Shown here piece after piece: positions 1-64,000 of a stretch of 64,000 nt of DNA. A model generated the notes under the pieces. It saw nothing but the letters and a program-made list of their open reading frames with translations. It ran no database searches and was not told the origin of the DNA. This DNA is from Paludibacter sp. 47-17 (lineage in GTDB: Bacteria > Bacteroidota > Bacteroidia > Bacteroidales > Paludibacteraceae): assembly GCA_001898935.1 (NCBI GenBank), contig MKVT01000001.1, positions 62,001 through 126,000 on the forward strand, given 5' to 3'. Numbering within the stretch: the stretch's first letter is position 1; every line of letters starts with the position of its first letter. A program made the translations under genes and the position numbers.

Positions 1-740
1 GCGATCACTTCGTTGGCATAAAACGCCGCCTTGTCGAGATCGGCCTGGTTGCGGGTACCGCTTTGTCCGTATCCCGCTTTGGTCAGGTATACTTTAGCCA
101 TCAATCCCATGGCCGAGTATTTATCGATACGTCCGGCTGCATTGGTTTCCGGGAGTAAATCGATGGCTCTTTCCAGTGTTTTCACAATATACGCATACAC
201 ATCTTCGATCCGGTTTTTCGGTAGTTCGTTGTACCGGTTACCGGCAATAATGTCGCTGTTGTTGTGAATAATAGGCACAGCTCCCCAGATACGCACCAGG
301 TAAAAATAAGTGAATGCTTTCCAGGTGAGCGCTTCGCCTTTGACCGTATTCAGCGCTTTGGTCGAAACGCCGGGGCCAGCTTTCAGTTCCAGGTTTTCGA
401 CCAGGGTATTGCAGTAGGCGTTCACCGACCACAACGAGGCCGATGCATTACGCAGATCGTCGTCGCTCGATTTGAGCACAAAGGCCTGGTAGCCATTGTC
501 GGTTCCGTAATAAATATTTCCTGCGAGCACATCGCCGATTTTTACAAACCCCCGCTGAAAATCGTACCAGGGTGAATTATAGATGGGATTCACCGCCTGA
601 TAGCACTGGGCGTCGTTCTGATAAAAACCGTCGATGGTATAGTTGTCGATGGTCGGACGATTCAGAAAATCCTCGCAGGAGGTGGTTCCTGCCAGCAAAA
701 CTGCAACCATCATCAGCGATTTTATATTCTTGAGTTTCAT
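1..740 (-). CDS. SusD/RagB-like outer-membrane glycan-binding lipoprotein (partial, C-terminus beyond window)
   Basis: The reverse strand from the ATG at 740 stays open to the window edge, giving about 246 residues. The start reads MKLKNIKSLMMVAVLLAG then TTSCEDFLN: a signal peptide with a lipobox (Cys about residue 22) followed by the acidic E-D that marks surface-exposed lipoproteins in this phylum. C-EDFL is the usual SusD opening. The helical TPR-like text that follows, for example an LKAGPG...ALTWKAFTYFYLVRIWG segment, is typical of SusD. It lies 24 bases downstream of a SusC gene and is surely co-transcribed with it; the pair binds and imports an oligosaccharide at the outer membrane. 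The substrate cannot be inferred because the rest of the locus is outside the window. The truncation is due to the window edge, not decay. Confidence 0.9.
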   Translation of the reverse strand, partial: MKLKNIKSLMMVAVLLAGTTSCEDFLNRPTIDNYTIDGFYQNDAQCYQAVNPIYNSPWYDFQRGFVKIGDVLAGNIYYGTDNGYQAFVLKSSDDDLRNASASLWSVNAYCNTLVENLELKAGPGVSTKALNTVKGEALTWKAFTYFYLVRIWGAVPIIHNNSDIIAGNRYNELPKNRIEDVYAYIVKTLERAIDLLPETNAAGRIDKYSAMGLMAKVYLTKAGYGQSGTRNQADLDKAAFYANEVI

Positions 741-764
741 ATTGGTTTCTTTCTGTTACGTTGA

Positions 765-3700
765 TTAGAATGATAAATTCAGACCTACCGTATAAATCTG
801 CGGCGACGGATAGCGGCCGTTGTCGAGTCCGTATACATTCGGACTGGCAGTGCTGACCCCGATTTCAGGATCGAATCCTGAATAGCTGGTCAGGGTGAAC
901 AGGTTCTGCACATTGGCGTATACACGCAAATTGGTGAGATGCAGTCGTTTCAATACCGATGGCTGGAAGGTGTATCCTACGATCAGGTTTTTCAGCCGCA
1001 GGTACGATCCGTCTTCTATGTATCGATCCGACAGCCGGTTGTTGTCGTTCGGGTCGTTTTGAATGGCCCGGGGAACCGATGCGCCGGTATTGGCTACACG
1101 TACGTTGTCGATGTCGTCGAACCAGTTATTTACCTCGGCTCCCGTAGAATTGGTACGCGGATAAGTCTTGGCCGGGTCGATGGGTTCCAGACGGGCGCGG
1201 TCGGTAACCACGGCCAGTTGATTGTCCCACAACGACTCCATATTGGTCAGATTGCGCGACACATAATTCAATACCTTGTTTCCGTATGTTCCGTTGACGA
1301 ACACCGTCAGATCGATGTTCCTGTAACGCAAGGTGTTGTTGAATCCGTACGTGAACAAGGGAAGCGGTGAACCGATGAAGGTACGGTCGTGTTCCGTGAT
1401 TTTGCCGTCGGGTTTACCGTCGGGGCCGCTTATATCCTTGAATTTCAGGTCGCCGGGGTATACCGTATTGGTGCGTGAGAACGATTTGCCATCTTCGGGA
1501 TACTTTTCGGCCGTTGCCCAGCTTTTGATGTCGTTCAGGTCTTTGTAAATTCCTTCCACCCGATAGCCGTAGAAATTATAAAGCGATTCGCCGATACCCG
1601 AACGCGATACCACGTCGGTCCACTGACCGTAGCCTTCGAGAAATGCGTTGGATGTACCGTCGAGACCGACCAGCGTGTTTTTGTTGAACGAGAGCTGAAG
1701 ATCGCTGTCCCAGCTGAAATCCTTGTTGTTTACAAGATGCGCTCCAAGGGTGATTTCAAGCCCTTTGTTGTTGATTGTTCCGTAGTTGCCGCGCGGGGGC
1801 GCCAATGCACTGGATACATTGCCGCGGGTTCCCATGTACGAAGGCAATTGAAGCGGCATCAGCATATTGCGGGAGGTTTTGTCGTAGGCATCGATCACTA
1901 TAGTTATCCTGTCGTTGAACAGGCCCAGATCGAGGCCAACGTTCACCTGTTCTTGTTTTTCCCACTGAATGCGCGGATTGGCGATATTGCTCTGCCGGTA
2001 TCCAACGCCCAGGCCCGTTTCCATCTTCGAAATAGAAGCCCCCCATGCATAGCCGCCGATTTCCTGGTTTCCGGTTTGTCCCCAGCCGATACGCAATTTA
2101 CCATTGCTTACGATATAGTTTGCATCCTGCATGAAATCTTCGTTGGTGAAACGCCACGAAGCCGCAAACGAATGGAAAGGAGCCCAGCGGTTCAACGGTC
2201 CGAAATTCGACGAAGCATCGTACCGGAACGTGTAGGTTCCGTAATATTTTTCGTTGTAGCTGTAGTTGGCCCGTGTAAACACCGAAGCCATGGCCGAACT
2301 GCCGAAGCCATAGCCGATTTTAGGATCGGCCCCCAGCGCCGGATTGTGAATACTGTTGTCGGGCAGGTTGGTCGCCGAAATCGATTGGTATTCCCAGTTC
2401 GACTCCATCATTTCCTGTCCCGCCATCACATTGAGTTTATGCAGGTCGAACGTAAGGTCGTAGGTCAGGTAATTTTTCAATTGCCAGAATAAACCCTGGT
2501 TGTGCTGGCGGGAATTGCTGTTGATGAGTCGTTGCCAGCTTCCGTAGGTAGCCGTAGGCCGGAAACGTTCGGCATCCGAACCGCTGATACTTACTGCTAT
2601 ATCGGAATGGAGAGTAAGTCCTTTCATCAGGGTGATGTCGGCAAAGATGTTACCGTTGAGGTACGAACGTTTCAGGATATTATCTTCGTCGAGCGCCTTG
2701 GCTATGGGGTTGATGCGCGATGCAACGCCCTCGCGGCTGATGCTGGTATAGTTACCGTCGATATCGTAAATAGGTACATCGGGTGTCGAAAGTAATGCGA
2801 TGCGCATGATCCCTTCGTCGCTGTCAACCAGCCCGAGACGTTCGTTGGTATTCGAATAATTGATGTTAACTCCGAGTTTCAACCATTTTTTCAGCTGTGC
2901 ATCGAGGTTCGTACGAAAGGCGATACGATCGAAGGTGGTGCCGATTACGGTACCCTCCTGTCCTAAATACGAACCCGAAATAAAATATTTGGCCAGGTCG
3001 TTGCCGCCCGAAGCACTGACGGTATGACTCTGCATCGGTGCAATCTGGAATATGGCATCTTGCCAGTTGGTTCCGTTTCCAAGAAGAGAAGGATCGCGGA
3101 ATTCGTCGCGTACGTCCCGTCCGGCCGTTTCTCCGGCCATCGAGTTGCTGTATTCGGCAAATTCGCGCAGGTTCATAATATCGAGTCGTTTGGCCTGCCG
3201 CTGGTAGCCATACAGCCCTTCGTAGTTGAATTTGGCTTCGCCGGCCTTACCTCGTTTGGTAGTGATAAGGATGACCCCGTTGGACGCACGGGATCCGTAA
3301 ATAGCTGTAGCCGAAGCGTCTTTTAATACTTCCATGCTGATGATATCGGCCGGATTGATGGTAGACATTACCGAAATTGCCGAGTTGGAACCATTTCCCA
3401 ACGCATCGCCCAATCCAAACGAAGCGCCCGAATTGCTCCCTCCTCCCACGGGTACTCCATCGATTACATAAAGCGGTTCGGCCGAAGCATTGATCGTTCC
3501 TTGCCCGCGTACGCGGATGGATACTGCCGATCCGGGCTGTCCCGATGTGGTAACGGCGGTTACCCCGGCGACCCGGCCCTGCAATGCCTGGTCGAGATTG
3601 GCAATCACCGAACTTTTCAATACATTCTCGCCAACAGTCACCGATGCGCCCGAGAGGTCGCTCTTGCGCGCGGTACCATAACCAATGGTGACCACTTCGT

Positions 3701-4007
3701 CGAGCATCAGCGCTTCCGCTTCCAGTAGAACGTTGATCACCTGGTTGCGGACGGTGATTTCCTGTTTTTTCATCCCGACGTAGGTGTAAACAAGTACTGC
3801 TCCTTGCCGGGTTTCGAGCCGGTAACGACCCTGGATATCCGTAATGGTCCCCCTGTTGGTCCCTTTTACTGTTACAGATACTCCGATAAGCGGACTGCCA
3901 TCGGCGGCATCTGTTACAACTCCCGAAACAGAAATGCTCTGTTGAGCAAATGCCAAGTACACTCCGAACAAGAGTAGTACCGATAGAAAAATGATTTTTC
4001 TCTTCAT
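765..4007 (-). CDS. SusC/RagA-like TonB-dependent outer-membrane transporter
   Basis: A 1080-residue protein. It has a signal peptide ending near AFAQQ, then a carboxypeptidase-regulatory-like beta-sandwich (about residues 27-105, with GVVTDAADGSPLIGVSV and the TDIQGRYRLE turn). A TonB plug domain follows, with the NLDQALQGRVAGVTA and LYVIDGVPVGGGS motifs, then a 22-strand barrel ending in an aromatic residue (VGLNLSF). The ASNGVILITTKRGKAGE segment is the SusC plug signature. The length is normal for SusC. It is the first gene of a two-gene unit with the SusD downstream, and a perfect TAnnTTTG element lies about 60 bases upstream of its ATG. The role is energised import of glycan fragments through the outer membrane; the glycan is unknown. 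Confidence 0.95.
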   Translation of the reverse strand: MKRKIIFLSVLLLFGVYLAFAQQSISVSGVVTDAADGSPLIGVSVTVKGTNRGTITDIQGRYRLETRQGAVLVYTYVGMKKQEITVRNQVINVLLEAEALMLDEVVTIGYGTARKSDLSGASVTVGENVLKSSVIANLDQALQGRVAGVTAVTTSGQPGSAVSIRVRGQGTINASAEPLYVIDGVPVGGGSNSGASFGLGDALGNGSNSAISVMSTINPADIISMEVLKDASATAIYGSRASNGVILITTKRGKAGEAKFNYEGLYGYQRQAKRLDIMNLREFAEYSNSMAGETAGRDVRDEFRDPSLLGNGTNWQDAIFQIAPMQSHTVSASGGNDLAKYFISGSYLGQEGTVIGTTFDRIAFRTNLDAQLKKWLKLGVNINYSNTNERLGLVDSDEGIMRIALLSTPDVPIYDIDGNYTSISREGVASRINPIAKALDEDNILKRSYLNGNIFADITLMKGLTLHSDIAVSISGSDAERFRPTATYGSWQRLINSNSRQHNQGLFWQLKNYLTYDLTFDLHKLNVMAGQEMMESNWEYQSISATNLPDNSIHNPALGADPKIGYGFGSSAMASVFTRANYSYNEKYYGTYTFRYDASSNFGPLNRWAPFHSFAASWRFTNEDFMQDANYIVSNGKLRIGWGQTGNQEIGGYAWGASISKMETGLGVGYRQSNIANPRIQWEKQEQVNVGLDLGLFNDRITIVIDAYDKTSRNMLMPLQLPSYMGTRGNVSSALAPPRGNYGTINNKGLEITLGAHLVNNKDFSWDSDLQLSFNKNTLVGLDGTSNAFLEGYGQWTDVVSRSGIGESLYNFYGYRVEGIYKDLNDIKSWATAEKYPEDGKSFSRTNTVYPGDLKFKDISGPDGKPDGKITEHDRTFIGSPLPLFTYGFNNTLRYRNIDLTVFVNGTYGNKVLNYVSRNLTNMESLWDNQLAVVTDRARLEPIDPAKTYPRTNSTGAEVNNWFDDIDNVRVANTGASVPRAIQNDPNDNNRLSDRYIEDGSYLRLKNLIVGYTFQPSVLKRLHLTNLRVYANVQNLFTLTSYSGFDPEIGVSTASPNVYGLDNGRYPSPQIYTVGLNLSF

Positions 4008-4065
4008 GGAATTAGTATTAATATTGAATGGTTAGTTGTTTGCGAAATGACACATTCCGACTTTG

Positions 4066-4073
4066 CAAATATA
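4066..4073 (-). promoter_or_regulatory. Bacteroidota -7 promoter element for the susC/susD pair
   Basis: On the minus strand this reads TATATTTG, a perfect match to TAnnTTTG. It lies 59 bases upstream of the SusC ATG at 4007. No convincing -33 TTTG is visible. The rest of the 4008-4319 gap holds AT-rich sequence and the yhhQ terminator hairpin (4212-4290), and no gene that I can support. Confidence 0.55.
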
Positions 4074-4211
4074 CAGTGGTTTTGCAGGTAAAAAGTATAT
4101 TTTTTTAACTTTAGATGATACTTTTCCGACCTAATAAAGTATATTTTTAGTGTTTTTGCGAAGAATAGTACTAATTACTTATGAAATTCCGTCATTTTTT
4201 GAAATCGGTAC

Positions 4212-4290
4212 AAAAAAGCTCCTGTAAAAAGTTGAATCCTTGCCGGTGCACCTCGGTGCCCGATCGGAATTCGGAACTTTTTACAGGAGC
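4212..4290 (-). terminator. Long stem-loop terminator downstream of the preQ1 transporter gene
   Basis: GCTCCTGTAAAAAGTT (4218-4233) is perfectly complementary to AACTTTTTACAGGAGC (4275-4290): 16 pairs. The 41-base loop contains a second small hairpin (GCACC/GGTGC, 4248-4259). Read on the minus strand, the stem is followed at once by TTTTTT (4217-4212). This fits an intrinsic terminator for the transporter gene ending at 4320. The long loop is unusual for a simple terminator. Confidence 0.7.
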
Positions 4291-4319
4291 CGGTGCCTGA
4301 ACGGAGTTGCGGAACGGAG

Positions 4320-5003
4320 TTAGAGATCTCGTATTTTCAGCGGATTGTAACTCGAGAGATCGTCGTCGTACACATCGGTGTCTTCGCGCTCTTTTACCTT
4401 TTTTACGATATAGTTGGTCAGCGGCAGAATCAGGATCTCATAACCGGTTTTCATGGCGGTCTGGGTAAGTAACAACAGGATCAGATCGTTGTTGGGAATC
4501 ACCCCGTAAAAGGCCAGGAAGAAGAACACCAAGGAGTCGGCTCCTTCGCCGGCCAGGGTGGATACCACGGCACGAACCGAAAAGTTGCGCCCTTTCTGCA
4601 GGATTTTCATTTTACTCATCACATAGGCGTTCAGAAACGAGCCCACCAGAAATGCGGCGAAACTGGCCAGGGTAATACGCATCGTATTCCCCAGCACCAG
4701 GTTGAAGGCATCGCCGTGGGTGAAATTCTCCGACCCCGGCACCCAGATGCTGAGCCGGAAAATGGCCACGGCCAGGAAATTCATAAGGAAACCATACCAG
4801 ATGATAAGCCGGGCTTTACGGTAGCCCCACACTTCGGCAATGAGGTCGTTGACAATGTACGAAATCGGGAAAATGAGCAATCCGGCGGTAGCTTCGATGG
4901 GCCCCAGTTGAATTAGTTTTTGCTCAATGATGTTGGCGGTAATGAGGCACACCGTGAACAGGAGGCCTGCCACCATAAAGGCGACGGAAACTTGTTTTTT
5001 CAT
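4320..5003 (-). CDS. yhhQ: Queuosine precursor (preQ0/preQ1) transporter, YhhQ/VUT family
   Basis: An integral inner-membrane protein of about 227 residues with six or so hydrophobic segments. It carries the family-typical stretch FPISYIVNDLIAEVWGYRKA, the ANIIEQK motif near the N-terminus and the STLAGEGADSLVFF motif around residue 150. YhhQ proteins import the 7-deazaguanine precursor used to make queuosine in tRNA. I place the start at the ATG at 5003 (MKKQVSVAFMVAGLLF). The longer in-frame start at 5039 would add 12 residues encoded inside the riboswitch at 5009-5042, so it is unlikely. The gene stands alone, with its own promoter at 5074-5081, a preQ1 riboswitch leader and a terminator at 4212-4290. 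Promoter, sensor and transporter form one feedback unit: preQ1 should shut off its own uptake. Confidence 0.92.
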   Translation of the reverse strand: MKKQVSVAFMVAGLLFTVCLITANIIEQKLIQLGPIEATAGLLIFPISYIVNDLIAEVWGYRKARLIIWYGFLMNFLAVAIFRLSIWVPGSENFTHGDAFNLVLGNTMRITLASFAAFLVGSFLNAYVMSKMKILQKGRNFSVRAVVSTLAGEGADSLVFFFLAFYGVIPNNDLILLLLTQTAMKTGYEILILPLTNYIVKKVKEREDTDVYDDDLSSYNPLKIRDL

Positions 5004-5008
5004 TTTGA

Positions 5009-5042
5009 CTTGTTTTTTTAACGTGGTGTTCAAGCACACGTG
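5009..5042 (-). promoter_or_regulatory. PreQ1-I riboswitch (H-type pseudoknot) in the yhhQ leader
   Basis: On the minus strand the leader folds exactly like the 34-nucleotide preQ1-I aptamer. P1 is ACGTG (5041-5037) paired with CACGT (5025-5021). The loop contains CTTG (5034-5031), which pairs with CAAG (5012-5009) at the end of an A-rich tail (TTAAAAAAA) to form P2. The loop ends in ACAC just before the 3' side of P1, placing a C where the Bacillus aptamer has its preQ1-pairing C17. The ATG lies 5 bases after the P2 tail, so P2 formation would hide the ribosome landing site. Translational control is inferred. Pairing and spacing are seen directly; the ligand call rests on the family match and on the transporter downstream. 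Confidence 0.85.
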
Positions 5043-5073
5043 TTTCTTGGCACTATGCCGCGAATCCGGGGCG

Positions 5074-5081
5074 CAAAGATA
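5074..5081 (-). promoter_or_regulatory. -7 promoter element for yhhQ
   Basis: TATCTTTG on the minus strand, a perfect TAnnTTTG. Transcription would begin about 25 bases before the riboswitch, giving a leader of roughly 65 bases. Confidence 0.6.
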
Positions 5082-5143
5082 GGAAAAAATACGGATTTTA
5101 CGCTAATGGCCGATTGTATCGGTGTCGTAAAACGGAAGCTGTT

Positions 5144-6724
5144 TTATTGCGCGGCAACAAAGGTAATGACCGAACGCGGGGGAATACTCGTCACGCTGCC
5201 CGATTGCACGGTGCGTATCGGTTTCAGATCATTTCCCTTGACATCGTCGGTAAGATAAGGTTGAAAAGTAATGCGGGGCCGGTGAAGGTTCATCCTTATT
5301 TTCTGTTCATCGGTACTATAGTTGATGACTACCACCACAATGCTGTTGTCGGTGTTTCTGTATGCCGAAACCATGAGCCCTTCCTGATTGGTAGCCGATT
5401 CGGGGTCGTTGTTTCGGCCCGTTACGTGAATCCGCATTGCGCCCGGCCGTATAAAGCGACTAAAGTTACCTATGGTCCACATTAATTTGGAATCGGTAAA
5501 TTGCCCGTCGACGAGTGTTTCGTCGGGTGTGGCCAGTATTAAACCGTCTTTATAATCACCGGTTGCCACCGAACGCCACCACTGCCATGCCGATGCATTG
5601 GCATATACCAGATCGTGGTGCATAATCCTGGCTACGTACAAAGCTGTTTTCATACTTCGGTCGAAACCTCCTCCTCCTCCGATTTCAGTATCGTTGTTCA
5701 TAATACATACTTCGGTTTGCCAGAATCGTACCCGATGGGCACGAAGCACTTCGCCCATTTCCTGCCTTATCTTTTTCAGATCGGTGAGCGGGGTGTTGGT
5801 CCAGTAGCTGTGAGCTGCCATCAGCCGGGGAACATTAGGCACATCGCCAATATAGGTTAAGCTGCTGTCGCGGGTGAAAAATGACTGGATCTGATAGCCG
5901 CGGTCGGCCCGAACATAGGGGTGCGTACGGTACATACAGTTATAATCGAACGATTCGGTGACCAGAATCCGGGTGTCGATATTACGCCGGGCAAATTCTT
6001 GTCCGGTCAGCCGCACCGTGCGGGCAATTTCGGCATTGGTGGCGGCCGTACCTTCTTGTTTGGGACCTACCCAGTTCCAATGTCCATCGGGTTCGTTAAA
6101 CGGACTTATATAATTGAACCGTATTCCTTCGGTGCGTTCGATGCCTTCTACAACATCGGCCATGAAACGGGCAAAATCGTGATAATGTTGCGCTTTGAGA
6201 TTAAATGTTGCACCACGGCCGGTATTGGTAGCCAAACCGTTTTGTGTCCAGTGAACCGGTGCCGAAAGGATAAATCCTAAAAACTGATCTACTCCCCGCT
6301 TTTTGGCTAATTGCATAAAGTGCCGCTGGCCGGCCTGTTTGGTCCAATCGTAGGTGCCGTCGGCCGACAGAAAACATTCCGACCGGGTCCATACACTACC
6401 AATCTGGCTGGCGTCGCCCTGTTCCGAACTGCCTGCACCGATATTAAATCTCCACAACGACAGCCCTATTCCCTTCGGTTGGCCCTTGGTGTTGTTCTCG
6501 GTACTGAATAACCAATCGGCCATCTGTTCTTGTTTGTGCTGAGGCCATTTCCCGATGAACTGCATGCTCCATCCGTCGGAAGCACTGAAATTATCGATCT
6601 GCTGATGTGTGGTAGCAGGATCGATTGTAAACTGAACTACATGCGGTGGATTGGTTACGGTGTCGGCCGAAACCAACAGTGTGCACAGTAACGAAATGGC
6701 CGATAGAAATACAACGTGTTTCAT
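5144..6724 (-). CDS. GH30-family secreted glycoside hydrolase
   Basis: A 526-residue protein with a signal peptide (MKHVVFLSAISLLCTLLVSA) and no lipobox. The GH30 TIM barrel opens with QQIDNFSASDGWSMQFIGKW and LWRFNIGAGSS. The acid/base Glu is in YISPFNEPDG (E about 211) and the likely nucleophile is in RFWQTEVCIM (E about 338). A C-terminal beta-sandwich (about 430-526) ends the protein, as is usual in GH30. GH30 enzymes cleave beta-linkages (beta-1,6-glucan, beta-1,6-galactan, xylan or glucosylceramide by subfamily); I cannot assign the subfamily. It is divergent from the HTCS at 6930 and flanks the large PUL, so it probably acts on the same glycan as the GH30 at 23998. Only a weak -7 match (GAACTTTG) precedes it. 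Confidence 0.88.
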   Translation of the reverse strand: MKHVVFLSAISLLCTLLVSADTVTNPPHVVQFTIDPATTHQQIDNFSASDGWSMQFIGKWPQHKQEQMADWLFSTENNTKGQPKGIGLSLWRFNIGAGSSEQGDASQIGSVWTRSECFLSADGTYDWTKQAGQRHFMQLAKKRGVDQFLGFILSAPVHWTQNGLATNTGRGATFNLKAQHYHDFARFMADVVEGIERTEGIRFNYISPFNEPDGHWNWVGPKQEGTAATNAEIARTVRLTGQEFARRNIDTRILVTESFDYNCMYRTHPYVRADRGYQIQSFFTRDSSLTYIGDVPNVPRLMAAHSYWTNTPLTDLKKIRQEMGEVLRAHRVRFWQTEVCIMNNDTEIGGGGGFDRSMKTALYVARIMHHDLVYANASAWQWWRSVATGDYKDGLILATPDETLVDGQFTDSKLMWTIGNFSRFIRPGAMRIHVTGRNNDPESATNQEGLMVSAYRNTDNSIVVVVINYSTDEQKIRMNLHRPRITFQPYLTDDVKGNDLKPIRTVQSGSVTSIPPRSVITFVAAQ

Positions 6725-6893
6725 GGTGGTATAACTGGATTGACAGTAGCTTTATTCAGGGAACTCTTCTATTTGTTTGCAAAGTTCCTTTTTTCAATTC
6801 TTATTGGTTGTAGCTATTGTAACAAATTGTTGCTCTCCTGTCAAAAAACGGTTTAAAGTCGGTACAGATAATTGGTTTTTATCTGAAATGTGC

Positions 6894-6901
6894 TTACTTT
6901 G
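6894..6901 (+). promoter_or_regulatory. Probable promoter of the first HTCS gene
   Basis: TTACTTTG matches TAnnTTTG at all but one position. TTGG at 6872 sits about 20 bases upstream, the expected spacing for a -33 element. The ATG at 6930 follows after a short leader, which supports that start over the longer reading frame. Confidence 0.45.
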
Positions 6902-6929
6902 TCTGAAAATTTTATTGACACTTCCTACC

Positions 6930-9900
6930 ATGAAGAGCTTGTTGACCTTCTTTTTTTTACTGGTCTCCGTTGTGTGCCGGTTACAATTGGCAACTGCAGC
7001 ATTTTCCGAGTCAAATCCTATCTATAAATTTTCAACCGGACAGGGGCTGTCGAGTAGTGTCGTGTATTCGGTGCTGCAAGACGATAAAGGATTGATTTGG
7101 ATTGGTACCGAAGAAGGGTTAAACCGCTTCGATGGGCGACAGTTTACCTGGTTTGGGACTTCAAAAGGCAGGTATACCCTAACTCATAATCGGACTCAAA
7201 CATTGTACAAGGCCCCCGATGGTTCGATCTGGGCCGGAACCTCCGACGGATTGAATATTTACGATTACCAGTCGGACAGTATTATTAAGATCCGGACGGA
7301 TACCAAACCGCTTAGTTTATTATACAACGATATTACCTTTATTACTCAGGGAGAAGATAACATTACCTGGTTGGGAACCTATGGCGACGGTGTGCATATG
7401 TTCGACTGGAAAACAAAGCATTTTTCACGATTGAATCTTCCTGTTTTACAGTCGCTTCCCCGTCCTCTTTTCGTGATGAATTTACTGTACGACGATGACC
7501 GGCGTTTATGGATCGGAACCCGTCACGACGGTTTATTCTGTTACCATCAAAAGAGCCGGCGTCTGGAGTATTTTGAGCTCCCGGAGGAAAGCCGTTTTGT
7601 AAGGACCATCTTTCAGGATAGTTTCCGACGCATCTGGATAGGTACAACCGAAGGGTGTTACATTTACAATGAAACCACTAATCAACTCGATGTGGTTCAG
7701 TATCCTTCGTTTTTGGGTCAAACCTCCATCGGTTATATTACCGAAGACGCCCATGGAAGGATATGGATAGGAACCGAAATGAGTACTGCCGGTAATAATC
7801 TGATTCACTTTTCGGTTCGCTCGTTTTCTCAGTTTCAGCCCTACAATTACCAGTCGATCAGTTATGGTTCGTCGGCGGGAATGTTGAATTGTCCGTCGGT
7901 AAATACTTTATTTGCCGACCGCGACAATAATTTATGGATTGGTACGGCCTGGGGCGGGTTGAATATGTTGCGGGGAATTCCCCCTAAATTCAGATTATTT
8001 AATCATGAAAGCGATATTGCCGGTTCGTTGCCCAATTCGCCGATCAATGCTTTGCATGCCGATGGAAATATTATCTATATTGCTACGCTGGGTACCGATC
8101 GGGTCGGGGTGGGATGGTTCGACATACGCACCGGGAAATTTACAGGTTTATCATCGGATCCGCAGTTGAAACATTATGTTTTTCAGGCAATATTAAAAGA
8201 TCATCAAGGAAACCTGTGGTTAGGAACCTATAATAAAGGATTGATAAAGATGGATGCGAAGGGGAGGGTTCTGGAGCATTTTACAAGTAAAGGCACCGGT
8301 GTATCTACACTTCCCGATAATGATATCAGGGCAATTTATCAATCCTCCATCGATCGGAAATTATGGATTTCGACCAGCAATGGGATTGCCTGTTACGATT
8401 ACGCGACACGAAAAATAAATACTGTTTCCTTATTTAAGAATCGGACGGGGGTGCGTTGTATCAAGGAAGATGCTAAAGGTGATTTATGGCTAGGTACTTA
8501 CGGCGATGGGGTGGTACAATATCAGCCGGCCGGCGCCCGGGTAATTACCAATCCGTTGGGTTTCAATCCGGGTATAGTGACCGATTTGCTGATTAACAAC
8601 GACACAGTTTGGTTGGCTACTCGAAGTTACGGGATTATTCAATTCGATACGAGGAGAAAGAATTATAAACTCTATGGTGAATCGCTGATTGGGAGTAATG
8701 ACGTGCGTTCGCTGGTGCGCGATATTTCGGGACAACTCTGGTTTGGTACTCCGAAGGGGATAGGAAGCCTGAATGCTGCGACCGGTGAAATTAAGAAATA
8801 CAATTCGCAGGATGGTGTGCAGAGTGGCGAATTTTACGACCGTACGGTAGCAGCATTGCCCGATGGTCATTTGGTGTTTGCCGGATTCGGAGGGATGAAT
8901 ATTTTTCATCCCTGGCAGGTTACAAAAAACGATCAATGTCCGCCGGTGGTATTTACCCGGCTGAAAATTTTTAACGATATTGTTTTTCCTTCCGCAGCTG
9001 AAAACGGACATAAGGTGTTGCGCGAAAACATCAGTACGGCAACCGAAATCGTACTTCAACATCATCAGACCTTTTTTACGCTCGATTTTGCGGGGATTAA
9101 TTATTATGCGAATCAGAAAATACAGTATGCTTATTTACTCGAGGGTTTCGATCCGAAGTGGAATGATTTGGGCAATCAAAATAGTGTTTCGTTCCGCAAC
9201 CTGAAACCGGGCAAATACATACTTAAGGTACGGGCCTCAAGCCCCGACGAGGTATGGAGCGAGAACAATATTGCCAGCATCATGATCCGTGTTTTGCCTC
9301 CATTCTGGAAAACCAGCCTGGCCTATCTGTTGTACTGTTTACTGGCCGGAATCGTCATTTATGCGGCATGGCAGTTTGCAACCATTCGGATACGGGCCAA
9401 TAACACATTGAAAATCGAACGGGTACGCAGGGAGCAGGAAGAAGAACTTCATCAGGAAAAGATTCAGTTTTTCACCAATATTTCACACGAGTTTCGTACC
9501 CCGCTTACTTTACTGATCAGTCCGCTGGAAAAAATGTATCAGGAAGAAGAACAAAGCGAACGCAGGCTACATTTTCAATTGATGCTGAAAAATGCCCGGC
9601 GGTTGCAACTGATGGTCAATCAGCTTCTTGATTTCCGGAAAGCCGAGCGTGGACAGATGAAACTGAAGATTCAGCAGTTGGAACTGATTGCGTTGGTACG
9701 CGATATTACGATCAGTTTTGAGGACCTGAGCCGGGAGAGACGAATCGATTTTTCCTTTCGACCGGCAGTTGATTCCTTGATGGGATGGGTTGATAACGAC
9801 GTGATAACCAAAACGCTTGTCAACCTCTTGTCGAATGCATTTAAATTTACGCCTCCGGGAGGTTCGATATCAGTCGGATTGTGCGAAATTCGCTCTCCTG

Positions 9901-11030
9901 AGGGCGATCGGCAGGTTCAGCTGAAAGTTGCCGATACCGGTAAAGGTATTCTTTCGGAGGACTTGCCCCATATTTTCGATCGTTTTTACCAGGGGCAACA
10001 ACGAAGCGGAGCTCAGAAAGGTTCCGGAATCGGATTGCACCTCACCCGTTCGTTGGTCGAATTGCACCATGGATCAATTCATGTTGAAAGTAGGCCGGGG
10101 GTTAGTACGGTTTTTACGATGGTGTTGCCTATCGGTAAGGCTTCATTTGACAAAGAAGAATTGATGATCGATTTTGAATCGGCCTCGGTAAGTATCGATA
10201 AGTATGAAGGGGAGGATGGGAAACCGGAGCCGGGGCAGCAGGGCAAAACACCTCATTCCGGTAAAAGACGGATTCTTATAGTGGAAGATAACGAAGATAT
10301 CAGGGTGTATATTAAGAGCATACTGGGCGGAGTATATAAAATAGAAGAAGCAGAAAACGGATTAATAGCGCTGGAGATGGCCCATAAGAACGAGTATGAT
10401 CTGATTATAAGCGATGTAATGATGCCTGAGCTCGACGGGATGGAGCTGTGTAAGCAACTTAAAGGTTCTATTGAAACCAGTCATATTCCGATTATACTTC
10501 TGACGGCTAAATCCGAGATGGATTCGCGGATCGAAGGGTTGGATGTCGGTGCGGAATCGTATATTACCAAGCCATTTCATCCGAAGCATTTACTGGTCAG
10601 GGTTGCCCGTCTGATCGAGTTGCGCGACCTTTTAAAAGGAAGGTACAGTAAGAAAATTTCGCTGGGCGATATCAGCGGAACGCCGTCGACTTCGCCCGAC
10701 GAATTATTTATGCAAAAGGCGATCCGGATAATTTTGGATAAAATGGCCGATTCGGAGTTTAACGGCGATTTGCTGGCTGGCGAGATGGGGGTGAGCCGTA
10801 TGGGTTTACATCGCAAAATTAAGGCGATGACCGGGCAAAGTACCGGAGAGTTTATCCGGAATATCCGGCTTAAAAAGGCGGCTGAATTACTTAAGGTTCA
10901 GGGACGCAATGTTTCGGAGGTGTGTTACGATGTCGGTTTCAGTTCGCCGTCGTATTTTACCACTTGTTTTGCTGAAGTGTATAAAATGACTCCCAGCGAG
11001 TACATGAAGCAATTTAAAGAGGAGAACTGA
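6930..11030 (+). CDS. Hybrid two-component system sensor/regulator (HTCS), PUL regulator
   Basis: About 1366 residues from the ATG at 6930, chosen because MKSLLTFFFLLVSVVCRL is a clean signal peptide and the upstream 51 residues are not. The domain order is that of an HTCS. There are many two-component propeller repeats (WIGTEEGLNRFDG, WLGTYGDGVHMFD and others, about residues 30-680), then a Y_Y_Y domain (about 690-780) and one membrane segment (ILPPFWKTSLAYLLYCLLAGIVIY region). A histidine kinase follows, with phospho-acceptor His about 852 in NISHEFRTPL, an HATPase, a receiver (Asp about 1162 in SDVMMPELDG) and a C-terminal AraC-type HTH. The periplasmic propeller binds a specific oligosaccharide and the HTH activates the PUL. 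The gene points away from GH30 (5144) and toward the minus-strand operon, which it most likely controls. It shares a terminator with the convergent lipoprotein gene. Confidence 0.95.
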   Translation: MKSLLTFFFLLVSVVCRLQLATAAFSESNPIYKFSTGQGLSSSVVYSVLQDDKGLIWIGTEEGLNRFDGRQFTWFGTSKGRYTLTHNRTQTLYKAPDGSIWAGTSDGLNIYDYQSDSIIKIRTDTKPLSLLYNDITFITQGEDNITWLGTYGDGVHMFDWKTKHFSRLNLPVLQSLPRPLFVMNLLYDDDRRLWIGTRHDGLFCYHQKSRRLEYFELPEESRFVRTIFQDSFRRIWIGTTEGCYIYNETTNQLDVVQYPSFLGQTSIGYITEDAHGRIWIGTEMSTAGNNLIHFSVRSFSQFQPYNYQSISYGSSAGMLNCPSVNTLFADRDNNLWIGTAWGGLNMLRGIPPKFRLFNHESDIAGSLPNSPINALHADGNIIYIATLGTDRVGVGWFDIRTGKFTGLSSDPQLKHYVFQAILKDHQGNLWLGTYNKGLIKMDAKGRVLEHFTSKGTGVSTLPDNDIRAIYQSSIDRKLWISTSNGIACYDYATRKINTVSLFKNRTGVRCIKEDAKGDLWLGTYGDGVVQYQPAGARVITNPLGFNPGIVTDLLINNDTVWLATRSYGIIQFDTRRKNYKLYGESLIGSNDVRSLVRDISGQLWFGTPKGIGSLNAATGEIKKYNSQDGVQSGEFYDRTVAALPDGHLVFAGFGGMNIFHPWQVTKNDQCPPVVFTRLKIFNDIVFPSAAENGHKVLRENISTATEIVLQHHQTFFTLDFAGINYYANQKIQYAYLLEGFDPKWNDLGNQNSVSFRNLKPGKYILKVRASSPDEVWSENNIASIMIRVLPPFWKTSLAYLLYCLLAGIVIYAAWQFATIRIRANNTLKIERVRREQEEELHQEKIQFFTNISHEFRTPLTLLISPLEKMYQEEEQSERRLHFQLMLKNARRLQLMVNQLLDFRKAERGQMKLKIQQLELIALVRDITISFEDLSRERRIDFSFRPAVDSLMGWVDNDVITKTLVNLLSNAFKFTPPGGSISVGLCEIRSPEGDRQVQLKVADTGKGILSEDLPHIFDRFYQGQQRSGAQKGSGIGLHLTRSLVELHHGSIHVESRPGVSTVFTMVLPIGKASFDKEELMIDFESASVSIDKYEGEDGKPEPGQQGKTPHSGKRRILIVEDNEDIRVYIKSILGGVYKIEEAENGLIALEMAHKNEYDLIISDVMMPELDGMELCKQLKGSIETSHIPIILLTAKSEMDSRIEGLDVGAESYITKPFHPKHLLVRVARLIELRDLLKGRYSKKISLGDISGTPSTSPDELFMQKAIRIILDKMADSEFNGDLLAGEMGVSRMGLHRKIKAMTGQSTGEFIRNIRLKKAAELLKVQGRNVSEVCYDVGFSSPSYFTTCFAEVYKMTPSEYMKQFKEEN

Positions 11031-11069
11031 AAAAAACGGTAGCACAGGTCAGGGTTGCTACCGTTTTTT
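11031..11069. terminator. Bidirectional intrinsic terminator between the HTCS and the lipoprotein gene
   Basis: AAAAAACGGTAGCA (11031-11044) is the perfect complement of TGCTACCGTTTTTT (11056-11069), with an 11-base loop. Flanking A and T runs make it work on both strands. It begins directly after the HTCS stop and ends 9 bases from the convergent stop at 11079. Confidence 0.9.
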
Positions 11070-11078
11070 AGTTGAGGG

Positions 11079-11639
11079 TTATTCTGCTTTAACGTAAACC
11101 GGAACGATCCGCCTGTTCATATTGACATCAACCACGGTAAGTGTGAATTTATGATAGCTTTGCGTAATCAAAAGGGTGGATCCGTCATTAAATGTAAATG
11201 TTTCGGTCCAGGGTGCTGTAACTGCAGTGGAAGGCACTTCGATATCGGCAGTGAAGGTATAGCTTAGCGGGGTCAAGGGGATGTCGCCTTCGGGGTTTGC
11301 GAAGTTGATGTATTTGCTGTACAGCCAGTTGGAGTAGGCCAGCTCGGCTGTTTTAATCCCGGCTTTGTCGCTCAGCACCACACTCAGCTGAAGGGTTGAG
11401 CCTTTAGGAACGGTTACGGTATTGATGGTTACCGCCTGCAGGTTGGCCGTAGGGATAAATCCCCAGAGTTCTTTAGCCAGTACGGCATCGTCGATTACTT
11501 TAGTTTGTCCGCCGCCTTTCAGTATCAATGTTTTGCAATCGGGTACGGTATGATCGTGCGAAAGGCTGATGTCTTCCGACGATTCGCAGGATACAAAGCC
11601 CCAAAGCAATGCGGCAAAAAATATTGTGGATAGTTTCAT
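11079..11639 (-). CDS. Putative surface lipoprotein, last gene of the PUL operon
   Basis: 186 residues. The signal peptide ends in a lipobox (LLWGFVSC, Cys about residue 19), followed by ESSEDIS, an acidic stretch compatible with surface export. The rest is beta-rich with no family I recognise. It contains paired short strands (LILKGGGQTKVIDD, VTINTVTVPKGSTLQLSVVLSD) that resemble an Ig-like or DUF4625-type sandwich. It follows the second SusD by 110 bases, the position usually taken by surface glycan-binding proteins, so a glycan-binding role is a positional inference only. Confidence 0.75.
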   Translation of the reverse strand: MKLSTIFFAALLWGFVSCESSEDISLSHDHTVPDCKTLILKGGGQTKVIDDAVLAKELWGFIPTANLQAVTINTVTVPKGSTLQLSVVLSDKAGIKTAELAYSNWLYSKYINFANPEGDIPLTPLSYTFTADIEVPSTAVTAPWTETFTFNDGSTLLITQSYHKFTLTVVDVNMNRRIVPVYVKAE

Positions 11640-11749
11640 ACGGAAATATTTTGTAGTTTAATAGTTGTATGGATCATGCATGTTGTCAATTCGATTTCTG
11701 ATGCTGTCTGCGAACGTACATGTTTCATTTTTCAGAGATTAATCGCGTT

Positions 11750-13447
11750 TTATTCCCAGCCCGGATTCTGAATAATGGTTTTTCCGGCGTTCCGGTACTT
11801 CAGAATTTCGGTACGGGGAATCGGATACCAGTACATTTTAGGGTCGAACGAACGCTTTTCCGCCTCAAACACAGTGTAAGTATAGTTTCCTGCGTTGTTG
11901 CGCGTTATTCGCATTCCGTTCACCGGTTTGTTCAATACAGTTTCGGCATCTTTCCAACGGCGCAGGTCCCAGAACCGGTGCTCCTCGAAAGCCAGTTCGA
12001 GCCGTCGTTCCCGTTTGATATAATTGCGCATTTCGTTCTGGTCGCGCAACAGGTTTTTATCAGCGGTATCGAGCGGACGTAAATTGGCGCGATTACGCAA
12101 GCGGTCGAGCTCGGCTGTAATGGCATTGAAATTGGCTGAATTGTCGTATTCGTTAAGTGCTTCGGCATAATTGAGCAGGATTTCGGCATACCGGATGTGC
12201 ACCCATTGACGAAGGCTGGTGTTTCCTTTGGCCATATCGAGCGACTGATCGACGAATTTACTCATATAGTAGCCGGTTTGAGTGGCCGTAGGCGTGGAGT
12301 ACAATCCATCTTTTCCGCCTATGAACGTAGCTACGATGGTATCTTTAAGCCTGCTGCCGTTGAAAAATACGGTATAGCGCAGCCGGTCTTCGCGTTTGCG
12401 GGTATTAACGAGGCTATACGGATCGTTGGCGTCGAAATCGACCATCCGGTTGCGATAGGTTTTGGCAGCCATCCCGAATTCGGCCACCAGATCCTCGGTA
12501 GGATTCATGTAGCCCCGGCCCTGAAAACTTACCGGAAGATTGTACGTTTCGATATCGTTGCGGTTTACTGCTTTCGACGAGAAGATAATTTCAGGATTGT
12601 AAGGTTCGATGAAAATACGGTTTAGCGTTACCAGGCTGTACCGTTTCGAGTCGATAATTACCTTGGCCGCGTCGGCTGCACGTTTCCACTTCGCCGGGTC
12701 GTTGGCCGGATTATTCAACGGACTGGCTGCGTAAAGCAACAGCCTGGATTTCAATGCCAGGGGAGTCCATCGTACCGGACGACCTTTGTAACTATCATCG
12801 GGATAAACCGACGGCATCAGGTTGGCTGCCGAATCCAGGTCGGCTACAATCGAATCGACGGTTTGATGGAAGGGTAATTGTACGCCTGCGTAGAGCTCAT
12901 TTTCATTGAACGGATCCAATACTTTACGGATGTAAAAGATATTCCCGTAGCGCTTCAGTAGTTCGAAATGGAAATAGGCTCTCAGGAAATAGGCCTGTCC
13001 TTTGAAATAGTCTCTCACTTTCACACCTTCTTTGAGCTTCGGTATGCTGTTGGTTTGCGTGATTATCCCGTTGGGGCCCAGTTCTTCCAGAAACAGATTG
13101 GTTGCACGGATTCCCCGGTACATGCTGCTCCATACGTCGTCGGGATTGGTAGTGGTGTTGATGGCGCTTTTATTGAACAGATGAATCGGGGCTCCGGAGT
13201 TGGAACATACGGCTTCGTCGCTCGCAGCGGCCAGCATTGCGCCATCGAAACGGCTGTATCCGTCGGGGAGATAATTGTAGATGGAATTTAAAAATCCGGG
13301 AGCATAACGCTCGTCGGCAAATATTTCTTCCCGGTTCAGCGTGGTGTCGGTCAGCGGATCTTTGTCCAGGAAGTCGGAACAGGATAGTGCGGCGACCATC
13401 ATCATTACCGTTAGAACGGTTGGAAGTATGTTTTTTATCGTATACAT
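11750..13447 (-). CDS. SusD/RagB-like glycan-binding lipoprotein
   Basis: About 565 residues from the ATG at 13447 (another ATG at 13459 is equally in frame). The signal peptide is MYTIKNILPTVLTVMMMVAA with Cys in ALSCSDFLDKDP, the classical SusD lipobox and start. TPR-like helices are visible (GQAYFLRAYFHFELLKRYGN; LLLYAASPLNNP). The C-terminal signature RRLELAFEEHRFWDLRRWKDAE and the closing YWYPIPRTEILKYRN...QNPGWE are diagnostic. It sits 36 bases after its SusC partner (13484) and pairs with it at the outer membrane. It is the second of two tandem SusC/D pairs in this operon. Confidence 0.95.
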   Translation of the reverse strand: MYTIKNILPTVLTVMMMVAALSCSDFLDKDPLTDTTLNREEIFADERYAPGFLNSIYNYLPDGYSRFDGAMLAAASDEAVCSNSGAPIHLFNKSAINTTTNPDDVWSSMYRGIRATNLFLEELGPNGIITQTNSIPKLKEGVKVRDYFKGQAYFLRAYFHFELLKRYGNIFYIRKVLDPFNENELYAGVQLPFHQTVDSIVADLDSAANLMPSVYPDDSYKGRPVRWTPLALKSRLLLYAASPLNNPANDPAKWKRAADAAKVIIDSKRYSLVTLNRIFIEPYNPEIIFSSKAVNRNDIETYNLPVSFQGRGYMNPTEDLVAEFGMAAKTYRNRMVDFDANDPYSLVNTRKREDRLRYTVFFNGSRLKDTIVATFIGGKDGLYSTPTATQTGYYMSKFVDQSLDMAKGNTSLRQWVHIRYAEILLNYAEALNEYDNSANFNAITAELDRLRNRANLRPLDTADKNLLRDQNEMRNYIKRERRLELAFEEHRFWDLRRWKDAETVLNKPVNGMRITRNNAGNYTYTVFEAEKRSFDPKMYWYPIPRTEILKYRNAGKTIIQNPGWE

Positions 13448-13483
13448 GATTGAATACATTGAATTGGATAGTTAATAATCGAC

Positions 13484-16327
13484 TTAGAAACGAAGACTGG
13501 TTCCAACGTTTATCACTCGTGTTTCGGGATAGAGGGTAACGCCGGCGTTTGGAATTTCGGCGCTGATGTTGTACCGGTTCATGTTGTCGAATGAAATCAG
13601 GTTATATGCGTTGACAAAAAAACGAAGATCGCTTATTTTTACAATTTCGAGTACTCGTTTGGGGAGGCTGTATCCCAGTTCGAGAGTCTGAATTCGCAGA
13701 AAATCGACGTCTTTCATCCAGAGCGACGAAGGCTGGTAGTTGTGCGGATTGGCCAGCGTTGTAAGTCGAGGATATACCGGGTCGGAAGCTACTCCCCACG
13801 AATTTTCGGCTACTTCCCGGGTCAGTTTCGTGTTGTTTTGCATACCGCGGAATACATTGTTGGTCATCATTAAACTGCGGTTGGCTATGCCGGTAAACAG
13901 AATATTAAAATCGAGTCCTTTATATTCCATGCCGATGTTGATTCCGTAATTCCATTCGGGTACCGACGGATTTCCCAGGGGTACCAGGTCCTGACTATCG
14001 ATAATGTTGTCGTTGTTCTGGTCGATGTATTTTATATCGCCGGGCTGTACACTGCCATAGGTTGAACGGGCCCAGCTGCCGATCTCGGTTTCATCGGCAA
14101 AGAAGCGATCGGAGCTGACTTCGAGTCCCCATTGCTGGTTCACACTCCGGCCGCGCCGGTATTCCCAATCGTTCATTCCGGCCAGCTCTTCGATGGCGCT
14201 GATGGTGTTGCGGGCAAACGATACCACCCCGCCTATGCTGTACCGGAAGTCGCCCAGGGTGTTGTCGTGACGGAGCGATACCTCGGCTCCCCGGGTTAGA
14301 ACCGAACCATTGTTGATGTAAGGCAGATCCTGTCCGATCAATAATGGATGGGTATTCCACATTCCGGTAATTATCTGCTTTCTGTCGTGATTAAACACAT
14401 CCACTTCCACGGTTATTTTCTTCCAGAGTCCAATTTCGATTCCCAGGTTTGCATTGAGCGATTCTTCCCAGAAAATCGAGGGATTGGGAATACGTCCTTC
14501 GGTTGCACCGTCGGTATTGGCGGTTCCGAAATAATAGCCACCGCCGCTGTTGAACTTTTCTTCAAATGGATAACGATAGCCGATACCGATGTTTGAATTC
14601 CCCACTTTTCCGTACGAAGTACGAATTTTTAAGTGTGTGATGGTCGGGTTGTTGCTCAGAAAATCTTCGTTCGAAACGGTCCAGGCCAGCGATCCTGTAG
14701 GGAAGAATCCAAACCGGTTACCTTTCGAAAAATTTTCGGAACCATTGTAGGCAAATCCAAACTCGGCAGCCAGTTTATGGTTCAGGGTATAGGTTGCACG
14801 TCCGAATAGGCCCTGGTTTCGGTAATCGGGATTGTCGCCGTCGGTCGATAAACTCGATTGCATATAGTTTACTTCAGCATCCAACCGGTCGTCGCCCCAT
14901 TGCGCGGAATACATCAGCCCGAATTTATAATTCAGCATCAGATTAAATTCGCTGCCCCAACCAGTATAAAACAAATCGATACTGGAACGTTCGCCGAATG
15001 TACTGTAACTATTGTCGGCGTTGAGTTGATATACAGCGTATTTCTGGCTTTTTGACCGTCCGTATTGTTTTACCGCATCGAAGCCGAACAAGCCGTTTAC
15101 CGACAGCCCCTTCACAATCGGGTCGAGTTTCAGATGAGCAGTTACGGTACCTTGCACATAGCGGGCGAACCGATCCTGAAATCCGGTCTGGGCTATCATA
15201 CCATAGGGATTGTAATTGTATACCGACGAGCCGGCTACTGATTTGTCGGCATTAAATACAGGCATTGCGGGCGATATGGTCGATAAGGCACTCATAATGG
15301 TGCCGGCCCCGGTCGAAGGCGTGTGGCGGTTTTCCACCCGGCCTCCCAGGTTGATACCCATCGACAGCAGCTGGTTTAAATCGACATCCACCGTTGAACG
15401 GAAATTATAACGGGAGAATTTGTTCTGTGTCGAATAGCCGCTATTTTCTTCGGTGTAATTGTACAAACCTTCCTGATCCATGATTCCCATCATCAGGTAA
15501 TAACGGGCCACACTGGAACCTCCCCTGAACGACAATTTATAGGATTGTTGGGGGGCCGAGCTTTTCAGAAATTCCTCGTGCCAATTGGTATTGGCATACC
15601 TATACGGATCGGATCCGTCGTAATTGGCCGGATTGTTTTGCGGGTTCGACAGAAACAGATCGTTGAACTCACTATCGGATAATCTGAAAAAGTCGTTGCG
15701 CAAAGCCTGATTACGGTAGCTCACATACTCTTTTGAACCCAGGTATTGAGGCAAACGGGTTGCCGATTGGGTGCCATATTGTGCCGTAAGGGTAATTACC
15801 GGTTTACCGATAAATCCACGTTTTGTAGTTACCAGTATTACCCCGTTGGCACCGCGCATTCCGTATAGTGCGGTTGCAGCGGCATCTTTCAGAATGGTTA
15901 TCGATTCAATTTCCTCGGGGTCGAGTTGCGAAAATTCACGTTCTACATGATCGACCATTACCAGGGGTGTGCTGCCACCTCCAAATGTTTGTACGCCGCG
16001 AATGTAAAACTGAGGTTGATCCCAGCCCGGCTCGGCTCCCACGGTTCTTAAAACGGTTAGTCCTCCTGCAAGGCCTTGTATGGCATTACCCAGCGTAGAT
16101 ACCGGAGCTTTGGAGAGTTGTTCGGAGCTCACGGTCGATTGTGCTCCTGTTACCATTATTGCGGGCCGCTTGCCATAGGCAACTGTAACGAGTTCTTCTT
16201 GTTTTTCTTTTTCTTTTTCTGAGGCGGTATTCTCGCTGGTGTCGGCCGATTGCGCCCGTGCACCGGTTGGCATGCCCAACATACCGACCAGGAGGAATAT
16301 ACCCGCTGAAGTTAGTTTTCTCAACAT
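13484..16327 (-). CDS. SusC-like TonB-dependent transporter lacking the usual N-terminal beta-sandwich
   Basis: About 947 residues from the ATG at 16327 (MLRKLTSAGIFLLVGMLGMP). The longer start at 16408 would overlap the preceding susD and lacks a signal peptide. After cleavage near GARAQS the mature protein starts with a charged linker (TASEKEKEKQEE) and goes straight to a TonB-box-like EELVTVAYGK and the plug (LGNAIQGLAGGLTVLR; GANGVILVTTKRG). The carboxypeptidase-like domain found in the other three SusC proteins here is missing. The barrel ends VGTSLRF. It is translated between two SusD genes and likely partners the downstream one. Without the N-terminal domain its interaction with TonB or with SusD could differ. 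Confidence 0.93.
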   Translation of the reverse strand: MLRKLTSAGIFLLVGMLGMPTGARAQSADTSENTASEKEKEKQEELVTVAYGKRPAIMVTGAQSTVSSEQLSKAPVSTLGNAIQGLAGGLTVLRTVGAEPGWDQPQFYIRGVQTFGGGSTPLVMVDHVEREFSQLDPEEIESITILKDAAATALYGMRGANGVILVTTKRGFIGKPVITLTAQYGTQSATRLPQYLGSKEYVSYRNQALRNDFFRLSDSEFNDLFLSNPQNNPANYDGSDPYRYANTNWHEEFLKSSAPQQSYKLSFRGGSSVARYYLMMGIMDQEGLYNYTEENSGYSTQNKFSRYNFRSTVDVDLNQLLSMGINLGGRVENRHTPSTGAGTIMSALSTISPAMPVFNADKSVAGSSVYNYNPYGMIAQTGFQDRFARYVQGTVTAHLKLDPIVKGLSVNGLFGFDAVKQYGRSKSQKYAVYQLNADNSYSTFGERSSIDLFYTGWGSEFNLMLNYKFGLMYSAQWGDDRLDAEVNYMQSSLSTDGDNPDYRNQGLFGRATYTLNHKLAAEFGFAYNGSENFSKGNRFGFFPTGSLAWTVSNEDFLSNNPTITHLKIRTSYGKVGNSNIGIGYRYPFEEKFNSGGGYYFGTANTDGATEGRIPNPSIFWEESLNANLGIEIGLWKKITVEVDVFNHDRKQIITGMWNTHPLLIGQDLPYINNGSVLTRGAEVSLRHDNTLGDFRYSIGGVVSFARNTISAIEELAGMNDWEYRRGRSVNQQWGLEVSSDRFFADETEIGSWARSTYGSVQPGDIKYIDQNNDNIIDSQDLVPLGNPSVPEWNYGINIGMEYKGLDFNILFTGIANRSLMMTNNVFRGMQNNTKLTREVAENSWGVASDPVYPRLTTLANPHNYQPSSLWMKDVDFLRIQTLELGYSLPKRVLEIVKISDLRFFVNAYNLISFDNMNRYNISAEIPNAGVTLYPETRVINVGTSLRF

Positions 16328-16358
16328 AAATATTAAATTTTCAGTTGTCGATTCGTTT

Positions 16359-18074
16359 TTAATAACCAGGATTCTGAACAAAAAGCGGATTTTTGTACAT
16401 TTCGCCAATTGGAATCTGGTACAGGTTGTTGGCTGGCCGGAAAATCCGGGTATAGTAATTTTCTTCGGTATAACTTACCGAGGCTCCGTTTTTAGTGATG
16501 ATAACCCGTTGCATCGGTCCGCCAAACCAACGGGTGGCTACTTCACCTTCTTCGCCGGTGCTCCAGCGCCGTGCATCCCACCACCGGTGCTCTTCAAAAC
16601 TCAATTCGATGGCGCGTTCGCGTTGAATTCGTTTACGCATCGATGGTTGATCGGCGGTCAGGTCGACCGGAAGATTAACAACACCGGATCGATTTCGTAC
16701 AGTATTAACAGCATCGCGAACCCGTTGTGTAGGACCTTCCACTTCGTTCATTGCTTCGGCATAATTGAGGTACATCTCGGCCAGCCGGAAGAAAATCCAG
16801 TTGTGGTAAGCGGTGGCGGTCGTGTTTTTCTTCACTTCTTCGGGAAGGTATTTCCTTACAAAATAGCCGGTGAGGAAGGTGCCCGAAGGAAATTGTGTGG
16901 TGGTGGTCGACATGTCCATGATTGCCCCCTGCCAGCTGCTTCCCTGATAAAGGATGGTTTTGTAGAAACGCGGATCCCGGTTCTTGTACGGGTCGTTCGG
17001 ATTATAGTTCGATCCGGCCTCATCAATATACCTTCCGTTGTTCATTTCGAACAATTTTACAAAATTGTTGGTAGGTTGTACAGCGCCTGCACCACCAAAA
17101 TCGCCCGATGGCATCCACACATTGATTTCGTTGCTACCGAAACCAACCGGTCCTTCGTGTTTATGGAAAATGATTTCTTTGTTTCCATGTTCCCGGCGTT
17201 TGAAAAATAGTTTTTCGTAATCGTCGGCTTTGTTTGCGGCGCCGGTTTGATAAAGTTCGTAGGCCGGATTACCTTCTTCATCCTTCAGATCGATCACGGC
17301 TTTAGCTGCATCGGCAGCTTTTTGCCACCAGCTTTTCCCGTCTTTGTCCATCCAGTCGTCGGTAGTTCCCCCCATTCCCCATAGGCCGGTTTTGCTGCTG
17401 AAGAGCGGGCTGGCGGCGTAGAGCAATACCCGCGCTTTGAGGGCCATGGCAGCTCCTTTGGTGGCACGGCCGTATTCGTTGGTAGGGATGCTTACGGGTA
17501 GCCATGCTATAGCCTGATCCAGGTCCTTCATGATGAAAGCAAACAGTTCGCGGTAGGTGTTGCGGGGGCGCATCAGGTTGTCGCCGGGAATAAACAAATC
17601 TTGTTCTGTCAGGACGGGCATTCCACCGAAACGCTTGAGCATTTCGTTGTAGTAAAATGCACGGAGAAAATAGACTTCACCCAGCATTTTTTCACGGGAT
17701 TTCTGATCGGGAAACGGAATTTTGTCCTTGTACTTGAGAAAAAGATTGGCTTTGCGAATATTCGAATAATGATGATAAATCAGGGCGTCGACTCCATCGT
17801 ACGATCCCATGTTGAAATTTTTGGTGCCGTGATAGCCCTGGTTCGATTCCGATTCGTCGGAGGCCGACGAAAGCGGTACTGGCTGGAAATTACCCAGCGC
17901 ATTGAAGCGGCTTTGCAGTCCGCTGTATATGTCGGCCTGAAATGCCTGTGCATTTACAAAATCGCTGAATACCTTTTCTTCGTCGAGATTGACATCCGGA
18001 GTCCGATCCAGGAAATCGTCGCAGGAAACAAAGACCAGCGTCAGCACGAAAAGTAGTTTAATTGTATGTTGCAT
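16359..18074 (-). CDS. SusD/RagB-like glycan-binding lipoprotein
   Basis: About 571 residues from the ATG at 18074 (MQHTIKLLFVLTLVF), giving a lipobox VFVSC followed by DDFLDRTPD, strongly acidic. The start at 18101 would overlap the SusC stop and weaken the signal peptide. Features include YFLRAFYYNEMLKRFGG, ALKARVLLYAASPLF, AELYLNYAEAMNE-like text, and the SusD C-terminal signature AIELSFEEHRWWDARRW. It ends YKNPLFVQNPGY. It lies 13 bases after its SusC partner (18088-21114) and 31 bases before the next SusC start. Confidence 0.95.
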   Translation of the reverse strand: MQHTIKLLFVLTLVFVSCDDFLDRTPDVNLDEEKVFSDFVNAQAFQADIYSGLQSRFNALGNFQPVPLSSASDESESNQGYHGTKNFNMGSYDGVDALIYHHYSNIRKANLFLKYKDKIPFPDQKSREKMLGEVYFLRAFYYNEMLKRFGGMPVLTEQDLFIPGDNLMRPRNTYRELFAFIMKDLDQAIAWLPVSIPTNEYGRATKGAAMALKARVLLYAASPLFSSKTGLWGMGGTTDDWMDKDGKSWWQKAADAAKAVIDLKDEEGNPAYELYQTGAANKADDYEKLFFKRREHGNKEIIFHKHEGPVGFGSNEINVWMPSGDFGGAGAVQPTNNFVKLFEMNNGRYIDEAGSNYNPNDPYKNRDPRFYKTILYQGSSWQGAIMDMSTTTTQFPSGTFLTGYFVRKYLPEEVKKNTTATAYHNWIFFRLAEMYLNYAEAMNEVEGPTQRVRDAVNTVRNRSGVVNLPVDLTADQPSMRKRIQRERAIELSFEEHRWWDARRWSTGEEGEVATRWFGGPMQRVIITKNGASVSYTEENYYTRIFRPANNLYQIPIGEMYKNPLFVQNPGY

Positions 18075-18087
18075 ACGATTACTGTTT

Positions 18088-21000
18088 TTAGAAGTTAACA
18101 CTTAAACCGATGTTAAAAGCCCGGGTTGGCGGCATTTTCCCCCCACGATTATCGCGGTTGTCGGGATCCAGGTATTTTTCAACCGACCACAAAAATGTGT
18201 TGTTCGACGATAAGTAGATGCGGGCGCTCGACATGAGTAGTTTTCTGCTGATCGAAGATGGGAGAGTATAGCCCATTTCGATGTTTTTCAACCGGATGTA
18301 GGTTCCTGAACCTGCCTCGTAGGTGGAATAATAACGCTCGTTGTTGACCCACGATTTCCCGTAGAAGCGAGTAAATTCTGCTGCATCGGCAATTTCTGGT
18401 GCCCAGTAATAGTTGTGCTTGGCAAATACATTATCGTTGTTCGAAAATGCCCACATGATTTCCCATTGTTTCATGAAAAGCGAATGGGCCGATCCTTGTA
18501 ATAGAAAGGAGAAATCGAAAGCCTTATAATTTCCCCCTACAGTAACTCCATATTGTAATTCCGGCACGGTGCCATAGCCTTGTCGGTAGGCATCGTCGCG
18601 GTTAATAACACCATCGTTGTTGAAATCCAGGAATTTAAGATCGCCGGGAACCACTTCCACATTGCTGGGGATTCCGTTGTGAACTGCCAGTTGCGACGGG
18701 CTGTTCCAGATTTCTTCGTAGCTATTGAAATAGCCGAGGTGTGTGTACATCAACGGAGTACCTATCGGGTATCCTTCTTCTTTTTGATAAGGGAGTAAGC
18801 CCAGCGGGTCGGCTTTTTTAAGAACCTTGTTGCGGTTGTAGGTGAAATTAGCCCGGATGTTGTAACTGAAGTTCCTGTTAACTTTCTTGTTATGCCGTAA
18901 CTCAATTTCAATACCATTGTTGGAGGTTTCGCCGATGTTGGCAACTTTAAATCCTGCGCCTACATACTCGGGTTTCACGGCATCGATATTCGTGAGAATA
19001 TTATTCCGGAATTCGCCGAAGAGATCGACGTTAAGACCGAACAGCCCGTTGAAAAATTCCGATTCGAATCCAATATTGAATTTACGGGCTACTTCCCAGG
19101 TGACCACTTTATTGGCAATATCTCCCTGGCGTATTCCATTGTAGTAGTTATTACCCGTCCCAAAGGTATATCCGCCGGCATTTGAAAAATCCTGTAAAAA
19201 TATAAATCGGTCGTTGCTCTTGTCATTTCCTACCCATCCCAGCGAAGCTCGCAGTTTAAGATTGGAGATCACTTGAGAGAGCGCCGATTCGGTCATAAAT
19301 TTTTCGTTGCTGATCAACCAGCCTCCGGCAAATGCGGGAAAAAAGCCATATTGTAGTCCCGGAGGAAAGTTTTCGGAGCCATTGTAGCCCACATTTACTT
19401 CGGCAAAATACCGACGGTCGTAATCGTAGGTGACGCGTCCTACCAAACCCTGATCGGCAAAGGCTACTTCAGCGTTGCGGATGAATTCGTTGCGGTTGGC
19501 CAGTATCAAACCGGTTACGGTATGATCGCCGAAATTCTGGTTATACGACAGGCCTCCTTCCAGGTAAAATTTAGTCCAGTTGTTGTTTTTAGCCACACCA
19601 TTGTAACCGAGCGGACGATTTTCGCCAAATTGTTGGTAAGTATTGGTAAGCTGATCGTACATATATTCGGCTGTCTCTTTGGTCCACGAACGGCCGTTTT
19701 CGCCCTGGGTATCGAACGCAGCCTGAACTTTGGCCGATAAGCCTTTCGTAATAAAGTCGAGTTTTTGTGTCAGACTCAGGCTCGATTCCAGGGTACTGGT
19801 AACACTCTTGTAATAGCCCGACTCCCTGAGCGATCGCATTATATTGCCACCGGTGCCGCTATAGGTCCCGTTGGGATTGTAAATAGGGTTGGTACGACCG
19901 TTGGCAGCGAAGGCTCCCCGGTAAATATTCCAGCTGCTCCAAATGGTGCTGGCGGGCGAATTCAGGTTTTCGACCCGGGCACCAATACTGAGCGAAGCGG
20001 TGAGGCTGTTGGTAATATCAATATCGAGGTTGTTGCGGAAATTAAAACGCGAATATTTCGTCATGTCGTCGTTTTCGTAAAATCCGTTTTGGTTAATAAA
20101 ACCACCCGAGATAAAGTAGCGGACGTTGGTTGTTCCACCCGAAACATTAACATTGTATTGCTGCTGAGTTGAAAAATCTTTCATGATGCTTCCAACCCAA
20201 TCCACATCCGAATGTGTCCAGGGCGATGCGCCGGTACGCCACAGGGCCAGGTCGTACGCCAGGGTACCTCCCTTGGTTTGAGGGGGGCGGTTCTTGTATT
20301 GTCCCCAATCCTGTAAATAAGCCAGATTACTGGCATCGTATGCTCCGAGGGGTTGCGGGATATTGATGGGTTGGGTAATAGCTGTTTGTACTGTTGCCGA
20401 AATTTTTGGTTTTCCCAACGCTCCCCGGCGGGTAGTAATAATAATGACCCCGTTGGCTCCCTTCACTCCGTATACCGCAGTTGCCGAGGCATCTTTCAGT
20501 ACGTTGAACGATTCGATCTCGTTGGGGTCGATTTTAGCAAATTCGCTTCGAACAATACCATCCACTACATAAAGCGGAGTAGCATCGTTCCAGGTCGAGC
20601 GTCCGCGGATATATATATCGGCCACGTCGCTGCCGATTTCACCCGAGCTTTGCACCACCTGCACTCCCGCAATTTTACCGGCAATGGATTGCGAGATGTT
20701 GGATACAGGGACCGAGACCAACGCTTTATTGTTAATGGTCGAAATAGACCCTACCACCGATTCTTTTTTCTGAGCGCCATAGCCCACTACGACCAGCTCC
20801 GTAAGTAGCTTGGTTTCCTCTTTCAGTTGCACATCGATTTTACGATGGCCCTGCACCGGTATTTCGGTGGTTACGTAACCTACGTAGCTGAATACCAGGA
20901 TGTCGGTTTGTAAATTCACCGCTTCAAGGGTGTAGTTCCCGTCCATGTCGGTAATGGTTCCGGCACTGGAGCCCTTACGGGCCACGTTTACTCCAATCAG

Positions 21001-21114
21001 TTCTTCGCCCGTGGCAGCGTCGGTTACTTTCCCGGTGACGAGAGTTCGTTGCTGAGCACTAACCATTTCCAGCGTGCACACGAGGGTTACTATAACTAAA
21101 ATTAGTTGTTTCAT
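18088..21114 (-). CDS. SusC/RagA-like TonB-dependent transporter
   Basis: 1008 residues, with a signal peptide ending at SAQQR. A carboxypeptidase-regulatory-like domain follows (about 25-110: VTGKVTDAATGEELIGVNV, TDMDGNYTLEAVN). The plug shows ISQSIAGKIAGVQVVQSSGE and PLYVVDGIVRSEFAK, then GANGVIIITTRRGALG, and the barrel ends IGLSVNF. It is the first SusC of the tandem and lies only 17 bases downstream of the lipocalin-like lipoprotein gene, so it belongs to the long operon running leftward from 27566 or 30476. Confidence 0.95.
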   Translation of the reverse strand: MKQLILVIVTLVCTLEMVSAQQRTLVTGKVTDAATGEELIGVNVARKGSSAGTITDMDGNYTLEAVNLQTDILVFSYVGYVTTEIPVQGHRKIDVQLKEETKLLTELVVVGYGAQKKESVVGSISTINNKALVSVPVSNISQSIAGKIAGVQVVQSSGEIGSDVADIYIRGRSTWNDATPLYVVDGIVRSEFAKIDPNEIESFNVLKDASATAVYGVKGANGVIIITTRRGALGKPKISATVQTAITQPINIPQPLGAYDASNLAYLQDWGQYKNRPPQTKGGTLAYDLALWRTGASPWTHSDVDWVGSIMKDFSTQQQYNVNVSGGTTNVRYFISGGFINQNGFYENDDMTKYSRFNFRNNLDIDITNSLTASLSIGARVENLNSPASTIWSSWNIYRGAFAANGRTNPIYNPNGTYSGTGGNIMRSLRESGYYKSVTSTLESSLSLTQKLDFITKGLSAKVQAAFDTQGENGRSWTKETAEYMYDQLTNTYQQFGENRPLGYNGVAKNNNWTKFYLEGGLSYNQNFGDHTVTGLILANRNEFIRNAEVAFADQGLVGRVTYDYDRRYFAEVNVGYNGSENFPPGLQYGFFPAFAGGWLISNEKFMTESALSQVISNLKLRASLGWVGNDKSNDRFIFLQDFSNAGGYTFGTGNNYYNGIRQGDIANKVVTWEVARKFNIGFESEFFNGLFGLNVDLFGEFRNNILTNIDAVKPEYVGAGFKVANIGETSNNGIEIELRHNKKVNRNFSYNIRANFTYNRNKVLKKADPLGLLPYQKEEGYPIGTPLMYTHLGYFNSYEEIWNSPSQLAVHNGIPSNVEVVPGDLKFLDFNNDGVINRDDAYRQGYGTVPELQYGVTVGGNYKAFDFSFLLQGSAHSLFMKQWEIMWAFSNNDNVFAKHNYYWAPEIADAAEFTRFYGKSWVNNERYYSTYEAGSGTYIRLKNIEMGYTLPSSISRKLLMSSARIYLSSNNTFLWSVEKYLDPDNRDNRGGKMPPTRAFNIGLSVNF

Positions 21115-21131
21115 GTCGATTCTAGTGTGTG

Positions 21132-21803
21132 TCAGTTAGTTACTTTTCTAAACCGGAATACGTAGGTTTTCAGGGTCTGAAATTCCTTGCGTATGGTCAG
21201 GTAATTATCGTCGCTGACCAGTTTGGGGAAGTACACGTCCTTACCGGCACCAGCATTTTTAATTTCCAGAAAATCGGCAGGATGAGGAGCAAACAGCAGT
21301 GCATATCTTTTTTCACCTTCAAAGGTTTTCAGACGGATTTCCATCTCCTGATCGGTGAGTTTCAGAATGGTAAACCGGGCCTGGATATGATTTTTAGCCC
21401 ATTGTTTTTGTACACTGGCCAGGGTGTCGATGCTGTTGTCGGGTTTCCGTGTTACAGCCACCTTGCCGGTCTCGGCACTCACTGAAGGATTGAACTGCCA
21501 TTTGTCGGTACTGATGTTGAGCCAGGTTCCATCGAGCATACTCCAGGTTCCGTAAAACGAAGTAGGTCCGTTACCATTGGCATAGGCCTGAAATACAGAA
21601 TGGTAATACCTCAGGATCCCGTTAGGTTCAATCATCAACTTAACAGTTTTTTGTTCTGGTGTCAGATTCATTTCCGATCCATCTTCGCTTATCGCAACCT
21701 GTTCCCAGAGTCCTGTGGCCGAGGCCGGTTCGTACAAGTCGTCGTCGCAAGCCGGTAAAAAGATGAAAGCCGGAAGAAAGAATAGTAATGAAAAGTATTT
21801 CAT
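21132..21803 (-). CDS. Lipocalin-like surface lipoprotein
   Basis: 223 residues. The signal peptide has lipobox IFLPAC (Cys about 19) followed by DDDLYEP, a very acidic surface-export signal. The mature protein opens with GLWEQVAISEDGSEMNLTPE, the first-strand pattern of Bacteroidota lipocalin-like domains. Later elements are YGTWSMLDGTWLNIS and FTILKLTDQEMEIRLKTFEGE. It may bind a small glycan or be structural. It is followed 17 bases later by SusC and preceded by a second, shorter lipocalin-like gene. Confidence 0.72.
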   Translation of the reverse strand: MKYFSLLFFLPAFIFLPACDDDLYEPASATGLWEQVAISEDGSEMNLTPEQKTVKLMIEPNGILRYYHSVFQAYANGNGPTSFYGTWSMLDGTWLNISTDKWQFNPSVSAETGKVAVTRKPDNSIDTLASVQKQWAKNHIQARFTILKLTDQEMEIRLKTFEGEKRYALLFAPHPADFLEIKNAGAGKDVYFPKLVSDDNYLTIRKEFQTLKTYVFRFRKVTN

Positions 21804-21880
21804 ACGGTATGTTTTAAATGGAGGAGTATATCAACGGGTCGAATAGTGCCGTTGGTTATATACAATCTTTATGTCGTGAA

Positions 21881-22324
21881 TTAGTTGATTTCGATAGAAG
21901 CTACCTTTCGGTACACCAGGGTCGATTTCACCAGGCTACCGGTGGTGGAAAATTCAGTTTTGCTCAAGGTGAGTAGTTGGTCGGTAAGAGTGGGTTCCCA
22001 CGATACCGGCAGATCGATGGCCAGATTAAACCTGCCGCCGGTATAACTCCACCCCGACCGCCGGATGATTTTGTTGGTGCTGACAGCCGTTCTGGTAGAG
22101 TCGCACAGAATACAAATCTGATCGGAATTGATTTGTATCAGCATTCGGGTGCTGTCTTTTGCTACAGCTTGTCCGTCGATGGTATATGATTGCTGATACC
22201 ATGTTCCTGTAATTCGGCTTGCCGTTGCGTCGACCGGTTCGTCGTCGCATCCTGTCAGTAACAGAGGCGAGGCAATTACAATACACAGTAGGAAAATCCT
22301 GCAGGCCGTTGAGACAATATTCAT
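21881..22324 (-). CDS. Small lipocalin-like lipoprotein
   Basis: 147 residues with lipobox LLLTGC (Cys about 26) followed by DDEPVDAT. The mature domain opens with ITGTWYQQSYTIDGQAV, the lipocalin-like G-x-W opening. It ends with a strand pattern, LLTLSKTEFSTTGSLVKSTLVYRK, close in style to the neighbour at 21132. A role in the same PUL is inferred from position. The two genes may be ancient duplicates that diverged strongly. Confidence 0.68.
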   Translation of the reverse strand: MNIVSTACRIFLLCIVIASPLLLTGCDDEPVDATASRITGTWYQQSYTIDGQAVAKDSTRMLIQINSDQICILCDSTRTAVSTNKIIRRSGWSYTGGRFNLAIDLPVSWEPTLTDQLLTLSKTEFSTTGSLVKSTLVYRKVASIEIN

Positions 22325-22387
22325 GGAATAGTTTTTAAGATGATAAGATCGGAAGTTAGCTTAATCCTTTCGGAGAAGAGGAAATGT

Positions 22388-22413
22388 ATCGGGCCGATTG
22401 CAATCAGCCCGAT
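22388..22413. repeat. Intergenic hairpin between the T9SS protein and the lipocalin-like gene
   Basis: ATCGGGC (22388-22394) pairs with GCCCGAT (22407-22413). The inner GATTG/CAATC continues the stem after one mismatch. No T-run follows on the minus strand, so it is more likely a processing or stability hairpin than a terminator. Confidence 0.5.
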
Positions 22414-22425
22414 AGCAGAGGAAGG

Positions 22426-23853
22426 TTACCGGAGGATAACCTTTTGATTGTGAACTAATCCGTTTGCAGAGGTGGTTTTCACGATGTAAACTCCTTTTTC
22501 GCGAACGTTCAGTTCGGTCGACGAACCGTTGATATTGACCTTGGTTACCGAATGTCCAATCAGCGAGAACACTTCGGCCGATACAGCTTCGCCTTCCACG
22601 ATGATCTTTGTACCGGATGCCCGCACGAGTACCTCGGATAAAGGAGATTTTTCGACCGACGACGGAGCTTCTACTACGGTACGTGGCTCTTGGTTGTGGT
22701 TGATAGCGGCGGCATCGAGGTAGAAGGTGCCGGCAGGCGAATTGATATATTGATCGTTTGCATCGCGACGGAGGTCGAAGCGAACGGTAAATTCGGCAAC
22801 ATATCCCAGCGAAGTAACGTCCATCACACAATCGATCCACTTTCCTTTATCATCCGACCAATACTTGATTTCGTCGCCACTGTCGACCTGGTTACCCGAA
22901 AAATCCTTTGCATTAAGCTGAACGATATAGTAATCTTTTCCGGCTTCCATTTCGGGAATGTTGACCATAACATGCAGGTACGACGATTGCTCGTCCTGCC
23001 CAACTTTTAAAATACCCGGGAATTTGAACATCGGTCCCTGCCACCAGGCCGCAGTTTCACTTTTATTGAATTTCATCACTTTTGTTGAGTTGAGTACACT
23101 CATTTCGGAAGTAAAAGGATTGGTCACGATCTCGGAAGTGTTTTCCGGATTCTGAAGGTCAAACCGGCTCACCCATTTGTTCCACGAATCCTGATTACCC
23201 ATGAATAACGACATTTCCGTATCGGGCAAAATGTTGATGCCTCGGGGTAGAGGATTATCGCTCAACACGATTTCGTCGAAATAATAGTCGGCACCCGGGT
23301 TGGTACGATCGCCATTCCAGTCCATCGATACCCCGAACATAAATTTGCTCAGTGGAATCTGGTTGTCGATCAGGTATTTCAGGTCGATTACAATGTCCTC
23401 CCAAACGCCTTCCTTGGCATTTTGTCCGTCGAAACGTAATTTACCTTTGTCGGGATCTTCAAGAGGCCAGTCAACGTTTAAACAGATCATCCACGTATCG
23501 TTCAGTTTTTCGCGGTAATGCAGAATATGCAGGTAACGATTACTTTCGGTAATCGTAATCGGATTATCCATCCGGAAGTTCAGAAAGTTTGCCCACCAGT
23601 CGTGATTGGCATCCAGCTTAACCATGTATGCATTGTTGGTGTTGTTCATGGTTTCATCTTTCACTGCATTGGGTACTACTCCGTTAAAGAGTACAAAGGC
23701 TTTCGGAGGGGTTTCACAAAATACGGTCAGCGAAATGGGTTCTTCGCCCATGGGTTTTTCGTACGTGGCCAGAACGGTTTCGTTTGTAGTAGTAGCTGCA
23801 AAAAGGCTATATGCCGAAACAGCTAAAGTAAAAAGCGTAAAAATTCGTTTCAT
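22426..23853 (-). CDS. T9SS-exported protein with two copies of an unfamiliar DNPLPRG-type module
   Basis: About 475 residues from the ATG at 23853; the in-frame GTG at 23862 is less likely. Signal peptide MKRIFTLFTLAVSAYSLFA. Two modules of about 170-190 residues follow. The first (about 25-205) contains SNRYLHILHYRE and ends YYFDEIVLSDNPLPRG. The second (about 210-390) has AAWWQGPMFKF and YLHVMVN and ends in the degraded TFYLDAAAINHNQEPRT. The last about 75 residues are a type IX sorting domain (VFSLIGHSVTKVNI; EKGVYIVKTTSANG; ending NQKVILR). No catalytic motif is visible. I infer a secreted or surface glycan-binding scaffold that helps the GH30 at 23998. A TAnnTTTG lies at 23898-23905. 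Confidence 0.8.
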   Translation of the reverse strand: MKRIFTLFTLAVSAYSLFAATTTNETVLATYEKPMGEEPISLTVFCETPPKAFVLFNGVVPNAVKDETMNNTNNAYMVKLDANHDWWANFLNFRMDNPITITESNRYLHILHYREKLNDTWMICLNVDWPLEDPDKGKLRFDGQNAKEGVWEDIVIDLKYLIDNQIPLSKFMFGVSMDWNGDRTNPGADYYFDEIVLSDNPLPRGINILPDTEMSLFMGNQDSWNKWVSRFDLQNPENTSEIVTNPFTSEMSVLNSTKVMKFNKSETAAWWQGPMFKFPGILKVGQDEQSSYLHVMVNIPEMEAGKDYYIVQLNAKDFSGNQVDSGDEIKYWSDDKGKWIDCVMDVTSLGYVAEFTVRFDLRRDANDQYINSPAGTFYLDAAAINHNQEPRTVVEAPSSVEKSPLSEVLVRASGTKIIVEGEAVSAEVFSLIGHSVTKVNINGSSTELNVREKGVYIVKTTSANGLVHNQKVILR

Positions 23854-23897
23854 GTTGATCACTGTTTTTAATTAATATTAGTTTAAGAAACACTGTG

Positions 23898-23905
23898 CAA
23901 ATGTA
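23898..23905 (-). promoter_or_regulatory. -7 promoter element upstream of the two-module T9SS protein
   Basis: TACATTTG on the minus strand, a perfect TAnnTTTG, 45 bases before the ATG at 23853. It suggests that the genes from here leftward can be transcribed apart from the GH30 gene upstream. Confidence 0.5.
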
Positions 23906-23997
23906 CATGGAGTGCTATGATGTGTTTTGAAGTATTGTAACAATCCGTTTCAATTCTGTATCAAAATGAGGATGAGTTTTCGGGTCGGTACCGGGTG

Positions 23998-26172
23998 CTA
24001 AGGTACCAGGATCTTTTGTGTAAAAGTAGTAGCATTGTTAACGCACATAATCAGATAGACGCCCGGTTGTAACCGTACGGGATAACTGCCGGTGGCATTC
24101 ACAGTCCCCGTAGCCATAACGAGTACACCTGCCGAATCGTAAATAAACAGTTCGACAGTTCCCTCGTTATCAGGGTTGACTAACCGGATAGTCGAATCGG
24201 AATAGCGGAGTTGCTGAGGTCCGGCGTATCGCGGCTTACTTACCGCAGTAGGTGCCTGAAGGGGTATTACAAACGTGGTTACTGTTTCGGGTTGCGAAGT
24301 GTACGAAAACTCTTTTCCGGTAATATTGAAAAAAGTTTCGGCAGTACGTATCCCGAGCGATTCTTCAGCGCGGGTACGCACTTGTTTTACACGTCCGAAG
24401 CCTTCAAAACGGGAAAGATCGAACGTGAAGTTCTGGGTAAGCTGTTCTTTGTTGCTGACAATAAGCACTAATTCTTTTTCGTCGGGACTTAAAGCGGCAA
24501 TGCTGTTTTGGGCAGAACTGAAAATAATACGGTATCCGGGTTTCAGATAACGGCTGAACTGAGCTCTTACATAATACGAAATAGCCCTGCTGATAGGATT
24601 TTGAAGACTGCTGTATTCGCCTACGATGAGCCCCCAGGTGGGGCTGGCATCGGCGGCCAGCTGCCAGTCGATCCAGGCCGTGCATTTCATATCGCGCAGA
24701 TCGGTAATGATACGGTCCGACATGGTCATAATCTGGAAAGCAGGGGTGCCTCCTACGTTGAGGGGACCCGATTCCGATTGCCACAGTTTTTTACCGTTCG
24801 TTCGCGCCCAATTGAACAGGTCGTTTCTTCGGCTTCCGCCGTAACTGTGAACCGAAACCAATTCAAATTTAGGAACGATATCGCCTGCATTTTTGTAAGC
24901 CTGCATGGCGTTCAGACAAGCGTCGATGGTATTGGCATCATTGGCTGTGATTTTGCAATACGACAGCATGTTTTTTTCACTCAGTTTCGCATACAACTCT
25001 CTGATCATGTTAATCTGGTCGTTGTTGCTGAAATAGCATCCTTCCTGACCGCCCAATGCCTTCCACCAGCCTCCGTCGGGTTCATTGAAGGGTTCCAGGT
25101 AATTAAACGTAATACCCAACGAATCATGATAATATCGGGTGACCTCCGTCAGATAGTCGGCGAAATCGTCGAACATATCCGATTTCAGATTGGTCACATT
25201 GCCCTCGACGCTTCCGGCCGAGCAGCCGCTGCGGGTCATCCAATAAGGAGGAGAGTTGGAAAATGCAATCAGTTGAATGTCGTTGACTCCGGTTTTGGCA
25301 ATACGCGAAGCGATAAGCTGTTGAAGGATTTTCCGTTGATTCGCATCCTGCGACCAGTCGTAGGGTGCGGTAGCAGAGGCTTTGTATCCGGGCATGTTAC
25401 CTCCGTCGCCCCGCATGTGATTGTGGGTCGGATCGTCGCCTCCCCCGATATTAAACCGGAATATATTCATGTTCAGACCGCCGACGGGATCGGTAAGCCA
25501 ATCGCACACCGTTTTAATCTTGGAGTCGGAATATCCGCCCATTATATTGGCCCACCAGCATAGTGAACCTCCCCAACCTTCGAGCTGCTGAAATTGTTGT
25601 GCCGGATCGATGGTGACCGGCGACCTGGTGAGCGAGTTCGGATCATCCGACAATCTGATCTGGTCAAAATAATAGGTTCCGGCGTCATCGGCAATTTTTA
25701 TCGCTATCATCTTCAGATTGATACCAGTCGGGATACTGATCACGTAATCGATCCAGTTGCCCGTAGTTGTATTGCTCTGCCAGTTATCGCTGCTTTGATT
25801 GCCGCCGTCGGGCCGGTAGGTGATGGCAATCCGGCTGGTGGTGGCTTTATATACCATCACATGTAGATATTGATTGGATGCGGTGATGGGGACGGCATTC
25901 AGGAAATTAATTTCAAGGCCGGTCCAGTAAGGATCACCGCTTTGTTTTATGATTTTATATGCGTTCGAGCTGCTGTTGATGGTGTTTACCAAAGGGTTGG
26001 GAGCCGACCACGTACTTGCCGATACGCCGGCATTGGAGTAGTTCAGCCACGACCCGACTGTAGCCGGTACGGTCGGACTCTCAAAGTCGAGCAGCACCGT
26101 TTCGGCACTTTGAGCCGGTTGAATAAAGCTGTTAAAAACAACAAAGAGCGAAAGAAGTAAAAAATGTTTCAT
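23998..26172 (-). CDS. T9SS-exported GH30 endo-glycanase with N-terminal DNPLPRG-type module (possible beta-1,6-galactanase)
   Basis: 724 residues. The signal peptide ends near AQSAE. One repeated module (about 23-178) follows, with NPLVNTINSSSNAYK, YWTGLEI, YLHVMVYK and an ending YYFDQIRLSDDPNS. A GH30 catalytic domain covers about 183-640: QLEGWGGSLCWWANIMGGYS, NIFRFNIGGGDDPTH, acid/base E about 364 in LEPFNEPDGG, nucleophile E about 467 in LWQSESGPL. The C-terminal type IX sorting tail is VELFIYDSAGVLV...GVYLIMCVNN...KILVP. The GGSLCWWAN and RFNIGGG elements recall fungal endo-beta-1,6-galactanases of GH30 subfamily 5; this is recollection, not a search. It should cut the main chain outside the cell. 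It is flanked on both sides by T9SS proteins made of the same module. Confidence 0.88.
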   Translation of the reverse strand: MKHFLLLSLFVVFNSFIQPAQSAETVLLDFESPTVPATVGSWLNYSNAGVSASTWSAPNPLVNTINSSSNAYKIIKQSGDPYWTGLEINFLNAVPITASNQYLHVMVYKATTSRIAITYRPDGGNQSSDNWQSNTTTGNWIDYVISIPTGINLKMIAIKIADDAGTYYFDQIRLSDDPNSLTRSPVTIDPAQQFQQLEGWGGSLCWWANIMGGYSDSKIKTVCDWLTDPVGGLNMNIFRFNIGGGDDPTHNHMRGDGGNMPGYKASATAPYDWSQDANQRKILQQLIASRIAKTGVNDIQLIAFSNSPPYWMTRSGCSAGSVEGNVTNLKSDMFDDFADYLTEVTRYYHDSLGITFNYLEPFNEPDGGWWKALGGQEGCYFSNNDQINMIRELYAKLSEKNMLSYCKITANDANTIDACLNAMQAYKNAGDIVPKFELVSVHSYGGSRRNDLFNWARTNGKKLWQSESGPLNVGGTPAFQIMTMSDRIITDLRDMKCTAWIDWQLAADASPTWGLIVGEYSSLQNPISRAISYYVRAQFSRYLKPGYRIIFSSAQNSIAALSPDEKELVLIVSNKEQLTQNFTFDLSRFEGFGRVKQVRTRAEESLGIRTAETFFNITGKEFSYTSQPETVTTFVIPLQAPTAVSKPRYAGPQQLRYSDSTIRLVNPDNEGTVELFIYDSAGVLVMATGTVNATGSYPVRLQPGVYLIMCVNNATTFTQKILVP

Positions 26173-26213
26173 GTAAAATGATGTAGTTGGTGGAAAAAAT
26201 GAGAAGGAAACCG

Positions 26214-26246
26214 AAAATCCGGCATTGGGGTGCTATGCCGGATTTT
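26214..26246. terminator. Intergenic terminator-like hairpin
   Basis: AAAATCCGGCAT (26214-26225) is perfectly complementary to ATGCCGGATTTT (26235-26246), with a 9-base loop. On the minus strand the stem is followed only by its own four T residues, so read-through into the GH30 gene is likely. It may attenuate transcription after the two-module protein at 26265. Confidence 0.65.
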
Positions 26247-26264
26247 TGTTGAAAAGATTGAGAA

Positions 26265-27566
26265 TCAGAGTTGTATCGAAACGGGGGTGGTGTGATTGCC
26301 CCAACGAACCAGATAAATACCCGGTTGCGAAACCGTCAATACGGTACGGTTGCTGACAGGAGCTGTTTGTAACAGTTTTCCCGTTACATCGTACAAGGCG
26401 ACGCTCGACTCCGTTGCCGATTCAATTATTATTTGATTGCCCTGCGTAAAAATCATCCGGGCGTTTTGGAGGCCATCGGCAGCTGTGGTCACCCCTACAC
26501 GAGGTGAAGCGTTGTCGTCGAGGTAAATCTCGTCGATATAATAATTACCGGCAGCTGTTTGGTCCCAATGTCCGCATTTTACACTGCCCCCCGAAATAAA
26601 CGGATAAGCCGAAAGATCGATCACTACATCGTACCATACATTTGCTACGGGAACCGTTACGGCCATATCATTGATCACCTTGGTGCTTCCCGATTTAATG
26701 TCGAACACTACTTTTTGGCCATCGGCCGGCACCATAACCAGGGTATGCAGGTATTTGTGAGCAGCATCGATTTTCACCGGACTTGCAAATGAATACTCGA
26801 ACCCGGTCCACCAGTTGGTAGTGGCGGCAGCTACCCTTAAACCACTGTTATTGCTTGGATTCAGCGCGTTTTTAAGCGGATTGGCAATTGGATAGGTTAC
26901 CGGATTATTGGTGTCGGCATAGGTAGTTACTCCTCCGATATTGGCCGCCGTTGCAGGTTCGAAATCCCACAAATTATTGGTTGTAAGGTACGTCGTGCCG
27001 CGGGGCAGTGGGTTGTCGTTTACAATAATCTCGTCGATATAGGCAAATTTGTCCGAGTTATTCAATACCTGGCCTGCGGGATTGTTGTTGAATCCAAGAT
27101 CGGCCAGAAAGTTGATTTGAATTACCGTTTTTCCGGAGGCGCCGCCATTAATTTCGAAAACGATATCCTGCCATTGCCCGATGGCCGAATAACCGTTCAT
27201 TGCCCGGATATCGGCATTCCCGTCGCCTCCCGCAGTAGTAGCATCTACTCTGATGGCAATGTCGGGCTGAGCATCGTACTTCACCAAAATATGAACGTAC
27301 CGTTTGGCATTTGCAGGTACAGTAAAACTGGCCGGGAAATAACTCAATTCATACCAGTTGGTGGAGGTACGGCCGATTTTACCGCTGTTGGCGGTGGTGT
27401 TCAATCCTGCCGGTAAAGGATTGGCATCGTTAGTATACGACGCTCCGTATTTGGTGGTAACAGCCGGAGAACCGCTTTCAAAATTGTTAAGAACCACATC
27501 GGCAGCTTCGAGAGCTGTGGAAAGAGCAAGGAATGCTCCAATGAGATAAAAGGTAGTTGTTTTCAT
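26265..27566 (-). CDS. T9SS-exported protein with two DNPLPRG-type modules
   Basis: 433 residues with signal peptide MKTTTFYLIGAFLALSTALEA. Module 1 (about 22-190) has NWYELSYFPAS and RYVHILVKYD and ends FAYIDEIIVNDNPLPRG. Module 2 (about 198-358) has NPLKNALNPSNNSG, NWWTGFEYSF and KYLHTLVMV and ends YYIDEIYLDDNASPR. The last about 65 residues are a type IX sorting domain (SVALYDVTGKLLQTAPV; QPGIYLVRWGNH). Aromatic residues inside otherwise beta-rich modules fit carbohydrate binding. No hydrolase motif is seen. It is the first gene after the GH2 and has its own TAnnTTTG at 27603-27610. Confidence 0.8.
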   Translation of the reverse strand: MKTTTFYLIGAFLALSTALEAADVVLNNFESGSPAVTTKYGASYTNDANPLPAGLNTTANSGKIGRTSTNWYELSYFPASFTVPANAKRYVHILVKYDAQPDIAIRVDATTAGGDGNADIRAMNGYSAIGQWQDIVFEINGGASGKTVIQINFLADLGFNNNPAGQVLNNSDKFAYIDEIIVNDNPLPRGTTYLTTNNLWDFEPATAANIGGVTTYADTNNPVTYPIANPLKNALNPSNNSGLRVAAATTNWWTGFEYSFASPVKIDAAHKYLHTLVMVPADGQKVVFDIKSGSTKVINDMAVTVPVANVWYDVVIDLSAYPFISGGSVKCGHWDQTAAGNYYIDEIYLDDNASPRVGVTTAADGLQNARMIFTQGNQIIIESATESSVALYDVTGKLLQTAPVSNRTVLTVSQPGIYLVRWGNHTTPVSIQL

Positions 27567-27602
27567 GATTTTTTAGATGATTAGTTACTATATTGGTTAA
27601 CG

Positions 27603-27610
27603 CAAATATA
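27603..27610 (-). promoter_or_regulatory. -7 promoter element upstream of the 433-residue T9SS protein
   Basis: TATATTTG on the minus strand, a perfect TAnnTTTG, 36 bases before the ATG at 27566. A candidate main promoter for the operon running to 11079. Confidence 0.6.
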
Positions 27611-27685
27611 CGACAGTGGATTGCAGCTTGCTATCATCATCCTACCAAATACATCGACTATTGTAACAAGTTGGCGGGAAACCAG

Positions 27686-27716
27686 CAATGATCGGACATA
27701 AGGTGCCTGATCATTG
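27686..27716. repeat. Hairpin overlapping the GH2 stop codon
   Basis: CAATGATC (27686-27693) pairs with GATCATTG (27709-27716). It overlaps the GH2 stop codon at 27711-27713 and lacks a T-run on the minus strand. Possible weak terminator or mRNA end-protecting structure. Confidence 0.4.
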
Positions 27717-30476
27717 TTGTTGTTTCTTAAGATAGCGTTCCAGTTTTTGAAATTCGACAGTTTCTGTGGGTTTAAACCGGTCAGAATTCATGTATTTCAA
27801 TATGCTATAGCGTAGTTGACGTGCTACCGGCCGGTTGGCAATGTCGGAGAGTAAGTCCATCGACGACACGATGATCGTTCCGTTTCCGCAACGGGCTTCA
27901 ATAATAGAACTCAAACGCCGGTTTTTCATGAAATTGTCGACATTTTCAACTATAGGAGTCAGTTCGGGGAGAGAATCGATAACCATCGTACGTGACTTTT
28001 TGCATAAATCCCACCATTGCCAGTTGGTATGCGTGTCGGTTGGAAAATGGGTAAAGGCCGGGTGCGAAGGATCAATCAGCAAGCCCATGGTCCCGGGTTG
28101 ATCGGGGAAATGCACCGGACTCCAGAAAACTTGCACGAATTTACCTTCTACCCCCTGTACCGATTCGGGGGCCGGACTCAACAATACTTTTTTGCCTGCA
28201 ATAAGTGCTTTCCGGGCCTCTTCCCACGATTCGGTAACCACAATGTTGCCCGTCGGCATCGCGACCTGTGCCGGATAAACCCAGATTTCCCAGCGATTCC
28301 GGATTGTACTTCCTTCCAGCTGGACCTCGATATTCAGCTTGCTGGCTTCCGTAATGCCCGAAAGACCGAATTCCAGTTTCCCTGCCGTTGTCAGCTTTCC
28401 ATTTCCGGCTGTGAATGCAGGACTACGGCCCTGTCCGATAACAGCACTTCCTTGCCTGATTTTCCAGATTAAGTGTTGATGGGTTAATGTCGTTGCACCA
28501 TAATTGGCCAGTTCTATGCTGGCACTAAACGTTTCATCGGATGTGTAGGTGGCCTTCTCGTAGCGGATAAGAGGAGTGACGGGAGCGCAAAATTCACGAA
28601 ACTGCTCGGGTAGAATCAACCCTTTGCTTTCCCAGAACGCATCCAGTAACCCGACCAAAGCAGTGCCTTGCCCGGGAAAATCGTGCAGATCGAGTAATTG
28701 AAAGCCGCTGATTCCATTGGTTTTCAATGCCCGTTCGATTTCTTCTTTATAGAGTAAAGCCGCCAGCTTTCCCGATGCCTGTGTGTATTCGCCTGCCCGA
28801 TGACGCAATCCCTTTGTTTCCAGATCGTTGGCTACGGCCTTGAAATTTAAGGGATCGAGAACCCCGGTGTATTTTTTTATTTCTTCCAGATTGGGGTATA
28901 CCGCATACTGACCGATTTCGTGAGTAATCAACGGTACAGGCATCCCTTCGATGGCTACTGAATAGTCTTTGTTGAACGAAGGGGCTTCGGTGTCAAATAC
29001 GCCCTGTCCTCTGACCCAACCTTTATCGGTGTATTGTGTGATAAAGAAGTCGTCGTTGGGTTCGGGCCATTTTCCATGACCTTTTTCGAAGGTGAAGGAA
29101 GTATTGGTATATAAGTGCCGTGGATCCTTCTTCTTTAATTCGTCCACTAAGTTGTTCAGGAACATAAAATCGGGTTGAAGTTCATTGCCCATACTCCACA
29201 AGCAGAAAGACGGATGATGTCCGTATTCGCGTATGATGCGGTCGGCTTCGGCATACAGAAACTGATTGGTAGCGTTGTCCTTATTTACATTGAGCGACCA
29301 GAGCGGAAGTTCAACCTGAAGGTACATCCCTGCTTCGTCGGCCGCTTCGAAGGCTGCCGACGGCGGACACCACGAATGGAACCGGATATGGTTCAATCCC
29401 CATTCCCGTGCCGTGGTGTATAGTTTTTTCCAGGCATCAACCGAAGTGGGCGGATAGCCCGTTAGCGGAAAGATGGCACATTCGAGGGTGCCCCGTAAAA
29501 ATAAAGTACGGCCGTTGATCTGTAACTTTGCGTCGCGGTTGGTGAGTTCCCGCATTCCAAATTTTTTCTGCTGTGCCGACTCGAAATGCTTTCCGGTTAG
29601 CCGGACTGCCAATGTATATAATGCCGGATTGAATTCGTCCCATAAATCGGGCGATTCACCCATTGGATATTGGGTAACTATTTCTGACGTAGTCGTACGT
29701 ATGTCGAAAGGAATGGTGAGTTCGGTTAATTTCCTGTTTTTTGCCGGCTGGGTGGCTGTCATACTGAGTATGCCTTTTTGCCGGTTCCCGGTTGAATTGT
29801 TTATTTTGACTTTCACGAGTACTTGCTTTTTTGCAATATCGGGAAATAAAGTAAACTCATCGATATATACCCTGTCGTGTGCGGTAAGTGATAATTCTCC
29901 TAGTATACCGTTCCATTTAATCTGCGTTTCGTTGGTATAGGCATGGGCCATTTCGTTCACCGATATATCATATTTTTTGCGGTTATCGACACGAATAGTC
30001 AGTCGATGGGTGCCCGGGCTCAGATACCTGGTTAAGTCGTAGTAATGGGGGGTGGATAAGCTTTCCTGCGTCGAGTTTACTTCTTGCCCGTTGATCCAGA
30101 CCCGGGTTTCCCAAATCACACGTTCCAGTTTTAACTGAATATTTTTGTTTTTCCAGTCTGTTGGTATGGTTATCTGCCGTGTATACCAAGCTGCGCCGAT
30201 ATAGCTGTTGCGACGTGTCAGACGGAGTACCTGGGGTTTTTCGAGTTGAGGGAGCAGGGTGTTTGCAAGGCCTGATTGTGCATCGTCGGTTGTACCCGGT
30301 AACCGGATGGACTGGTCGAATCCGGTTGTATGCCACAGATTGGTTATGCCTGAGTCGGCACTGTCGAGACGTACATGCCAGCTGCCGGCCAAGTCGATAC
30401 GATGGGATGTTGCCATGAGCGGTAACGCGACTAATAGAAGTACGGCGGCCGTAATAAGGTGTCCGGGATGTTTCAT
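27711..30476 (-). CDS. GH2-family secreted exo-glycosidase
   Basis: 921 residues, with a signal peptide ending near LMATSH. Domain order: GH2 sugar-binding jelly roll (about 25-205; AAWYTRQITIP, VWETRVWINGQEV-like text), an Ig-like domain (about 215-320), and the TIM barrel (about 325-600). The acid/base Glu is about 432 in WSMGNEL, the nucleophile Glu about 520 in LITHEIGQY. C-terminal beta domains (about 640-921) include a region resembling a catalytically silent glutamine-amidotransferase-like fold. GH2 members include beta-galactosidases, beta-glucuronidases and beta-mannosidases; specificity cannot be told. It lacks a T9SS tail and lipobox, so it is likely periplasmic and finishes fragments imported by the SusC proteins. 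It has its own TAnnTTTG at 30506-30513 and is divergent from the GH3. Confidence 0.9.
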   Translation of the reverse strand: MKHPGHLITAAVLLLVALPLMATSHRIDLAGSWHVRLDSADSGITNLWHTTGFDQSIRLPGTTDDAQSGLANTLLPQLEKPQVLRLTRRNSYIGAAWYTRQITIPTDWKNKNIQLKLERVIWETRVWINGQEVNSTQESLSTPHYYDLTRYLSPGTHRLTIRVDNRKKYDISVNEMAHAYTNETQIKWNGILGELSLTAHDRVYIDEFTLFPDIAKKQVLVKVKINNSTGNRQKGILSMTATQPAKNRKLTELTIPFDIRTTTSEIVTQYPMGESPDLWDEFNPALYTLAVRLTGKHFESAQQKKFGMRELTNRDAKLQINGRTLFLRGTLECAIFPLTGYPPTSVDAWKKLYTTAREWGLNHIRFHSWCPPSAAFEAADEAGMYLQVELPLWSLNVNKDNATNQFLYAEADRIIREYGHHPSFCLWSMGNELQPDFMFLNNLVDELKKKDPRHLYTNTSFTFEKGHGKWPEPNDDFFITQYTDKGWVRGQGVFDTEAPSFNKDYSVAIEGMPVPLITHEIGQYAVYPNLEEIKKYTGVLDPLNFKAVANDLETKGLRHRAGEYTQASGKLAALLYKEEIERALKTNGISGFQLLDLHDFPGQGTALVGLLDAFWESKGLILPEQFREFCAPVTPLIRYEKATYTSDETFSASIELANYGATTLTHQHLIWKIRQGSAVIGQGRSPAFTAGNGKLTTAGKLEFGLSGITEASKLNIEVQLEGSTIRNRWEIWVYPAQVAMPTGNIVVTESWEEARKALIAGKKVLLSPAPESVQGVEGKFVQVFWSPVHFPDQPGTMGLLIDPSHPAFTHFPTDTHTNWQWWDLCKKSRTMVIDSLPELTPIVENVDNFMKNRRLSSIIEARCGNGTIIVSSMDLLSDIANRPVARQLRYSILKYMNSDRFKPTETVEFQKLERYLKKQQQ

Positions 30477-30505
30477 GGTTTTATTGTAAAATAATGTTGT
30501 CGCTG

Positions 30506-30513
30506 CAAATGTA
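30506..30513 (-). promoter_or_regulatory. -7 promoter element for the GH2 gene
   Basis: TACATTTG on the minus strand, a perfect TAnnTTTG, 29 bases before the ATG at 30476. Confidence 0.55.
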
Positions 30514-30648
30514 TTATGTTGTAACTTGTTTAAGAATGGATAAAATTATTATTTACATGGATTAAAACCTCCTGTAAAAAATACTGTCCGGAATAAATTG
30601 CCCCCCTTTTAATTACATTACAGCCGGTGATAAGCTGTTATTTTGCCG

Positions 30649-30656
30649 TATTTTTG
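30649..30656 (+). promoter_or_regulatory. -7 promoter element for the GH3 gene
   Basis: TATTTTTG, a perfect TAnnTTTG, 28 bases before the ATG at 30685. With 30506-30513 it makes the 30477-30684 gap a divergent promoter region. Confidence 0.55.
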
Positions 30657-30684
30657 CAATTCAAATTTGTAATATACATTCACT

Positions 30685-32868
30685 ATGAATCTCACGCGAA
30701 TATTGACGATGCATCTTATTGGTGCACTGTTGTCGGCAGGCGCAATGGCGCAACAACCGGTTTATCTCGATGCTTCCCAGCCCATCGAAAAGAGGGTGGA
30801 GGATGCATTGAGCAGGATGACGTTGGAAGAAAAGGTCAAATTAACTACGGCCCAGTCGAAGTTTTCGTCGCACGGGGTTCCTCGTCTGGGGATTCCGGAG
30901 TTGTGGATGAGCGACGGTCCGCATGGGGTACGTGCCGAAATCGAATGGAACAGCTGGGCTTATGCCGGCTGGACCAACGATTCGTGCACTGCTTTTCCGG
31001 CTCTTACCTGCCTGGCAGCCTCGTTTAATCCTGCTTTGTCGTATGCCTACGGGAAGGCTATTGGTGCCGAAGCCCGCTATCGCCGCAAAGATGTGCTGCT
31101 CGGTCCCGGAGTGAATATCTACCGTACGCCGGTAAATGGGCGAAATTTTGAATACATGGGCGAGGATCCGCTGGTGGTAGCGCGGCTGGTGGTACCGTAT
31201 ATCAAAGGAGTGCAGGAAAACGGAGTGGCGGCCTGCGTAAAGCATTTCGCACTCAATAATCAGGAGGAGTGGCGTGGGCATATCAACGTGCATGTGAGCG
31301 ACAGGGCTTTGTACGAAATCTACCTGCCTGCGTTTAAGGCTGCTGTTGAAGAAGCGAAGGTGTGGTCGGTGATGGGAGCTTATAATCAGTTCAGGGGCGA
31401 GCATTGTTGCCACAACGATTTGCTGCTGAATAAAATCCTGAAACATGACTGGAAATTCGACGGGGTGGTGATTACCGATTGGGGAGGCGCCCACGATACG
31501 CGTCAGGCTGCTCTGAATGGCCTGGATATCGAAATGGGAAGTTATACCAACGGTCTGACGTCGGAAGCGGAATTTGGTTACGACGATTATTTCCTGGCTA
31601 AGCCTTTTTTGAAATTATTGAATGAAGGGGAGTTGCCTGTTTCGGTGATCGACGACAAGGCCCGCCGTATTTTACGTTTAATATTCCGTACGGCCATGAT
31701 GCCCGGACGTCCGTGGGGCCGGTTTGTAAACGAGGAGCACAGCGATGTGGCCCGCCGGGTAGCTGAAGAGGGCATCGTATTGCTGAAGAACGATAATCGC
31801 CTGCTTCCCGTGGTACCGGGACGTTATCGGCGTATTGCGGTAATTGGCGAGAATGCTTCGCGGAGTCTTACCGTTGGCGGTGGTTCGTCGGAGTTGAAAG
31901 TGAAGTATGAGGTGTCGCCGCTGGAAGGTATTCGTGCGATGTACGGCGCTTCCGCTGTGGTCTACAGCAAGGGCTATTCATCGGGTCCTTCGGCCTATGG
32001 CCGGGTGATAGAGCCAGGGGAAGATCAGGCTCTGTTACGGGCCGAAGCGGTGAAAGTTGCTGCCGGAGCCGATATCGTATTCTTTATCGGGGGATTGAAT
32101 AAGAATCATCATCAGGATTGCGAGGGGGGCGACCGGCTGACCTACAACCTGCCGTTCGATCAGGATGTGCTTATTGCGGAGTTGCTGAAGGTAAATAAGA
32201 AGGTGATCGTTGTGCTGGCCAGCGGTAATGCGGTGGCTATGCCCTGGGTCGGCGAGGTGCCGGCTATTGTGCAGAGTTGGTACCTGGGTTCGGAAAGTGG
32301 CAATGCGCTGGCTAATGTGCTTTCGGGTCGGGTGAATCCGTCGGGGAAACTCCCGTTTACCTTTCCGGTAAGGCTGGAAGATAATGCGGCGCATTATTTT
32401 GGAACGCCGTCGTATCCGGGCGATAGTATCGATCAATATTATAAGGAGGATATTTTGGTGGGTTACCGCTAGCACGATACCCGGAAAATTAAGCCTTTGT
32501 TTGCTTTCGGTCACGGACTGTCGTATACCACTTTCCGGTATTCCGACCTGGCATTGGACCGGCAGTCGTATGCTGCCGATGAGGAAATCCTCGTCCGGTT
32601 AAGGCTTACCAATACGGGCGATGCCGATGGCGCAGAAACGGTTCTGGTGTATGCATCGCAACTGAAGGCGCCTGTACTTCGTCCGGCGAAGGAATTGAAG
32701 ACGTTTACAAAAGTAATGTTGAAAGCGGGTGAGTCGCGCTGGGTGGAAGTAAGTATCCCGGCGAAGGAGCTGGCTTATTACGATGAAGCTTCAAAAGGGT
32801 GGAAGCTCGACAAGGGGACGTTTGAAATTCAGGCCGGCGGATTGACTTCGCGCTTCGCGCTACGCTGA
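30685..32868 (+). pseudogene. GH3 beta-glycosidase interrupted by an in-frame amber codon
   Basis: One reading frame of 727 codons carries a complete GH3, but codon 596 (32470-32472) is TAG. Before it: signal peptide, MTLEEKVKL, SDGPHGVR, the KHFALNN motif, nucleophile Asp about 265 in GVVITDWGG, and the alpha/beta sandwich domain, ending EDILVGYR. After it, in the same frame: HDTRKIKPLFAFGHGLSYTTF and a fibronectin-type-III-like C-terminal domain. In intact GH3 proteins the motif is VGYRW or VGYRY followed by D-T, so TGG to TAG is the simplest explanation. The stretch after the stop shows no drift, so the change is recent, a sequencing error, or read through. Catalytic residues precede the stop, but loss of the last 131 residues would probably destabilise the fold. 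An intact version would be a beta-glucosidase or beta-xylosidase. Confidence 0.85.
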
Positions 32869-32946
32869 TTTGTACGGCGCGCTTCGCTGGCGCCTAATGA
32901 TACGGAAATGCGGAGCATTTCCTGATTGAGTTTTGCAATGCAAAAC
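32850..32946. repeat. Cluster of four perfect hairpins after the GH3
   Basis: In under 100 bases there are four perfect stems: GCGC/GCGC (32850-32860), GGCGC/GCGCC (32876-32894), GGAAATGC/GCATTTCC with a 3-base loop (32904-32922), and GTTTTGCA/TGCAAAAC with a 1-base loop (32930-32946). The first overlaps the last GH3 codons. None has a T-run, so this is not a standard terminator. Confidence 0.6.
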
Positions 32947-32973
32947 CGTAGGGTTGGAAAAGCAAATTTTCAC

Positions 32974-32981
32974 TATCTTTG
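32974..32981 (+). promoter_or_regulatory. Promoter of the acyltransferase gene
   Basis: TATCTTTG is a perfect TAnnTTTG, and TTGG (32954-32957) is correctly spaced for a -33 element. The start codon at 32989 is only 8 bases on, so the transcript would be nearly leaderless. Confidence 0.6.
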
Positions 32982-32988
32982 CAATCCT

Positions 32989-34128
32989 ATGGCCGATTAT
33001 TCCCGACTCAACTACTTCAACGGACTGAATGCGCTGCGTTTTTTTGCAGCCTATCTGGTGGTGCTGCATCATGCCGAACAAATCAGGATGAAGTACGGTT
33101 TATTTCATTTGAAAGAGTTGTCGTTGTTTAACAACGGCAGTGTGGCGGTAACCTTCTTTTTTGCGCTCAGCGGTTTTCTGATTTCCTATTTATTGCTGCG
33201 CGAGTCGGAATCCACCGGAACGGTTGCCGTCAGGAAGTTTTATATGCGGCGCATTCTTCGTATCTGGCCTTTGTATTATCTGTTGGTGTTGGTCGGAGCG
33301 CTGCTTCTTCCTGCATTGCTGAGTTATATCCGGCACTCCTACGAAATGCCGTATCGATTTGGCGATGTGATTGCTTATTTTGTTCTTTTCGCCCCTTTTA
33401 TGGTGAATATCCGGTTTGGACACCACCTGCTCGAGCCCTTGTGGTCGATAGGTGTGGAAGAGGTGTTTTATATTTTCTGGGCTCCGCTGTGGAAGTTTTT
33501 CCGGAGAAATATTCGTTGGATAATTGCGGGTATTTTTATTGTGCGCATCCTGCTCATGACAGGGGCTGCCCTGTACGAATGGCCCGATACGGTGGAACAG
33601 CTGATTGCAATGCTGCAGTTTGAAGCCATGGCTATGGGCGGGTTGGCGGCCTATTGGTTGTACCATCGCAAAGCGCCTGTCGAAAACTCCTGGATGTTTT
33701 CCCGGTCCTTTCAATGGGTGGCGCTCACCTATATTGCCGCGCAATTGGGAGCTGTACGCTTTTTGTCGTCGGTATGGATCGGATTTGAGTGGCTCTTTCA
33801 AACTCCGGTGATCTCATCCAGCCTTATGATTATGGCTTTTACCTGGCTCATCGTTAATATGGCCGTTAATAAAAATTCGGTGCTGAAGCTCGATCATCCT
33901 GTTTTCGAATCGCTCGGCGATATTTCATACGGCATTTACATGTATCATATGCTTGTCATCTTTGCCGTCATCCTGTTTTTCCAGAAGTTTCTGGCCGGGC
34001 TGTCGCCGGTGCTTTCAACACTTGTGTTTTATCTGCTGATTACGTCCGGGACCTTGGTAGTCGCATCGCTTTCCAGGCATCTTTTTGAAAACAAATTTCT
34101 ACAACTCAAAACCAGATTCAGGAAATAA
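32989..34128 (+). CDS. Acyltransferase family 3 membrane protein
   Basis: About 379 residues from the ATG at 32989 (MADYSRLNYFNGLNALRFFA). The upstream 21 codons cross the hairpin cluster and the promoter, so they are not coding. It has about ten membrane segments. The family motifs are GLNALRFFAAYLVVLHHAE (catalytic His pair near residue 25), SGFLISYLLLRE, FYMRRILRIWPLYYL and WSIGVEEVFYIFWAP. Family 3 acyltransferases move acetyl or similar groups onto sugars of lipopolysaccharide, capsule or peptidoglycan. The acceptor here is unknown. The next gene is methionine aminopeptidase 38 bases downstream, with no obvious functional link. Confidence 0.9.
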   Translation: MADYSRLNYFNGLNALRFFAAYLVVLHHAEQIRMKYGLFHLKELSLFNNGSVAVTFFFALSGFLISYLLLRESESTGTVAVRKFYMRRILRIWPLYYLLVLVGALLLPALLSYIRHSYEMPYRFGDVIAYFVLFAPFMVNIRFGHHLLEPLWSIGVEEVFYIFWAPLWKFFRRNIRWIIAGIFIVRILLMTGAALYEWPDTVEQLIAMLQFEAMAMGGLAAYWLYHRKAPVENSWMFSRSFQWVALTYIAAQLGAVRFLSSVWIGFEWLFQTPVISSSLMIMAFTWLIVNMAVNKNSVLKLDHPVFESLGDISYGIYMYHMLVIFAVILFFQKFLAGLSPVLSTLVFYLLITSGTLVVASLSRHLFENKFLQLKTRFRK

Positions 34129-34166
34129 GACAATCCGTCGGTTTCATATATAAAACTAAACAGTCG

Positions 34167-34931
34167 ATGTCGATAACGAATAACGAAGAACTTATTGGAA
34201 TGAAGAGGGCTGCCGAAGCTGTTGCCTGCACTTTGCGGGCCATGCAGCGCTATGCTAAGCCAGGGATGACAACCATGCAATTGGACGCTTACGGGGCGAG
34301 CCTGCTTTCCGGATTCGGAGCTAAGTCGGCTCCTTACCTGACCTATGGCTTTCCGGGATATGCGTGCATTAGTGTCAATAATGAATTCTGCCACGGTATA
34401 CCCTCCAACACGACTGTCCTGCAGGATGGCGATCTGGTCAATATTGACGTTTCTGCTGAATTGGATGGTTTTTGGGCTGATAATGGTGCGTCGTTCGTGC
34501 TGGGAAATGATATCCATCAACATCAAAAACTGGTCGATGCTTCAAAAGAAATACTGCGTAAAACCATCAACAGTATAAAAGGTGGGGTGAAAATTGCCGA
34601 TATCGGCAATTTAATGGAAACCGAGGCCAGAAAAAGGGGATATAAAGTAATCAAAAACCTCGGAGGACACGGGATCGGACGCAGTCTGCACGAACAGCCC
34701 GATGAGCTGCTGAATTATAAAAACAAGTATGACCAGCGCCGGTTCAGGAAAAATTCGGTAGTGGCTATTGAAACCTTTATTGCGACGTCGTCTACATTCG
34801 CTACCGAGTTAAAGGATGGATGGACGATGGTGGGTGACAAAGGAGGTTACATGGCTCAACATGAACACACGATTGTGATTACCGACGGAATTCCTCTCAT
34901 TTTAACTGAAATGAACGGTATATGGGATTAA
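34167..34931 (+). CDS. map: Methionine aminopeptidase, type I
   Basis: 254 residues, the usual length of type I MetAP. All five metal ligands are visible: Asp about 94 (NIDVS), Asp about 105 (ADNG), His about 168 (GGHGIG), Glu about 202 (AIETF) and Glu about 233 (QHEHT). The substrate-binding His is in FCHGIPS. It removes the initiator Met from nascent proteins in the cytoplasm. It lacks the SecA-like zinc extension. Housekeeping copies of map in this phylum usually sit in the ribosomal spc region, so this is probably a second copy; I cannot check that from the window. Confidence 0.93.
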   Translation: MSITNNEELIGMKRAAEAVACTLRAMQRYAKPGMTTMQLDAYGASLLSGFGAKSAPYLTYGFPGYACISVNNEFCHGIPSNTTVLQDGDLVNIDVSAELDGFWADNGASFVLGNDIHQHQKLVDASKEILRKTINSIKGGVKIADIGNLMETEARKRGYKVIKNLGGHGIGRSLHEQPDELLNYKNKYDQRRFRKNSVVAIETFIATSSTFATELKDGWTMVGDKGGYMAQHEHTIVITDGIPLILTEMNGIWD

Positions 34932-34956
34932 GGGAAGGATGGATCCGCCGGTTTGT

Positions 34957-35343
34957 TTATGAAATCTGTTCTGTCAGGATGTTGTTTCCTGCTTTATCGT
35001 AATACGTACAAGTCATTTTTTCAAGGCAAACGAACCATCTTTCAATGCCTGTTTCGGCACAATGATGGCAAAAACTAAGGTAGTCGGTTTCACCGTGTTG
35101 GTGACTTTTCAGGTACCGGGCGAATTGCTCCCTGTTACAGGTACCGGCTATTGTCAGCTGCTTATATTGAGGTGATGAGCTTGTTCGATACGCATCGTTC
35201 CCGAAATATTCGGTATGACTGTCGGTCACCCATGTTTCAAATGCTGTTACCCCCATTTGTTTGATTTCCTGAATGTAGTGAGGAAAGTCGGCTCCCGATT
35301 TTACTTTCTCGTGAGCTTTTTCAATTTGATCTACTGTAAACAT
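34957..35343 (-). CDS. DUF1398 family protein
   Basis: 128 residues. MFTVDQIEKAHEKVKSGADF, GVTAFETWVTDSHTEYFG and the central GETDYLSFCHHCAETGIERW match the DUF1398 family (YbcV-like, sometimes called phage envelope protein). The biochemical function is not known. No signal peptide is seen, so it is cytoplasmic. The gene is convergent with map (26-base gap). The family resemblance is from memory and clear. Confidence 0.82.
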   Translation of the reverse strand: MFTVDQIEKAHEKVKSGADFPHYIQEIKQMGVTAFETWVTDSHTEYFGNDAYRTSSSPQYKQLTIAGTCNREQFARYLKSHQHGETDYLSFCHHCAETGIERWFVCLEKMTCTYYDKAGNNILTEQIS

Positions 35344-35404
35344 TTTTTTGTGGTTGAATGGTAATACGATGGATGTATAAGTTGCTTAAGTGCGTTGATT
35401 TGAA

Positions 35405-37033
35405 TCAGTTAATTGTGTTGAGAATCCGGTTTTTAACAAGGTCTTTTGAGCTCGGTCGGGGAGCTGAATAGTCAACGATAGTACCTTTTTTATCAATCAG
35501 AATATAAGTAGGGTATGCGTGCACCCGAAAATAGTTGCTTAAAACATTGGCTTCATCCTCATTCAGGAAATAATTAATTCCGGAGACTTTTTGTTCACTG
35601 ACTAATTGCTTCCAGGTGTTGTGATCGGATTTGACGCAGAAGTTCACAAAAACAACCGCTTCCTGCTCAAGCTCAAGATGAAGTTCTTTGGCAAACGGGA
35701 TTTCTGTTCTACACGGACTGCACCATGTTGCCCAAAAGTCGACATATATTACTTTTCCTTCATGCGCTTTCAGATATTTGTCCAGCAAGTGTTGCGTATA
35801 ACCATCAATTTCAGCAGGGGTGGTATTTGTTTGTTCTGCTTTTGGTGGGTTGGAATCGACCGGACTAATCCCTTGCAGATATTCTGACAGGCGTTTGTTG
35901 GTAAAAAAAGATTCATAAATGCTCCATTCATATTGAGTAGGCGTCAATGAATTTTGATAGTATAACGCCGCAATTTTTTGTGAAAGAATCAGATCCCGGC
36001 CTGTTCCGGCAGGCAGGTTGGAGCTGTTCTGATAGATTTTATGCAGTTGAAATCTTTTTCTGGCTTCGAATTCATCCATCTTCTTTTTTTCGTTGTTATT
36101 GAAGTGTTTCAGTTCGTTTGAAATAAGTGTTGCACTGTCGCGCGCATAGGCTTTGGCTAAGAGTTGCAGTTCCTCGTCAGAAAACAAATCGAGGGTTTTG
36201 TAAAATCCAATGCGTTCACTGGACGCCGCTATTCTGGAATCGTCCATTACAGAGCCAATCATGCTTACATAATCGATATATTCCCTTACACGATACGCTC
36301 CGGATGAGTTGATAGGATAGCGGATGAACAGTTCTTTGTAAAAATCGATCGGCAAAGAGTCTCTGAGTACAGGACTTTTTCCTGAATAATCAAAACGGTA
36401 ATTGATCCACAGTTTGGCGGTTTGGTAGTTGATCGTGTGAGTGAGTATGGTAATGGACGTGTCGCTGAGCGGATGTTTCGCGGTATACGATTTTAAAAAC
36501 GATCGTTTTTGGGCTTCAAGAGTTTTTAGTTGTGCAATGTATTCGGTAACAGGCAGGTTTTGGTTATGGACCGAATTGACACGCTGTATTTCGGCTCCCA
36601 GATCGTTGTTCAATGCGGTTTCAAATTCCAATAGTTCATTTCCTGCCGGATTGTCCGGACTTAAAAACTTAAATTCACTGTCGTTTAAAGTTACATGATA
36701 GGTGCGGTGCGGTTCAATGTATAAATTGAAAATCCGATTCGCGTATTTCAGATGAACACAACCATAAACTTCGTGGGTTAGCTCGAAGGATACGCTGAAC
36801 TGCCCGGTGCTGTCAATTACGAAAACCTCGGTTTCCGGCGTTCTGGTTATGGCGTCGAAATAGGAAATAGTACCTGTTCTATGACTGGAATCATAGTTCA
36901 GGATTTTTCCGTTGATACGGATACTTCCGGAGTCGATCGTTGGGATGTCTTCCAATCCGCAGAAAGCCGAAAGTGTCATTAGTAATGCTGTTACGATAGC
37001 TCCACTACTGATTAATTGATAAACTGTTCTCAT
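35405..37033 (-). CDS. Periplasmic TlpA/ResA-like thiol-disulfide protein with N-terminal DUF4369-like region
   Basis: 542 residues with a hydrophobic signal segment (about 8-24). No true lipobox is seen (LSAFCG is atypical). The N-terminal beta-rich part (about 30-130; INGKILNYDS, DSTGQFSVSFELTHE) resembles the domain that precedes thioredoxin folds in many Bacteroidota proteins. The middle (about 135-390) is helical. The C-terminal thioredoxin fold (about 405-542) contains VIYVDFWATWCSPCRTEIP with the CxxC at about 438/441 and a cis-Pro segment VHAYPTYILID. It likely reduces or isomerises disulfides in the periplasm. It follows a second TlpA-like gene by 130 bases in the same orientation. 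Confidence 0.88.
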   Translation of the reverse strand: MRTVYQLISSGAIVTALLMTLSAFCGLEDIPTIDSGSIRINGKILNYDSSHRTGTISYFDAITRTPETEVFVIDSTGQFSVSFELTHEVYGCVHLKYANRIFNLYIEPHRTYHVTLNDSEFKFLSPDNPAGNELLEFETALNNDLGAEIQRVNSVHNQNLPVTEYIAQLKTLEAQKRSFLKSYTAKHPLSDTSITILTHTINYQTAKLWINYRFDYSGKSPVLRDSLPIDFYKELFIRYPINSSGAYRVREYIDYVSMIGSVMDDSRIAASSERIGFYKTLDLFSDEELQLLAKAYARDSATLISNELKHFNNNEKKKMDEFEARKRFQLHKIYQNSSNLPAGTGRDLILSQKIAALYYQNSLTPTQYEWSIYESFFTNKRLSEYLQGISPVDSNPPKAEQTNTTPAEIDGYTQHLLDKYLKAHEGKVIYVDFWATWCSPCRTEIPFAKELHLELEQEAVVFVNFCVKSDHNTWKQLVSEQKVSGINYFLNEDEANVLSNYFRVHAYPTYILIDKKGTIVDYSAPRPSSKDLVKNRILNTIN

Positions 37034-37163
37034 GGTAAGAGTTTTGTGTGTTTACGCCAGTGACCGATAAGTTCCGGAACCCCGGGTGATATTGTTTGCT
37101 CAAGCTTAAAATACTCAAGCATCGAACCGGTTGTACATTCCTGAAAATGGTGATTGAGTCCAT

Positions 37164-38312
37164 CTAATTCCAGAATTTTGAAACCGTTTTTTTCACCCTT
37201 AACTCAATGTTTTTACTAAAACCGCTAATTATATGCCGTACTCTGTTTTCCTTGTCGACGATTAAAAAAGTAGGGTAACCTATATTCAGGTAGCCGAAAA
37301 TTTCAATTCTCTTTTCTTGTTTCGCGGACGAATTGTAAACCAGATTTGGTTTTATATTCTTTCGTTGCACATACCGAATCAAACTTTCTTTATCATCAAC
37401 CGGATAAAACACAACAAATTCAATGGAATCCGTCTTATTGTATTCGTCGTACATTTTTTCGATATAAGGTATTGCTTCCTGACAAGGACCGCAATGTATC
37501 ATTGATAAATAAATAATTTTATACTTTTCTGAATTGTTTAATGAGTAGTTGTTTCCTTGCAAATCGGAGAGTTCCCAATCGGGTAAAATGTCGTTTTCTT
37601 TTACGACAGCTTTTACGGGCGTTGTCTGCCGTGAAGATTTACTTAATTCAGAATAGTTTAGTACCGTGGAGTAGTTGAAATGACTATAGCTGTATTCCTC
37701 AATAAAGGGTTGAAAGGTGTTGGTTGTTATTCGCAACATTACCGGAAAAAGGGTTTTCTTAGCGATATACAGCGAATTGGTAAGTCCGTTATGGATGGTT
37801 TTAAAGTGATAACAAACCGACTTGTTCAGTAGCGTATCTGTTAATTGTACTGTTTTGGGGTCTTTAAGAATGGCTATACAATCGGTTAATTGTCCTTTTG
37901 CAGTTAATTCCAGCTCCTCCGGTTTCAGCTCCCGAATTCCTTTTTCGATATACCGATTTTGTTTTGGGCTCACCATCGCCGTAAGTAGCTTGCCATTTTT
38001 ATACACTTTTGTTGTTTTCTGAGGCAATTTGAAATAAGGGTGAATTAAACTGTCGGTAGCAACAAAATCATACCCCCACACACTATCTTCTGTGTTTTTC
38101 CGAAACGAGGCCGAACCATAGCTATTGATGAAAAGGGTATCCTTCGAGAATTCGGTTTTTGTTGAATTTCCCTGAATTATTAATTTATTGACAGTATAAT
38201 TTACCACTTTATCATTTTCCAGTTTTCTGAGAATTTTCACTTTCAGATGTTCAGAAGCGTGAAGATGACTAAAATTGACAAAGAGCAGAAGAAAAAAGCT
38301 TATTCGTTGCAT
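37164..38312 (-). CDS. TlpA-like thiol-disulfide protein
   Basis: About 382 residues from the ATG at 38312 (MQRISFFLLLFVNFSHLHA), chosen because the longer start at 38345 overlaps the upstream gene and has no signal peptide. The N-terminal 230 residues are beta-rich and unfamiliar. The thioredoxin fold (about 245-382) carries IIYLSMIHCGPCQEAIPYIE with the CxxC at about 274/277, and a cis-Pro segment NIGYPTFLIVDKE. The start lies 1 base after the stop of the transglutaminase-like gene, a sign of tight translational coupling. Confidence 0.85.
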   Translation of the reverse strand: MQRISFFLLLFVNFSHLHASEHLKVKILRKLENDKVVNYTVNKLIIQGNSTKTEFSKDTLFINSYGSASFRKNTEDSVWGYDFVATDSLIHPYFKLPQKTTKVYKNGKLLTAMVSPKQNRYIEKGIRELKPEELELTAKGQLTDCIAILKDPKTVQLTDTLLNKSVCYHFKTIHNGLTNSLYIAKKTLFPVMLRITTNTFQPFIEEYSYSHFNYSTVLNYSELSKSSRQTTPVKAVVKENDILPDWELSDLQGNNYSLNNSEKYKIIYLSMIHCGPCQEAIPYIEKMYDEYNKTDSIEFVVFYPVDDKESLIRYVQRKNIKPNLVYNSSAKQEKRIEIFGYLNIGYPTFLIVDKENRVRHIISGFSKNIELRVKKTVSKFWN

Positions 38313-38313
38313 A

Positions 38314-39201
38314 TTATCTTTTTTCAGGTTTTTTATAGAAGTCATTCAACGAATGCGTGTAATAACTATAATCAATTTTATACCGTCGTTGGAAAATGCG
38401 TGGTTCTTTTCGTCCCACCGGAACCAATGTTAATTTAGTCATTCCGTTTATAGTGATGAACTTGCCCGAACTCATCGTTTTCTGGTCGAATAAAACATCG
38501 AAATAATACAAATACTTCCCAATCCAGTTGATATAATTTTCGGCGTCCTCTCTGCTAAGTTCACCTTGTTTATTGATCAGCTTCAAATTGGTGTTCTTAT
38601 TGAAAATTTCTTTTTGAAATTCCACTCCATTTAAAGGCTTTCCGTTCAAAACAGGAAGAATGTTAAACTGAGGGTCGATAAAAATCCACTTTCCCAGTTC
38701 AGTTGAATAAACTTCGGTAACAACATGTCCTGCACCACGCATCACTTTTTCAACATCCCGGGTTTTAAGCCCTAAAGTTCTGGCAGGAATGCCGATACTA
38801 TTGAGAGCTGCTGTTGCAACAATTCCATATTCTACACAGCGGAATTGTTTCCCTTCACGAGCCTCTTTCAAGATGGTCAACGCATCTTGTTTAGTCGGAT
38901 TGTTACTGCCGTTGTGCTCCCATTGCTTACTCGTCCAGTCCAGTACCGCCTTTATTTTGTCCAGCTCGCTTTTTTCCTCCTTTACTAAAACGTCAATTTC
39001 GTACTGCTTTCTTAATTCGCTCAAATAGTCGTTTGCCAAGGTATCCGCGTAATAAAACTGATAAAGCGGATTTGGTGTTTCTTGCGAAAAGGAAATTTCT
39101 TTTAAATTCGAGGACGGACTCACATTAATGAGTTGATAAAACGAACTACAGCTGCAAAGCAAGGTGCTGCTGATAATAAATAACGAGATTTTTGTTTTCA
39201 T
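38314..39201 (-). CDS. Transglutaminase-like (papain-fold) lipoprotein
   Basis: 295 residues with lipobox TLLCSCSS near residue 18. The transglutaminase-like core has the expected triad: Cys about 122 in FRCVEYG, His about 159 in GAGHVVTEVY, Asp about 176 in FIDPQFN. This core is used by cysteine proteases, peptide N-glycanases and some amidases, and the substrate is unknown. It is the first gene of a three-gene run with two thioredoxin-fold proteins. A catalytic Cys in the oxidising periplasm would benefit from such partners. A TAnnTTTG lies 61 bases upstream. Confidence 0.85.
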   Translation of the reverse strand: MKTKISLFIISSTLLCSCSSFYQLINVSPSSNLKEISFSQETPNPLYQFYYADTLANDYLSELRKQYEIDVLVKEEKSELDKIKAVLDWTSKQWEHNGSNNPTKQDALTILKEAREGKQFRCVEYGIVATAALNSIGIPARTLGLKTRDVEKVMRGAGHVVTEVYSTELGKWIFIDPQFNILPVLNGKPLNGVEFQKEIFNKNTNLKLINKQGELSREDAENYINWIGKYLYYFDVLFDQKTMSSGKFITINGMTKLTLVPVGRKEPRIFQRRYKIDYSYYTHSLNDFYKKPEKR

Positions 39202-39262
39202 ATATTAAAAAAGTTAATTTCTATTTGATCTGGTTACCGGCATCATTTCCTTCTTTAGCGCG

Positions 39263-39270
39263 CAAATATA
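39263..39270 (-). promoter_or_regulatory. -7 promoter element for the transglutaminase/TlpA operon
   Basis: TATATTTG on the minus strand, a perfect TAnnTTTG, giving a leader of roughly 55 bases before the ATG at 39201. The rest of 39271-39481 is AT-rich with nothing I can support. Confidence 0.55.
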
Positions 39271-39481
39271 GGGAATATGGCGTGATTTTCAACGCAAACA
39301 CGCTTTATTTTTTTATATAAGTTATGACGACCTGATGTAAAAGTGAGTGAAGAGATGCAAAAATACAAATATTTTTGGTTAAACAAAGCGTTGGGTGTAT
39401 ATATTTTTTCAAAGGGTGAACTTGACATATAATCCATAAAAGCCTCCATTCGTGATATTTAAAAGGCATAACAATCAAAGA

Positions 39482-39766
39482 TTATTTTTTTAAATTATTT
39501 TTCTTACAAAAGACATTGCAAAATTCTTCAATACGTTTATATATTATCAATGATTTGTTATATTGAAAGTTCATACAAAAAGGTTGAATCCCCTCCTTAT
39601 CAGAGTATTTCATAATAACATGGCAGTTGTAGGTTAAGTTGCCATCTGTAATTTCTAATGGTCTAAGGTTATGTTCTTTATAGATCTCATATAATTGCTT
39701 TATAAAAGAGTTTTCGAGTTTATCTCTTTTTATAATACAACGACCATGTTGATCGAAGAATAACAC
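39482..39766 (-). CDS. Hypothetical protein, probably the C-terminal remnant of a larger gene
   Basis: 94 residues from a GTG at 39766. The same frame stays open upstream, across the junction with the transposase remnant (IIEGFDYCYKPYQNGEIWNK precedes the GTG). Lys-, Asn- and Ile-rich; no family recognised. The upstream-open frame and the abrupt end of the transposase next to it suggest that the N-terminus was lost when the IS-flanking DNA rearranged. Could equally be a chance ORF in AT-rich DNA. Confidence 0.4.
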   Translation of the reverse strand: MLFFDQHGRCIIKRDKLENSFIKQLYEIYKEHNLRPLEITDGNLTYNCHVIMKYSDKEGIQPFCMNFQYNKSLIIYKRIEEFCNVFCKKNNLKK

Positions 39767-39818
39767 CTTGTTCCATATTTCCCCGTTTTGGTATGGTTTG
39801 TAACAGTAATCAAATCCT

Positions 39819-40166
39819 TCAATAATAGTTAAGGGGTATAGGTGATATCTCCATCGCCCAAACCCGGTTGGGGTGGTCTACTGTCAACCTACGTAGCAAG
39901 TAGGGATAAATGGCATGTCCTTCACCCTTGTGAGGTTTACTCGTGTTGGGACGAGGACCAATGCCATACAAATCCATCTTGCGGTATAACCGCCGGATGC
40001 GCTTCGGGTTCACCTTATAGCCCAGGCCACGCAAGTGATTAGTCATACGGGGTACACCGTAAAATGGGGTATCCATGTGTTGTTTGTCGATCTGCTTCAT
40101 CAGTTCCTCATAATAAGAACCACCTTCAAGAGGAGAATAGTAGAAGCTGCTGCAGGCAACATTCAA
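39819..40166 (-). pseudogene. IS3-family OrfB transposase, N-terminal fragment
   Basis: 115 residues of a protein normally about 280. MNVACSSFYYSPLEGG and YGVPRMTNHLRGLGYKVNPKRIRRLYRKMDLYGI-type text is the HTH_21 region. It ends at DHPNRVWAMEISPIPLNYY, just where the rve integrase domain begins (intact proteins read VWATDITYIPL). All DDE residues are missing, so it cannot transpose. Confidence 0.88.
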
Positions 40167-40412
40167 CAGTTCACGCTGGCGTGAAACGCTTAAACGGTGG
40201 GTCTGTCAATCTTGCACATCCGATCTTTTTTAGCTATTTCCCCAATACTTCTTTAAGAAGTTAGCCTCCAGTTGAAGTTGCCCTACTTTCTTGAAGGACT
40301 TCTAAAACTACCTTCGTTTTAAAGCCTGAACTGTAAGTGGTGCGTTTCTTCATGACAACCAAATTAATATTATTATTTAATCATATTTGTTGTCCAAAAT
40401 TGGGGGTAATTA
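39822..40412 (-). mobile_element. Decayed IS3-family (IS150-like) insertion sequence
   Basis: The left end keeps a typical IS3-type terminal repeat on the minus strand (ACCCCCAATTTTGGACAAC, about 40407-40389). Next comes the OrfA start MKKRTTYSSGFKTKVVLEVL (from 40352). Then an internal deletion joins it to the OrfA tail (QLQLEANFLKK, another frame) and OrfB. The OrfB frame stops before its DDE core, and no right-end repeat was found. It begins 11 bases from the end of the small membrane protein gene. Confidence 0.8.
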
Positions 40413-40422
40413 TAATAAAATT

Positions 40423-40839
40423 TTATTCTGTCTGTTTTCTATGCTTTTGTTTATTTGTAACCTTTGAAAAAGGACTTATTAAATAAAGCAACCACCCAAA
40501 AGCAAATAAAATAAGCCACAATGGAATACTTTCCAATAAACATTCAATCACTGCATCACATTTCCACATTATCCATGCCGTAATTGATTTTATTGTCAAT
40601 ATCACATAAAAAACGTATAAAAGAAAGAAAGCGTACCAACCAATTTTGTTATTAAAGATTGTTTGATAGATTAATATGATAGTCGGTATTATCCAAACCC
40701 AAACAAATGGTATTCCAATCGAACTATCACCTTTTATACCTCTATTGAGAACTATCAAAAGATTATAAACCAACAATAATGTAAAATAAAATATTCGTTG
40801 GACTGATTTATTAGCAATAAATTTTAAAATTTTATTCAT
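40423..40839 (-). CDS. Small multi-pass membrane protein, candidate immunity protein
   Basis: 138 residues with four likely membrane segments (about 15-34, 43-60, 66-88 and 103-122) and a Lys-rich C-terminus (KVTNKQKHRKQTE). No family recognised. The ATG lies 3 bases after the stop of the RHS fragment, the position and spacing typical of the immunity gene of a polymorphic toxin. Membrane-embedded immunity would fit an effector acting at or near the membrane. The role is inferred from position only. Strongly AT-rich. Confidence 0.6.
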   Translation of the reverse strand: MNKILKFIANKSVQRIFYFTLLLVYNLLIVLNRGIKGDSSIGIPFVWVWIIPTIILIYQTIFNNKIGWYAFFLLYVFYVILTIKSITAWIMWKCDAVIECLLESIPLWLILFAFGWLLYLISPFSKVTNKQKHRKQTE

Positions 40840-40842
40840 ACT

Positions 40843-42426
40843 CTAAAAACCTGTAAAATTCCAACGTCTAACCTCAATATTTTTGGCATTACTATAATTG
40901 CTTGTGGTTGTTCTTTTCGTATTGTTAAAATAAACATTTGCATTTACATCAATCCAGCCTCTTTCGATTGGTTTACCAGTGTAAAAAGAAGAATTAGGGT
41001 CTCCTGCACCCAATATACTACTTGAACCCGGTACTCCGTTTAAAATGCCCGAATTTCCTTGTGCAATAGATATGCCATTTACAAAATCCGTATTGCCAAT
41101 ATAAAAACCTGCTGTTACTACTTGTATGTGTGTTCCTACATCATTATTGTTTCTGTTTACTATTATATCTGCACCTCTTACCCTTGAAATATCAGAAGAA
41201 ACAGTATTGTTGTTATTTTGCAAATCTCTTGCTCCTGTTGTTGCCAATACATCATTTTTAAATGTTGCAATATCAGTATAATTATCAGAACGAGCATCGT
41301 ATGTTCCACTGTCGTTAGTAATGGCTACAGGTAAACCATTTGTACTTGCAAAGTCAATGAGTAAAGATAACGCAAAATCTTCGCAGGTAAATCTACTGCC
41401 ATCTTGTTCATATTGAGCTGTTTGATTGGATACAAAACTGCTAAATTTGTTAATGTAGTCATCATTCCATTGATTAGTTATCTCCCAAGCCACTCTGCCA
41501 TCAGGGTCGATGAAGTTTACTGAGTTATTCCCGCACCATGCATAAGGACTAGTGCTGTAATACTTTTCCGCCAGTGGGTCGATGGTTGTGGTTCTCATAA
41601 TAGCGGGATAAAACCAACGGGCTTCAGAGTCGTACTCGTCGAGGCCATGCATTTCCACCAACTCTTTGCCGTTGTATTTACGGTGTTGTGTGTCTGAATA
41701 ATCACTCTCCGCACTTTCCCAAGGCAATCCGCTAGGGTAGTATTGGGTGCGTTGTACGGTGGTTGATGGATATGTGTGCCCATCACGTGTATAACTTCCC
41801 AGCCACACTTCCCGGTTGTTTCCTAAATGGTCGCGACGATAATCATTGTGATATAGACTCGTGTTACTCAAACTGTATCCACTTATGTATCCCTCGCTGG
41901 AATGTATTTTGTCTATCTGGTATTCGTAAATGCGTTGATTATTTACAAAACCACTGCTATACGAAGAGTACTCAACATTATCAACATATGCAATTCCTTC
42001 AACCATTGCGTCTTCATCATAACTTTCAGATATGATCTGTCCTGGATTTAGGGGTTGGGGTAATTGGTAATTGATTGTTTTATAGATCATTGCTAGCTTT
42101 CGACCACTGGCGTCGTAGGTGTTTTTTATCTGATTTCCGTTATAGAAAAATTCAAGAGCGTCTGGATTCTCGTTATCCCGATATTGTGTAAGTCCAAGTA
42201 TATTTCCCATTGTATCATATGCAACCCTTTCTCCTTTGTATGTTCCTGCATCAAGGCCTGCGTTGGTGGCTACTTCTAGTCGATTTAAATTATCGTAGTG
42301 AAACCAATAATAATTTAATGCACCCTTGTAAGTCCATTCATAGGCTGAGATATTTCCATTGAAATTCGCATTGTTGCCGGCAAGTGAAGTTGTTGAGTTT
42401 ATCGGCTGCCAAAGGGAGTAACACAT
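40843..42426 (-). CDS. RHS C-terminal fragment with a putative papain/NlpC-like toxin tip
   Basis: 527 residues. The N-terminal part (about 1-255) is RHS/YD-repeat text (WFHYDNLNRLEVA, AYDTMGNILGL, DHLGNNREVW). The RHS-associated core follows (about 260-310): GLDEYDSEARWFYPAIMRTT, IDPLAEKYYSTSPYAWCGNN and FIDPDGR. The last about 215 residues form the variable tip. Cys about 348 in FTCEDFALSLL and His about 433 in GTHIQVV, with GADIIV between them, suggest a papain/NlpC-P60-like hydrolase. There is no signal peptide and far fewer repeats than a full RHS protein, so this is a displaced C-terminal part. It starts 70 bases from the GH5 stop. Toxin activity is not shown; the fold guess is moderate. 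Confidence 0.72.
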   Translation of the reverse strand: MCYSLWQPINSTTSLAGNNANFNGNISAYEWTYKGALNYYWFHYDNLNRLEVATNAGLDAGTYKGERVAYDTMGNILGLTQYRDNENPDALEFFYNGNQIKNTYDASGRKLAMIYKTINYQLPQPLNPGQIISESYDEDAMVEGIAYVDNVEYSSYSSGFVNNQRIYEYQIDKIHSSEGYISGYSLSNTSLYHNDYRRDHLGNNREVWLGSYTRDGHTYPSTTVQRTQYYPSGLPWESAESDYSDTQHRKYNGKELVEMHGLDEYDSEARWFYPAIMRTTTIDPLAEKYYSTSPYAWCGNNSVNFIDPDGRVAWEITNQWNDDYINKFSSFVSNQTAQYEQDGSRFTCEDFALSLLIDFASTNGLPVAITNDSGTYDARSDNYTDIATFKNDVLATTGARDLQNNNNTVSSDISRVRGADIIVNRNNNDVGTHIQVVTAGFYIGNTDFVNGISIAQGNSGILNGVPGSSSILGAGDPNSSFYTGKPIERGWIDVNANVYFNNTKRTTTSNYSNAKNIEVRRWNFTGF

Positions 42427-42495
42427 CGTTCTTATTTTTTGAGGGATTCTGCCAATGTTTGTAGGAGTCTTCTGTGCGGATGAAAAGCAGGTGGT

Positions 42496-44187
42496 TTATT
42501 CCGTCATCAATGCCTTTACTGTCTGCCGGTCGAAGATAGCGCCTGTGGTGCGGTTGAAGAGTGCAAAACTGTTGTTGCCAAGATGGCCGTTGTCCCAGTA
42601 CACGGGAATGAGGCCGGCTTTGCGGGCTTCGCGGGTGACGTATTCGAGGTAGTAGGCGCGCGATTGGAGGTGCCAGGTGAGAGCGTCGCCCCCGATGGAC
42701 GAACGGCGCATGGCTCCGTATTCTCCCAGGATTACGGGATAACCTTTGTCGACAAAAGCAGTTTTCATTTTGCCGAACTGTTCTTTCACGTAGGCTTCCT
42801 GTCCCCATCCGGCTACTTTGCCGTATTGTTTGTAGGGTTCGCCCCACAACGATACGGCGGAGGGTTCGGTACTGAGGGTGAACTCGTAGGGATCGTAATA
42901 GTGCACTTCGACCATCATACGTCCCGAGGTAGGGTCGGCAGGTACTTTCAGATGGTTCACAGCCAGGTCGATATTGGTATTGTAGGCCTGAACGATGAGG
43001 TTGCGGTAGGTGTTGCGTCCGCCGGTGGAGCGTACGGCATTCACAAAGGTCTGGTTGTAGGACATTTGCACGGTGAGGTGTTCCTGGGTGGGTTGTCCGT
43101 AGTCGGCGTGCACCTCGTTGGTGCCGGCAAAGAGCAGGTGTTCGTCGTAGTCGCGGAAGTATACTGCTATCTGTTCCCACAAGGCCCGTTGTTTGGCGTT
43201 CACCTCGGTCTGTTTGGCATAGGTCGGGTTGTTTTCGAGCCATCCGCCGTCCCAATGGATATTGACAATTACGTACATATCGTTTTTGTAGCAGTAATCC
43301 ACCACTTCTTTTACCCTTCGCAACCAGCTTTCTTTGATGCGGTGCGTGCTACGGTCGTCGATATAACTGTCCCACGCGCAGGGAAGTCGCACCGTGGTAA
43401 AGCCGGCCGCTTTCACCGAATCGATGAGGGTTTGCGTCGTGGGAGGGTTGCCCCAGCCGGTTTCGTTACCGGGCACCTCGAGCGTATTGCCCAGGTTCCA
43501 GCCTATTTTCATCTTAGCTGCCAGCTGTACGGCATCACTGCCCATGCCGGTGGCGTCGGCCGGGATGGTGGTAGCAGCAGCTTTTTGTACCACCTGCACG
43601 CTATCGCGTAAGTTACCCGAGGCGAAAATCAGCTTCCCGGTTCTCGAAAGCGAAAAGCTATTGGCCGAAATGCTGAAAACCAGATTTGGTCCCGCACTGT
43701 TTCTGAGATTGATCCAGTCGGGGTTGGAAACCAGGCTGACCGGCAGTGCCGAAACCGCGGTGACGGTTATTTCGGTGGCTTCGTGGGTAAGGTCGAAGCT
43801 CTTCGGACTCACCGTCAGCGAATGGGCGGGAGCCTGACTCAGTCGTACTTTTTTTGACAAGCTTCCGGCAGTAACGGTAAGTTCGGCCTGACGAACGGTG
43901 GAACCTGCATTGGCAGTGGCTTCGACTGTTAATTGATGAGTCCCGGCCACTCCTTCCGGAGGCGTTACAGTGATCCAGGTTTCGGATGCAGTCACTTTCC
44001 AGTCGATATTCGATTTAATAGCCAGCCGGGTTGAGCCTGCCTCGTTGGAAAACTCGAGAGCATCTTTGGCCACTATCAGTTCGGGCGTGATTTCCGGAAC
44101 GGGATCGCAGGCACTGGCCGCGGAGGCAATAAAAGAAAGGAGCACGAGGTAAAAGGTGCAGCTGAGGATCTTGTTGAATGAGGTCAT
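42496..44187 (-). CDS. GH5 endo-glucanase/xyloglucanase lipoprotein with BACON domains
   Basis: About 563 residues from the ATG at 44187 (MTSFNKILSCTFYLVLLSFI); the start at 44256 lacks a signal peptide. After ASACDPVPEI (probable lipid Cys) come two BACON-type Ig-like domains (about 35-205; SNIDWKVTASETWITVTPPE is typical). The GH5 barrel follows (about 215-563): KMKIGWNLGNTLEVPG, acid/base Glu about 358 in GTNEVH and nucleophile Glu about 489 in LGEYGAMRR. The WNLGNTLE opening and BACON domain resemble the GH5 subfamily 4 endo-xyloglucanase of the Bacteroides ovatus xyloglucan PUL. It cuts the glucan backbone at the cell surface. Last gene of the second PUL operon. Confidence 0.9.
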   Translation of the reverse strand: MTSFNKILSCTFYLVLLSFIASAASACDPVPEITPELIVAKDALEFSNEAGSTRLAIKSNIDWKVTASETWITVTPPEGVAGTHQLTVEATANAGSTVRQAELTVTAGSLSKKVRLSQAPAHSLTVSPKSFDLTHEATEITVTAVSALPVSLVSNPDWINLRNSAGPNLVFSISANSFSLSRTGKLIFASGNLRDSVQVVQKAAATTIPADATGMGSDAVQLAAKMKIGWNLGNTLEVPGNETGWGNPPTTQTLIDSVKAAGFTTVRLPCAWDSYIDDRSTHRIKESWLRRVKEVVDYCYKNDMYVIVNIHWDGGWLENNPTYAKQTEVNAKQRALWEQIAVYFRDYDEHLLFAGTNEVHADYGQPTQEHLTVQMSYNQTFVNAVRSTGGRNTYRNLIVQAYNTNIDLAVNHLKVPADPTSGRMMVEVHYYDPYEFTLSTEPSAVSLWGEPYKQYGKVAGWGQEAYVKEQFGKMKTAFVDKGYPVILGEYGAMRRSSIGGDALTWHLQSRAYYLEYVTREARKAGLIPVYWDNGHLGNNSFALFNRTTGAIFDRQTVKALMTE

Positions 44188-44262
44188 ACGCTTTAAAAAA
44201 ACAATTACCACGCCGGCCCGAGAAGCGAGCCGGCATAGTAATCTTCTGTGAATCAAACGAGC

Positions 44263-46260
44263 TTATTTTTTAACATAGTGGAAAATCAGTAATTCATCCT
44301 TGGTATCGCCTCCGGCAACGGCATTGGCAACAACTCCGAGCCAGAAGCCGTTCGTATCGATGTTCGACAAGCTGCTGCCGCCGTGAGGTACGAAGATCCA
44401 TTCGTTGAGCTCCAGTGCTTTGGTCCAGTTGGCTCCCTTCGGATTGTCCTTGTTGAGCCAGCCCCCGGCACTTCCCGTGTAATCGGTCAGCGGGAATTCG
44501 AATTTCATCGACGGTTTGTCGGGATCGATCACCACTTTTCCGGTGATTGTTTTACCCGTTTCGGCAACTGCGCCTCCGGCATCGTACACATCTTGTTTCA
44601 AGGTGACTTTAATTCCGGCGCCATCGGCTTCGAATTTCAGCGTAGCGCTTTCGGCTATGGCCTGGGTTTTCTCGTTCCACACCCAGCCGTTGCTGGTAAA
44701 GTCGGTGCCGAAGGTAGAAGCCGAGGTCCATCCGCCGGTGAAGTCGAAGTTGATCCAGTCGATAAACCAGTTTACATCCGGTGTAAAGGTTTTCCCCACC
44801 AGGGCTTTTTTCCATGCGGCCATCGGGTCGGCAGGCGCCGAACCCGACTGCGGAATGAGTTTGTATACCATGTATTCGGGTTTCACCGGGTCGCGACGTC
44901 CCACCCACATGCCGGTAACCTTGCCGGCGGCATCTTTCTCGATGGAGGTGATGCGCCATTGGTTGGCGTCGGTGGTAGCGAACGTCACCCATCCTCCGCT
45001 GATTACAAAGTCCGGTTTGAAACCATCGAAGGTATAGACGCCTTTTTCGTCGAGGGTATAAGTTCCTTTTTCGGTCGTGCCGTCGGGAGCTACATAGGTG
45101 GCGCTATTATCGTCGGAATTCAGTGTAAGCGAGAAGTTGGCGTATCCGGCGGCAGCGGCGGCATTAAAGCCGGTCCAGTCGGCATAGGTTTCAGGCGAAG
45201 TCCACGAAGCATTCATGAGCGATCCGTCGAGGTTGGCCCAGTTGAACGGAGTTTGAGGCGACAGCACCCATTTGATGGTTTTCGAAACCGTTTGCGACAC
45301 ATCGTCCTGCCATCCTTCGGGCAGTTGAGGTTCAGGTTCGACGGTTTCGCCGGGAGTCCAGTTGTCGCGGTAATCCTTCGAGATATAGTTGTACACCAGC
45401 AAACAAGCCCCTTCGCCCGAAAGCGCCGGGTCGCGCAATACGGCCAGTTGCATGGTATTTTCGGTGAGCGACATAATCCGGATATCGCCCCAGTCGATCA
45501 CCACTCCGTCGCGGTTGCTGTCGTGCAGTGGCGTCGCGCCCTGAATTCGCATGGTGTGGTTCTCGGTATCGATCATGTAATTACCGTTTTCGATGCCGCG
45601 GCTGGCGATGGTTTTATGATCCACTTTTACAAAAGCGCCCCCTTTCAGGCTGAAGGTCATGGTTCCGAAATCGGCTGCGGTCATGAGCCACGAATTGCCT
45701 TTGTAGTCGGGTTGCCAGTTCCATACATCGCCTTCCACCGTTTTACCTTCGGTTACGGTGGCCCAGCTGTCGTCGGTTCCGTAAAAGTAAAGCGGCCCCA
45801 GGAAGTAGCGGCTCAGGGCCTTCTCGTCGAGGTCGAGGTACCAGGTTTTTTCCTGTCCGGCTCCTCCGGCCAGCTTACTCCACAGCGGATCGCTGATGAA
45901 GTCGGCATACATATCTTCCACTTCAAACCGTACGTCCTCGCCGTACACGATTCCGCCGCGGGTCATCACGCCGAAGCGCACGGTATAGGTTCCGGCGAAG
46001 GGTATCTTGAGTGTAACCACCTGATCCTGGCTGCTTCCCTGCGGGTGGACCCAGTGAGGAGTATATTTCGGGTCCATCAGGCTTTTGAGGTACACGATAT
46101 TCGGATTGTTGGCATCGTGTTCGATTTTAAAAGCAATGCCTTCCACGAGCTCTTCCGGTTTCACGTCCACCGTACCCAACATGAAATCGTCGGGGCTACA
46201 GGCGGTGAACAATATTGCCAGAACCGGCAACAGGGTGAATAATTTTATGATCTTGTTCAT
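44263..46260 (-). CDS. Surface glycan-binding lipoprotein (SGBP) of the xyloglucan-type PUL
   Basis: 665 residues. Lipobox ILFTAC (Cys about 21) is followed by SPDDFMLG, a surface-export signal. The first domain (about 30-120) is PKD/Ig-like (GTYTVRFGVMTRGGIVYG). The rest is a run of beta-rich, Trp-dense segments (WYLDLDEKALSRYFLGPLYF, DVWNWQPDYKGNSW, WVLSPQTPFNWANLDG, WFIDWINFDFTGGW), as in binding proteins downstream of SusD. No hydrolase motif is present. It should hold polysaccharide at the surface for the GH5. Its start is 22 bases after SusD and its stop 75 bases before GH5. Confidence 0.8.
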   Translation of the reverse strand: MNKIIKLFTLLPVLAILFTACSPDDFMLGTVDVKPEELVEGIAFKIEHDANNPNIVYLKSLMDPKYTPHWVHPQGSSQDQVVTLKIPFAGTYTVRFGVMTRGGIVYGEDVRFEVEDMYADFISDPLWSKLAGGAGQEKTWYLDLDEKALSRYFLGPLYFYGTDDSWATVTEGKTVEGDVWNWQPDYKGNSWLMTAADFGTMTFSLKGGAFVKVDHKTIASRGIENGNYMIDTENHTMRIQGATPLHDSNRDGVVIDWGDIRIMSLTENTMQLAVLRDPALSGEGACLLVYNYISKDYRDNWTPGETVEPEPQLPEGWQDDVSQTVSKTIKWVLSPQTPFNWANLDGSLMNASWTSPETYADWTGFNAAAAAGYANFSLTLNSDDNSATYVAPDGTTEKGTYTLDEKGVYTFDGFKPDFVISGGWVTFATTDANQWRITSIEKDAAGKVTGMWVGRRDPVKPEYMVYKLIPQSGSAPADPMAAWKKALVGKTFTPDVNWFIDWINFDFTGGWTSASTFGTDFTSNGWVWNEKTQAIAESATLKFEADGAGIKVTLKQDVYDAGGAVAETGKTITGKVVIDPDKPSMKFEFPLTDYTGSAGGWLNKDNPKGANWTKALELNEWIFVPHGGSSLSNIDTNGFWLGVVANAVAGGDTKDELLIFHYVKK

Positions 46261-46282
46261 ATTCTGTACGTTGTTAAAAAGG

Positions 46283-47923
46283 TTATTTTTCCCATCCCGG
46301 ATTTTGTTTCAATACACCGTTCGACAGGGTGATCTGGGTGTTGGGGATTTGCATAAATCCGCGGGTAGTGGTGATGTTGGCGGCGCTGATGGTGATCACA
46401 TCGGGTGCATTACCGCTGAGCACGGTCTGTGTCTGGGCGATGGTTGCAGCTGCGGTCGGAAGGCCCTGGCGGAGCAGGTCCCAGTAGCGAAGTCCTTCGA
46501 AGGCGAATTCGAAGCGTCGTTCGTCGAGTATATCGGACTGGTTAAGAGCCGTTTTAGCGGGTAATCCGGCGCGGGTACGAACCATGTTGAGGTAGTTCAA
46601 ACCATTGGGCGAGCCCAGTTCGGCAGCCATCAGCAGCACATCGGCATAGCGGATCACGATGAAGTCCTGATCCTGGGAAATCTGGAAGTCGTTGTCGCCG
46701 CCGGTATCGGAAGTTCCGTCGGGCAGGGCTGTGGGGGTATATTTTTTCACGGTAAAGCCGGTGTATTCACGTTGGTCTTTCTTATCGAATTTACTTTCGA
46801 TTCCTTCGCCGGCGATGTCGATGAGTGAAGCGCTTTTACGTTTATCGCCGGCCGGATAGGCTTCCGCCAGTTCCGGATTCACGGTAGCGCCGCCCCATCC
46901 TTTCCCGTAGGGCGACCAGTTGGTATTGCGCATGCCCATCATCACGAGCCAGCGGTTGCCATCCACCATTCCGTTGTAGTTTTGGGTATTGTTGAATTTC
47001 TGGGCAAACACCACTTCCTTGTTTCCTTTGCCGGCATAACCGCTTTTGTCGAGGGTATTGCTTGCTGCGTTGGCGATATAGCTGGCGGCAGGCCACAGGG
47101 ATTTGAACTCGGGGAGGAGTTCGAATTCGTTACTGGCGATCACTTCCTCGAGACCAGCCAGCACCTGTGCTTTGGTTACTCCCAGGTCGTCGTTCCCGTA
47201 GTAACCGGTATAAAACAGGTATACGCGGGCCAGCAAGGCTTTGGCGGCATGGGCCGTAACGCGACCGTCGTTGGTAGCAGCCTGTGCCTTCGGGTAGGCA
47301 TCGGCCGGGATGTTGGCGGCAGCAAACCTCAGGTCTTCGGCAATAAGCCTGTAGGTATCGGCAGGGTTGGCCTGAGGAATATTGTCGGTGGTAGGTTCGG
47401 TAAGCAAGGGTATTTTTTCGAACAGGCGTACCAGGTCGAAATACATCAGCGCGCGCAGGAAGCGGGTTTCGCCTTCGATCCGTTTGCGGGTGGCATCCGC
47501 TACGGCGGCGTCGTCCGATTTCCATTTTTCGATTCCGGGAAGTTTCATGAGCAGGGTGTTGCAGCGGAAAATGCCGGCATAATAGTCGAGCCAGGTTCCG
47601 TTGAAGATATTGTTGTCGGAAGTCGATTCCGAGAGGTCGAAGCGGTCGAGAGCCTGATAGGCCCGCCCGTCGGTGAAGCCGGTTCCTCCGAAGCAGTTGT
47701 CGGAGAGCACTTCGGAGGTAATATAGAACGACTGATTGCCGTTGGAAGACGTGCGCTGATAGCCATCGTAGCAGCCGATGAGGGCCATTTCGGCATCGGC
47801 TTCGGTTTTGTAGAAGTTTTGGTCGAGGATGGAGGTCTGCGGTTCTACATCCAGAAAATTGCCGGAGCAGGATAGCAGCAACAAACTCGCCAGGCCGGTG
47901 ATGCATAATTTTATCTTGTTCAT
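46283..47923 (-). CDS. SusD/RagB-like glycan-binding lipoprotein
   Basis: 546 residues with lipobox LLLSCSGNFLDVEP. Helical repeats include RFLRALMYFDLVRLFEKIPL and AKALLARVYLFYTGYYG. The C-terminal signature is ERRFEFAFEGLRYWDLLRQG, ending GVLKQNPGWEK. It lies 19 bases after its SusC (47943). It caps the SusC barrel and binds the oligosaccharide released by the GH5. Confidence 0.95.
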   Translation of the reverse strand: MNKIKLCITGLASLLLLSCSGNFLDVEPQTSILDQNFYKTEADAEMALIGCYDGYQRTSSNGNQSFYITSEVLSDNCFGGTGFTDGRAYQALDRFDLSESTSDNNIFNGTWLDYYAGIFRCNTLLMKLPGIEKWKSDDAAVADATRKRIEGETRFLRALMYFDLVRLFEKIPLLTEPTTDNIPQANPADTYRLIAEDLRFAAANIPADAYPKAQAATNDGRVTAHAAKALLARVYLFYTGYYGNDDLGVTKAQVLAGLEEVIASNEFELLPEFKSLWPAASYIANAASNTLDKSGYAGKGNKEVVFAQKFNNTQNYNGMVDGNRWLVMMGMRNTNWSPYGKGWGGATVNPELAEAYPAGDKRKSASLIDIAGEGIESKFDKKDQREYTGFTVKKYTPTALPDGTSDTGGDNDFQISQDQDFIVIRYADVLLMAAELGSPNGLNYLNMVRTRAGLPAKTALNQSDILDERRFEFAFEGLRYWDLLRQGLPTAAATIAQTQTVLSGNAPDVITISAANITTTRGFMQIPNTQITLSNGVLKQNPGWEK

Positions 47924-47942
47924 ACGATTATCGTTTTAAAAA

Positions 47943-50900
47943 TTAGAATTTAAGGTTGACTCCTACCATGAAGGTACGCGGACGGGGGTAGTAGCCCAGG
48001 TCGATGCCCGATACCCAGCCCGAAGTACCGTATCCGATTTCGGGATCCATGCCGTCGTAGCGGGTAAAGGTGAACGCATTTTGTACCTGGCCGTAGATAC
48101 GCAACTGGCTCAGCATTTTTACGTTGAGTTTTTTCGCCAGGTCGTAGCCCAGGGTGATGTTGCCGATGCGCAGGAAGTCGCCATCCTGCAGGTACAGGTC
48201 GGAGAATTGCCAGTTGATATTGGTTTCGGTAACGCGGGGGATGCGGTCGGAAGTGCCCTCGCCGGTCCAGCGTTCGAGGATGGCGGTGGTGTAGTTGGCC
48301 TGTTTATTGGCATGGTTGCGGTACGATTGCACGATTTTGTTGCCGGCCACTCCATTGGCGTTTACGCTGAAGTCGATCGCATCGTATTCGACTCCGAAGT
48401 TCAGTCCATAGGTGAAAGCGGGCATTCCGTTTCCTAAATCGACTTTGTCGTCGTTGTTGATGACACCGTTTCTGTCCTGGTCGATATAGATCACATCGCC
48501 CGGTTTCACTTTCGGTTGCAGGATACCCAGGCCGGCCTGTTTGCGGGCATCGATCTGCGCCTGATTCTGGAAGACACCTTCGGTTTGGTAGCCCCAGAAG
48601 TAGCCGATGGCATGACCGTTTTGGGCCCGGTAGAATTCTTCGGAGTTGTCGTAGAGCATGTTGGTAAGTCCGTGGATGATGCCGTCCTCGGTGGGGATAT
48701 TGCCTACTACGTTTTTATTATAGGCTCCGTTGATTCCCAGGTTGTAGCGTAGTTTGCCGACCTTGTCGTTCCAGTCGAGGGCCAGTTCGACCCCGGTATT
48801 TTTCACATCGCCTCCGTTGATATAAGGCGCTCCGGCCCCGGCAGTTCCCAGGATAGGAGCTTGTACGAGCCAGTCTTTGGTGCTTTTCACATAGAAATCG
48901 GCGATCAGTCCCAGGCGTGTATTCAGGAAGCGGGCATCGATGCCGATATTGGTTTGTTCGGATGTTTCCCAGCGTACGTCGGGGTTCGACAGGCGGCTTG
49001 GGTAGGCGCCCGGCACGTTGGTGCCACCGGTTCCGAAGTAGTAGAAGGCGGCGGGATTATCGCCGGAGTAGCCGGTGGAAGTGTTAATAGGCGAGGCAAA
49101 CTGGAAATCGTCGATGTTTTGGTTGCCTACCTGTCCCCAGCTGGCGCGGAGTTTCAGCTGGTCGAGCCAGGCGCTGGTTTCGGCCATGAAATCTTCGCTG
49201 CTGATGTTCCAGCCTGCCGAAGCCGACGGGAAATAGCCCCACTGGCTCCCTTGGGCAAATTTCGACGAACCGTCGGCGCGAAGGGTAGCGTTGAAGAGGT
49301 ATTTTTCCTGGTAGTTGTAGCCGATACGTCCGAAGTAGGAAAGGCGGCGGTACAGGTTTTCGGGTTTGCCGTTCACCGAGCGGGTTTCCACTACATTCCC
49401 GTCGTCGTCGAGATAAGCCTTGCCGGTGGTATTGTCGAGGTAGGCATGTGCAAAATCGTCGAACTGCGCCAGCAGGTTCCAGTTGGAAGCCGAGAGCGAA
49501 GTCCCCTGATAGCGAAGCGCTTCCATTCCCACGAGGGCGCTGAAGGCATGACCGTCGTTCAGGGTAAAGTCGTACGAGGCTGTATTGGTCCAGGTCATGG
49601 TATGGCCCTTGCTCATCGACTGCTGGATGGTAGTATGTTGTTTGTTATAGCTGTAGATCGAGAACTGATACAGCGGAGTGTAGCTGCGGTATTCGGAAGC
49701 ATAATAATTGATCCCGAACACGGTTTTGAGTTTCAGGTTCTTGACGGGTTCGAGTTCGGCATACAGATCTCCGGCCAGTCGTTGTGCATCGTTTTTGTTG
49801 TTCGTGTTGGTCATCATCGCACCGTAGGGATTGCCGTCGCCATTGTACCACGGCGAGTTGCTGGTGTCGTTGTAGGGGCTGTCGAAAATATTGTTATCGC
49901 TGAAAACAGGTGCCAGGGGAGAGGTGGCAAACGCGCCGCGCAGGGTGTTGTTGTACTGATTTCCCACATTGATACCATTGTTCAGAATAGAATTGAAGTT
50001 GAGGTGTTGACCTATTTTCAGGATAGTGTTGTAAAGATTGTGTTCGGTATTGATCCGGAAGCCATAGCGTTCGTAGTTCGATACATCGCGACCGCCTACG
50101 ATTCCTTCCTGACCGGTATAGTTGAGCGACATCGAGTAAATGGAACCTGCCGAACCTCCGCTCACGTTGAACGAATAGTTTTCGGTAACTGCATCTTTTT
50201 TGAACATCCGGCCCACCCAATCGGTATCGGCCAGCTGGCCTTTAGAGGCCCAATCGAACGGAAGCGAACCGGAGTTGACGGCTTGTTCGTCCATTATCAC
50301 TTTGTATTCCTGCGCATTGAGCATGGGAGTAATACGGGCTGCATTCTGTACTCCGTAATAAGCGTCGAACGATACTGTGCCTTTACCTCGGGCGCCCTGT
50401 TTGGTAGTAACAAGGATCACCCCGTTGGCAGCCTGTGCTCCGTAGATGGCTGCCGATGCAGCATCCTTCAACACATCGATCGACTGGATATCCGAAGCAT
50501 TCAGAACGGCTATGTCGCCTTCGATACCATCGATGATGCAGAGTGGTCCCGAGTTGCCGATGGTACCCAGGCCGCGCACCACCACCTTCATCCCGGATCC
50601 GGGTTGTCCCGAAGTGGCACTTATGGTTACTCCCGGAGTTTTCCCCTGGAGTGCCTGCAGAGGGCTTACGGTATTCATCTTTACCAGGTCGTCGCCTTTC
50701 ACCTGAAGGGTAGCGCCCGTATTTAATTTTTTCTTCTGTACACCATAGCCTACCACGATCAGTTCCTCGAGGGTTTCGGTATCTTCCTCCATGCTGATGT
50801 TCAGCCGGGCGCCGCTTACGCGTACTTCCTGAGTAGTGTAACCTACATACGATATGCGTAAGGTTTGGCCCTGAGCGGCCTGCACCGTGAATGCGCCATC

Positions 50901-51122
50901 GAGATCGGTCACTGTGCCTGTGTTGGTGCCGGCAACTACCACGCTAACGCCTATCAGCGGTTCGCCCGTCGAAGCTGCTTTTACAGTGCCGCTCACTTTA
51001 CCGGGACTGTTCTGCGCTGCAAGAGTTGCCGATATGCTCAGCAGCAATGCAAAGAGGACAAATTTGCTCAATAAGCTCCGGGAGAGCCTTCGGGCATTTC
51101 GAATCACTTGTTTTTCATTCAT
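47943..51122 (-). CDS. SusC/RagA-like TonB-dependent transporter
   Basis: 1059 residues. The N-terminus is Arg-rich before the hydrophobic signal core (FVLFALLLSISATLAAQ). A carboxypeptidase-regulatory-like domain covers about 42-125 (VSGTVKAASTGEPLIGVSV). The plug has PLQALQGKTPGVTISATSGQ and CIIDGIEGDIAVLNASDIQS, then AANGVILVTTKQGARG. The barrel ends VGVNLKF. It follows the GH31 gene by 94 bases containing a hairpin and lies directly before SusD. Confidence 0.95.
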   Translation of the reverse strand: MNEKQVIRNARRLSRSLLSKFVLFALLLSISATLAAQNSPGKVSGTVKAASTGEPLIGVSVVVAGTNTGTVTDLDGAFTVQAAQGQTLRISYVGYTTQEVRVSGARLNISMEEDTETLEELIVVGYGVQKKKLNTGATLQVKGDDLVKMNTVSPLQALQGKTPGVTISATSGQPGSGMKVVVRGLGTIGNSGPLCIIDGIEGDIAVLNASDIQSIDVLKDAASAAIYGAQAANGVILVTTKQGARGKGTVSFDAYYGVQNAARITPMLNAQEYKVIMDEQAVNSGSLPFDWASKGQLADTDWVGRMFKKDAVTENYSFNVSGGSAGSIYSMSLNYTGQEGIVGGRDVSNYERYGFRINTEHNLYNTILKIGQHLNFNSILNNGINVGNQYNNTLRGAFATSPLAPVFSDNNIFDSPYNDTSNSPWYNGDGNPYGAMMTNTNNKNDAQRLAGDLYAELEPVKNLKLKTVFGINYYASEYRSYTPLYQFSIYSYNKQHTTIQQSMSKGHTMTWTNTASYDFTLNDGHAFSALVGMEALRYQGTSLSASNWNLLAQFDDFAHAYLDNTTGKAYLDDDGNVVETRSVNGKPENLYRRLSYFGRIGYNYQEKYLFNATLRADGSSKFAQGSQWGYFPSASAGWNISSEDFMAETSAWLDQLKLRASWGQVGNQNIDDFQFASPINTSTGYSGDNPAAFYYFGTGGTNVPGAYPSRLSNPDVRWETSEQTNIGIDARFLNTRLGLIADFYVKSTKDWLVQAPILGTAGAGAPYINGGDVKNTGVELALDWNDKVGKLRYNLGINGAYNKNVVGNIPTEDGIIHGLTNMLYDNSEEFYRAQNGHAIGYFWGYQTEGVFQNQAQIDARKQAGLGILQPKVKPGDVIYIDQDRNGVINNDDKVDLGNGMPAFTYGLNFGVEYDAIDFSVNANGVAGNKIVQSYRNHANKQANYTTAILERWTGEGTSDRIPRVTETNINWQFSDLYLQDGDFLRIGNITLGYDLAKKLNVKMLSQLRIYGQVQNAFTFTRYDGMDPEIGYGTSGWVSGIDLGYYPRPRTFMVGVNLKF

Positions 51123-51179
51123 ACTTCCTGTTTTATTTTTAAAGTTAACAATCGTCGTGTCGGGAGATCGGTGTTGCAG

Positions 51180-51202
51180 CCACCGGCTGGTCGGGCCGGT
51201 GG
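51180..51202. repeat. Hairpin between the GH31 and susC genes
   Basis: CCACCGGC (51180-51187) pairs with GCCGGTGG (51195-51202), 7-base loop. No T-run follows on the minus strand. Likely an mRNA stability or processing hairpin that could set different levels of GH31 and SusC/D within one operon. Confidence 0.5.
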
Positions 51203-51216
51203 ACGGTGGAATGCAA

Positions 51217-54063
51217 TCAGAGTCGTACGGTTTGTTTGTTGCCGGTATACCGGATGGATTGTACTTCTGTTGCTTCCGTATCGATTCCGGTGGCCCGGGT
51301 GTCGCTCACCAGGATCACCCTGAATTCGCGCTCCCGGGCCATTCCTTCGTAGCTGCCTTCCCGGTCGTCCAGGGTAAGTGTACGCGTAGCATCGTCGTAG
51401 TGCAGCGCAATTTTGCTGTACATGCCATTCCGGTAATTTTCATTCACACCCTCGTCGTCGTAAAGAGTGAAACGGCCGTTGTTGCCTGCAAATACATACA
51501 GGGTGATCCGGTTCTGGGGTTCATTGGTATGTTGCACCACATCGCCCATCGGTACGATGGCCCCGGCCGGGACGAACACAGGTATACGTTCGTAGGGAGC
51601 AGCCACAGTGAGGCGCCGGCCGCCGTTAAATTTTTTTCCGCTGTAGAGGTCGTACCAGTCGGTGCCGGCCGGGAAGTACACCGGGCGGGTGCGGGCTTTG
51701 TATTCGTATACCGGGCACACCATCAGGTTGTTTCCGAACAAGAACTGGTCGCCCACGCCGGCAGTGGCTTTATCGTCGGGATAATTCATCATCAGACCGC
51801 GCATCAGCGTATAGTCGTCGAACCATGTTTTGGCCGCCAGCGAGTAAATATAGGGCAGGAGCCGATAGCGCAACTGTGTGTAATAAAGAATGGCAGCATA
51901 GGCCGGATGGTTTTCGGGAGCGATGTTCCATATTTCCCGGAAGGGATATTGTCCGTGGGTGCGGAACAGGGGCACGAAGGCGCCGAACTGATGCCAGCGG
52001 GCGTTGAGTTCGCGCCATTCGTCGCGGTCGGCCGATCCTTCGGGTGCACGTTCGTAACGTTTCTCCACGCAGAATCCGCCATTATCCATCGTCCAGTAGG
52101 GGATGCCGCTCATGGCAAAATTGATGCCTGCCGGAATCTGCGCCTTCATATCCTCCCAACGGGTGGCGATGTCGCCGCTCCAGGTGGCCGTTGCATAGCG
52201 TTGCAGTCCGGCAAATCCCGAGCGGGTAAGCTGGAACACGCGTTGGTTGGGGTCTTCTTTTTTCAGACCTTCGTAAATGGCCTGGGCGTTCATCAGCGCA
52301 TAAGCATTGAAATATTCGGCCGACGGTCCCAAAGCGGTAGGGCCACACAAGGCTTTGCGGTAGTCCATGGGAGTGCAGTCGCGTACGTTAGGCTCGCTGG
52401 CGTCCATCCACCAGGCATCGATTCCTAAGGGATAGAGCTTGGCTTTCATCTGCTTCCAGAAAATTTCGCGGGCTTCGGCATTGTAGGCATCGTAAAACGA
52501 GCCGATATAGCCGGGGCCCACCCAATCGCGGATACTATCCTTCACAGCTTGCATATACATAGCGCCGATCTGTTCGAATTGCTTGAAATGCTCCGTGCTG
52601 GCATAGAATTTCGGCCATACCGATAGCATGATGCGGGCGTCGAGTGCGTGGATCGAGTCCACCATCGCCTTCGGATCGGGGAAACGGTTGGTGTCGAAAT
52701 CGTGGCTTCCCCAGGCATCGTCGGGCCAGTAGTTCCAGTCGAGTACAATATTGTCGATGGGGATGTTGCGCCGGCGGAAGCCCTTGAGCGCCGCCAGGAG
52801 TTCGTCCTGCGTTTTATAGCGTTCGCGGCTCTGCCAGAATCCCATGGCCCACTTAGGCATGATAGGCGCCTTGCCCGTGAGGGTGCGGTATCCGCTTATA
52901 ACTTCATCGGCGCTGGATCCTTTTATAAAATAATAATCGAGGTACGGTCCCATCTCCGACCACATCGAAAGTTTCTGCTGTTCGGCATCGGGCACGGGCG
53001 ATAAGGCTTTCAGTCCGATATACGAAGTTCCTCCGTCGGGTTGCCACTCGATGCGCAGGCTATGGCGCTTGCCGGCTTCCAGCTTCAGCTCGAATTTATA
53101 ACTGTTCGGATTCCAGGCCGTACGCCAACGCTCCTTCACTACCAGGCTATCGTCCACGTATACGGTTGTATAACCGGCATAATACAGATTGAAACGGAAC
53201 ACTCCCGTTTCCCTGGGTTGGATGGCACCTTCCCAGCGAATGGCGGCATTGTTGAACGGAAAACCTTCGGGGAAATTCCTGATCGTGAAAATATCCTCGT
53301 AATCGACCTTTGCCTCCTGCCGTTCGACGAACACATTCCCCGGATCCTTATTCACCATATAGGTTGCGGTGAGCCCGCCCGCTTTCCCGGCCTTATCGTA
53401 AACCGTAAACAGCGCATCGAGATTGGAATAAGGGCGCGGATCGCCAAAGCGCATCAGCGAGTAATTGTCCCATAAAATCCCGTAATTTCTGCTCGAGAGT
53501 ATAAAAGGCACCGATACCTTGGTGTTGTACTGAAACAACTCTTCGTTCCGGCCTTTCCAATTGAATTCGTCGCCCTGGTGTTGCCCCAGTCCGTAAAAAG
53601 CCTCGTCGGCCGGCGATTCGAATACCTGGCGCATCGAATAAGCTTTCCGTCCTTCCACTTCGATGGCATCGAAGGTTGTGCCGCCTCCGTGCTGCTCCTG
53701 GAGGACGATGTTCCCGAGGGTGTCGGTAAAAGTGATCTCGCCGGTGAGCAACGAAACCAGAGCATGGGTGGTAGCGGTTTTCAACAGGATGGAATTGCCC
53801 CGTTGCTGCAGGTCCCAGGGGGTCTGCCGACCGGTACGCGCTACGGTAATCAAACTTTCACGTTCTTCGATTTGTTGACCGGGACTGGCCATTACCCGGA
53901 TAATGTCGGGTGTAATCACCTGAAGGCGAATGGTTCGCGCGCGCTCCGGTCCGGCCGGATTCAGGCTGATCACCACCCCGTCGGGCATTTTTTTGAACGC
54001 AGCGTTGCTGCATCCCCCCAGCAGCGCTGTCACTAGCAACACAAGTACATAGACTTTCTTCAT
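51217..54063 (-). CDS. GH31 alpha-xylosidase-like lipoprotein with PA14 insert
   Basis: About 948 residues from the ATG at 54063 (MKKVYVLVLLVTALLGGC, lipobox Cys about 18). The track-length start at 54237 would add 58 residues upstream of the promoter. N-terminal GH31 sandwich (about 30-200); a PA14-type insert (about 230-380; WEGAIQPRETGVFRFNLYYA, VYVDDSLVVKERW); TIM barrel with nucleophile Asp about 554 in WWMDASEPN and acid/base Asp about 631 in TWSGDIATRW; C-terminal beta domains. GH31 with PA14 insert is the architecture of the alpha-xylosidases in Cellvibrio and Bacteroides xyloglucan systems. It would remove the non-reducing-end xylose. It leads the operon, with a TAnnTTTG about 63 bases upstream. 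Confidence 0.9.
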   Translation of the reverse strand: MKKVYVLVLLVTALLGGCSNAAFKKMPDGVVISLNPAGPERARTIRLQVITPDIIRVMASPGQQIEERESLITVARTGRQTPWDLQQRGNSILLKTATTHALVSLLTGEITFTDTLGNIVLQEQHGGGTTFDAIEVEGRKAYSMRQVFESPADEAFYGLGQHQGDEFNWKGRNEELFQYNTKVSVPFILSSRNYGILWDNYSLMRFGDPRPYSNLDALFTVYDKAGKAGGLTATYMVNKDPGNVFVERQEAKVDYEDIFTIRNFPEGFPFNNAAIRWEGAIQPRETGVFRFNLYYAGYTTVYVDDSLVVKERWRTAWNPNSYKFELKLEAGKRHSLRIEWQPDGGTSYIGLKALSPVPDAEQQKLSMWSEMGPYLDYYFIKGSSADEVISGYRTLTGKAPIMPKWAMGFWQSRERYKTQDELLAALKGFRRRNIPIDNIVLDWNYWPDDAWGSHDFDTNRFPDPKAMVDSIHALDARIMLSVWPKFYASTEHFKQFEQIGAMYMQAVKDSIRDWVGPGYIGSFYDAYNAEAREIFWKQMKAKLYPLGIDAWWMDASEPNVRDCTPMDYRKALCGPTALGPSAEYFNAYALMNAQAIYEGLKKEDPNQRVFQLTRSGFAGLQRYATATWSGDIATRWEDMKAQIPAGINFAMSGIPYWTMDNGGFCVEKRYERAPEGSADRDEWRELNARWHQFGAFVPLFRTHGQYPFREIWNIAPENHPAYAAILYYTQLRYRLLPYIYSLAAKTWFDDYTLMRGLMMNYPDDKATAGVGDQFLFGNNLMVCPVYEYKARTRPVYFPAGTDWYDLYSGKKFNGGRRLTVAAPYERIPVFVPAGAIVPMGDVVQHTNEPQNRITLYVFAGNNGRFTLYDDEGVNENYRNGMYSKIALHYDDATRTLTLDDREGSYEGMAREREFRVILVSDTRATGIDTEATEVQSIRYTGNKQTVRL

Positions 54064-54125
54064 CGGTATCCAAAAATTTAAAGTTGATGGTGGTGCCGGA
54101 GCCGATGCGACCTGATCCGGCATTA

Positions 54126-54133
54126 CAAAGGTA
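54126..54133 (-). promoter_or_regulatory. -7 promoter element for the xyloglucan-type PUL operon
   Basis: TACCTTTG on the minus strand, a perfect TAnnTTTG, 63 bases before the GH31 ATG at 54063. The intergenic region 54064-54291 is a divergent control region that the HTCS is likely to bind. Confidence 0.6.
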
Positions 54134-54262
54134 CGAAGGCATCCGGAGCTCCTGCAGGAAAAATGTTTAAAGAGCGGTGCGGTATTGATAACACAGGGGG
54201 GCGAATGGTTAACTGTTGGGGATGGTTTTGTTAACAAAGCTCGAAAACCGTCAAAAAAAGCG

Positions 54263-54270
54263 TATTTTTG
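54263..54270 (+). promoter_or_regulatory. -7 promoter element for the second HTCS gene
   Basis: TATTTTTG, a perfect TAnnTTTG, 21 bases before the ATG at 54292. Confidence 0.6.
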
Positions 54271-54291
54271 TTGAATTGAAAAACGCGCCCT

Positions 54292-57200
54292 ATGTTGAAG
54301 AAGTTTTTTGTTTCTTTGTCGATGATGATGGCCGGACTATCGGTTCCGGCCACGAATACCTTTCATTTTTCGCGCCTCGATAATACCCACGGGTTGTCGA
54401 ACAATCAGGTCGAGAGTATTTTCCGCGATTCGCGGGGTTTTATGTGGATTGGAACCAATTTCGGACTCAACCGTTACGATGGGTATAAGGTGAAGGTATA
54501 CAAATCGGTGCGTAACGACAGTACATCGCTTATATACAATGCTATCCGCGATATACAGGAGGATGTCGACGGTAATCTGTGGATCAGGGGCAATCCCGAT
54601 TATGTGGTGTATACCATCCGCAACGAGCGTTTCGTGCGTAACCTGGGGCAGCTGCTTCATCCCCTGGGCATCGGGTTCAACCCTTCGTTGGTAGAGATAG
54701 GGCCCGACAAGAGTTTTTACTTCTGCAATTCCAATGGCGGGATCTACAAATACGATGTAACTAAAAAAGCGTTACAGGTATTTCAGCAAAACAACAGTAC
54801 GAAAACAGGAGGCAGCCTGCTTTCGCGGGGTACCGTCATCGCCCTTCAGGCGACCCGGAATGCGTTTTGGGTGTTGCATCAGTCGGGATTGATCGAGCGT
54901 TTCAACGAATCGACGGGGATGGTCGACTTTCGTTCGTCGCATGTGCAAGAAGTATCGGTGGGCGGCAGTGTGCAGAAAAACCTGTACATCGACCGCGAAG
55001 GTTGTCCGTGGATTTATCCGGGAGTGGGCGATAAAGGCGTGATTCATTATTGTTTCCGCAATGCGCGATGGATCTTTTTCGGAGCCGACCGCAAGGAGTT
55101 TCTGTCGCCGGCCGACCAGCTTATCACCACCGATTTCGTGCGCGACATCGCCGAGGATCATCAGGGCCGTGTGTGGATAGCTACCGATCATGGCGGTGTG
55201 AATATCTACGAAAAGAAAACAGGAGTGATGACGGTGTTGCTCAACGACCCGTCGAATCCGAATTCGATCAGCCAGAACTCGGTCATCAGCCTGTTTGCCG
55301 ATTCGACCGGCATTATGTGGGTGGGCACATATAAAAACGGAGTGGCCTACTATCATCCGGGGATGTTCAAGTTTGCCCGGTCGCCGCTGTTTTTCTACGA
55401 ACATCCGCAACTGGAAAACAAAGATTGCAACGTGCTGTACGAAGATTCGAAAGGTTATTTATGGATAGGCACCAATGGCAGCGGATTGCTCCGTTACCAT
55501 AAGGCCGGCGGTAGTTTCCGGGTGTTCAGGCACGATAAAAATAACCCGCGGTCGATTTCGTCGGATATCGTGATTTCGGCCTTTGAAGATCATGCCGGAA
55601 GTTTATGGTTCGGCACCTTCATGGGCGGACTCAACCGGCTCGAGGGAGAGCGCTTTGTGAGGTATCAGCCCACGGTAAGCGATCCGTCGTCGCTATCCAA
55701 CAAAAGTATTTATGGTATCACCGAGGACAACGAACAGCGCTTGTGGATCGCCACCCTGGGCGCCGGGGTGGATATGCTCGATGCCAGGCGGCAGCGGTTT
55801 ACTCATTTTAATACTGCCAATACGCCGGGGCTGTCGTCGGATTATGTGTTGTCGATGTTTTCGCACAACCGCAATCCGGTTTATCTTTCCACGGCCGGCG
55901 GTATCGATGTGCTGAATACCGCGACGATGACTATTTCGCCTGTATTTGCCGATACGGCCTTGCGGAACCGCCTGACCGACCTTATCGTGATACATTCGAT
56001 GGTCGATTCGCGTAATTTGCTGTGGATTGCGACCGATAACGGGATTAATATTTACGATGCGGTACGCAGGGATATTCAGCAGATTACCAAAGTACACGGA
56101 TTGCCCAGCGAGCAGGTGGTGTCGTTCGTAGAGGATAAGGAAGGGAATGTGTGGGTGGGTACGCGCAACGGACTGGCCTGCGTGTATGTAACCCGGCCGG
56201 CCGATAAGCCCGGTTTCGTGTACCGTGTGGTGGCTTTCGATCAGAACGACGGATTGGTGAATACCATTTTCAACCAGAATGCAGTATTCAAGAGCGCTTC
56301 GGGTGAGATTTATTTCGGAGGCACCCAGGGTTTTACGAAGTTCGATCCGTCGGAAATACGGTTCAATACCCTGCAGCCGGTGCCGCGGCTTACCGGGCTG
56401 CTCATTGGCAACGAAGAGGTGCTGCCGGGGCAGAAGTTCAGGGGCCGGGAGGTGCTTTCCGAGTCGGTTACGCACATCGACAAGCTGGTATTGCGCTACG
56501 ATGAAAAGAATTTCACCTTGCTTTTTTCGGCGCTCAGTTATATTCATCCGGCTAAAAACCAGTATCGCTACATGTTGAAAGGCCTCGATAAGGAGTGGAT
56601 TGAGTCGGGGGTGGGAATGGCCTCGTATTCCAATCTCGGACCCGGTAGTTATCAGCTTATCGTGTATGCCAGCAACAACGATAATGTATGGAGCGAGCAG
56701 CCGCTGGTGCTCGATATCGTGATTCGTCCGCCGTTCTGGCTGAGCTGGTGGGCCTGGGTTGTTTATGTGCTACTGGCTTTATACCTGGTGCGGCTCATCG
56801 TGGTGTGGAACCTGCGCAAGCAGGAGAAGGAGTTCGAAAACCAGCGCCGGATTCGCGAGGCGCAGCAACTGCACGAAATGGACGAGATGAAATTCCGTTT
56901 TTTCACCAATATCAGCCATGAGTTCCGCACGCCTTTGTCGTTGATCCTGAATCCTATGGAGAAGCTGAAGCAGCTGGCCGGAAGCGAGGAACAACACAAC
57001 CTGCTCGATATTATCCAGCGCAATGCGCAGAATCTGCTCGAGCTGGTGAATCAGCTGCTCGATTTCCGGAAATTGGACGTGCGTAAAGATGTGCTGTCGA
57101 CCTCGCTGGGCGATGTGGTGGGTTTTGTGCGCGAAATTTGTTACTCGTTCACGGCGATGGCCACCAGGAAGTCGGTTAATTTTCTGTTTTCGTCGGCTGT

Positions 57201-58461
57201 AGGCGAGTTAAGCATGGAGTTCGATTCCGAGAAGTTGCGTAAAATTGTGTACAACTTATTGTCGAATGCCTTTAAGTTTACTCCCGATGGAGGGAAGATC
57301 GAGGTGCAGCTGAGTGTGGTACAGGCAGCGTCGGACGAGGGAGGGCAGCAGTTGCGTATTGTGGTTTCCGACAGTGGTATCGGGATAGCGGATAAGGATC
57401 TCGCACGCATTTTCGAGCGCTTCTACAGGGCGGAGGGAGCCGGCAGCGAGAATCATACCGGTACGGGGGTGGGCTTGCATATTGTGAGCGAATACGTCCG
57501 GCTTCACGGTGGTGAGGTGATGGTGGAGAGTGCGGTGGGTAAGGGCTCGGTATTTACGGTGCTGCTTCCGGCTTTGCAGCGGGGGCATCACGAAGTGCTG
57601 GCGGAGGCGGCGGTTGCAGAGCCTGCCGGAGTTCACGACGAAGCAGCGCCGGCCGATACTGCTCCGGCATCCGACCTTCCTCCGAAGGCAAAAAAAGAAG
57701 AAAAGCCGCTGATGCTGATCGTGGACGATAACGACGATTTCCGCAATTTTATAGTGTCGCTGTTCACTGCCGAATACCGTATACTGACGGCCGGAAACGG
57801 TGAAACTGCCTTGAAACTGACCTTATCGGAATTGCCCGATCTCATTATTTCGGATGTAATGATGCCGGTGATGGATGGGTACGAGTATTGCCGGCGCCTG
57901 AAGTCGGATATCCGCACGTCGCATATCCCGGTACTGTTGCTCACGGCTAAAACCGGCGACGAGAACAAGTACTGCGGGTTGGAAGCCGGCGCCGAGGATT
58001 ATATTTCAAAACCCTTCCGCACCGAGATGCTTACGCTGAAGGTGAGCCGCATCATCGAGCGGCAGAAGCAGCAGCACGACCAGTTCCGGCGCAAGGTGGA
58101 AATCAACCCTTCGGAAATTGAAATTACGTCGATGGACGAAAAATTTGTGAAGAAGGCGGTAGCGCTGGTGGAAGAGAATATAGGAAATGCAGAGTTTCTG
58201 GTCGAAGATCTTTGTCGCGAGATGGCCATGAGCCGGGTGTATTTCTATAAAAAAATTCTGTCGCTTACCGACAAAACACCTTCCGAATTTATTCGGTTCA
58301 TCCGGCTCAGGAGGGCGGCCGACCTGCTCGGAAAAAGCCAGCTTTTCGTCAACGAGGTGGCTTATCAGGTGGGCTTCAACGACCCGAAATACTTCCGTAA
58401 ATATTTTAAAGAAGAATTCGGACTGAGTCCTAACGAATATAAAAAGAAGTTCGAACATTAG
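54292..58461 (+). CDS. Hybrid two-component system (HTCS) regulator of the xyloglucan-type PUL
   Basis: 1389 residues. The signal peptide is MLKKFFVSLSMMMAGLSVPA. Propeller repeats span about 25-680 (DNTHGLSNNQVESIFRDSRG, MWIGTNFGLNRYDG and others). A Y_Y_Y domain (about 740-800) and one membrane segment (about 820-842) follow. The kinase has phospho-His about 876 in NISHEFRTPL; the HATPase has NLLSNAFKFTPDGG. The receiver has phospho-Asp about 1188 in SDVMMPVMDG. The AraC-type HTH ends the protein (FIRFIRLRRAADLL, YQVGFNDPKYFRKYF). An Ala/Pro-rich linker joins kinase and receiver. It is divergent from the GH31-SusC-SusD-SGBP-GH5 operon and is its expected activator on binding a xyloglucan oligosaccharide. 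Confidence 0.96.
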   Translation: MLKKFFVSLSMMMAGLSVPATNTFHFSRLDNTHGLSNNQVESIFRDSRGFMWIGTNFGLNRYDGYKVKVYKSVRNDSTSLIYNAIRDIQEDVDGNLWIRGNPDYVVYTIRNERFVRNLGQLLHPLGIGFNPSLVEIGPDKSFYFCNSNGGIYKYDVTKKALQVFQQNNSTKTGGSLLSRGTVIALQATRNAFWVLHQSGLIERFNESTGMVDFRSSHVQEVSVGGSVQKNLYIDREGCPWIYPGVGDKGVIHYCFRNARWIFFGADRKEFLSPADQLITTDFVRDIAEDHQGRVWIATDHGGVNIYEKKTGVMTVLLNDPSNPNSISQNSVISLFADSTGIMWVGTYKNGVAYYHPGMFKFARSPLFFYEHPQLENKDCNVLYEDSKGYLWIGTNGSGLLRYHKAGGSFRVFRHDKNNPRSISSDIVISAFEDHAGSLWFGTFMGGLNRLEGERFVRYQPTVSDPSSLSNKSIYGITEDNEQRLWIATLGAGVDMLDARRQRFTHFNTANTPGLSSDYVLSMFSHNRNPVYLSTAGGIDVLNTATMTISPVFADTALRNRLTDLIVIHSMVDSRNLLWIATDNGINIYDAVRRDIQQITKVHGLPSEQVVSFVEDKEGNVWVGTRNGLACVYVTRPADKPGFVYRVVAFDQNDGLVNTIFNQNAVFKSASGEIYFGGTQGFTKFDPSEIRFNTLQPVPRLTGLLIGNEEVLPGQKFRGREVLSESVTHIDKLVLRYDEKNFTLLFSALSYIHPAKNQYRYMLKGLDKEWIESGVGMASYSNLGPGSYQLIVYASNNDNVWSEQPLVLDIVIRPPFWLSWWAWVVYVLLALYLVRLIVVWNLRKQEKEFENQRRIREAQQLHEMDEMKFRFFTNISHEFRTPLSLILNPMEKLKQLAGSEEQHNLLDIIQRNAQNLLELVNQLLDFRKLDVRKDVLSTSLGDVVGFVREICYSFTAMATRKSVNFLFSSAVGELSMEFDSEKLRKIVYNLLSNAFKFTPDGGKIEVQLSVVQAASDEGGQQLRIVVSDSGIGIADKDLARIFERFYRAEGAGSENHTGTGVGLHIVSEYVRLHGGEVMVESAVGKGSVFTVLLPALQRGHHEVLAEAAVAEPAGVHDEAAPADTAPASDLPPKAKKEEKPLMLIVDDNDDFRNFIVSLFTAEYRILTAGNGETALKLTLSELPDLIISDVMMPVMDGYEYCRRLKSDIRTSHIPVLLLTAKTGDENKYCGLEAGAEDYISKPFRTEMLTLKVSRIIERQKQQHDQFRRKVEINPSEIEITSMDEKFVKKAVALVEENIGNAEFLVEDLCREMAMSRVYFYKKILSLTDKTPSEFIRFIRLRRAADLLGKSQLFVNEVAYQVGFNDPKYFRKYFKEEFGLSPNEYKKKFEH

Positions 58462-58473
58462 AAACAAAGAATT

Positions 58474-58485
58474 GCAGGGCCCTGC
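58474..58485. terminator. Possible terminator of the second HTCS
   Basis: GCAGGGCCCTGC is a perfect 12-base palindrome just after the HTCS stop. It is nested between GAAAC (58461-58465) and GTTTC (58492-58496), so a longer stem with an internal bulge is possible, ending in TTTCGTTT. A weak intrinsic terminator is the likely role. Confidence 0.45.
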
Positions 58486-58579
58486 TCTTCCGTTTCGTTT
58501 AAAAATCAACACTGCAAATATAGGGGTGTAAATGCTTGCGGCCAAGTAAATCAGGCAGAAAGGAGAAAGTATTCAACGA

Positions 58580-58634
58580 AGCCGGTGAGAGGCTCCGGAA
58601 GTTTCAGTCAACCGGATCATTTAACCGGTGAAAC
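58580..58634. repeat. Structured non-coding segment upstream of the GH110 gene
   Basis: Nested stems are visible: AGCC/GGCT (58580-58594), GTTTC/GAAAC (58601-58605 with 58630-58634), and inside it ACCGG/CCGGT (58611-58615 with 58625-58629). No ORF or RNA family is recognised in the 58462-58775 gap apart from this, the HTCS terminator and the promoter at 58727. Confidence 0.4.
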
Positions 58635-58726
58635 AAGGAGGGGGCTTCATGACCGAATACAATGTTAGGTTCGTGCTCTGCGGAAAACAGAAGGCCGCTC
58701 CATTTTTACAAGCGGGAGAAAATATG

Positions 58727-58734
58727 TATTTTTG
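58727..58734 (+). promoter_or_regulatory. -7 promoter element for the GH110 gene
   Basis: TATTTTTG, a perfect TAnnTTTG, 41 bases before the ATG at 58776. Confidence 0.55.
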
Positions 58735-58775
58735 CACAAAAGATATTTCCTGAGTAAAAATATTTATAAACGACC

Positions 58776-60665
58776 ATGATGATTTTGCGATCGGTTAAAA
58801 AACACTTTCCTGTTTATCCTGTTGTTCTCCTGTTGGTAGTGTCGATTGGTTTAGGGTGCTCGCACCGCAGCACCCAGCTTCGCTTTAAGAGTAGTCGCGG
58901 TACAAGGGTGAATGCTTCCGTACAGCTCAACGAGTTGATTTCCGGGTTGAACAAGCGGAGCGACGATAGGCCGGTGGTGATCCGTTTTCCCAAAGGCCGG
59001 TACGATTTTTATGAAGAAGGAGCCTTCGAGCGGGAATATTATATTTCGAACCACGACCAGGTGAATCCGAAAAAAGTGGCGTTTGCGCTCGAAAATTTAT
59101 CGAATGTAACCATCGACGGTCAGGGCTCCGAGTTTGTGTTTCACGGCCGCATGATTCCTTTTGCCCTTATCGGCGCCAACAATATCGTGCTGAAAAATTT
59201 TTCCATCGATTTCGAACTGCCAGCCTTCAGACAACTTACGGTAAAGGAAGTGGATCGTGCAACGAAAGAACTAACTGCCGAAATTTATCCCGCTGGGAAT
59301 TACCGCATCGAAAATAACCGGTTGGTGGTGCTGGGCGAAGGTTGGGAGTCGGTGCCCCGGCATTACATGGCGTTTCGCAGCGATAAACGATTGACCTATC
59401 AACGGGCCGATGTGGGTTTTTATCCTTCGTCGGTGGAAGAAATCCGGCCCGGTTTGCTACGGATCGGAGGGTTGAAAGATGCTGAGTTTGCTCAGCCCGG
59501 CGAAGTGCTGGCTTTGCGCACCTATTACCGCCCCACTCCCGGTATTTTTGTGAGCGAGTGCTTCAATACCACCCTCGAAAATGTGCAGGTGCATTATGCC
59601 GAGGGAATGGGGTTGATTGCCCAGATGAGTGAGAATATACGGCTCGACCGGTTTTCGGTGTGTTTGAGAGGCGACGACGATCCTCGTTATTTCACTACCC
59701 AGGCCGATGCCACGCATTTTTCGGCCTGTAAGGGTGAAATTGTTTCCATCGACGGGCTGTACGAAGGTATGGCCGATGATGCGATCAATGTGCATGGAAC
59801 TTATTTGAAGGTGACGAAGCGGGTAGATGCTTCTACAGTGAGGGCTCGCTATATGCACGGTCAGGCCTGGGGTTTTAAGTGGGGTGAGCCGGGCGATAGT
59901 GTGCAGGTGGTGGAGTCGCAACGGATGGAGTTGGTGGACAACCGGGTGTATCGGATTAAATCGATTAAGGCGGTGGACCGGCCCTCGGAATTTGGAGCGA
60001 AGGAGTTCGAAATTGCTTTTACCGAAGCCCTCCCCGAAGAAGTGACCGAGTCGGGTAGTTTTGGTCTCGAAAATCTCACCTGGACCCCAACCGTGGTTTT
60101 TGCAGGCAACACCATCCGCAACAACCGCGCCCGCGGAGCCTTGTTCAGCACTCCCAGACGGGTGGTATGCGAGAACAACCTCTTCGATCATACCCACGGT
60201 ACGGCCATTTTGTTATGCGGCGATTGCAACGGTTGGTTCGAAACCGGCGCCTGCACCGATGTACTGATCCGCAACAACCGGTTTGTGAATGCACTGACGG
60301 CTCAGTACCAGTTCACGAATGCCATCATTTCCATCTATCCCGAAATTCCCGCGCTTCAGCACCAGCAAAAGTACTTCCATTCGGGTATCGTAATCGAAAA
60401 CAATACGTTCGAAACCTTCGACCGGCCGTTGGTGTATGCCAAATCGACCGACGGGCTCATTTTCCGGAACAATACGATTAAGCAAACCCACGATTTTAAA
60501 CCTTTCCACTGGAATAAACACAGGTTCTTTTTTGAAAGGGTAACCAATGTGGAAATAACGGGAAACCGGTTTGAAGATCGGCTGAATCCCGAAACCGACA
60601 TCCGGCTGGAAATGACCGATTCGGCCGGTGTGCGTTTTATTCCACTACCACTTTCTTCGGATTGA
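58776..60665 (+). CDS. GH110-type alpha-1,3-galactosidase lipoprotein
   Basis: 629 residues. The signal peptide has lipobox SIGLGC (Cys about 28) followed by SHRSTQ. A right-handed parallel beta-helix covers most of the protein, shown by repeated short strands (NVTIDGQGSEFVFHG, NIVLKNFSIDFEL, TTLENVQVHYAEGMG, DVLIRNNRFVN, GIVIENNTFE). The GMADDAINVHGTY segment (about residue 331) with paired Asp is the conserved active-site region of the GH110 family, inverting exo-alpha-1,3-galactosidases first known for acting on blood-group B sugars. Host-glycan or plant galactosyl caps are possible substrates. It is a single-gene unit with its own promoter and no SusC/D partner. Its 3' end overlaps the convergent BtuG-like gene by 29 bases. 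Confidence 0.85.
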   Translation: MMILRSVKKHFPVYPVVLLLVVSIGLGCSHRSTQLRFKSSRGTRVNASVQLNELISGLNKRSDDRPVVIRFPKGRYDFYEEGAFEREYYISNHDQVNPKKVAFALENLSNVTIDGQGSEFVFHGRMIPFALIGANNIVLKNFSIDFELPAFRQLTVKEVDRATKELTAEIYPAGNYRIENNRLVVLGEGWESVPRHYMAFRSDKRLTYQRADVGFYPSSVEEIRPGLLRIGGLKDAEFAQPGEVLALRTYYRPTPGIFVSECFNTTLENVQVHYAEGMGLIAQMSENIRLDRFSVCLRGDDDPRYFTTQADATHFSACKGEIVSIDGLYEGMADDAINVHGTYLKVTKRVDASTVRARYMHGQAWGFKWGEPGDSVQVVESQRMELVDNRVYRIKSIKAVDRPSEFGAKEFEIAFTEALPEEVTESGSFGLENLTWTPTVVFAGNTIRNNRARGALFSTPRRVVCENNLFDHTHGTAILLCGDCNGWFETGACTDVLIRNNRFVNALTAQYQFTNAIISIYPEIPALQHQQKYFHSGIVIENNTFETFDRPLVYAKSTDGLIFRNNTIKQTHDFKPFHWNKHRFFFERVTNVEITGNRFEDRLNPETDIRLEMTDSAGVRFIPLPLSSD

Positions 60666-61767
60666 CGCCTACTCCCTTCAGCCGGTATTTCAGCTTACCG
60701 TTGCGCGAAAAGCACAGCACGTCGCCCCGGGTGGTGTAACTTCCGGCGTCGGTGACATATACATCGCCCGTGCCGGTATGGCGGGTAATGCCAAAGGGGG
60801 TGTGCAATCGGGTACCGTCGGTGATAAATCCTGAGGTCGAAAGTGCGCCGGTGCGGGTATCGTAGGTTTGAAATTCGCTCTGGCCCGTGCTATGATCGAA
60901 ACTGTACATCCACAAGGTGTCGTTGCTGAGGGTAAAGTTCAGCGGGTGTGCGCCCTCAATGGCACCAACATACTCGTCGGTGCGGGTGTCGATCCGGTGT
61001 AACTGGTAACGCTCGTTGCCGTAGTTACCGCGGGTTACCACGTACAACTGCCCCCTGCTGTCGGCTTGCAGTGTAAATGGATTGGCATCCACTTTTATCT
61101 TTTTCAGTTCGTTGAAGTGAACCGGGTCGATCACCGAAATGGTGCTGTCGTAATTAGGGAAGCTGAGCCCGCCTGAATTGGATACGTATAGTTTATGACC
61201 GGCTACTGCGATTCCGTCGGGATTACGACCGGCACGCGTAGTACGTGTAACTGCCAGGGTGGTGGTGTCGATCTCGGCTACCGTTCCATCGAACGAACAC
61301 ACGTAGGCAAAACCTTCGAGAAAGGCAATGTGACGCGGCTCGCGCGAACGCCCCGTTCCATCTTTCAGCGGGATTTGCTTCAGCGATCTGCCCGATAGTT
61401 TATCCGTCACTTCAACCAGTCCCGATGTCGAAACCACCAGGTATAATTTACTTCCATACACGCCCATATCGTTGGCCGTATCGCCCAGACGCCGGCCGTT
61501 GACGGCGCCAAACCAATCGGTAGCGGTAGTGCGGGTGTCGAAATCGTAGAGGGCAAGGGTGCTGTTGTTAAGGTGAATCAAGCCCTCGGAAAGAATATAT
61601 AAGCGCGACGATGTGGCCCCGTCGGGCAACTCGTTGCCAACGGGAACTTTGTCGGTCATGTCGTCGCAGGCAGTAACCATTAGCAGCGCCATGGCTGTTA
61701 AGTAACTGCCGGACACAGCTCTGACGCACTTCAATAGCCAATATCTCAATCTTCCTGTATTATTCAT
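60637..61767 (-). CDS. BtuG-like beta-propeller lipoprotein (cobalamin capture)
   Basis: About 376 residues from the ATG at 61767 (MNNTGRLRYWLLK); the start at 61836 would overlap the receptor gene. Lipobox LMVTAC (Cys about 34) is followed by DDMTDKVP, a surface-export signal. Seven-bladed YVTN-type propeller repeats follow: RLYILSEGLIH, GSKLYLVVSTSGLVEVTDK, GFAYVCSFDGTVAEIDTTTL, HKLYVSNSGGLSFP and GDVYVTDAGSYT. In Bacteroides, lipoproteins of this build encoded beside BtuB (BtuG) bind vitamin B12 on the cell surface. The cobalamin role here rests on that pairing. It starts 15 bases after the BtuB-like stop. Confidence 0.75.
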   Translation of the reverse strand: MNNTGRLRYWLLKCVRAVSGSYLTAMALLMVTACDDMTDKVPVGNELPDGATSSRLYILSEGLIHLNNSTLALYDFDTRTTATDWFGAVNGRRLGDTANDMGVYGSKLYLVVSTSGLVEVTDKLSGRSLKQIPLKDGTGRSREPRHIAFLEGFAYVCSFDGTVAEIDTTTLAVTRTTRAGRNPDGIAVAGHKLYVSNSGGLSFPNYDSTISVIDPVHFNELKKIKVDANPFTLQADSRGQLYVVTRGNYGNERYQLHRIDTRTDEYVGAIEGAHPLNFTLSNDTLWMYSFDHSTGQSEFQTYDTRTGALSTSGFITDGTRLHTPFGITRHTGTGDVYVTDAGSYTTRGDVLCFSRNGKLKYRLKGVGVNPKKVVVE

Positions 61768-61781
61768 ATGGGGACAGTCAA

Positions 61782-63899
61782 TTAAAACCTCATACTCACC
61801 GCCAGCCGGTAATTCCTTCCCGGCATCGGATACCATCTTACTACGGCATACTGCTCGTTGAACAAGTTGTTAAGCTCGGCGCGGATCAAAAACCGGGGCG
61901 ATGCTTCTTTCCCTGCTTCCGGGGTGTGCGGATAAGGGCCTGCAACATCCGAATCCTTCTTCCGGCGCCCCGCGGTTCCGCCGATTTCCCGCGACACCGA
62001 AATACCCTGATCGCTGTACCCCGGTAAGCGGTTTTCGGCGAAGTTTTCACCCGTCGCATACCGTTTGCCCGACCATACTGCGCTGTAGGACAGTTCGGCC
62101 CAGGGGGTGGTGAGCCCGGCCCTTGCCGATCCCGAAACCCGCGGAGTGTATGCAATCTGGTGACGATAGGTGCCCGACCCGGCATCGGTAATGTCGAGCG
62201 CCCGCTGGTAACTGTAAGTGCCGGCCACCACCAAAGCAAACCCATTGCCCAATGCAAAACTGCTCTCTGCCGAAATGTCGGCGCCGGTAATGGCAACCTC
62301 GCCCAGGTTCACCATGCTCCATACGAAAATATTCTTGGTGGGCACAGCAATTATTTTATCGCGCACCCGGTTGTGGTACCCGTCGGCAGTGATCGAAATC
62401 AGCGGTAGCCAGCCGAGGGGTGTGCCCGTCCAGCTAAGTCCCAGGTTCCACTGGCGGGTGGTTTCGGGACGTAAACCGGCGTTGCCAATCCGCGAATAAT
62501 ATAAATCGTTGAAGGTGGGCAGGCGGAAGATATGCTTGTAAAATGCCCGGAACCTCAGATCTTCATCGGTAAATGGCTTCCAGGTCATGCTCGCGTAGGG
62601 CGACAAGCGGTGCCGGCCACCGGCAGCCGTGCCCGTGCGCACTTGCTCGATCACCGAGGTCGACAGCAGACTTCCGGTGGCCAGCAGCCATTCGTTCACG
62701 TATTTTGCTGCCAGTACATTTAAAAAGGTAAAACGCCGGGGATGTGCGAACTCCTGTGTAAGTCGATCGTTCTCGAAACCTGCGCTCATGCTGCCGGCAA
62801 TAGCATCCGACGAAAACGATACCGACAAACCCGGTACGACGCGATAAAGCACCGACAGAGAGTTGTAGGCTTCCTGCTGGGTGTAGTTGCTGTATTGCCG
62901 GCCTTCGGCATTTAAGTAGGCGGTGTCGGTATATACCAGGTTGCCACGGTGATAATTTGCGTTCCATTGTACCGACCAGAGCCGGTTGAATTCCCGGTTG
63001 TAATGCCCCCGGACAAAAAAAGTACGGTCGTTGAGCCGCTGTGTCGAGAAATTTTCGGTGGCATACAGGATGGTAGCTCCGGGCAATCCGCGGCTGGCCT
63101 GATAATAATACGCCTTCAACCAGGCTGTTTCGTGCAACGACAAGCGGGCATGCAACGCACCTTCCACCCTGAGATTCTCAACATCCGAATTCGTACGCGT
63201 CTCGGAGGTAAAGTCGCCTGTGCCCGACGGATGGTAATACAACTTATAAGGATATCGGCCGTGAGCACGAAGCCATTCGGCGCTGATGGAAGCTGCCAGG
63301 CGCGAATTCAGCTTTTTGCTGTAAAAAAACGAAGGATTGAGCAGCCCGAACGAGCCGGTCCGAAATGAAACATGCCGGGTCGAAGCACTTTCCAGCGGAT
63401 TGCGGCTGCGGATATTGAGCACCGCCGCCGAGCCAAATTGCCGCGCCGGCTGAAAAATCTGATCGCTCTGCCCGTTATGCAACGTCAATGCCTCCACATT
63501 ATCGAGCGAAAAACGTCCGATATCGAGTTGTCCGGTCTGATTGTCGTTCACAATGATGCCGTCGTAACTCACTGCGGTGTGCGATGCGCCCAGGCTTCGC
63601 ACCGATACCGTCTTCAATCCTCCGATGCCGCCATAATCTTTCACTACCGCCCCCGAGAAAAACTTCACCGCATCCGAAACCTGCAGGGCGTTGAGTTGCG
63701 TCAGCTGTTTCGACGATAACAGCTGAAGGGGAGAGGAGGAGCGAAGTTCGGTCGTGCGGTACTGTTCGGTAATGGTGATTTCGCCGATGGAATACACACG
63801 GGTGGTGTCGGGACCTTCGTTTCCGGGCGCATCGATAGCCCTTGCCAGCGATCCGGTCGTCACCATCAAAAAAACAAGAATTGCAAGTCGTAAATTCAT
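61782..63899 (-). CDS. btuB: BtuB-like TonB-dependent outer-membrane receptor
   Basis: About 705 residues from the ATG at 63899 (MNLRLAILVFLMVTTGSLA), chosen for its clean signal peptide; the 63962 start would lie on the promoter. The plug (about 35-160) shows DAVKFFSGAVVKDYGGIGGL and TVSVRSLGASHTAVSYDGII, followed by a barrel ending YRLAVSMRF. It lacks the SusC N-terminal domain and is much shorter than SusC. It is the BtuB/FepA class. The adjacent BtuG-like propeller makes cobalamin the likely cargo; a siderophore is the alternative. The gene symbol is given with that reservation. Confidence 0.78.
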   Translation of the reverse strand: MNLRLAILVFLMVTTGSLARAIDAPGNEGPDTTRVYSIGEITITEQYRTTELRSSSPLQLLSSKQLTQLNALQVSDAVKFFSGAVVKDYGGIGGLKTVSVRSLGASHTAVSYDGIIVNDNQTGQLDIGRFSLDNVEALTLHNGQSDQIFQPARQFGSAAVLNIRSRNPLESASTRHVSFRTGSFGLLNPSFFYSKKLNSRLAASISAEWLRAHGRYPYKLYYHPSGTGDFTSETRTNSDVENLRVEGALHARLSLHETAWLKAYYYQASRGLPGATILYATENFSTQRLNDRTFFVRGHYNREFNRLWSVQWNANYHRGNLVYTDTAYLNAEGRQYSNYTQQEAYNSLSVLYRVVPGLSVSFSSDAIAGSMSAGFENDRLTQEFAHPRRFTFLNVLAAKYVNEWLLATGSLLSTSVIEQVRTGTAAGGRHRLSPYASMTWKPFTDEDLRFRAFYKHIFRLPTFNDLYYSRIGNAGLRPETTRQWNLGLSWTGTPLGWLPLISITADGYHNRVRDKIIAVPTKNIFVWSMVNLGEVAITGADISAESSFALGNGFALVVAGTYSYQRALDITDAGSGTYRHQIAYTPRVSGSARAGLTTPWAELSYSAVWSGKRYATGENFAENRLPGYSDQGISVSREIGGTAGRRKKDSDVAGPYPHTPEAGKEASPRFLIRAELNNLFNEQYAVVRWYPMPGRNYRLAVSMRF

Positions 63900-63951
63900 A
63901 TAAAAAGCGAACATCCTACAAAGGTTAAACATTTGTCCACCTTTTTGACCA

Positions 63952-63959
63952 CAAAGATA
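63952..63959 (-). promoter_or_regulatory. -7 promoter element for the btuB/btuG unit
   Basis: TATCTTTG on the minus strand, a perfect TAnnTTTG, 53 bases before the ATG at 63899. The leader of roughly 45 bases is far too short for a cobalamin riboswitch. Confidence 0.5.
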
Positions 63960-64000
63960 CACATATTCTCCCGTTAGGAGGTAAAATCGCCAGCTATGCT

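Follow-up and report, generated by a model that had tools for sequence, protein, structure and literature searches.

We identified five copies of one module in three secreted-type proteins of Paludibacter sp. 47-17, and conclude that they form a new subfamily of a known kind of carbohydrate-binding module (CBM) in an unusual T9SS packaging, a subfamily that is real, conserved and widespread. The modules are most likely sugar-binding domains, distant kin of a described laminarin-binding CBM. Taken as a whole, it is probable that they are beta-sandwich CBMs of a divergent subfamily, called YLH-type here, within the group that holds X584 (8qx6) and CBM4/9-like domains, and that they capture galactan at the surface beside a GH30 and SusC/SusD. 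The window, i.e. the whole stretch of DNA that we analysed, comprises 64,000 nucleotides of contig MKVT01000001.1 (positions 62,001 to 126,000, forward strand).

All three module proteins are encoded on the minus strand. The 433-aa protein (26265..27566) consists of a signal-peptide-like start, two modules (m433a, 27000..27500; m433b, 26499..26999) and a T9SS tail (about 26268-26438). The 475-aa protein (22426..23853), the proposed surface glycan-binding protein, has the same architecture, with m475a (23239..23787), m475b (22681..23238; the copy diverging most) and a tail at about 22429-22638. In the 724-aa protein (23998..26172), the signal-peptide-like start is followed by a single N-terminal module (m724, 25627..26106), a GH30 catalytic domain (residues 185-590; 24403..25620) and a tail at about 24001-24186. 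This confirms a preliminary description of the DNA, which had seen a repeated module in five copies, two proteins made only of two modules and a T9SS-type tail, and a third joining one module to a GH30; all five copies match the profile of wider relatives described below. The tails of the window proteins are T9SS type A C-terminal sorting domains. Eight of the ten module proteins scanned passed the cut-off for such a tail; a protein from locus L041 scored 22.3 bits, just below it, and no tail was found in the L141 protein. A lipobox pattern was absent from all three window proteins; among 24 module proteins checked from the collected loci it occurred in L141 and in L050, where it falls inside the signal-peptide-like stretch and may have arisen by chance.

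No Pfam match over any module reached the cut-off in the 433-, 475- and 724-aa proteins. An iterated profile found the module 58 times in 32 ORFs of the collected loci; 50 matches were unique, and 49 of these were aligned (A1; one L037 copy was omitted). The Pfam rows among A1 members were scattered: NEAT, CILP, DUF1254, PLipase_C_C, InhA-like_MAM and others matched one to three members each and were rejected, the best being InhA-like_MAM in one member (E 5.3e-4). The sole PDB sequence found with the A1 profile at E 5 or better was 8qx6 (E 2.6e-4), an entry entitled 'Novel laminarin-binding CBM X584' whose chain is named PKD domain-containing protein; new laminarin-interacting CBMs were reportedly presented by Zuhlke et al. 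in 2024, presumably the paper describing 8qx6. The wider relatives (A3; 32 of 51 matches, hand-picked and containing no window module) matched 8qx6 at E 6.2e-22 and 1gui at E 9.1e-5, and seven of the 32 matched CBM_4_9 (PF02018) at E 0.01 or better. This family was not matched by the window modules, and at E 0.1 it was absent from the families found for the 49 A1 members.

In hhalign comparisons, A1 aligned with A3 at E 7.4e-28, and an alignment of the five window modules plus two from L041 (A2) did so at E 5.7e-23. Since A3 was collected with A1, only the step from A3 to 8qx6 is independent of row choice. Individually, the window copies matched the A3 profile with E 1e-13 (m724), 7e-10, 3e-6 (m433a), 6e-5 (m475a) and 1e-4, calculated with a search space of 177,635 sequences; their scores of 25.4 to 54.6 bits compare with a maximum of 8.5 in 1000 shuffles. 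All five copies are thus connected with a described CBM through the A3 intermediates, whereas direct comparison of 8qx6 with each copy by single-sequence phmmer gave nothing above shuffles.

The AlphaFold model of m433b is a jelly roll and shares its fold with 8qx6, with 14% identity in the structural alignment. CBM4 structures are among its fold matches, as are domains that do not bear the name CBM, e.g. of meprin and reelin. The model of the full-length 475-aa protein was poor, and its structure matches serve as support only. Of the 134 modules placed in a tree (49 from A1, 32 from A3, 52 order-level modules, with all matches used, and 8qx6), 91 were held together by one split, the YLH split, with a support of 0.97. 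His85 is present in 89 of these 91 tips and in none outside, where 8qx6 and all 32 A3 rows fall. X584 therefore resembles the window modules in profile and fold but belongs to another clade: at positions 63, 64, 83 and 85 it has Gln-Tyr-Thr-Thr, compared with Trp-Trp-Tyr-His in the first window row, and its chain name refers to a PKD domain, for which the window proteins gave no match. Similarly, CBM4/9 (PF02018; 1gui of laminarinase 16A) is linked by weak profile matches of the wider family and by fold, but not by any PF02018 match of the window modules themselves.

Column counts show the same division for Tyr83 (47/49 in A1 versus 2/32 in A3) and His85 (48/49 versus 0/32); Trp64 is frequent in both (39/49 and 25/32), and Trp122 and Asp156 are present in all rows. 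A structural calcium, known from related CBMs, may be bound by Glu14 and Asp156. Because strand residues 84 and 88 are mostly hydrophobic in A1, residues 83 and 85 possibly face outward, and Trp64 likewise on its own strand; from this alternation we tentatively suggest that the side chains of Tyr83, His85 and Trp64 may be exposed.

The genes of the locus are arranged in the order GH2, 433-aa protein, GH30, 475-aa protein, two small proteins, SusC, SusD, SusC, SusD and a further small protein, followed by a hybrid two-component regulator on the opposite strand and a second GH30. The GH2 protein (27711..30476, minus strand) is related to the model of the exo-beta-1,4-galactosidase BT4151 (892.7 bits, below the cut-off of 1500). 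The two small proteins (21881..22324 and 21132..21803, minus strand) are conserved neighbours and weakly lipocalin-like (Lipocalin_4 E 0.092 and 0.015, both below cut-off). They are followed, on the same strand, by a SusC-type TonB-dependent porin (18088..21114), a SusD-type protein (16359..18101), a second SusC-type protein in which the Plug domain alone was matched (13484..16408) and a second SusD-type protein (11750..13459). The regulator (6777..11030, plus strand) probably belongs to the locus; the second GH30 (5144..6724, minus strand) is like 3clw.

The GH30 of the 724-aa protein aligned with the secreted endo-beta-1,6-galactanase 24td over 406 residues (E 2.6e-48). Its PFNEP and SESG line up with PFNEP and SETG of 24td, motifs that we take to hold the catalytic Glu residues of GH30; the window protein keeps both and differs by its N-terminal YLH-type module and T9SS tail. 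As the GH30 resembles 24td and the GH2 is related to the BT4151 model, galactan side chains are the probable target of the locus. Most likely, the modules and the locus enzymes share this polymer as their ligand and substrate, and the module ligand would then most likely be beta-1,6-galactan of type II arabinogalactan. Relatives of the module occur on rhamnosidase-type, fucosidase and AXE1 proteins, which suggests that ligands across the family probably differ.

An unlikely alternative, with the same fold and role, is that the window modules bind a laminarin-like beta-glucan, as X584 does. The nearest solved sequence relative, 8qx6, binds laminarin according to its title, and a GH3 is also present in the window. 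Moreover, in L141, from another order of the same class, SusC and SusD lie together with a PKD protein that carries two modules and a lipobox, a GH16 and a protein matched best, within the window, by the GH3, so that a relative of the module adjoins a GH16. However, the enzymes of the window locus point to galactan, the window modules and 8qx6 fall in different clades, and no GH16 was found among the 25 window ORFs, of 77 listed, that were scanned with Pfam.

We regard it as very unlikely that the modules make no sugar contact and serve only as spacers of beta-sandwich fold or for docking between proteins, positioning the enzyme and joining the T9SS proteins into a complex. The jelly roll is indeed common to domains not named CBMs, one A1 member matches InhA-like_MAM, two of the window proteins are modules and tail only, and proteins of L047 have four modules each. 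Against this, the single PDB sequence relative is a CBM, CBM_4_9 is matched within the wider family, modules are fused to several unrelated glycan-acting enzymes, and the aromatic residue at position 64 is frequent in both clades. The preliminary description read the modules as possibly carbohydrate-binding, which in all likelihood is correct. Its further proposal of an undescribed family, without sequence kinship to any described one, we dropped as highly improbable: it agrees with the lack of module-spanning Pfam matches at cut-off and with a direct similarity to 8qx6 that does not exceed shuffles, but not with the profile links to X584 and CBM_4_9, and what stands is a distinct subfamily for which no name was found.

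The position of the 475-aa protein is conserved. In stretches picked around module hits, we counted proteins that have two or three modules without any other recognised domain and that match the 475-aa protein best among the window proteins; fragments, single-module and longer proteins were omitted (two in L043, L048:6271-6651, L049:17321-18145, L139:5615-6451, L144:1768-5019 and two in L145). In 12 of the 13 loci obtained (the window, L041, L044, L046, L048, L049, L050, L051, L052, L057, L126 and L142), the 475-like protein lies directly before two small proteins and a SusC-SusD pair; in the 13th (L133:18434-19906), the stretch ends 94 bases later, before the next gene. L041 comes from a MAG entitled Dysgonamonadaceae. 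A tandem of SusC/SusD pairs, as in the window, is also present in L041, L049, L050, L051, L052, L126 and L142, some being cut by the stretch end. A window-type GH30 adjoins the 475-like gene in eight of the 12 loci (the window, L044, L046, L048, L050, L052, L057 and L142) and was not seen in the compared stretches of L041, L049, L051 and L126. The gene order in the window agrees with the grouping of the module proteins around the GH30 noted earlier, but to call the scaffold "built around one enzyme" would be too restrictive, as the 475-like protein stays by SusC/SusD in all 12 loci, four of them without this GH30 in the stretch seen. The GH30 of L052 has ricin-type lectin repeats in place of the module, and three modules are present in the 475-like protein of this locus.

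Closest to the 433-aa protein are four relatives with 37-41% identity (L044, L045, L046 and L143), all of which lie by a window-type GH30, with one gene intervening in L044 and L046. The intervening gene is URO-D-like, by a URO-D match in the former (L044:13086-14174) and by size and position in the latter (L046:11765-12853). Two more distant relatives (L133:4085-5869 and L136:4894-6201) have no adjoining window-type GH30 in the stretch seen. Other proteins made of modules and a tail lie by different SusC/SusD pairs in L127 and L136; for those of L130, L134 and L135, no SusC/SusD was found in 7 to 12 kb.

In the galactan-capture reading, the three module proteins would leave the cell via Sec and the T9SS and stay on or near its surface. 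The paired modules of the 475- and 433-aa proteins would hold the polymer chain, each through a single exposed face to which Trp64, Tyr83 and His85 contribute. Lipid-anchored surface glycan-binding proteins hand chains to SusC/SusD in other loci, and the 475-aa protein might do the same here, while the single module on the GH30 would keep the endo-galactanase on the polymer. Fragments would then enter through the two SusC/SusD pairs. Of this picture, computation supplies the homology, the fold of one copy, the subfamily, the gene order and the sorting tails; sugar binding, ligand, binding face, hand-over and retention at the surface are inferences. A bolder version, which we put forward only tentatively and consider somewhat doubtful, is that the YLH-type is a separate CBM family across the order, that its modules, exported by the T9SS as enzyme-free tandem CBMs and encoded as a constant element of tandem SusCD loci, are the equivalent of lipid-anchored surface glycan-binding proteins, and that a Trp-Trp / Tyr-x-His face recognises beta-1,6-galactan.

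Known surface glycan-binding proteins of Sus-like loci, such as SGBP-B (7k44) and Bacova_02650 (5e7g, 5e7h), carry a lipid anchor. The 475-like gene likewise adjoins SusC/SusD, but the window proteins have a T9SS-type tail and no lipobox. To our knowledge, capture proteins of Sus-like loci have been known only as lipoproteins; if the 475-like proteins do bind surface glycan, T9SS export would be a second route for placing such a protein. One report describes glycoside hydrolases with CBMs, nearly all bearing T9SS domains (PMC10449523). Another new CBM, CBM112, was recently reported from a Bacteroides locus; unlike the window modules, it is inserted in a GH26, and it binds beta-mannan (PMC13357471). 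The A1 profile makes searchable a large set of binding modules, most of which escape Pfam. As it places the window members beside a solved laminarin-binding CBM, ligand and binding face become testable at once, and CBMs that recognise beta-1,6-galactan would serve well as probes for arabinogalactan proteins.

The module (A1) was found in 59 of 394 genomes across the phylum (35 of 172 genera; E 1e-6) and in 68 of 393 across the order (46 of 207 genera; E 1e-8), own genome included in both. The 433-aa protein was matched in 18 of 60 genomes, own included (E 1e-5), several of the matches being to the sorting tail only. Within the genus, the 475-like gene has a patchy distribution: at E 1e-15, the 475-aa protein found matches in 10 of 48 genomes (own included), of which one, G034, owes its match to a 433-like protein. 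A contig search with this protein gave two loci, L041 and L042; the latter, whose 783-aa protein matches residues 336-475 (E 4e-5), was left out. Among plasmid records, none matched the 433-aa protein at E 1e-3, and among viral contigs one stretch fitted a pattern and none was confirmed.

In the own genome, further copies are encoded on contig C2, in three proteins (295, 785 and 1053 aa); the two longer ones have DUF4978 and GH35/42 matches below cut-off. A second module cluster of this genome (L011:6363-15573) contains DUF4978 proteins together with two proteins resembling nucleoside hydrolases, one of which stays below cut-off. In L047 (7655-19933), three proteins of 933, 925 and 1380 aa have four modules each, in two pairs, and a 2143-aa open frame from another order of the same class (G277:C10:4357-8694) has at least six module matches. 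Elsewhere in the window, the GH3 gene (30685-32868) has a stop at 32472, with its Fn3-like C-terminal domain in the next ORF (32497-32868); this is a split gene, a frameshift or an assembly error. A second Sus-like locus (40843-54237) encodes a GH5 with BACON, SusD, a SusC-type ORF (by position), a GH31 with PA14, and two proteins (527 and 665 aa) that lack a Pfam match; it looks like a xyloglucan locus.
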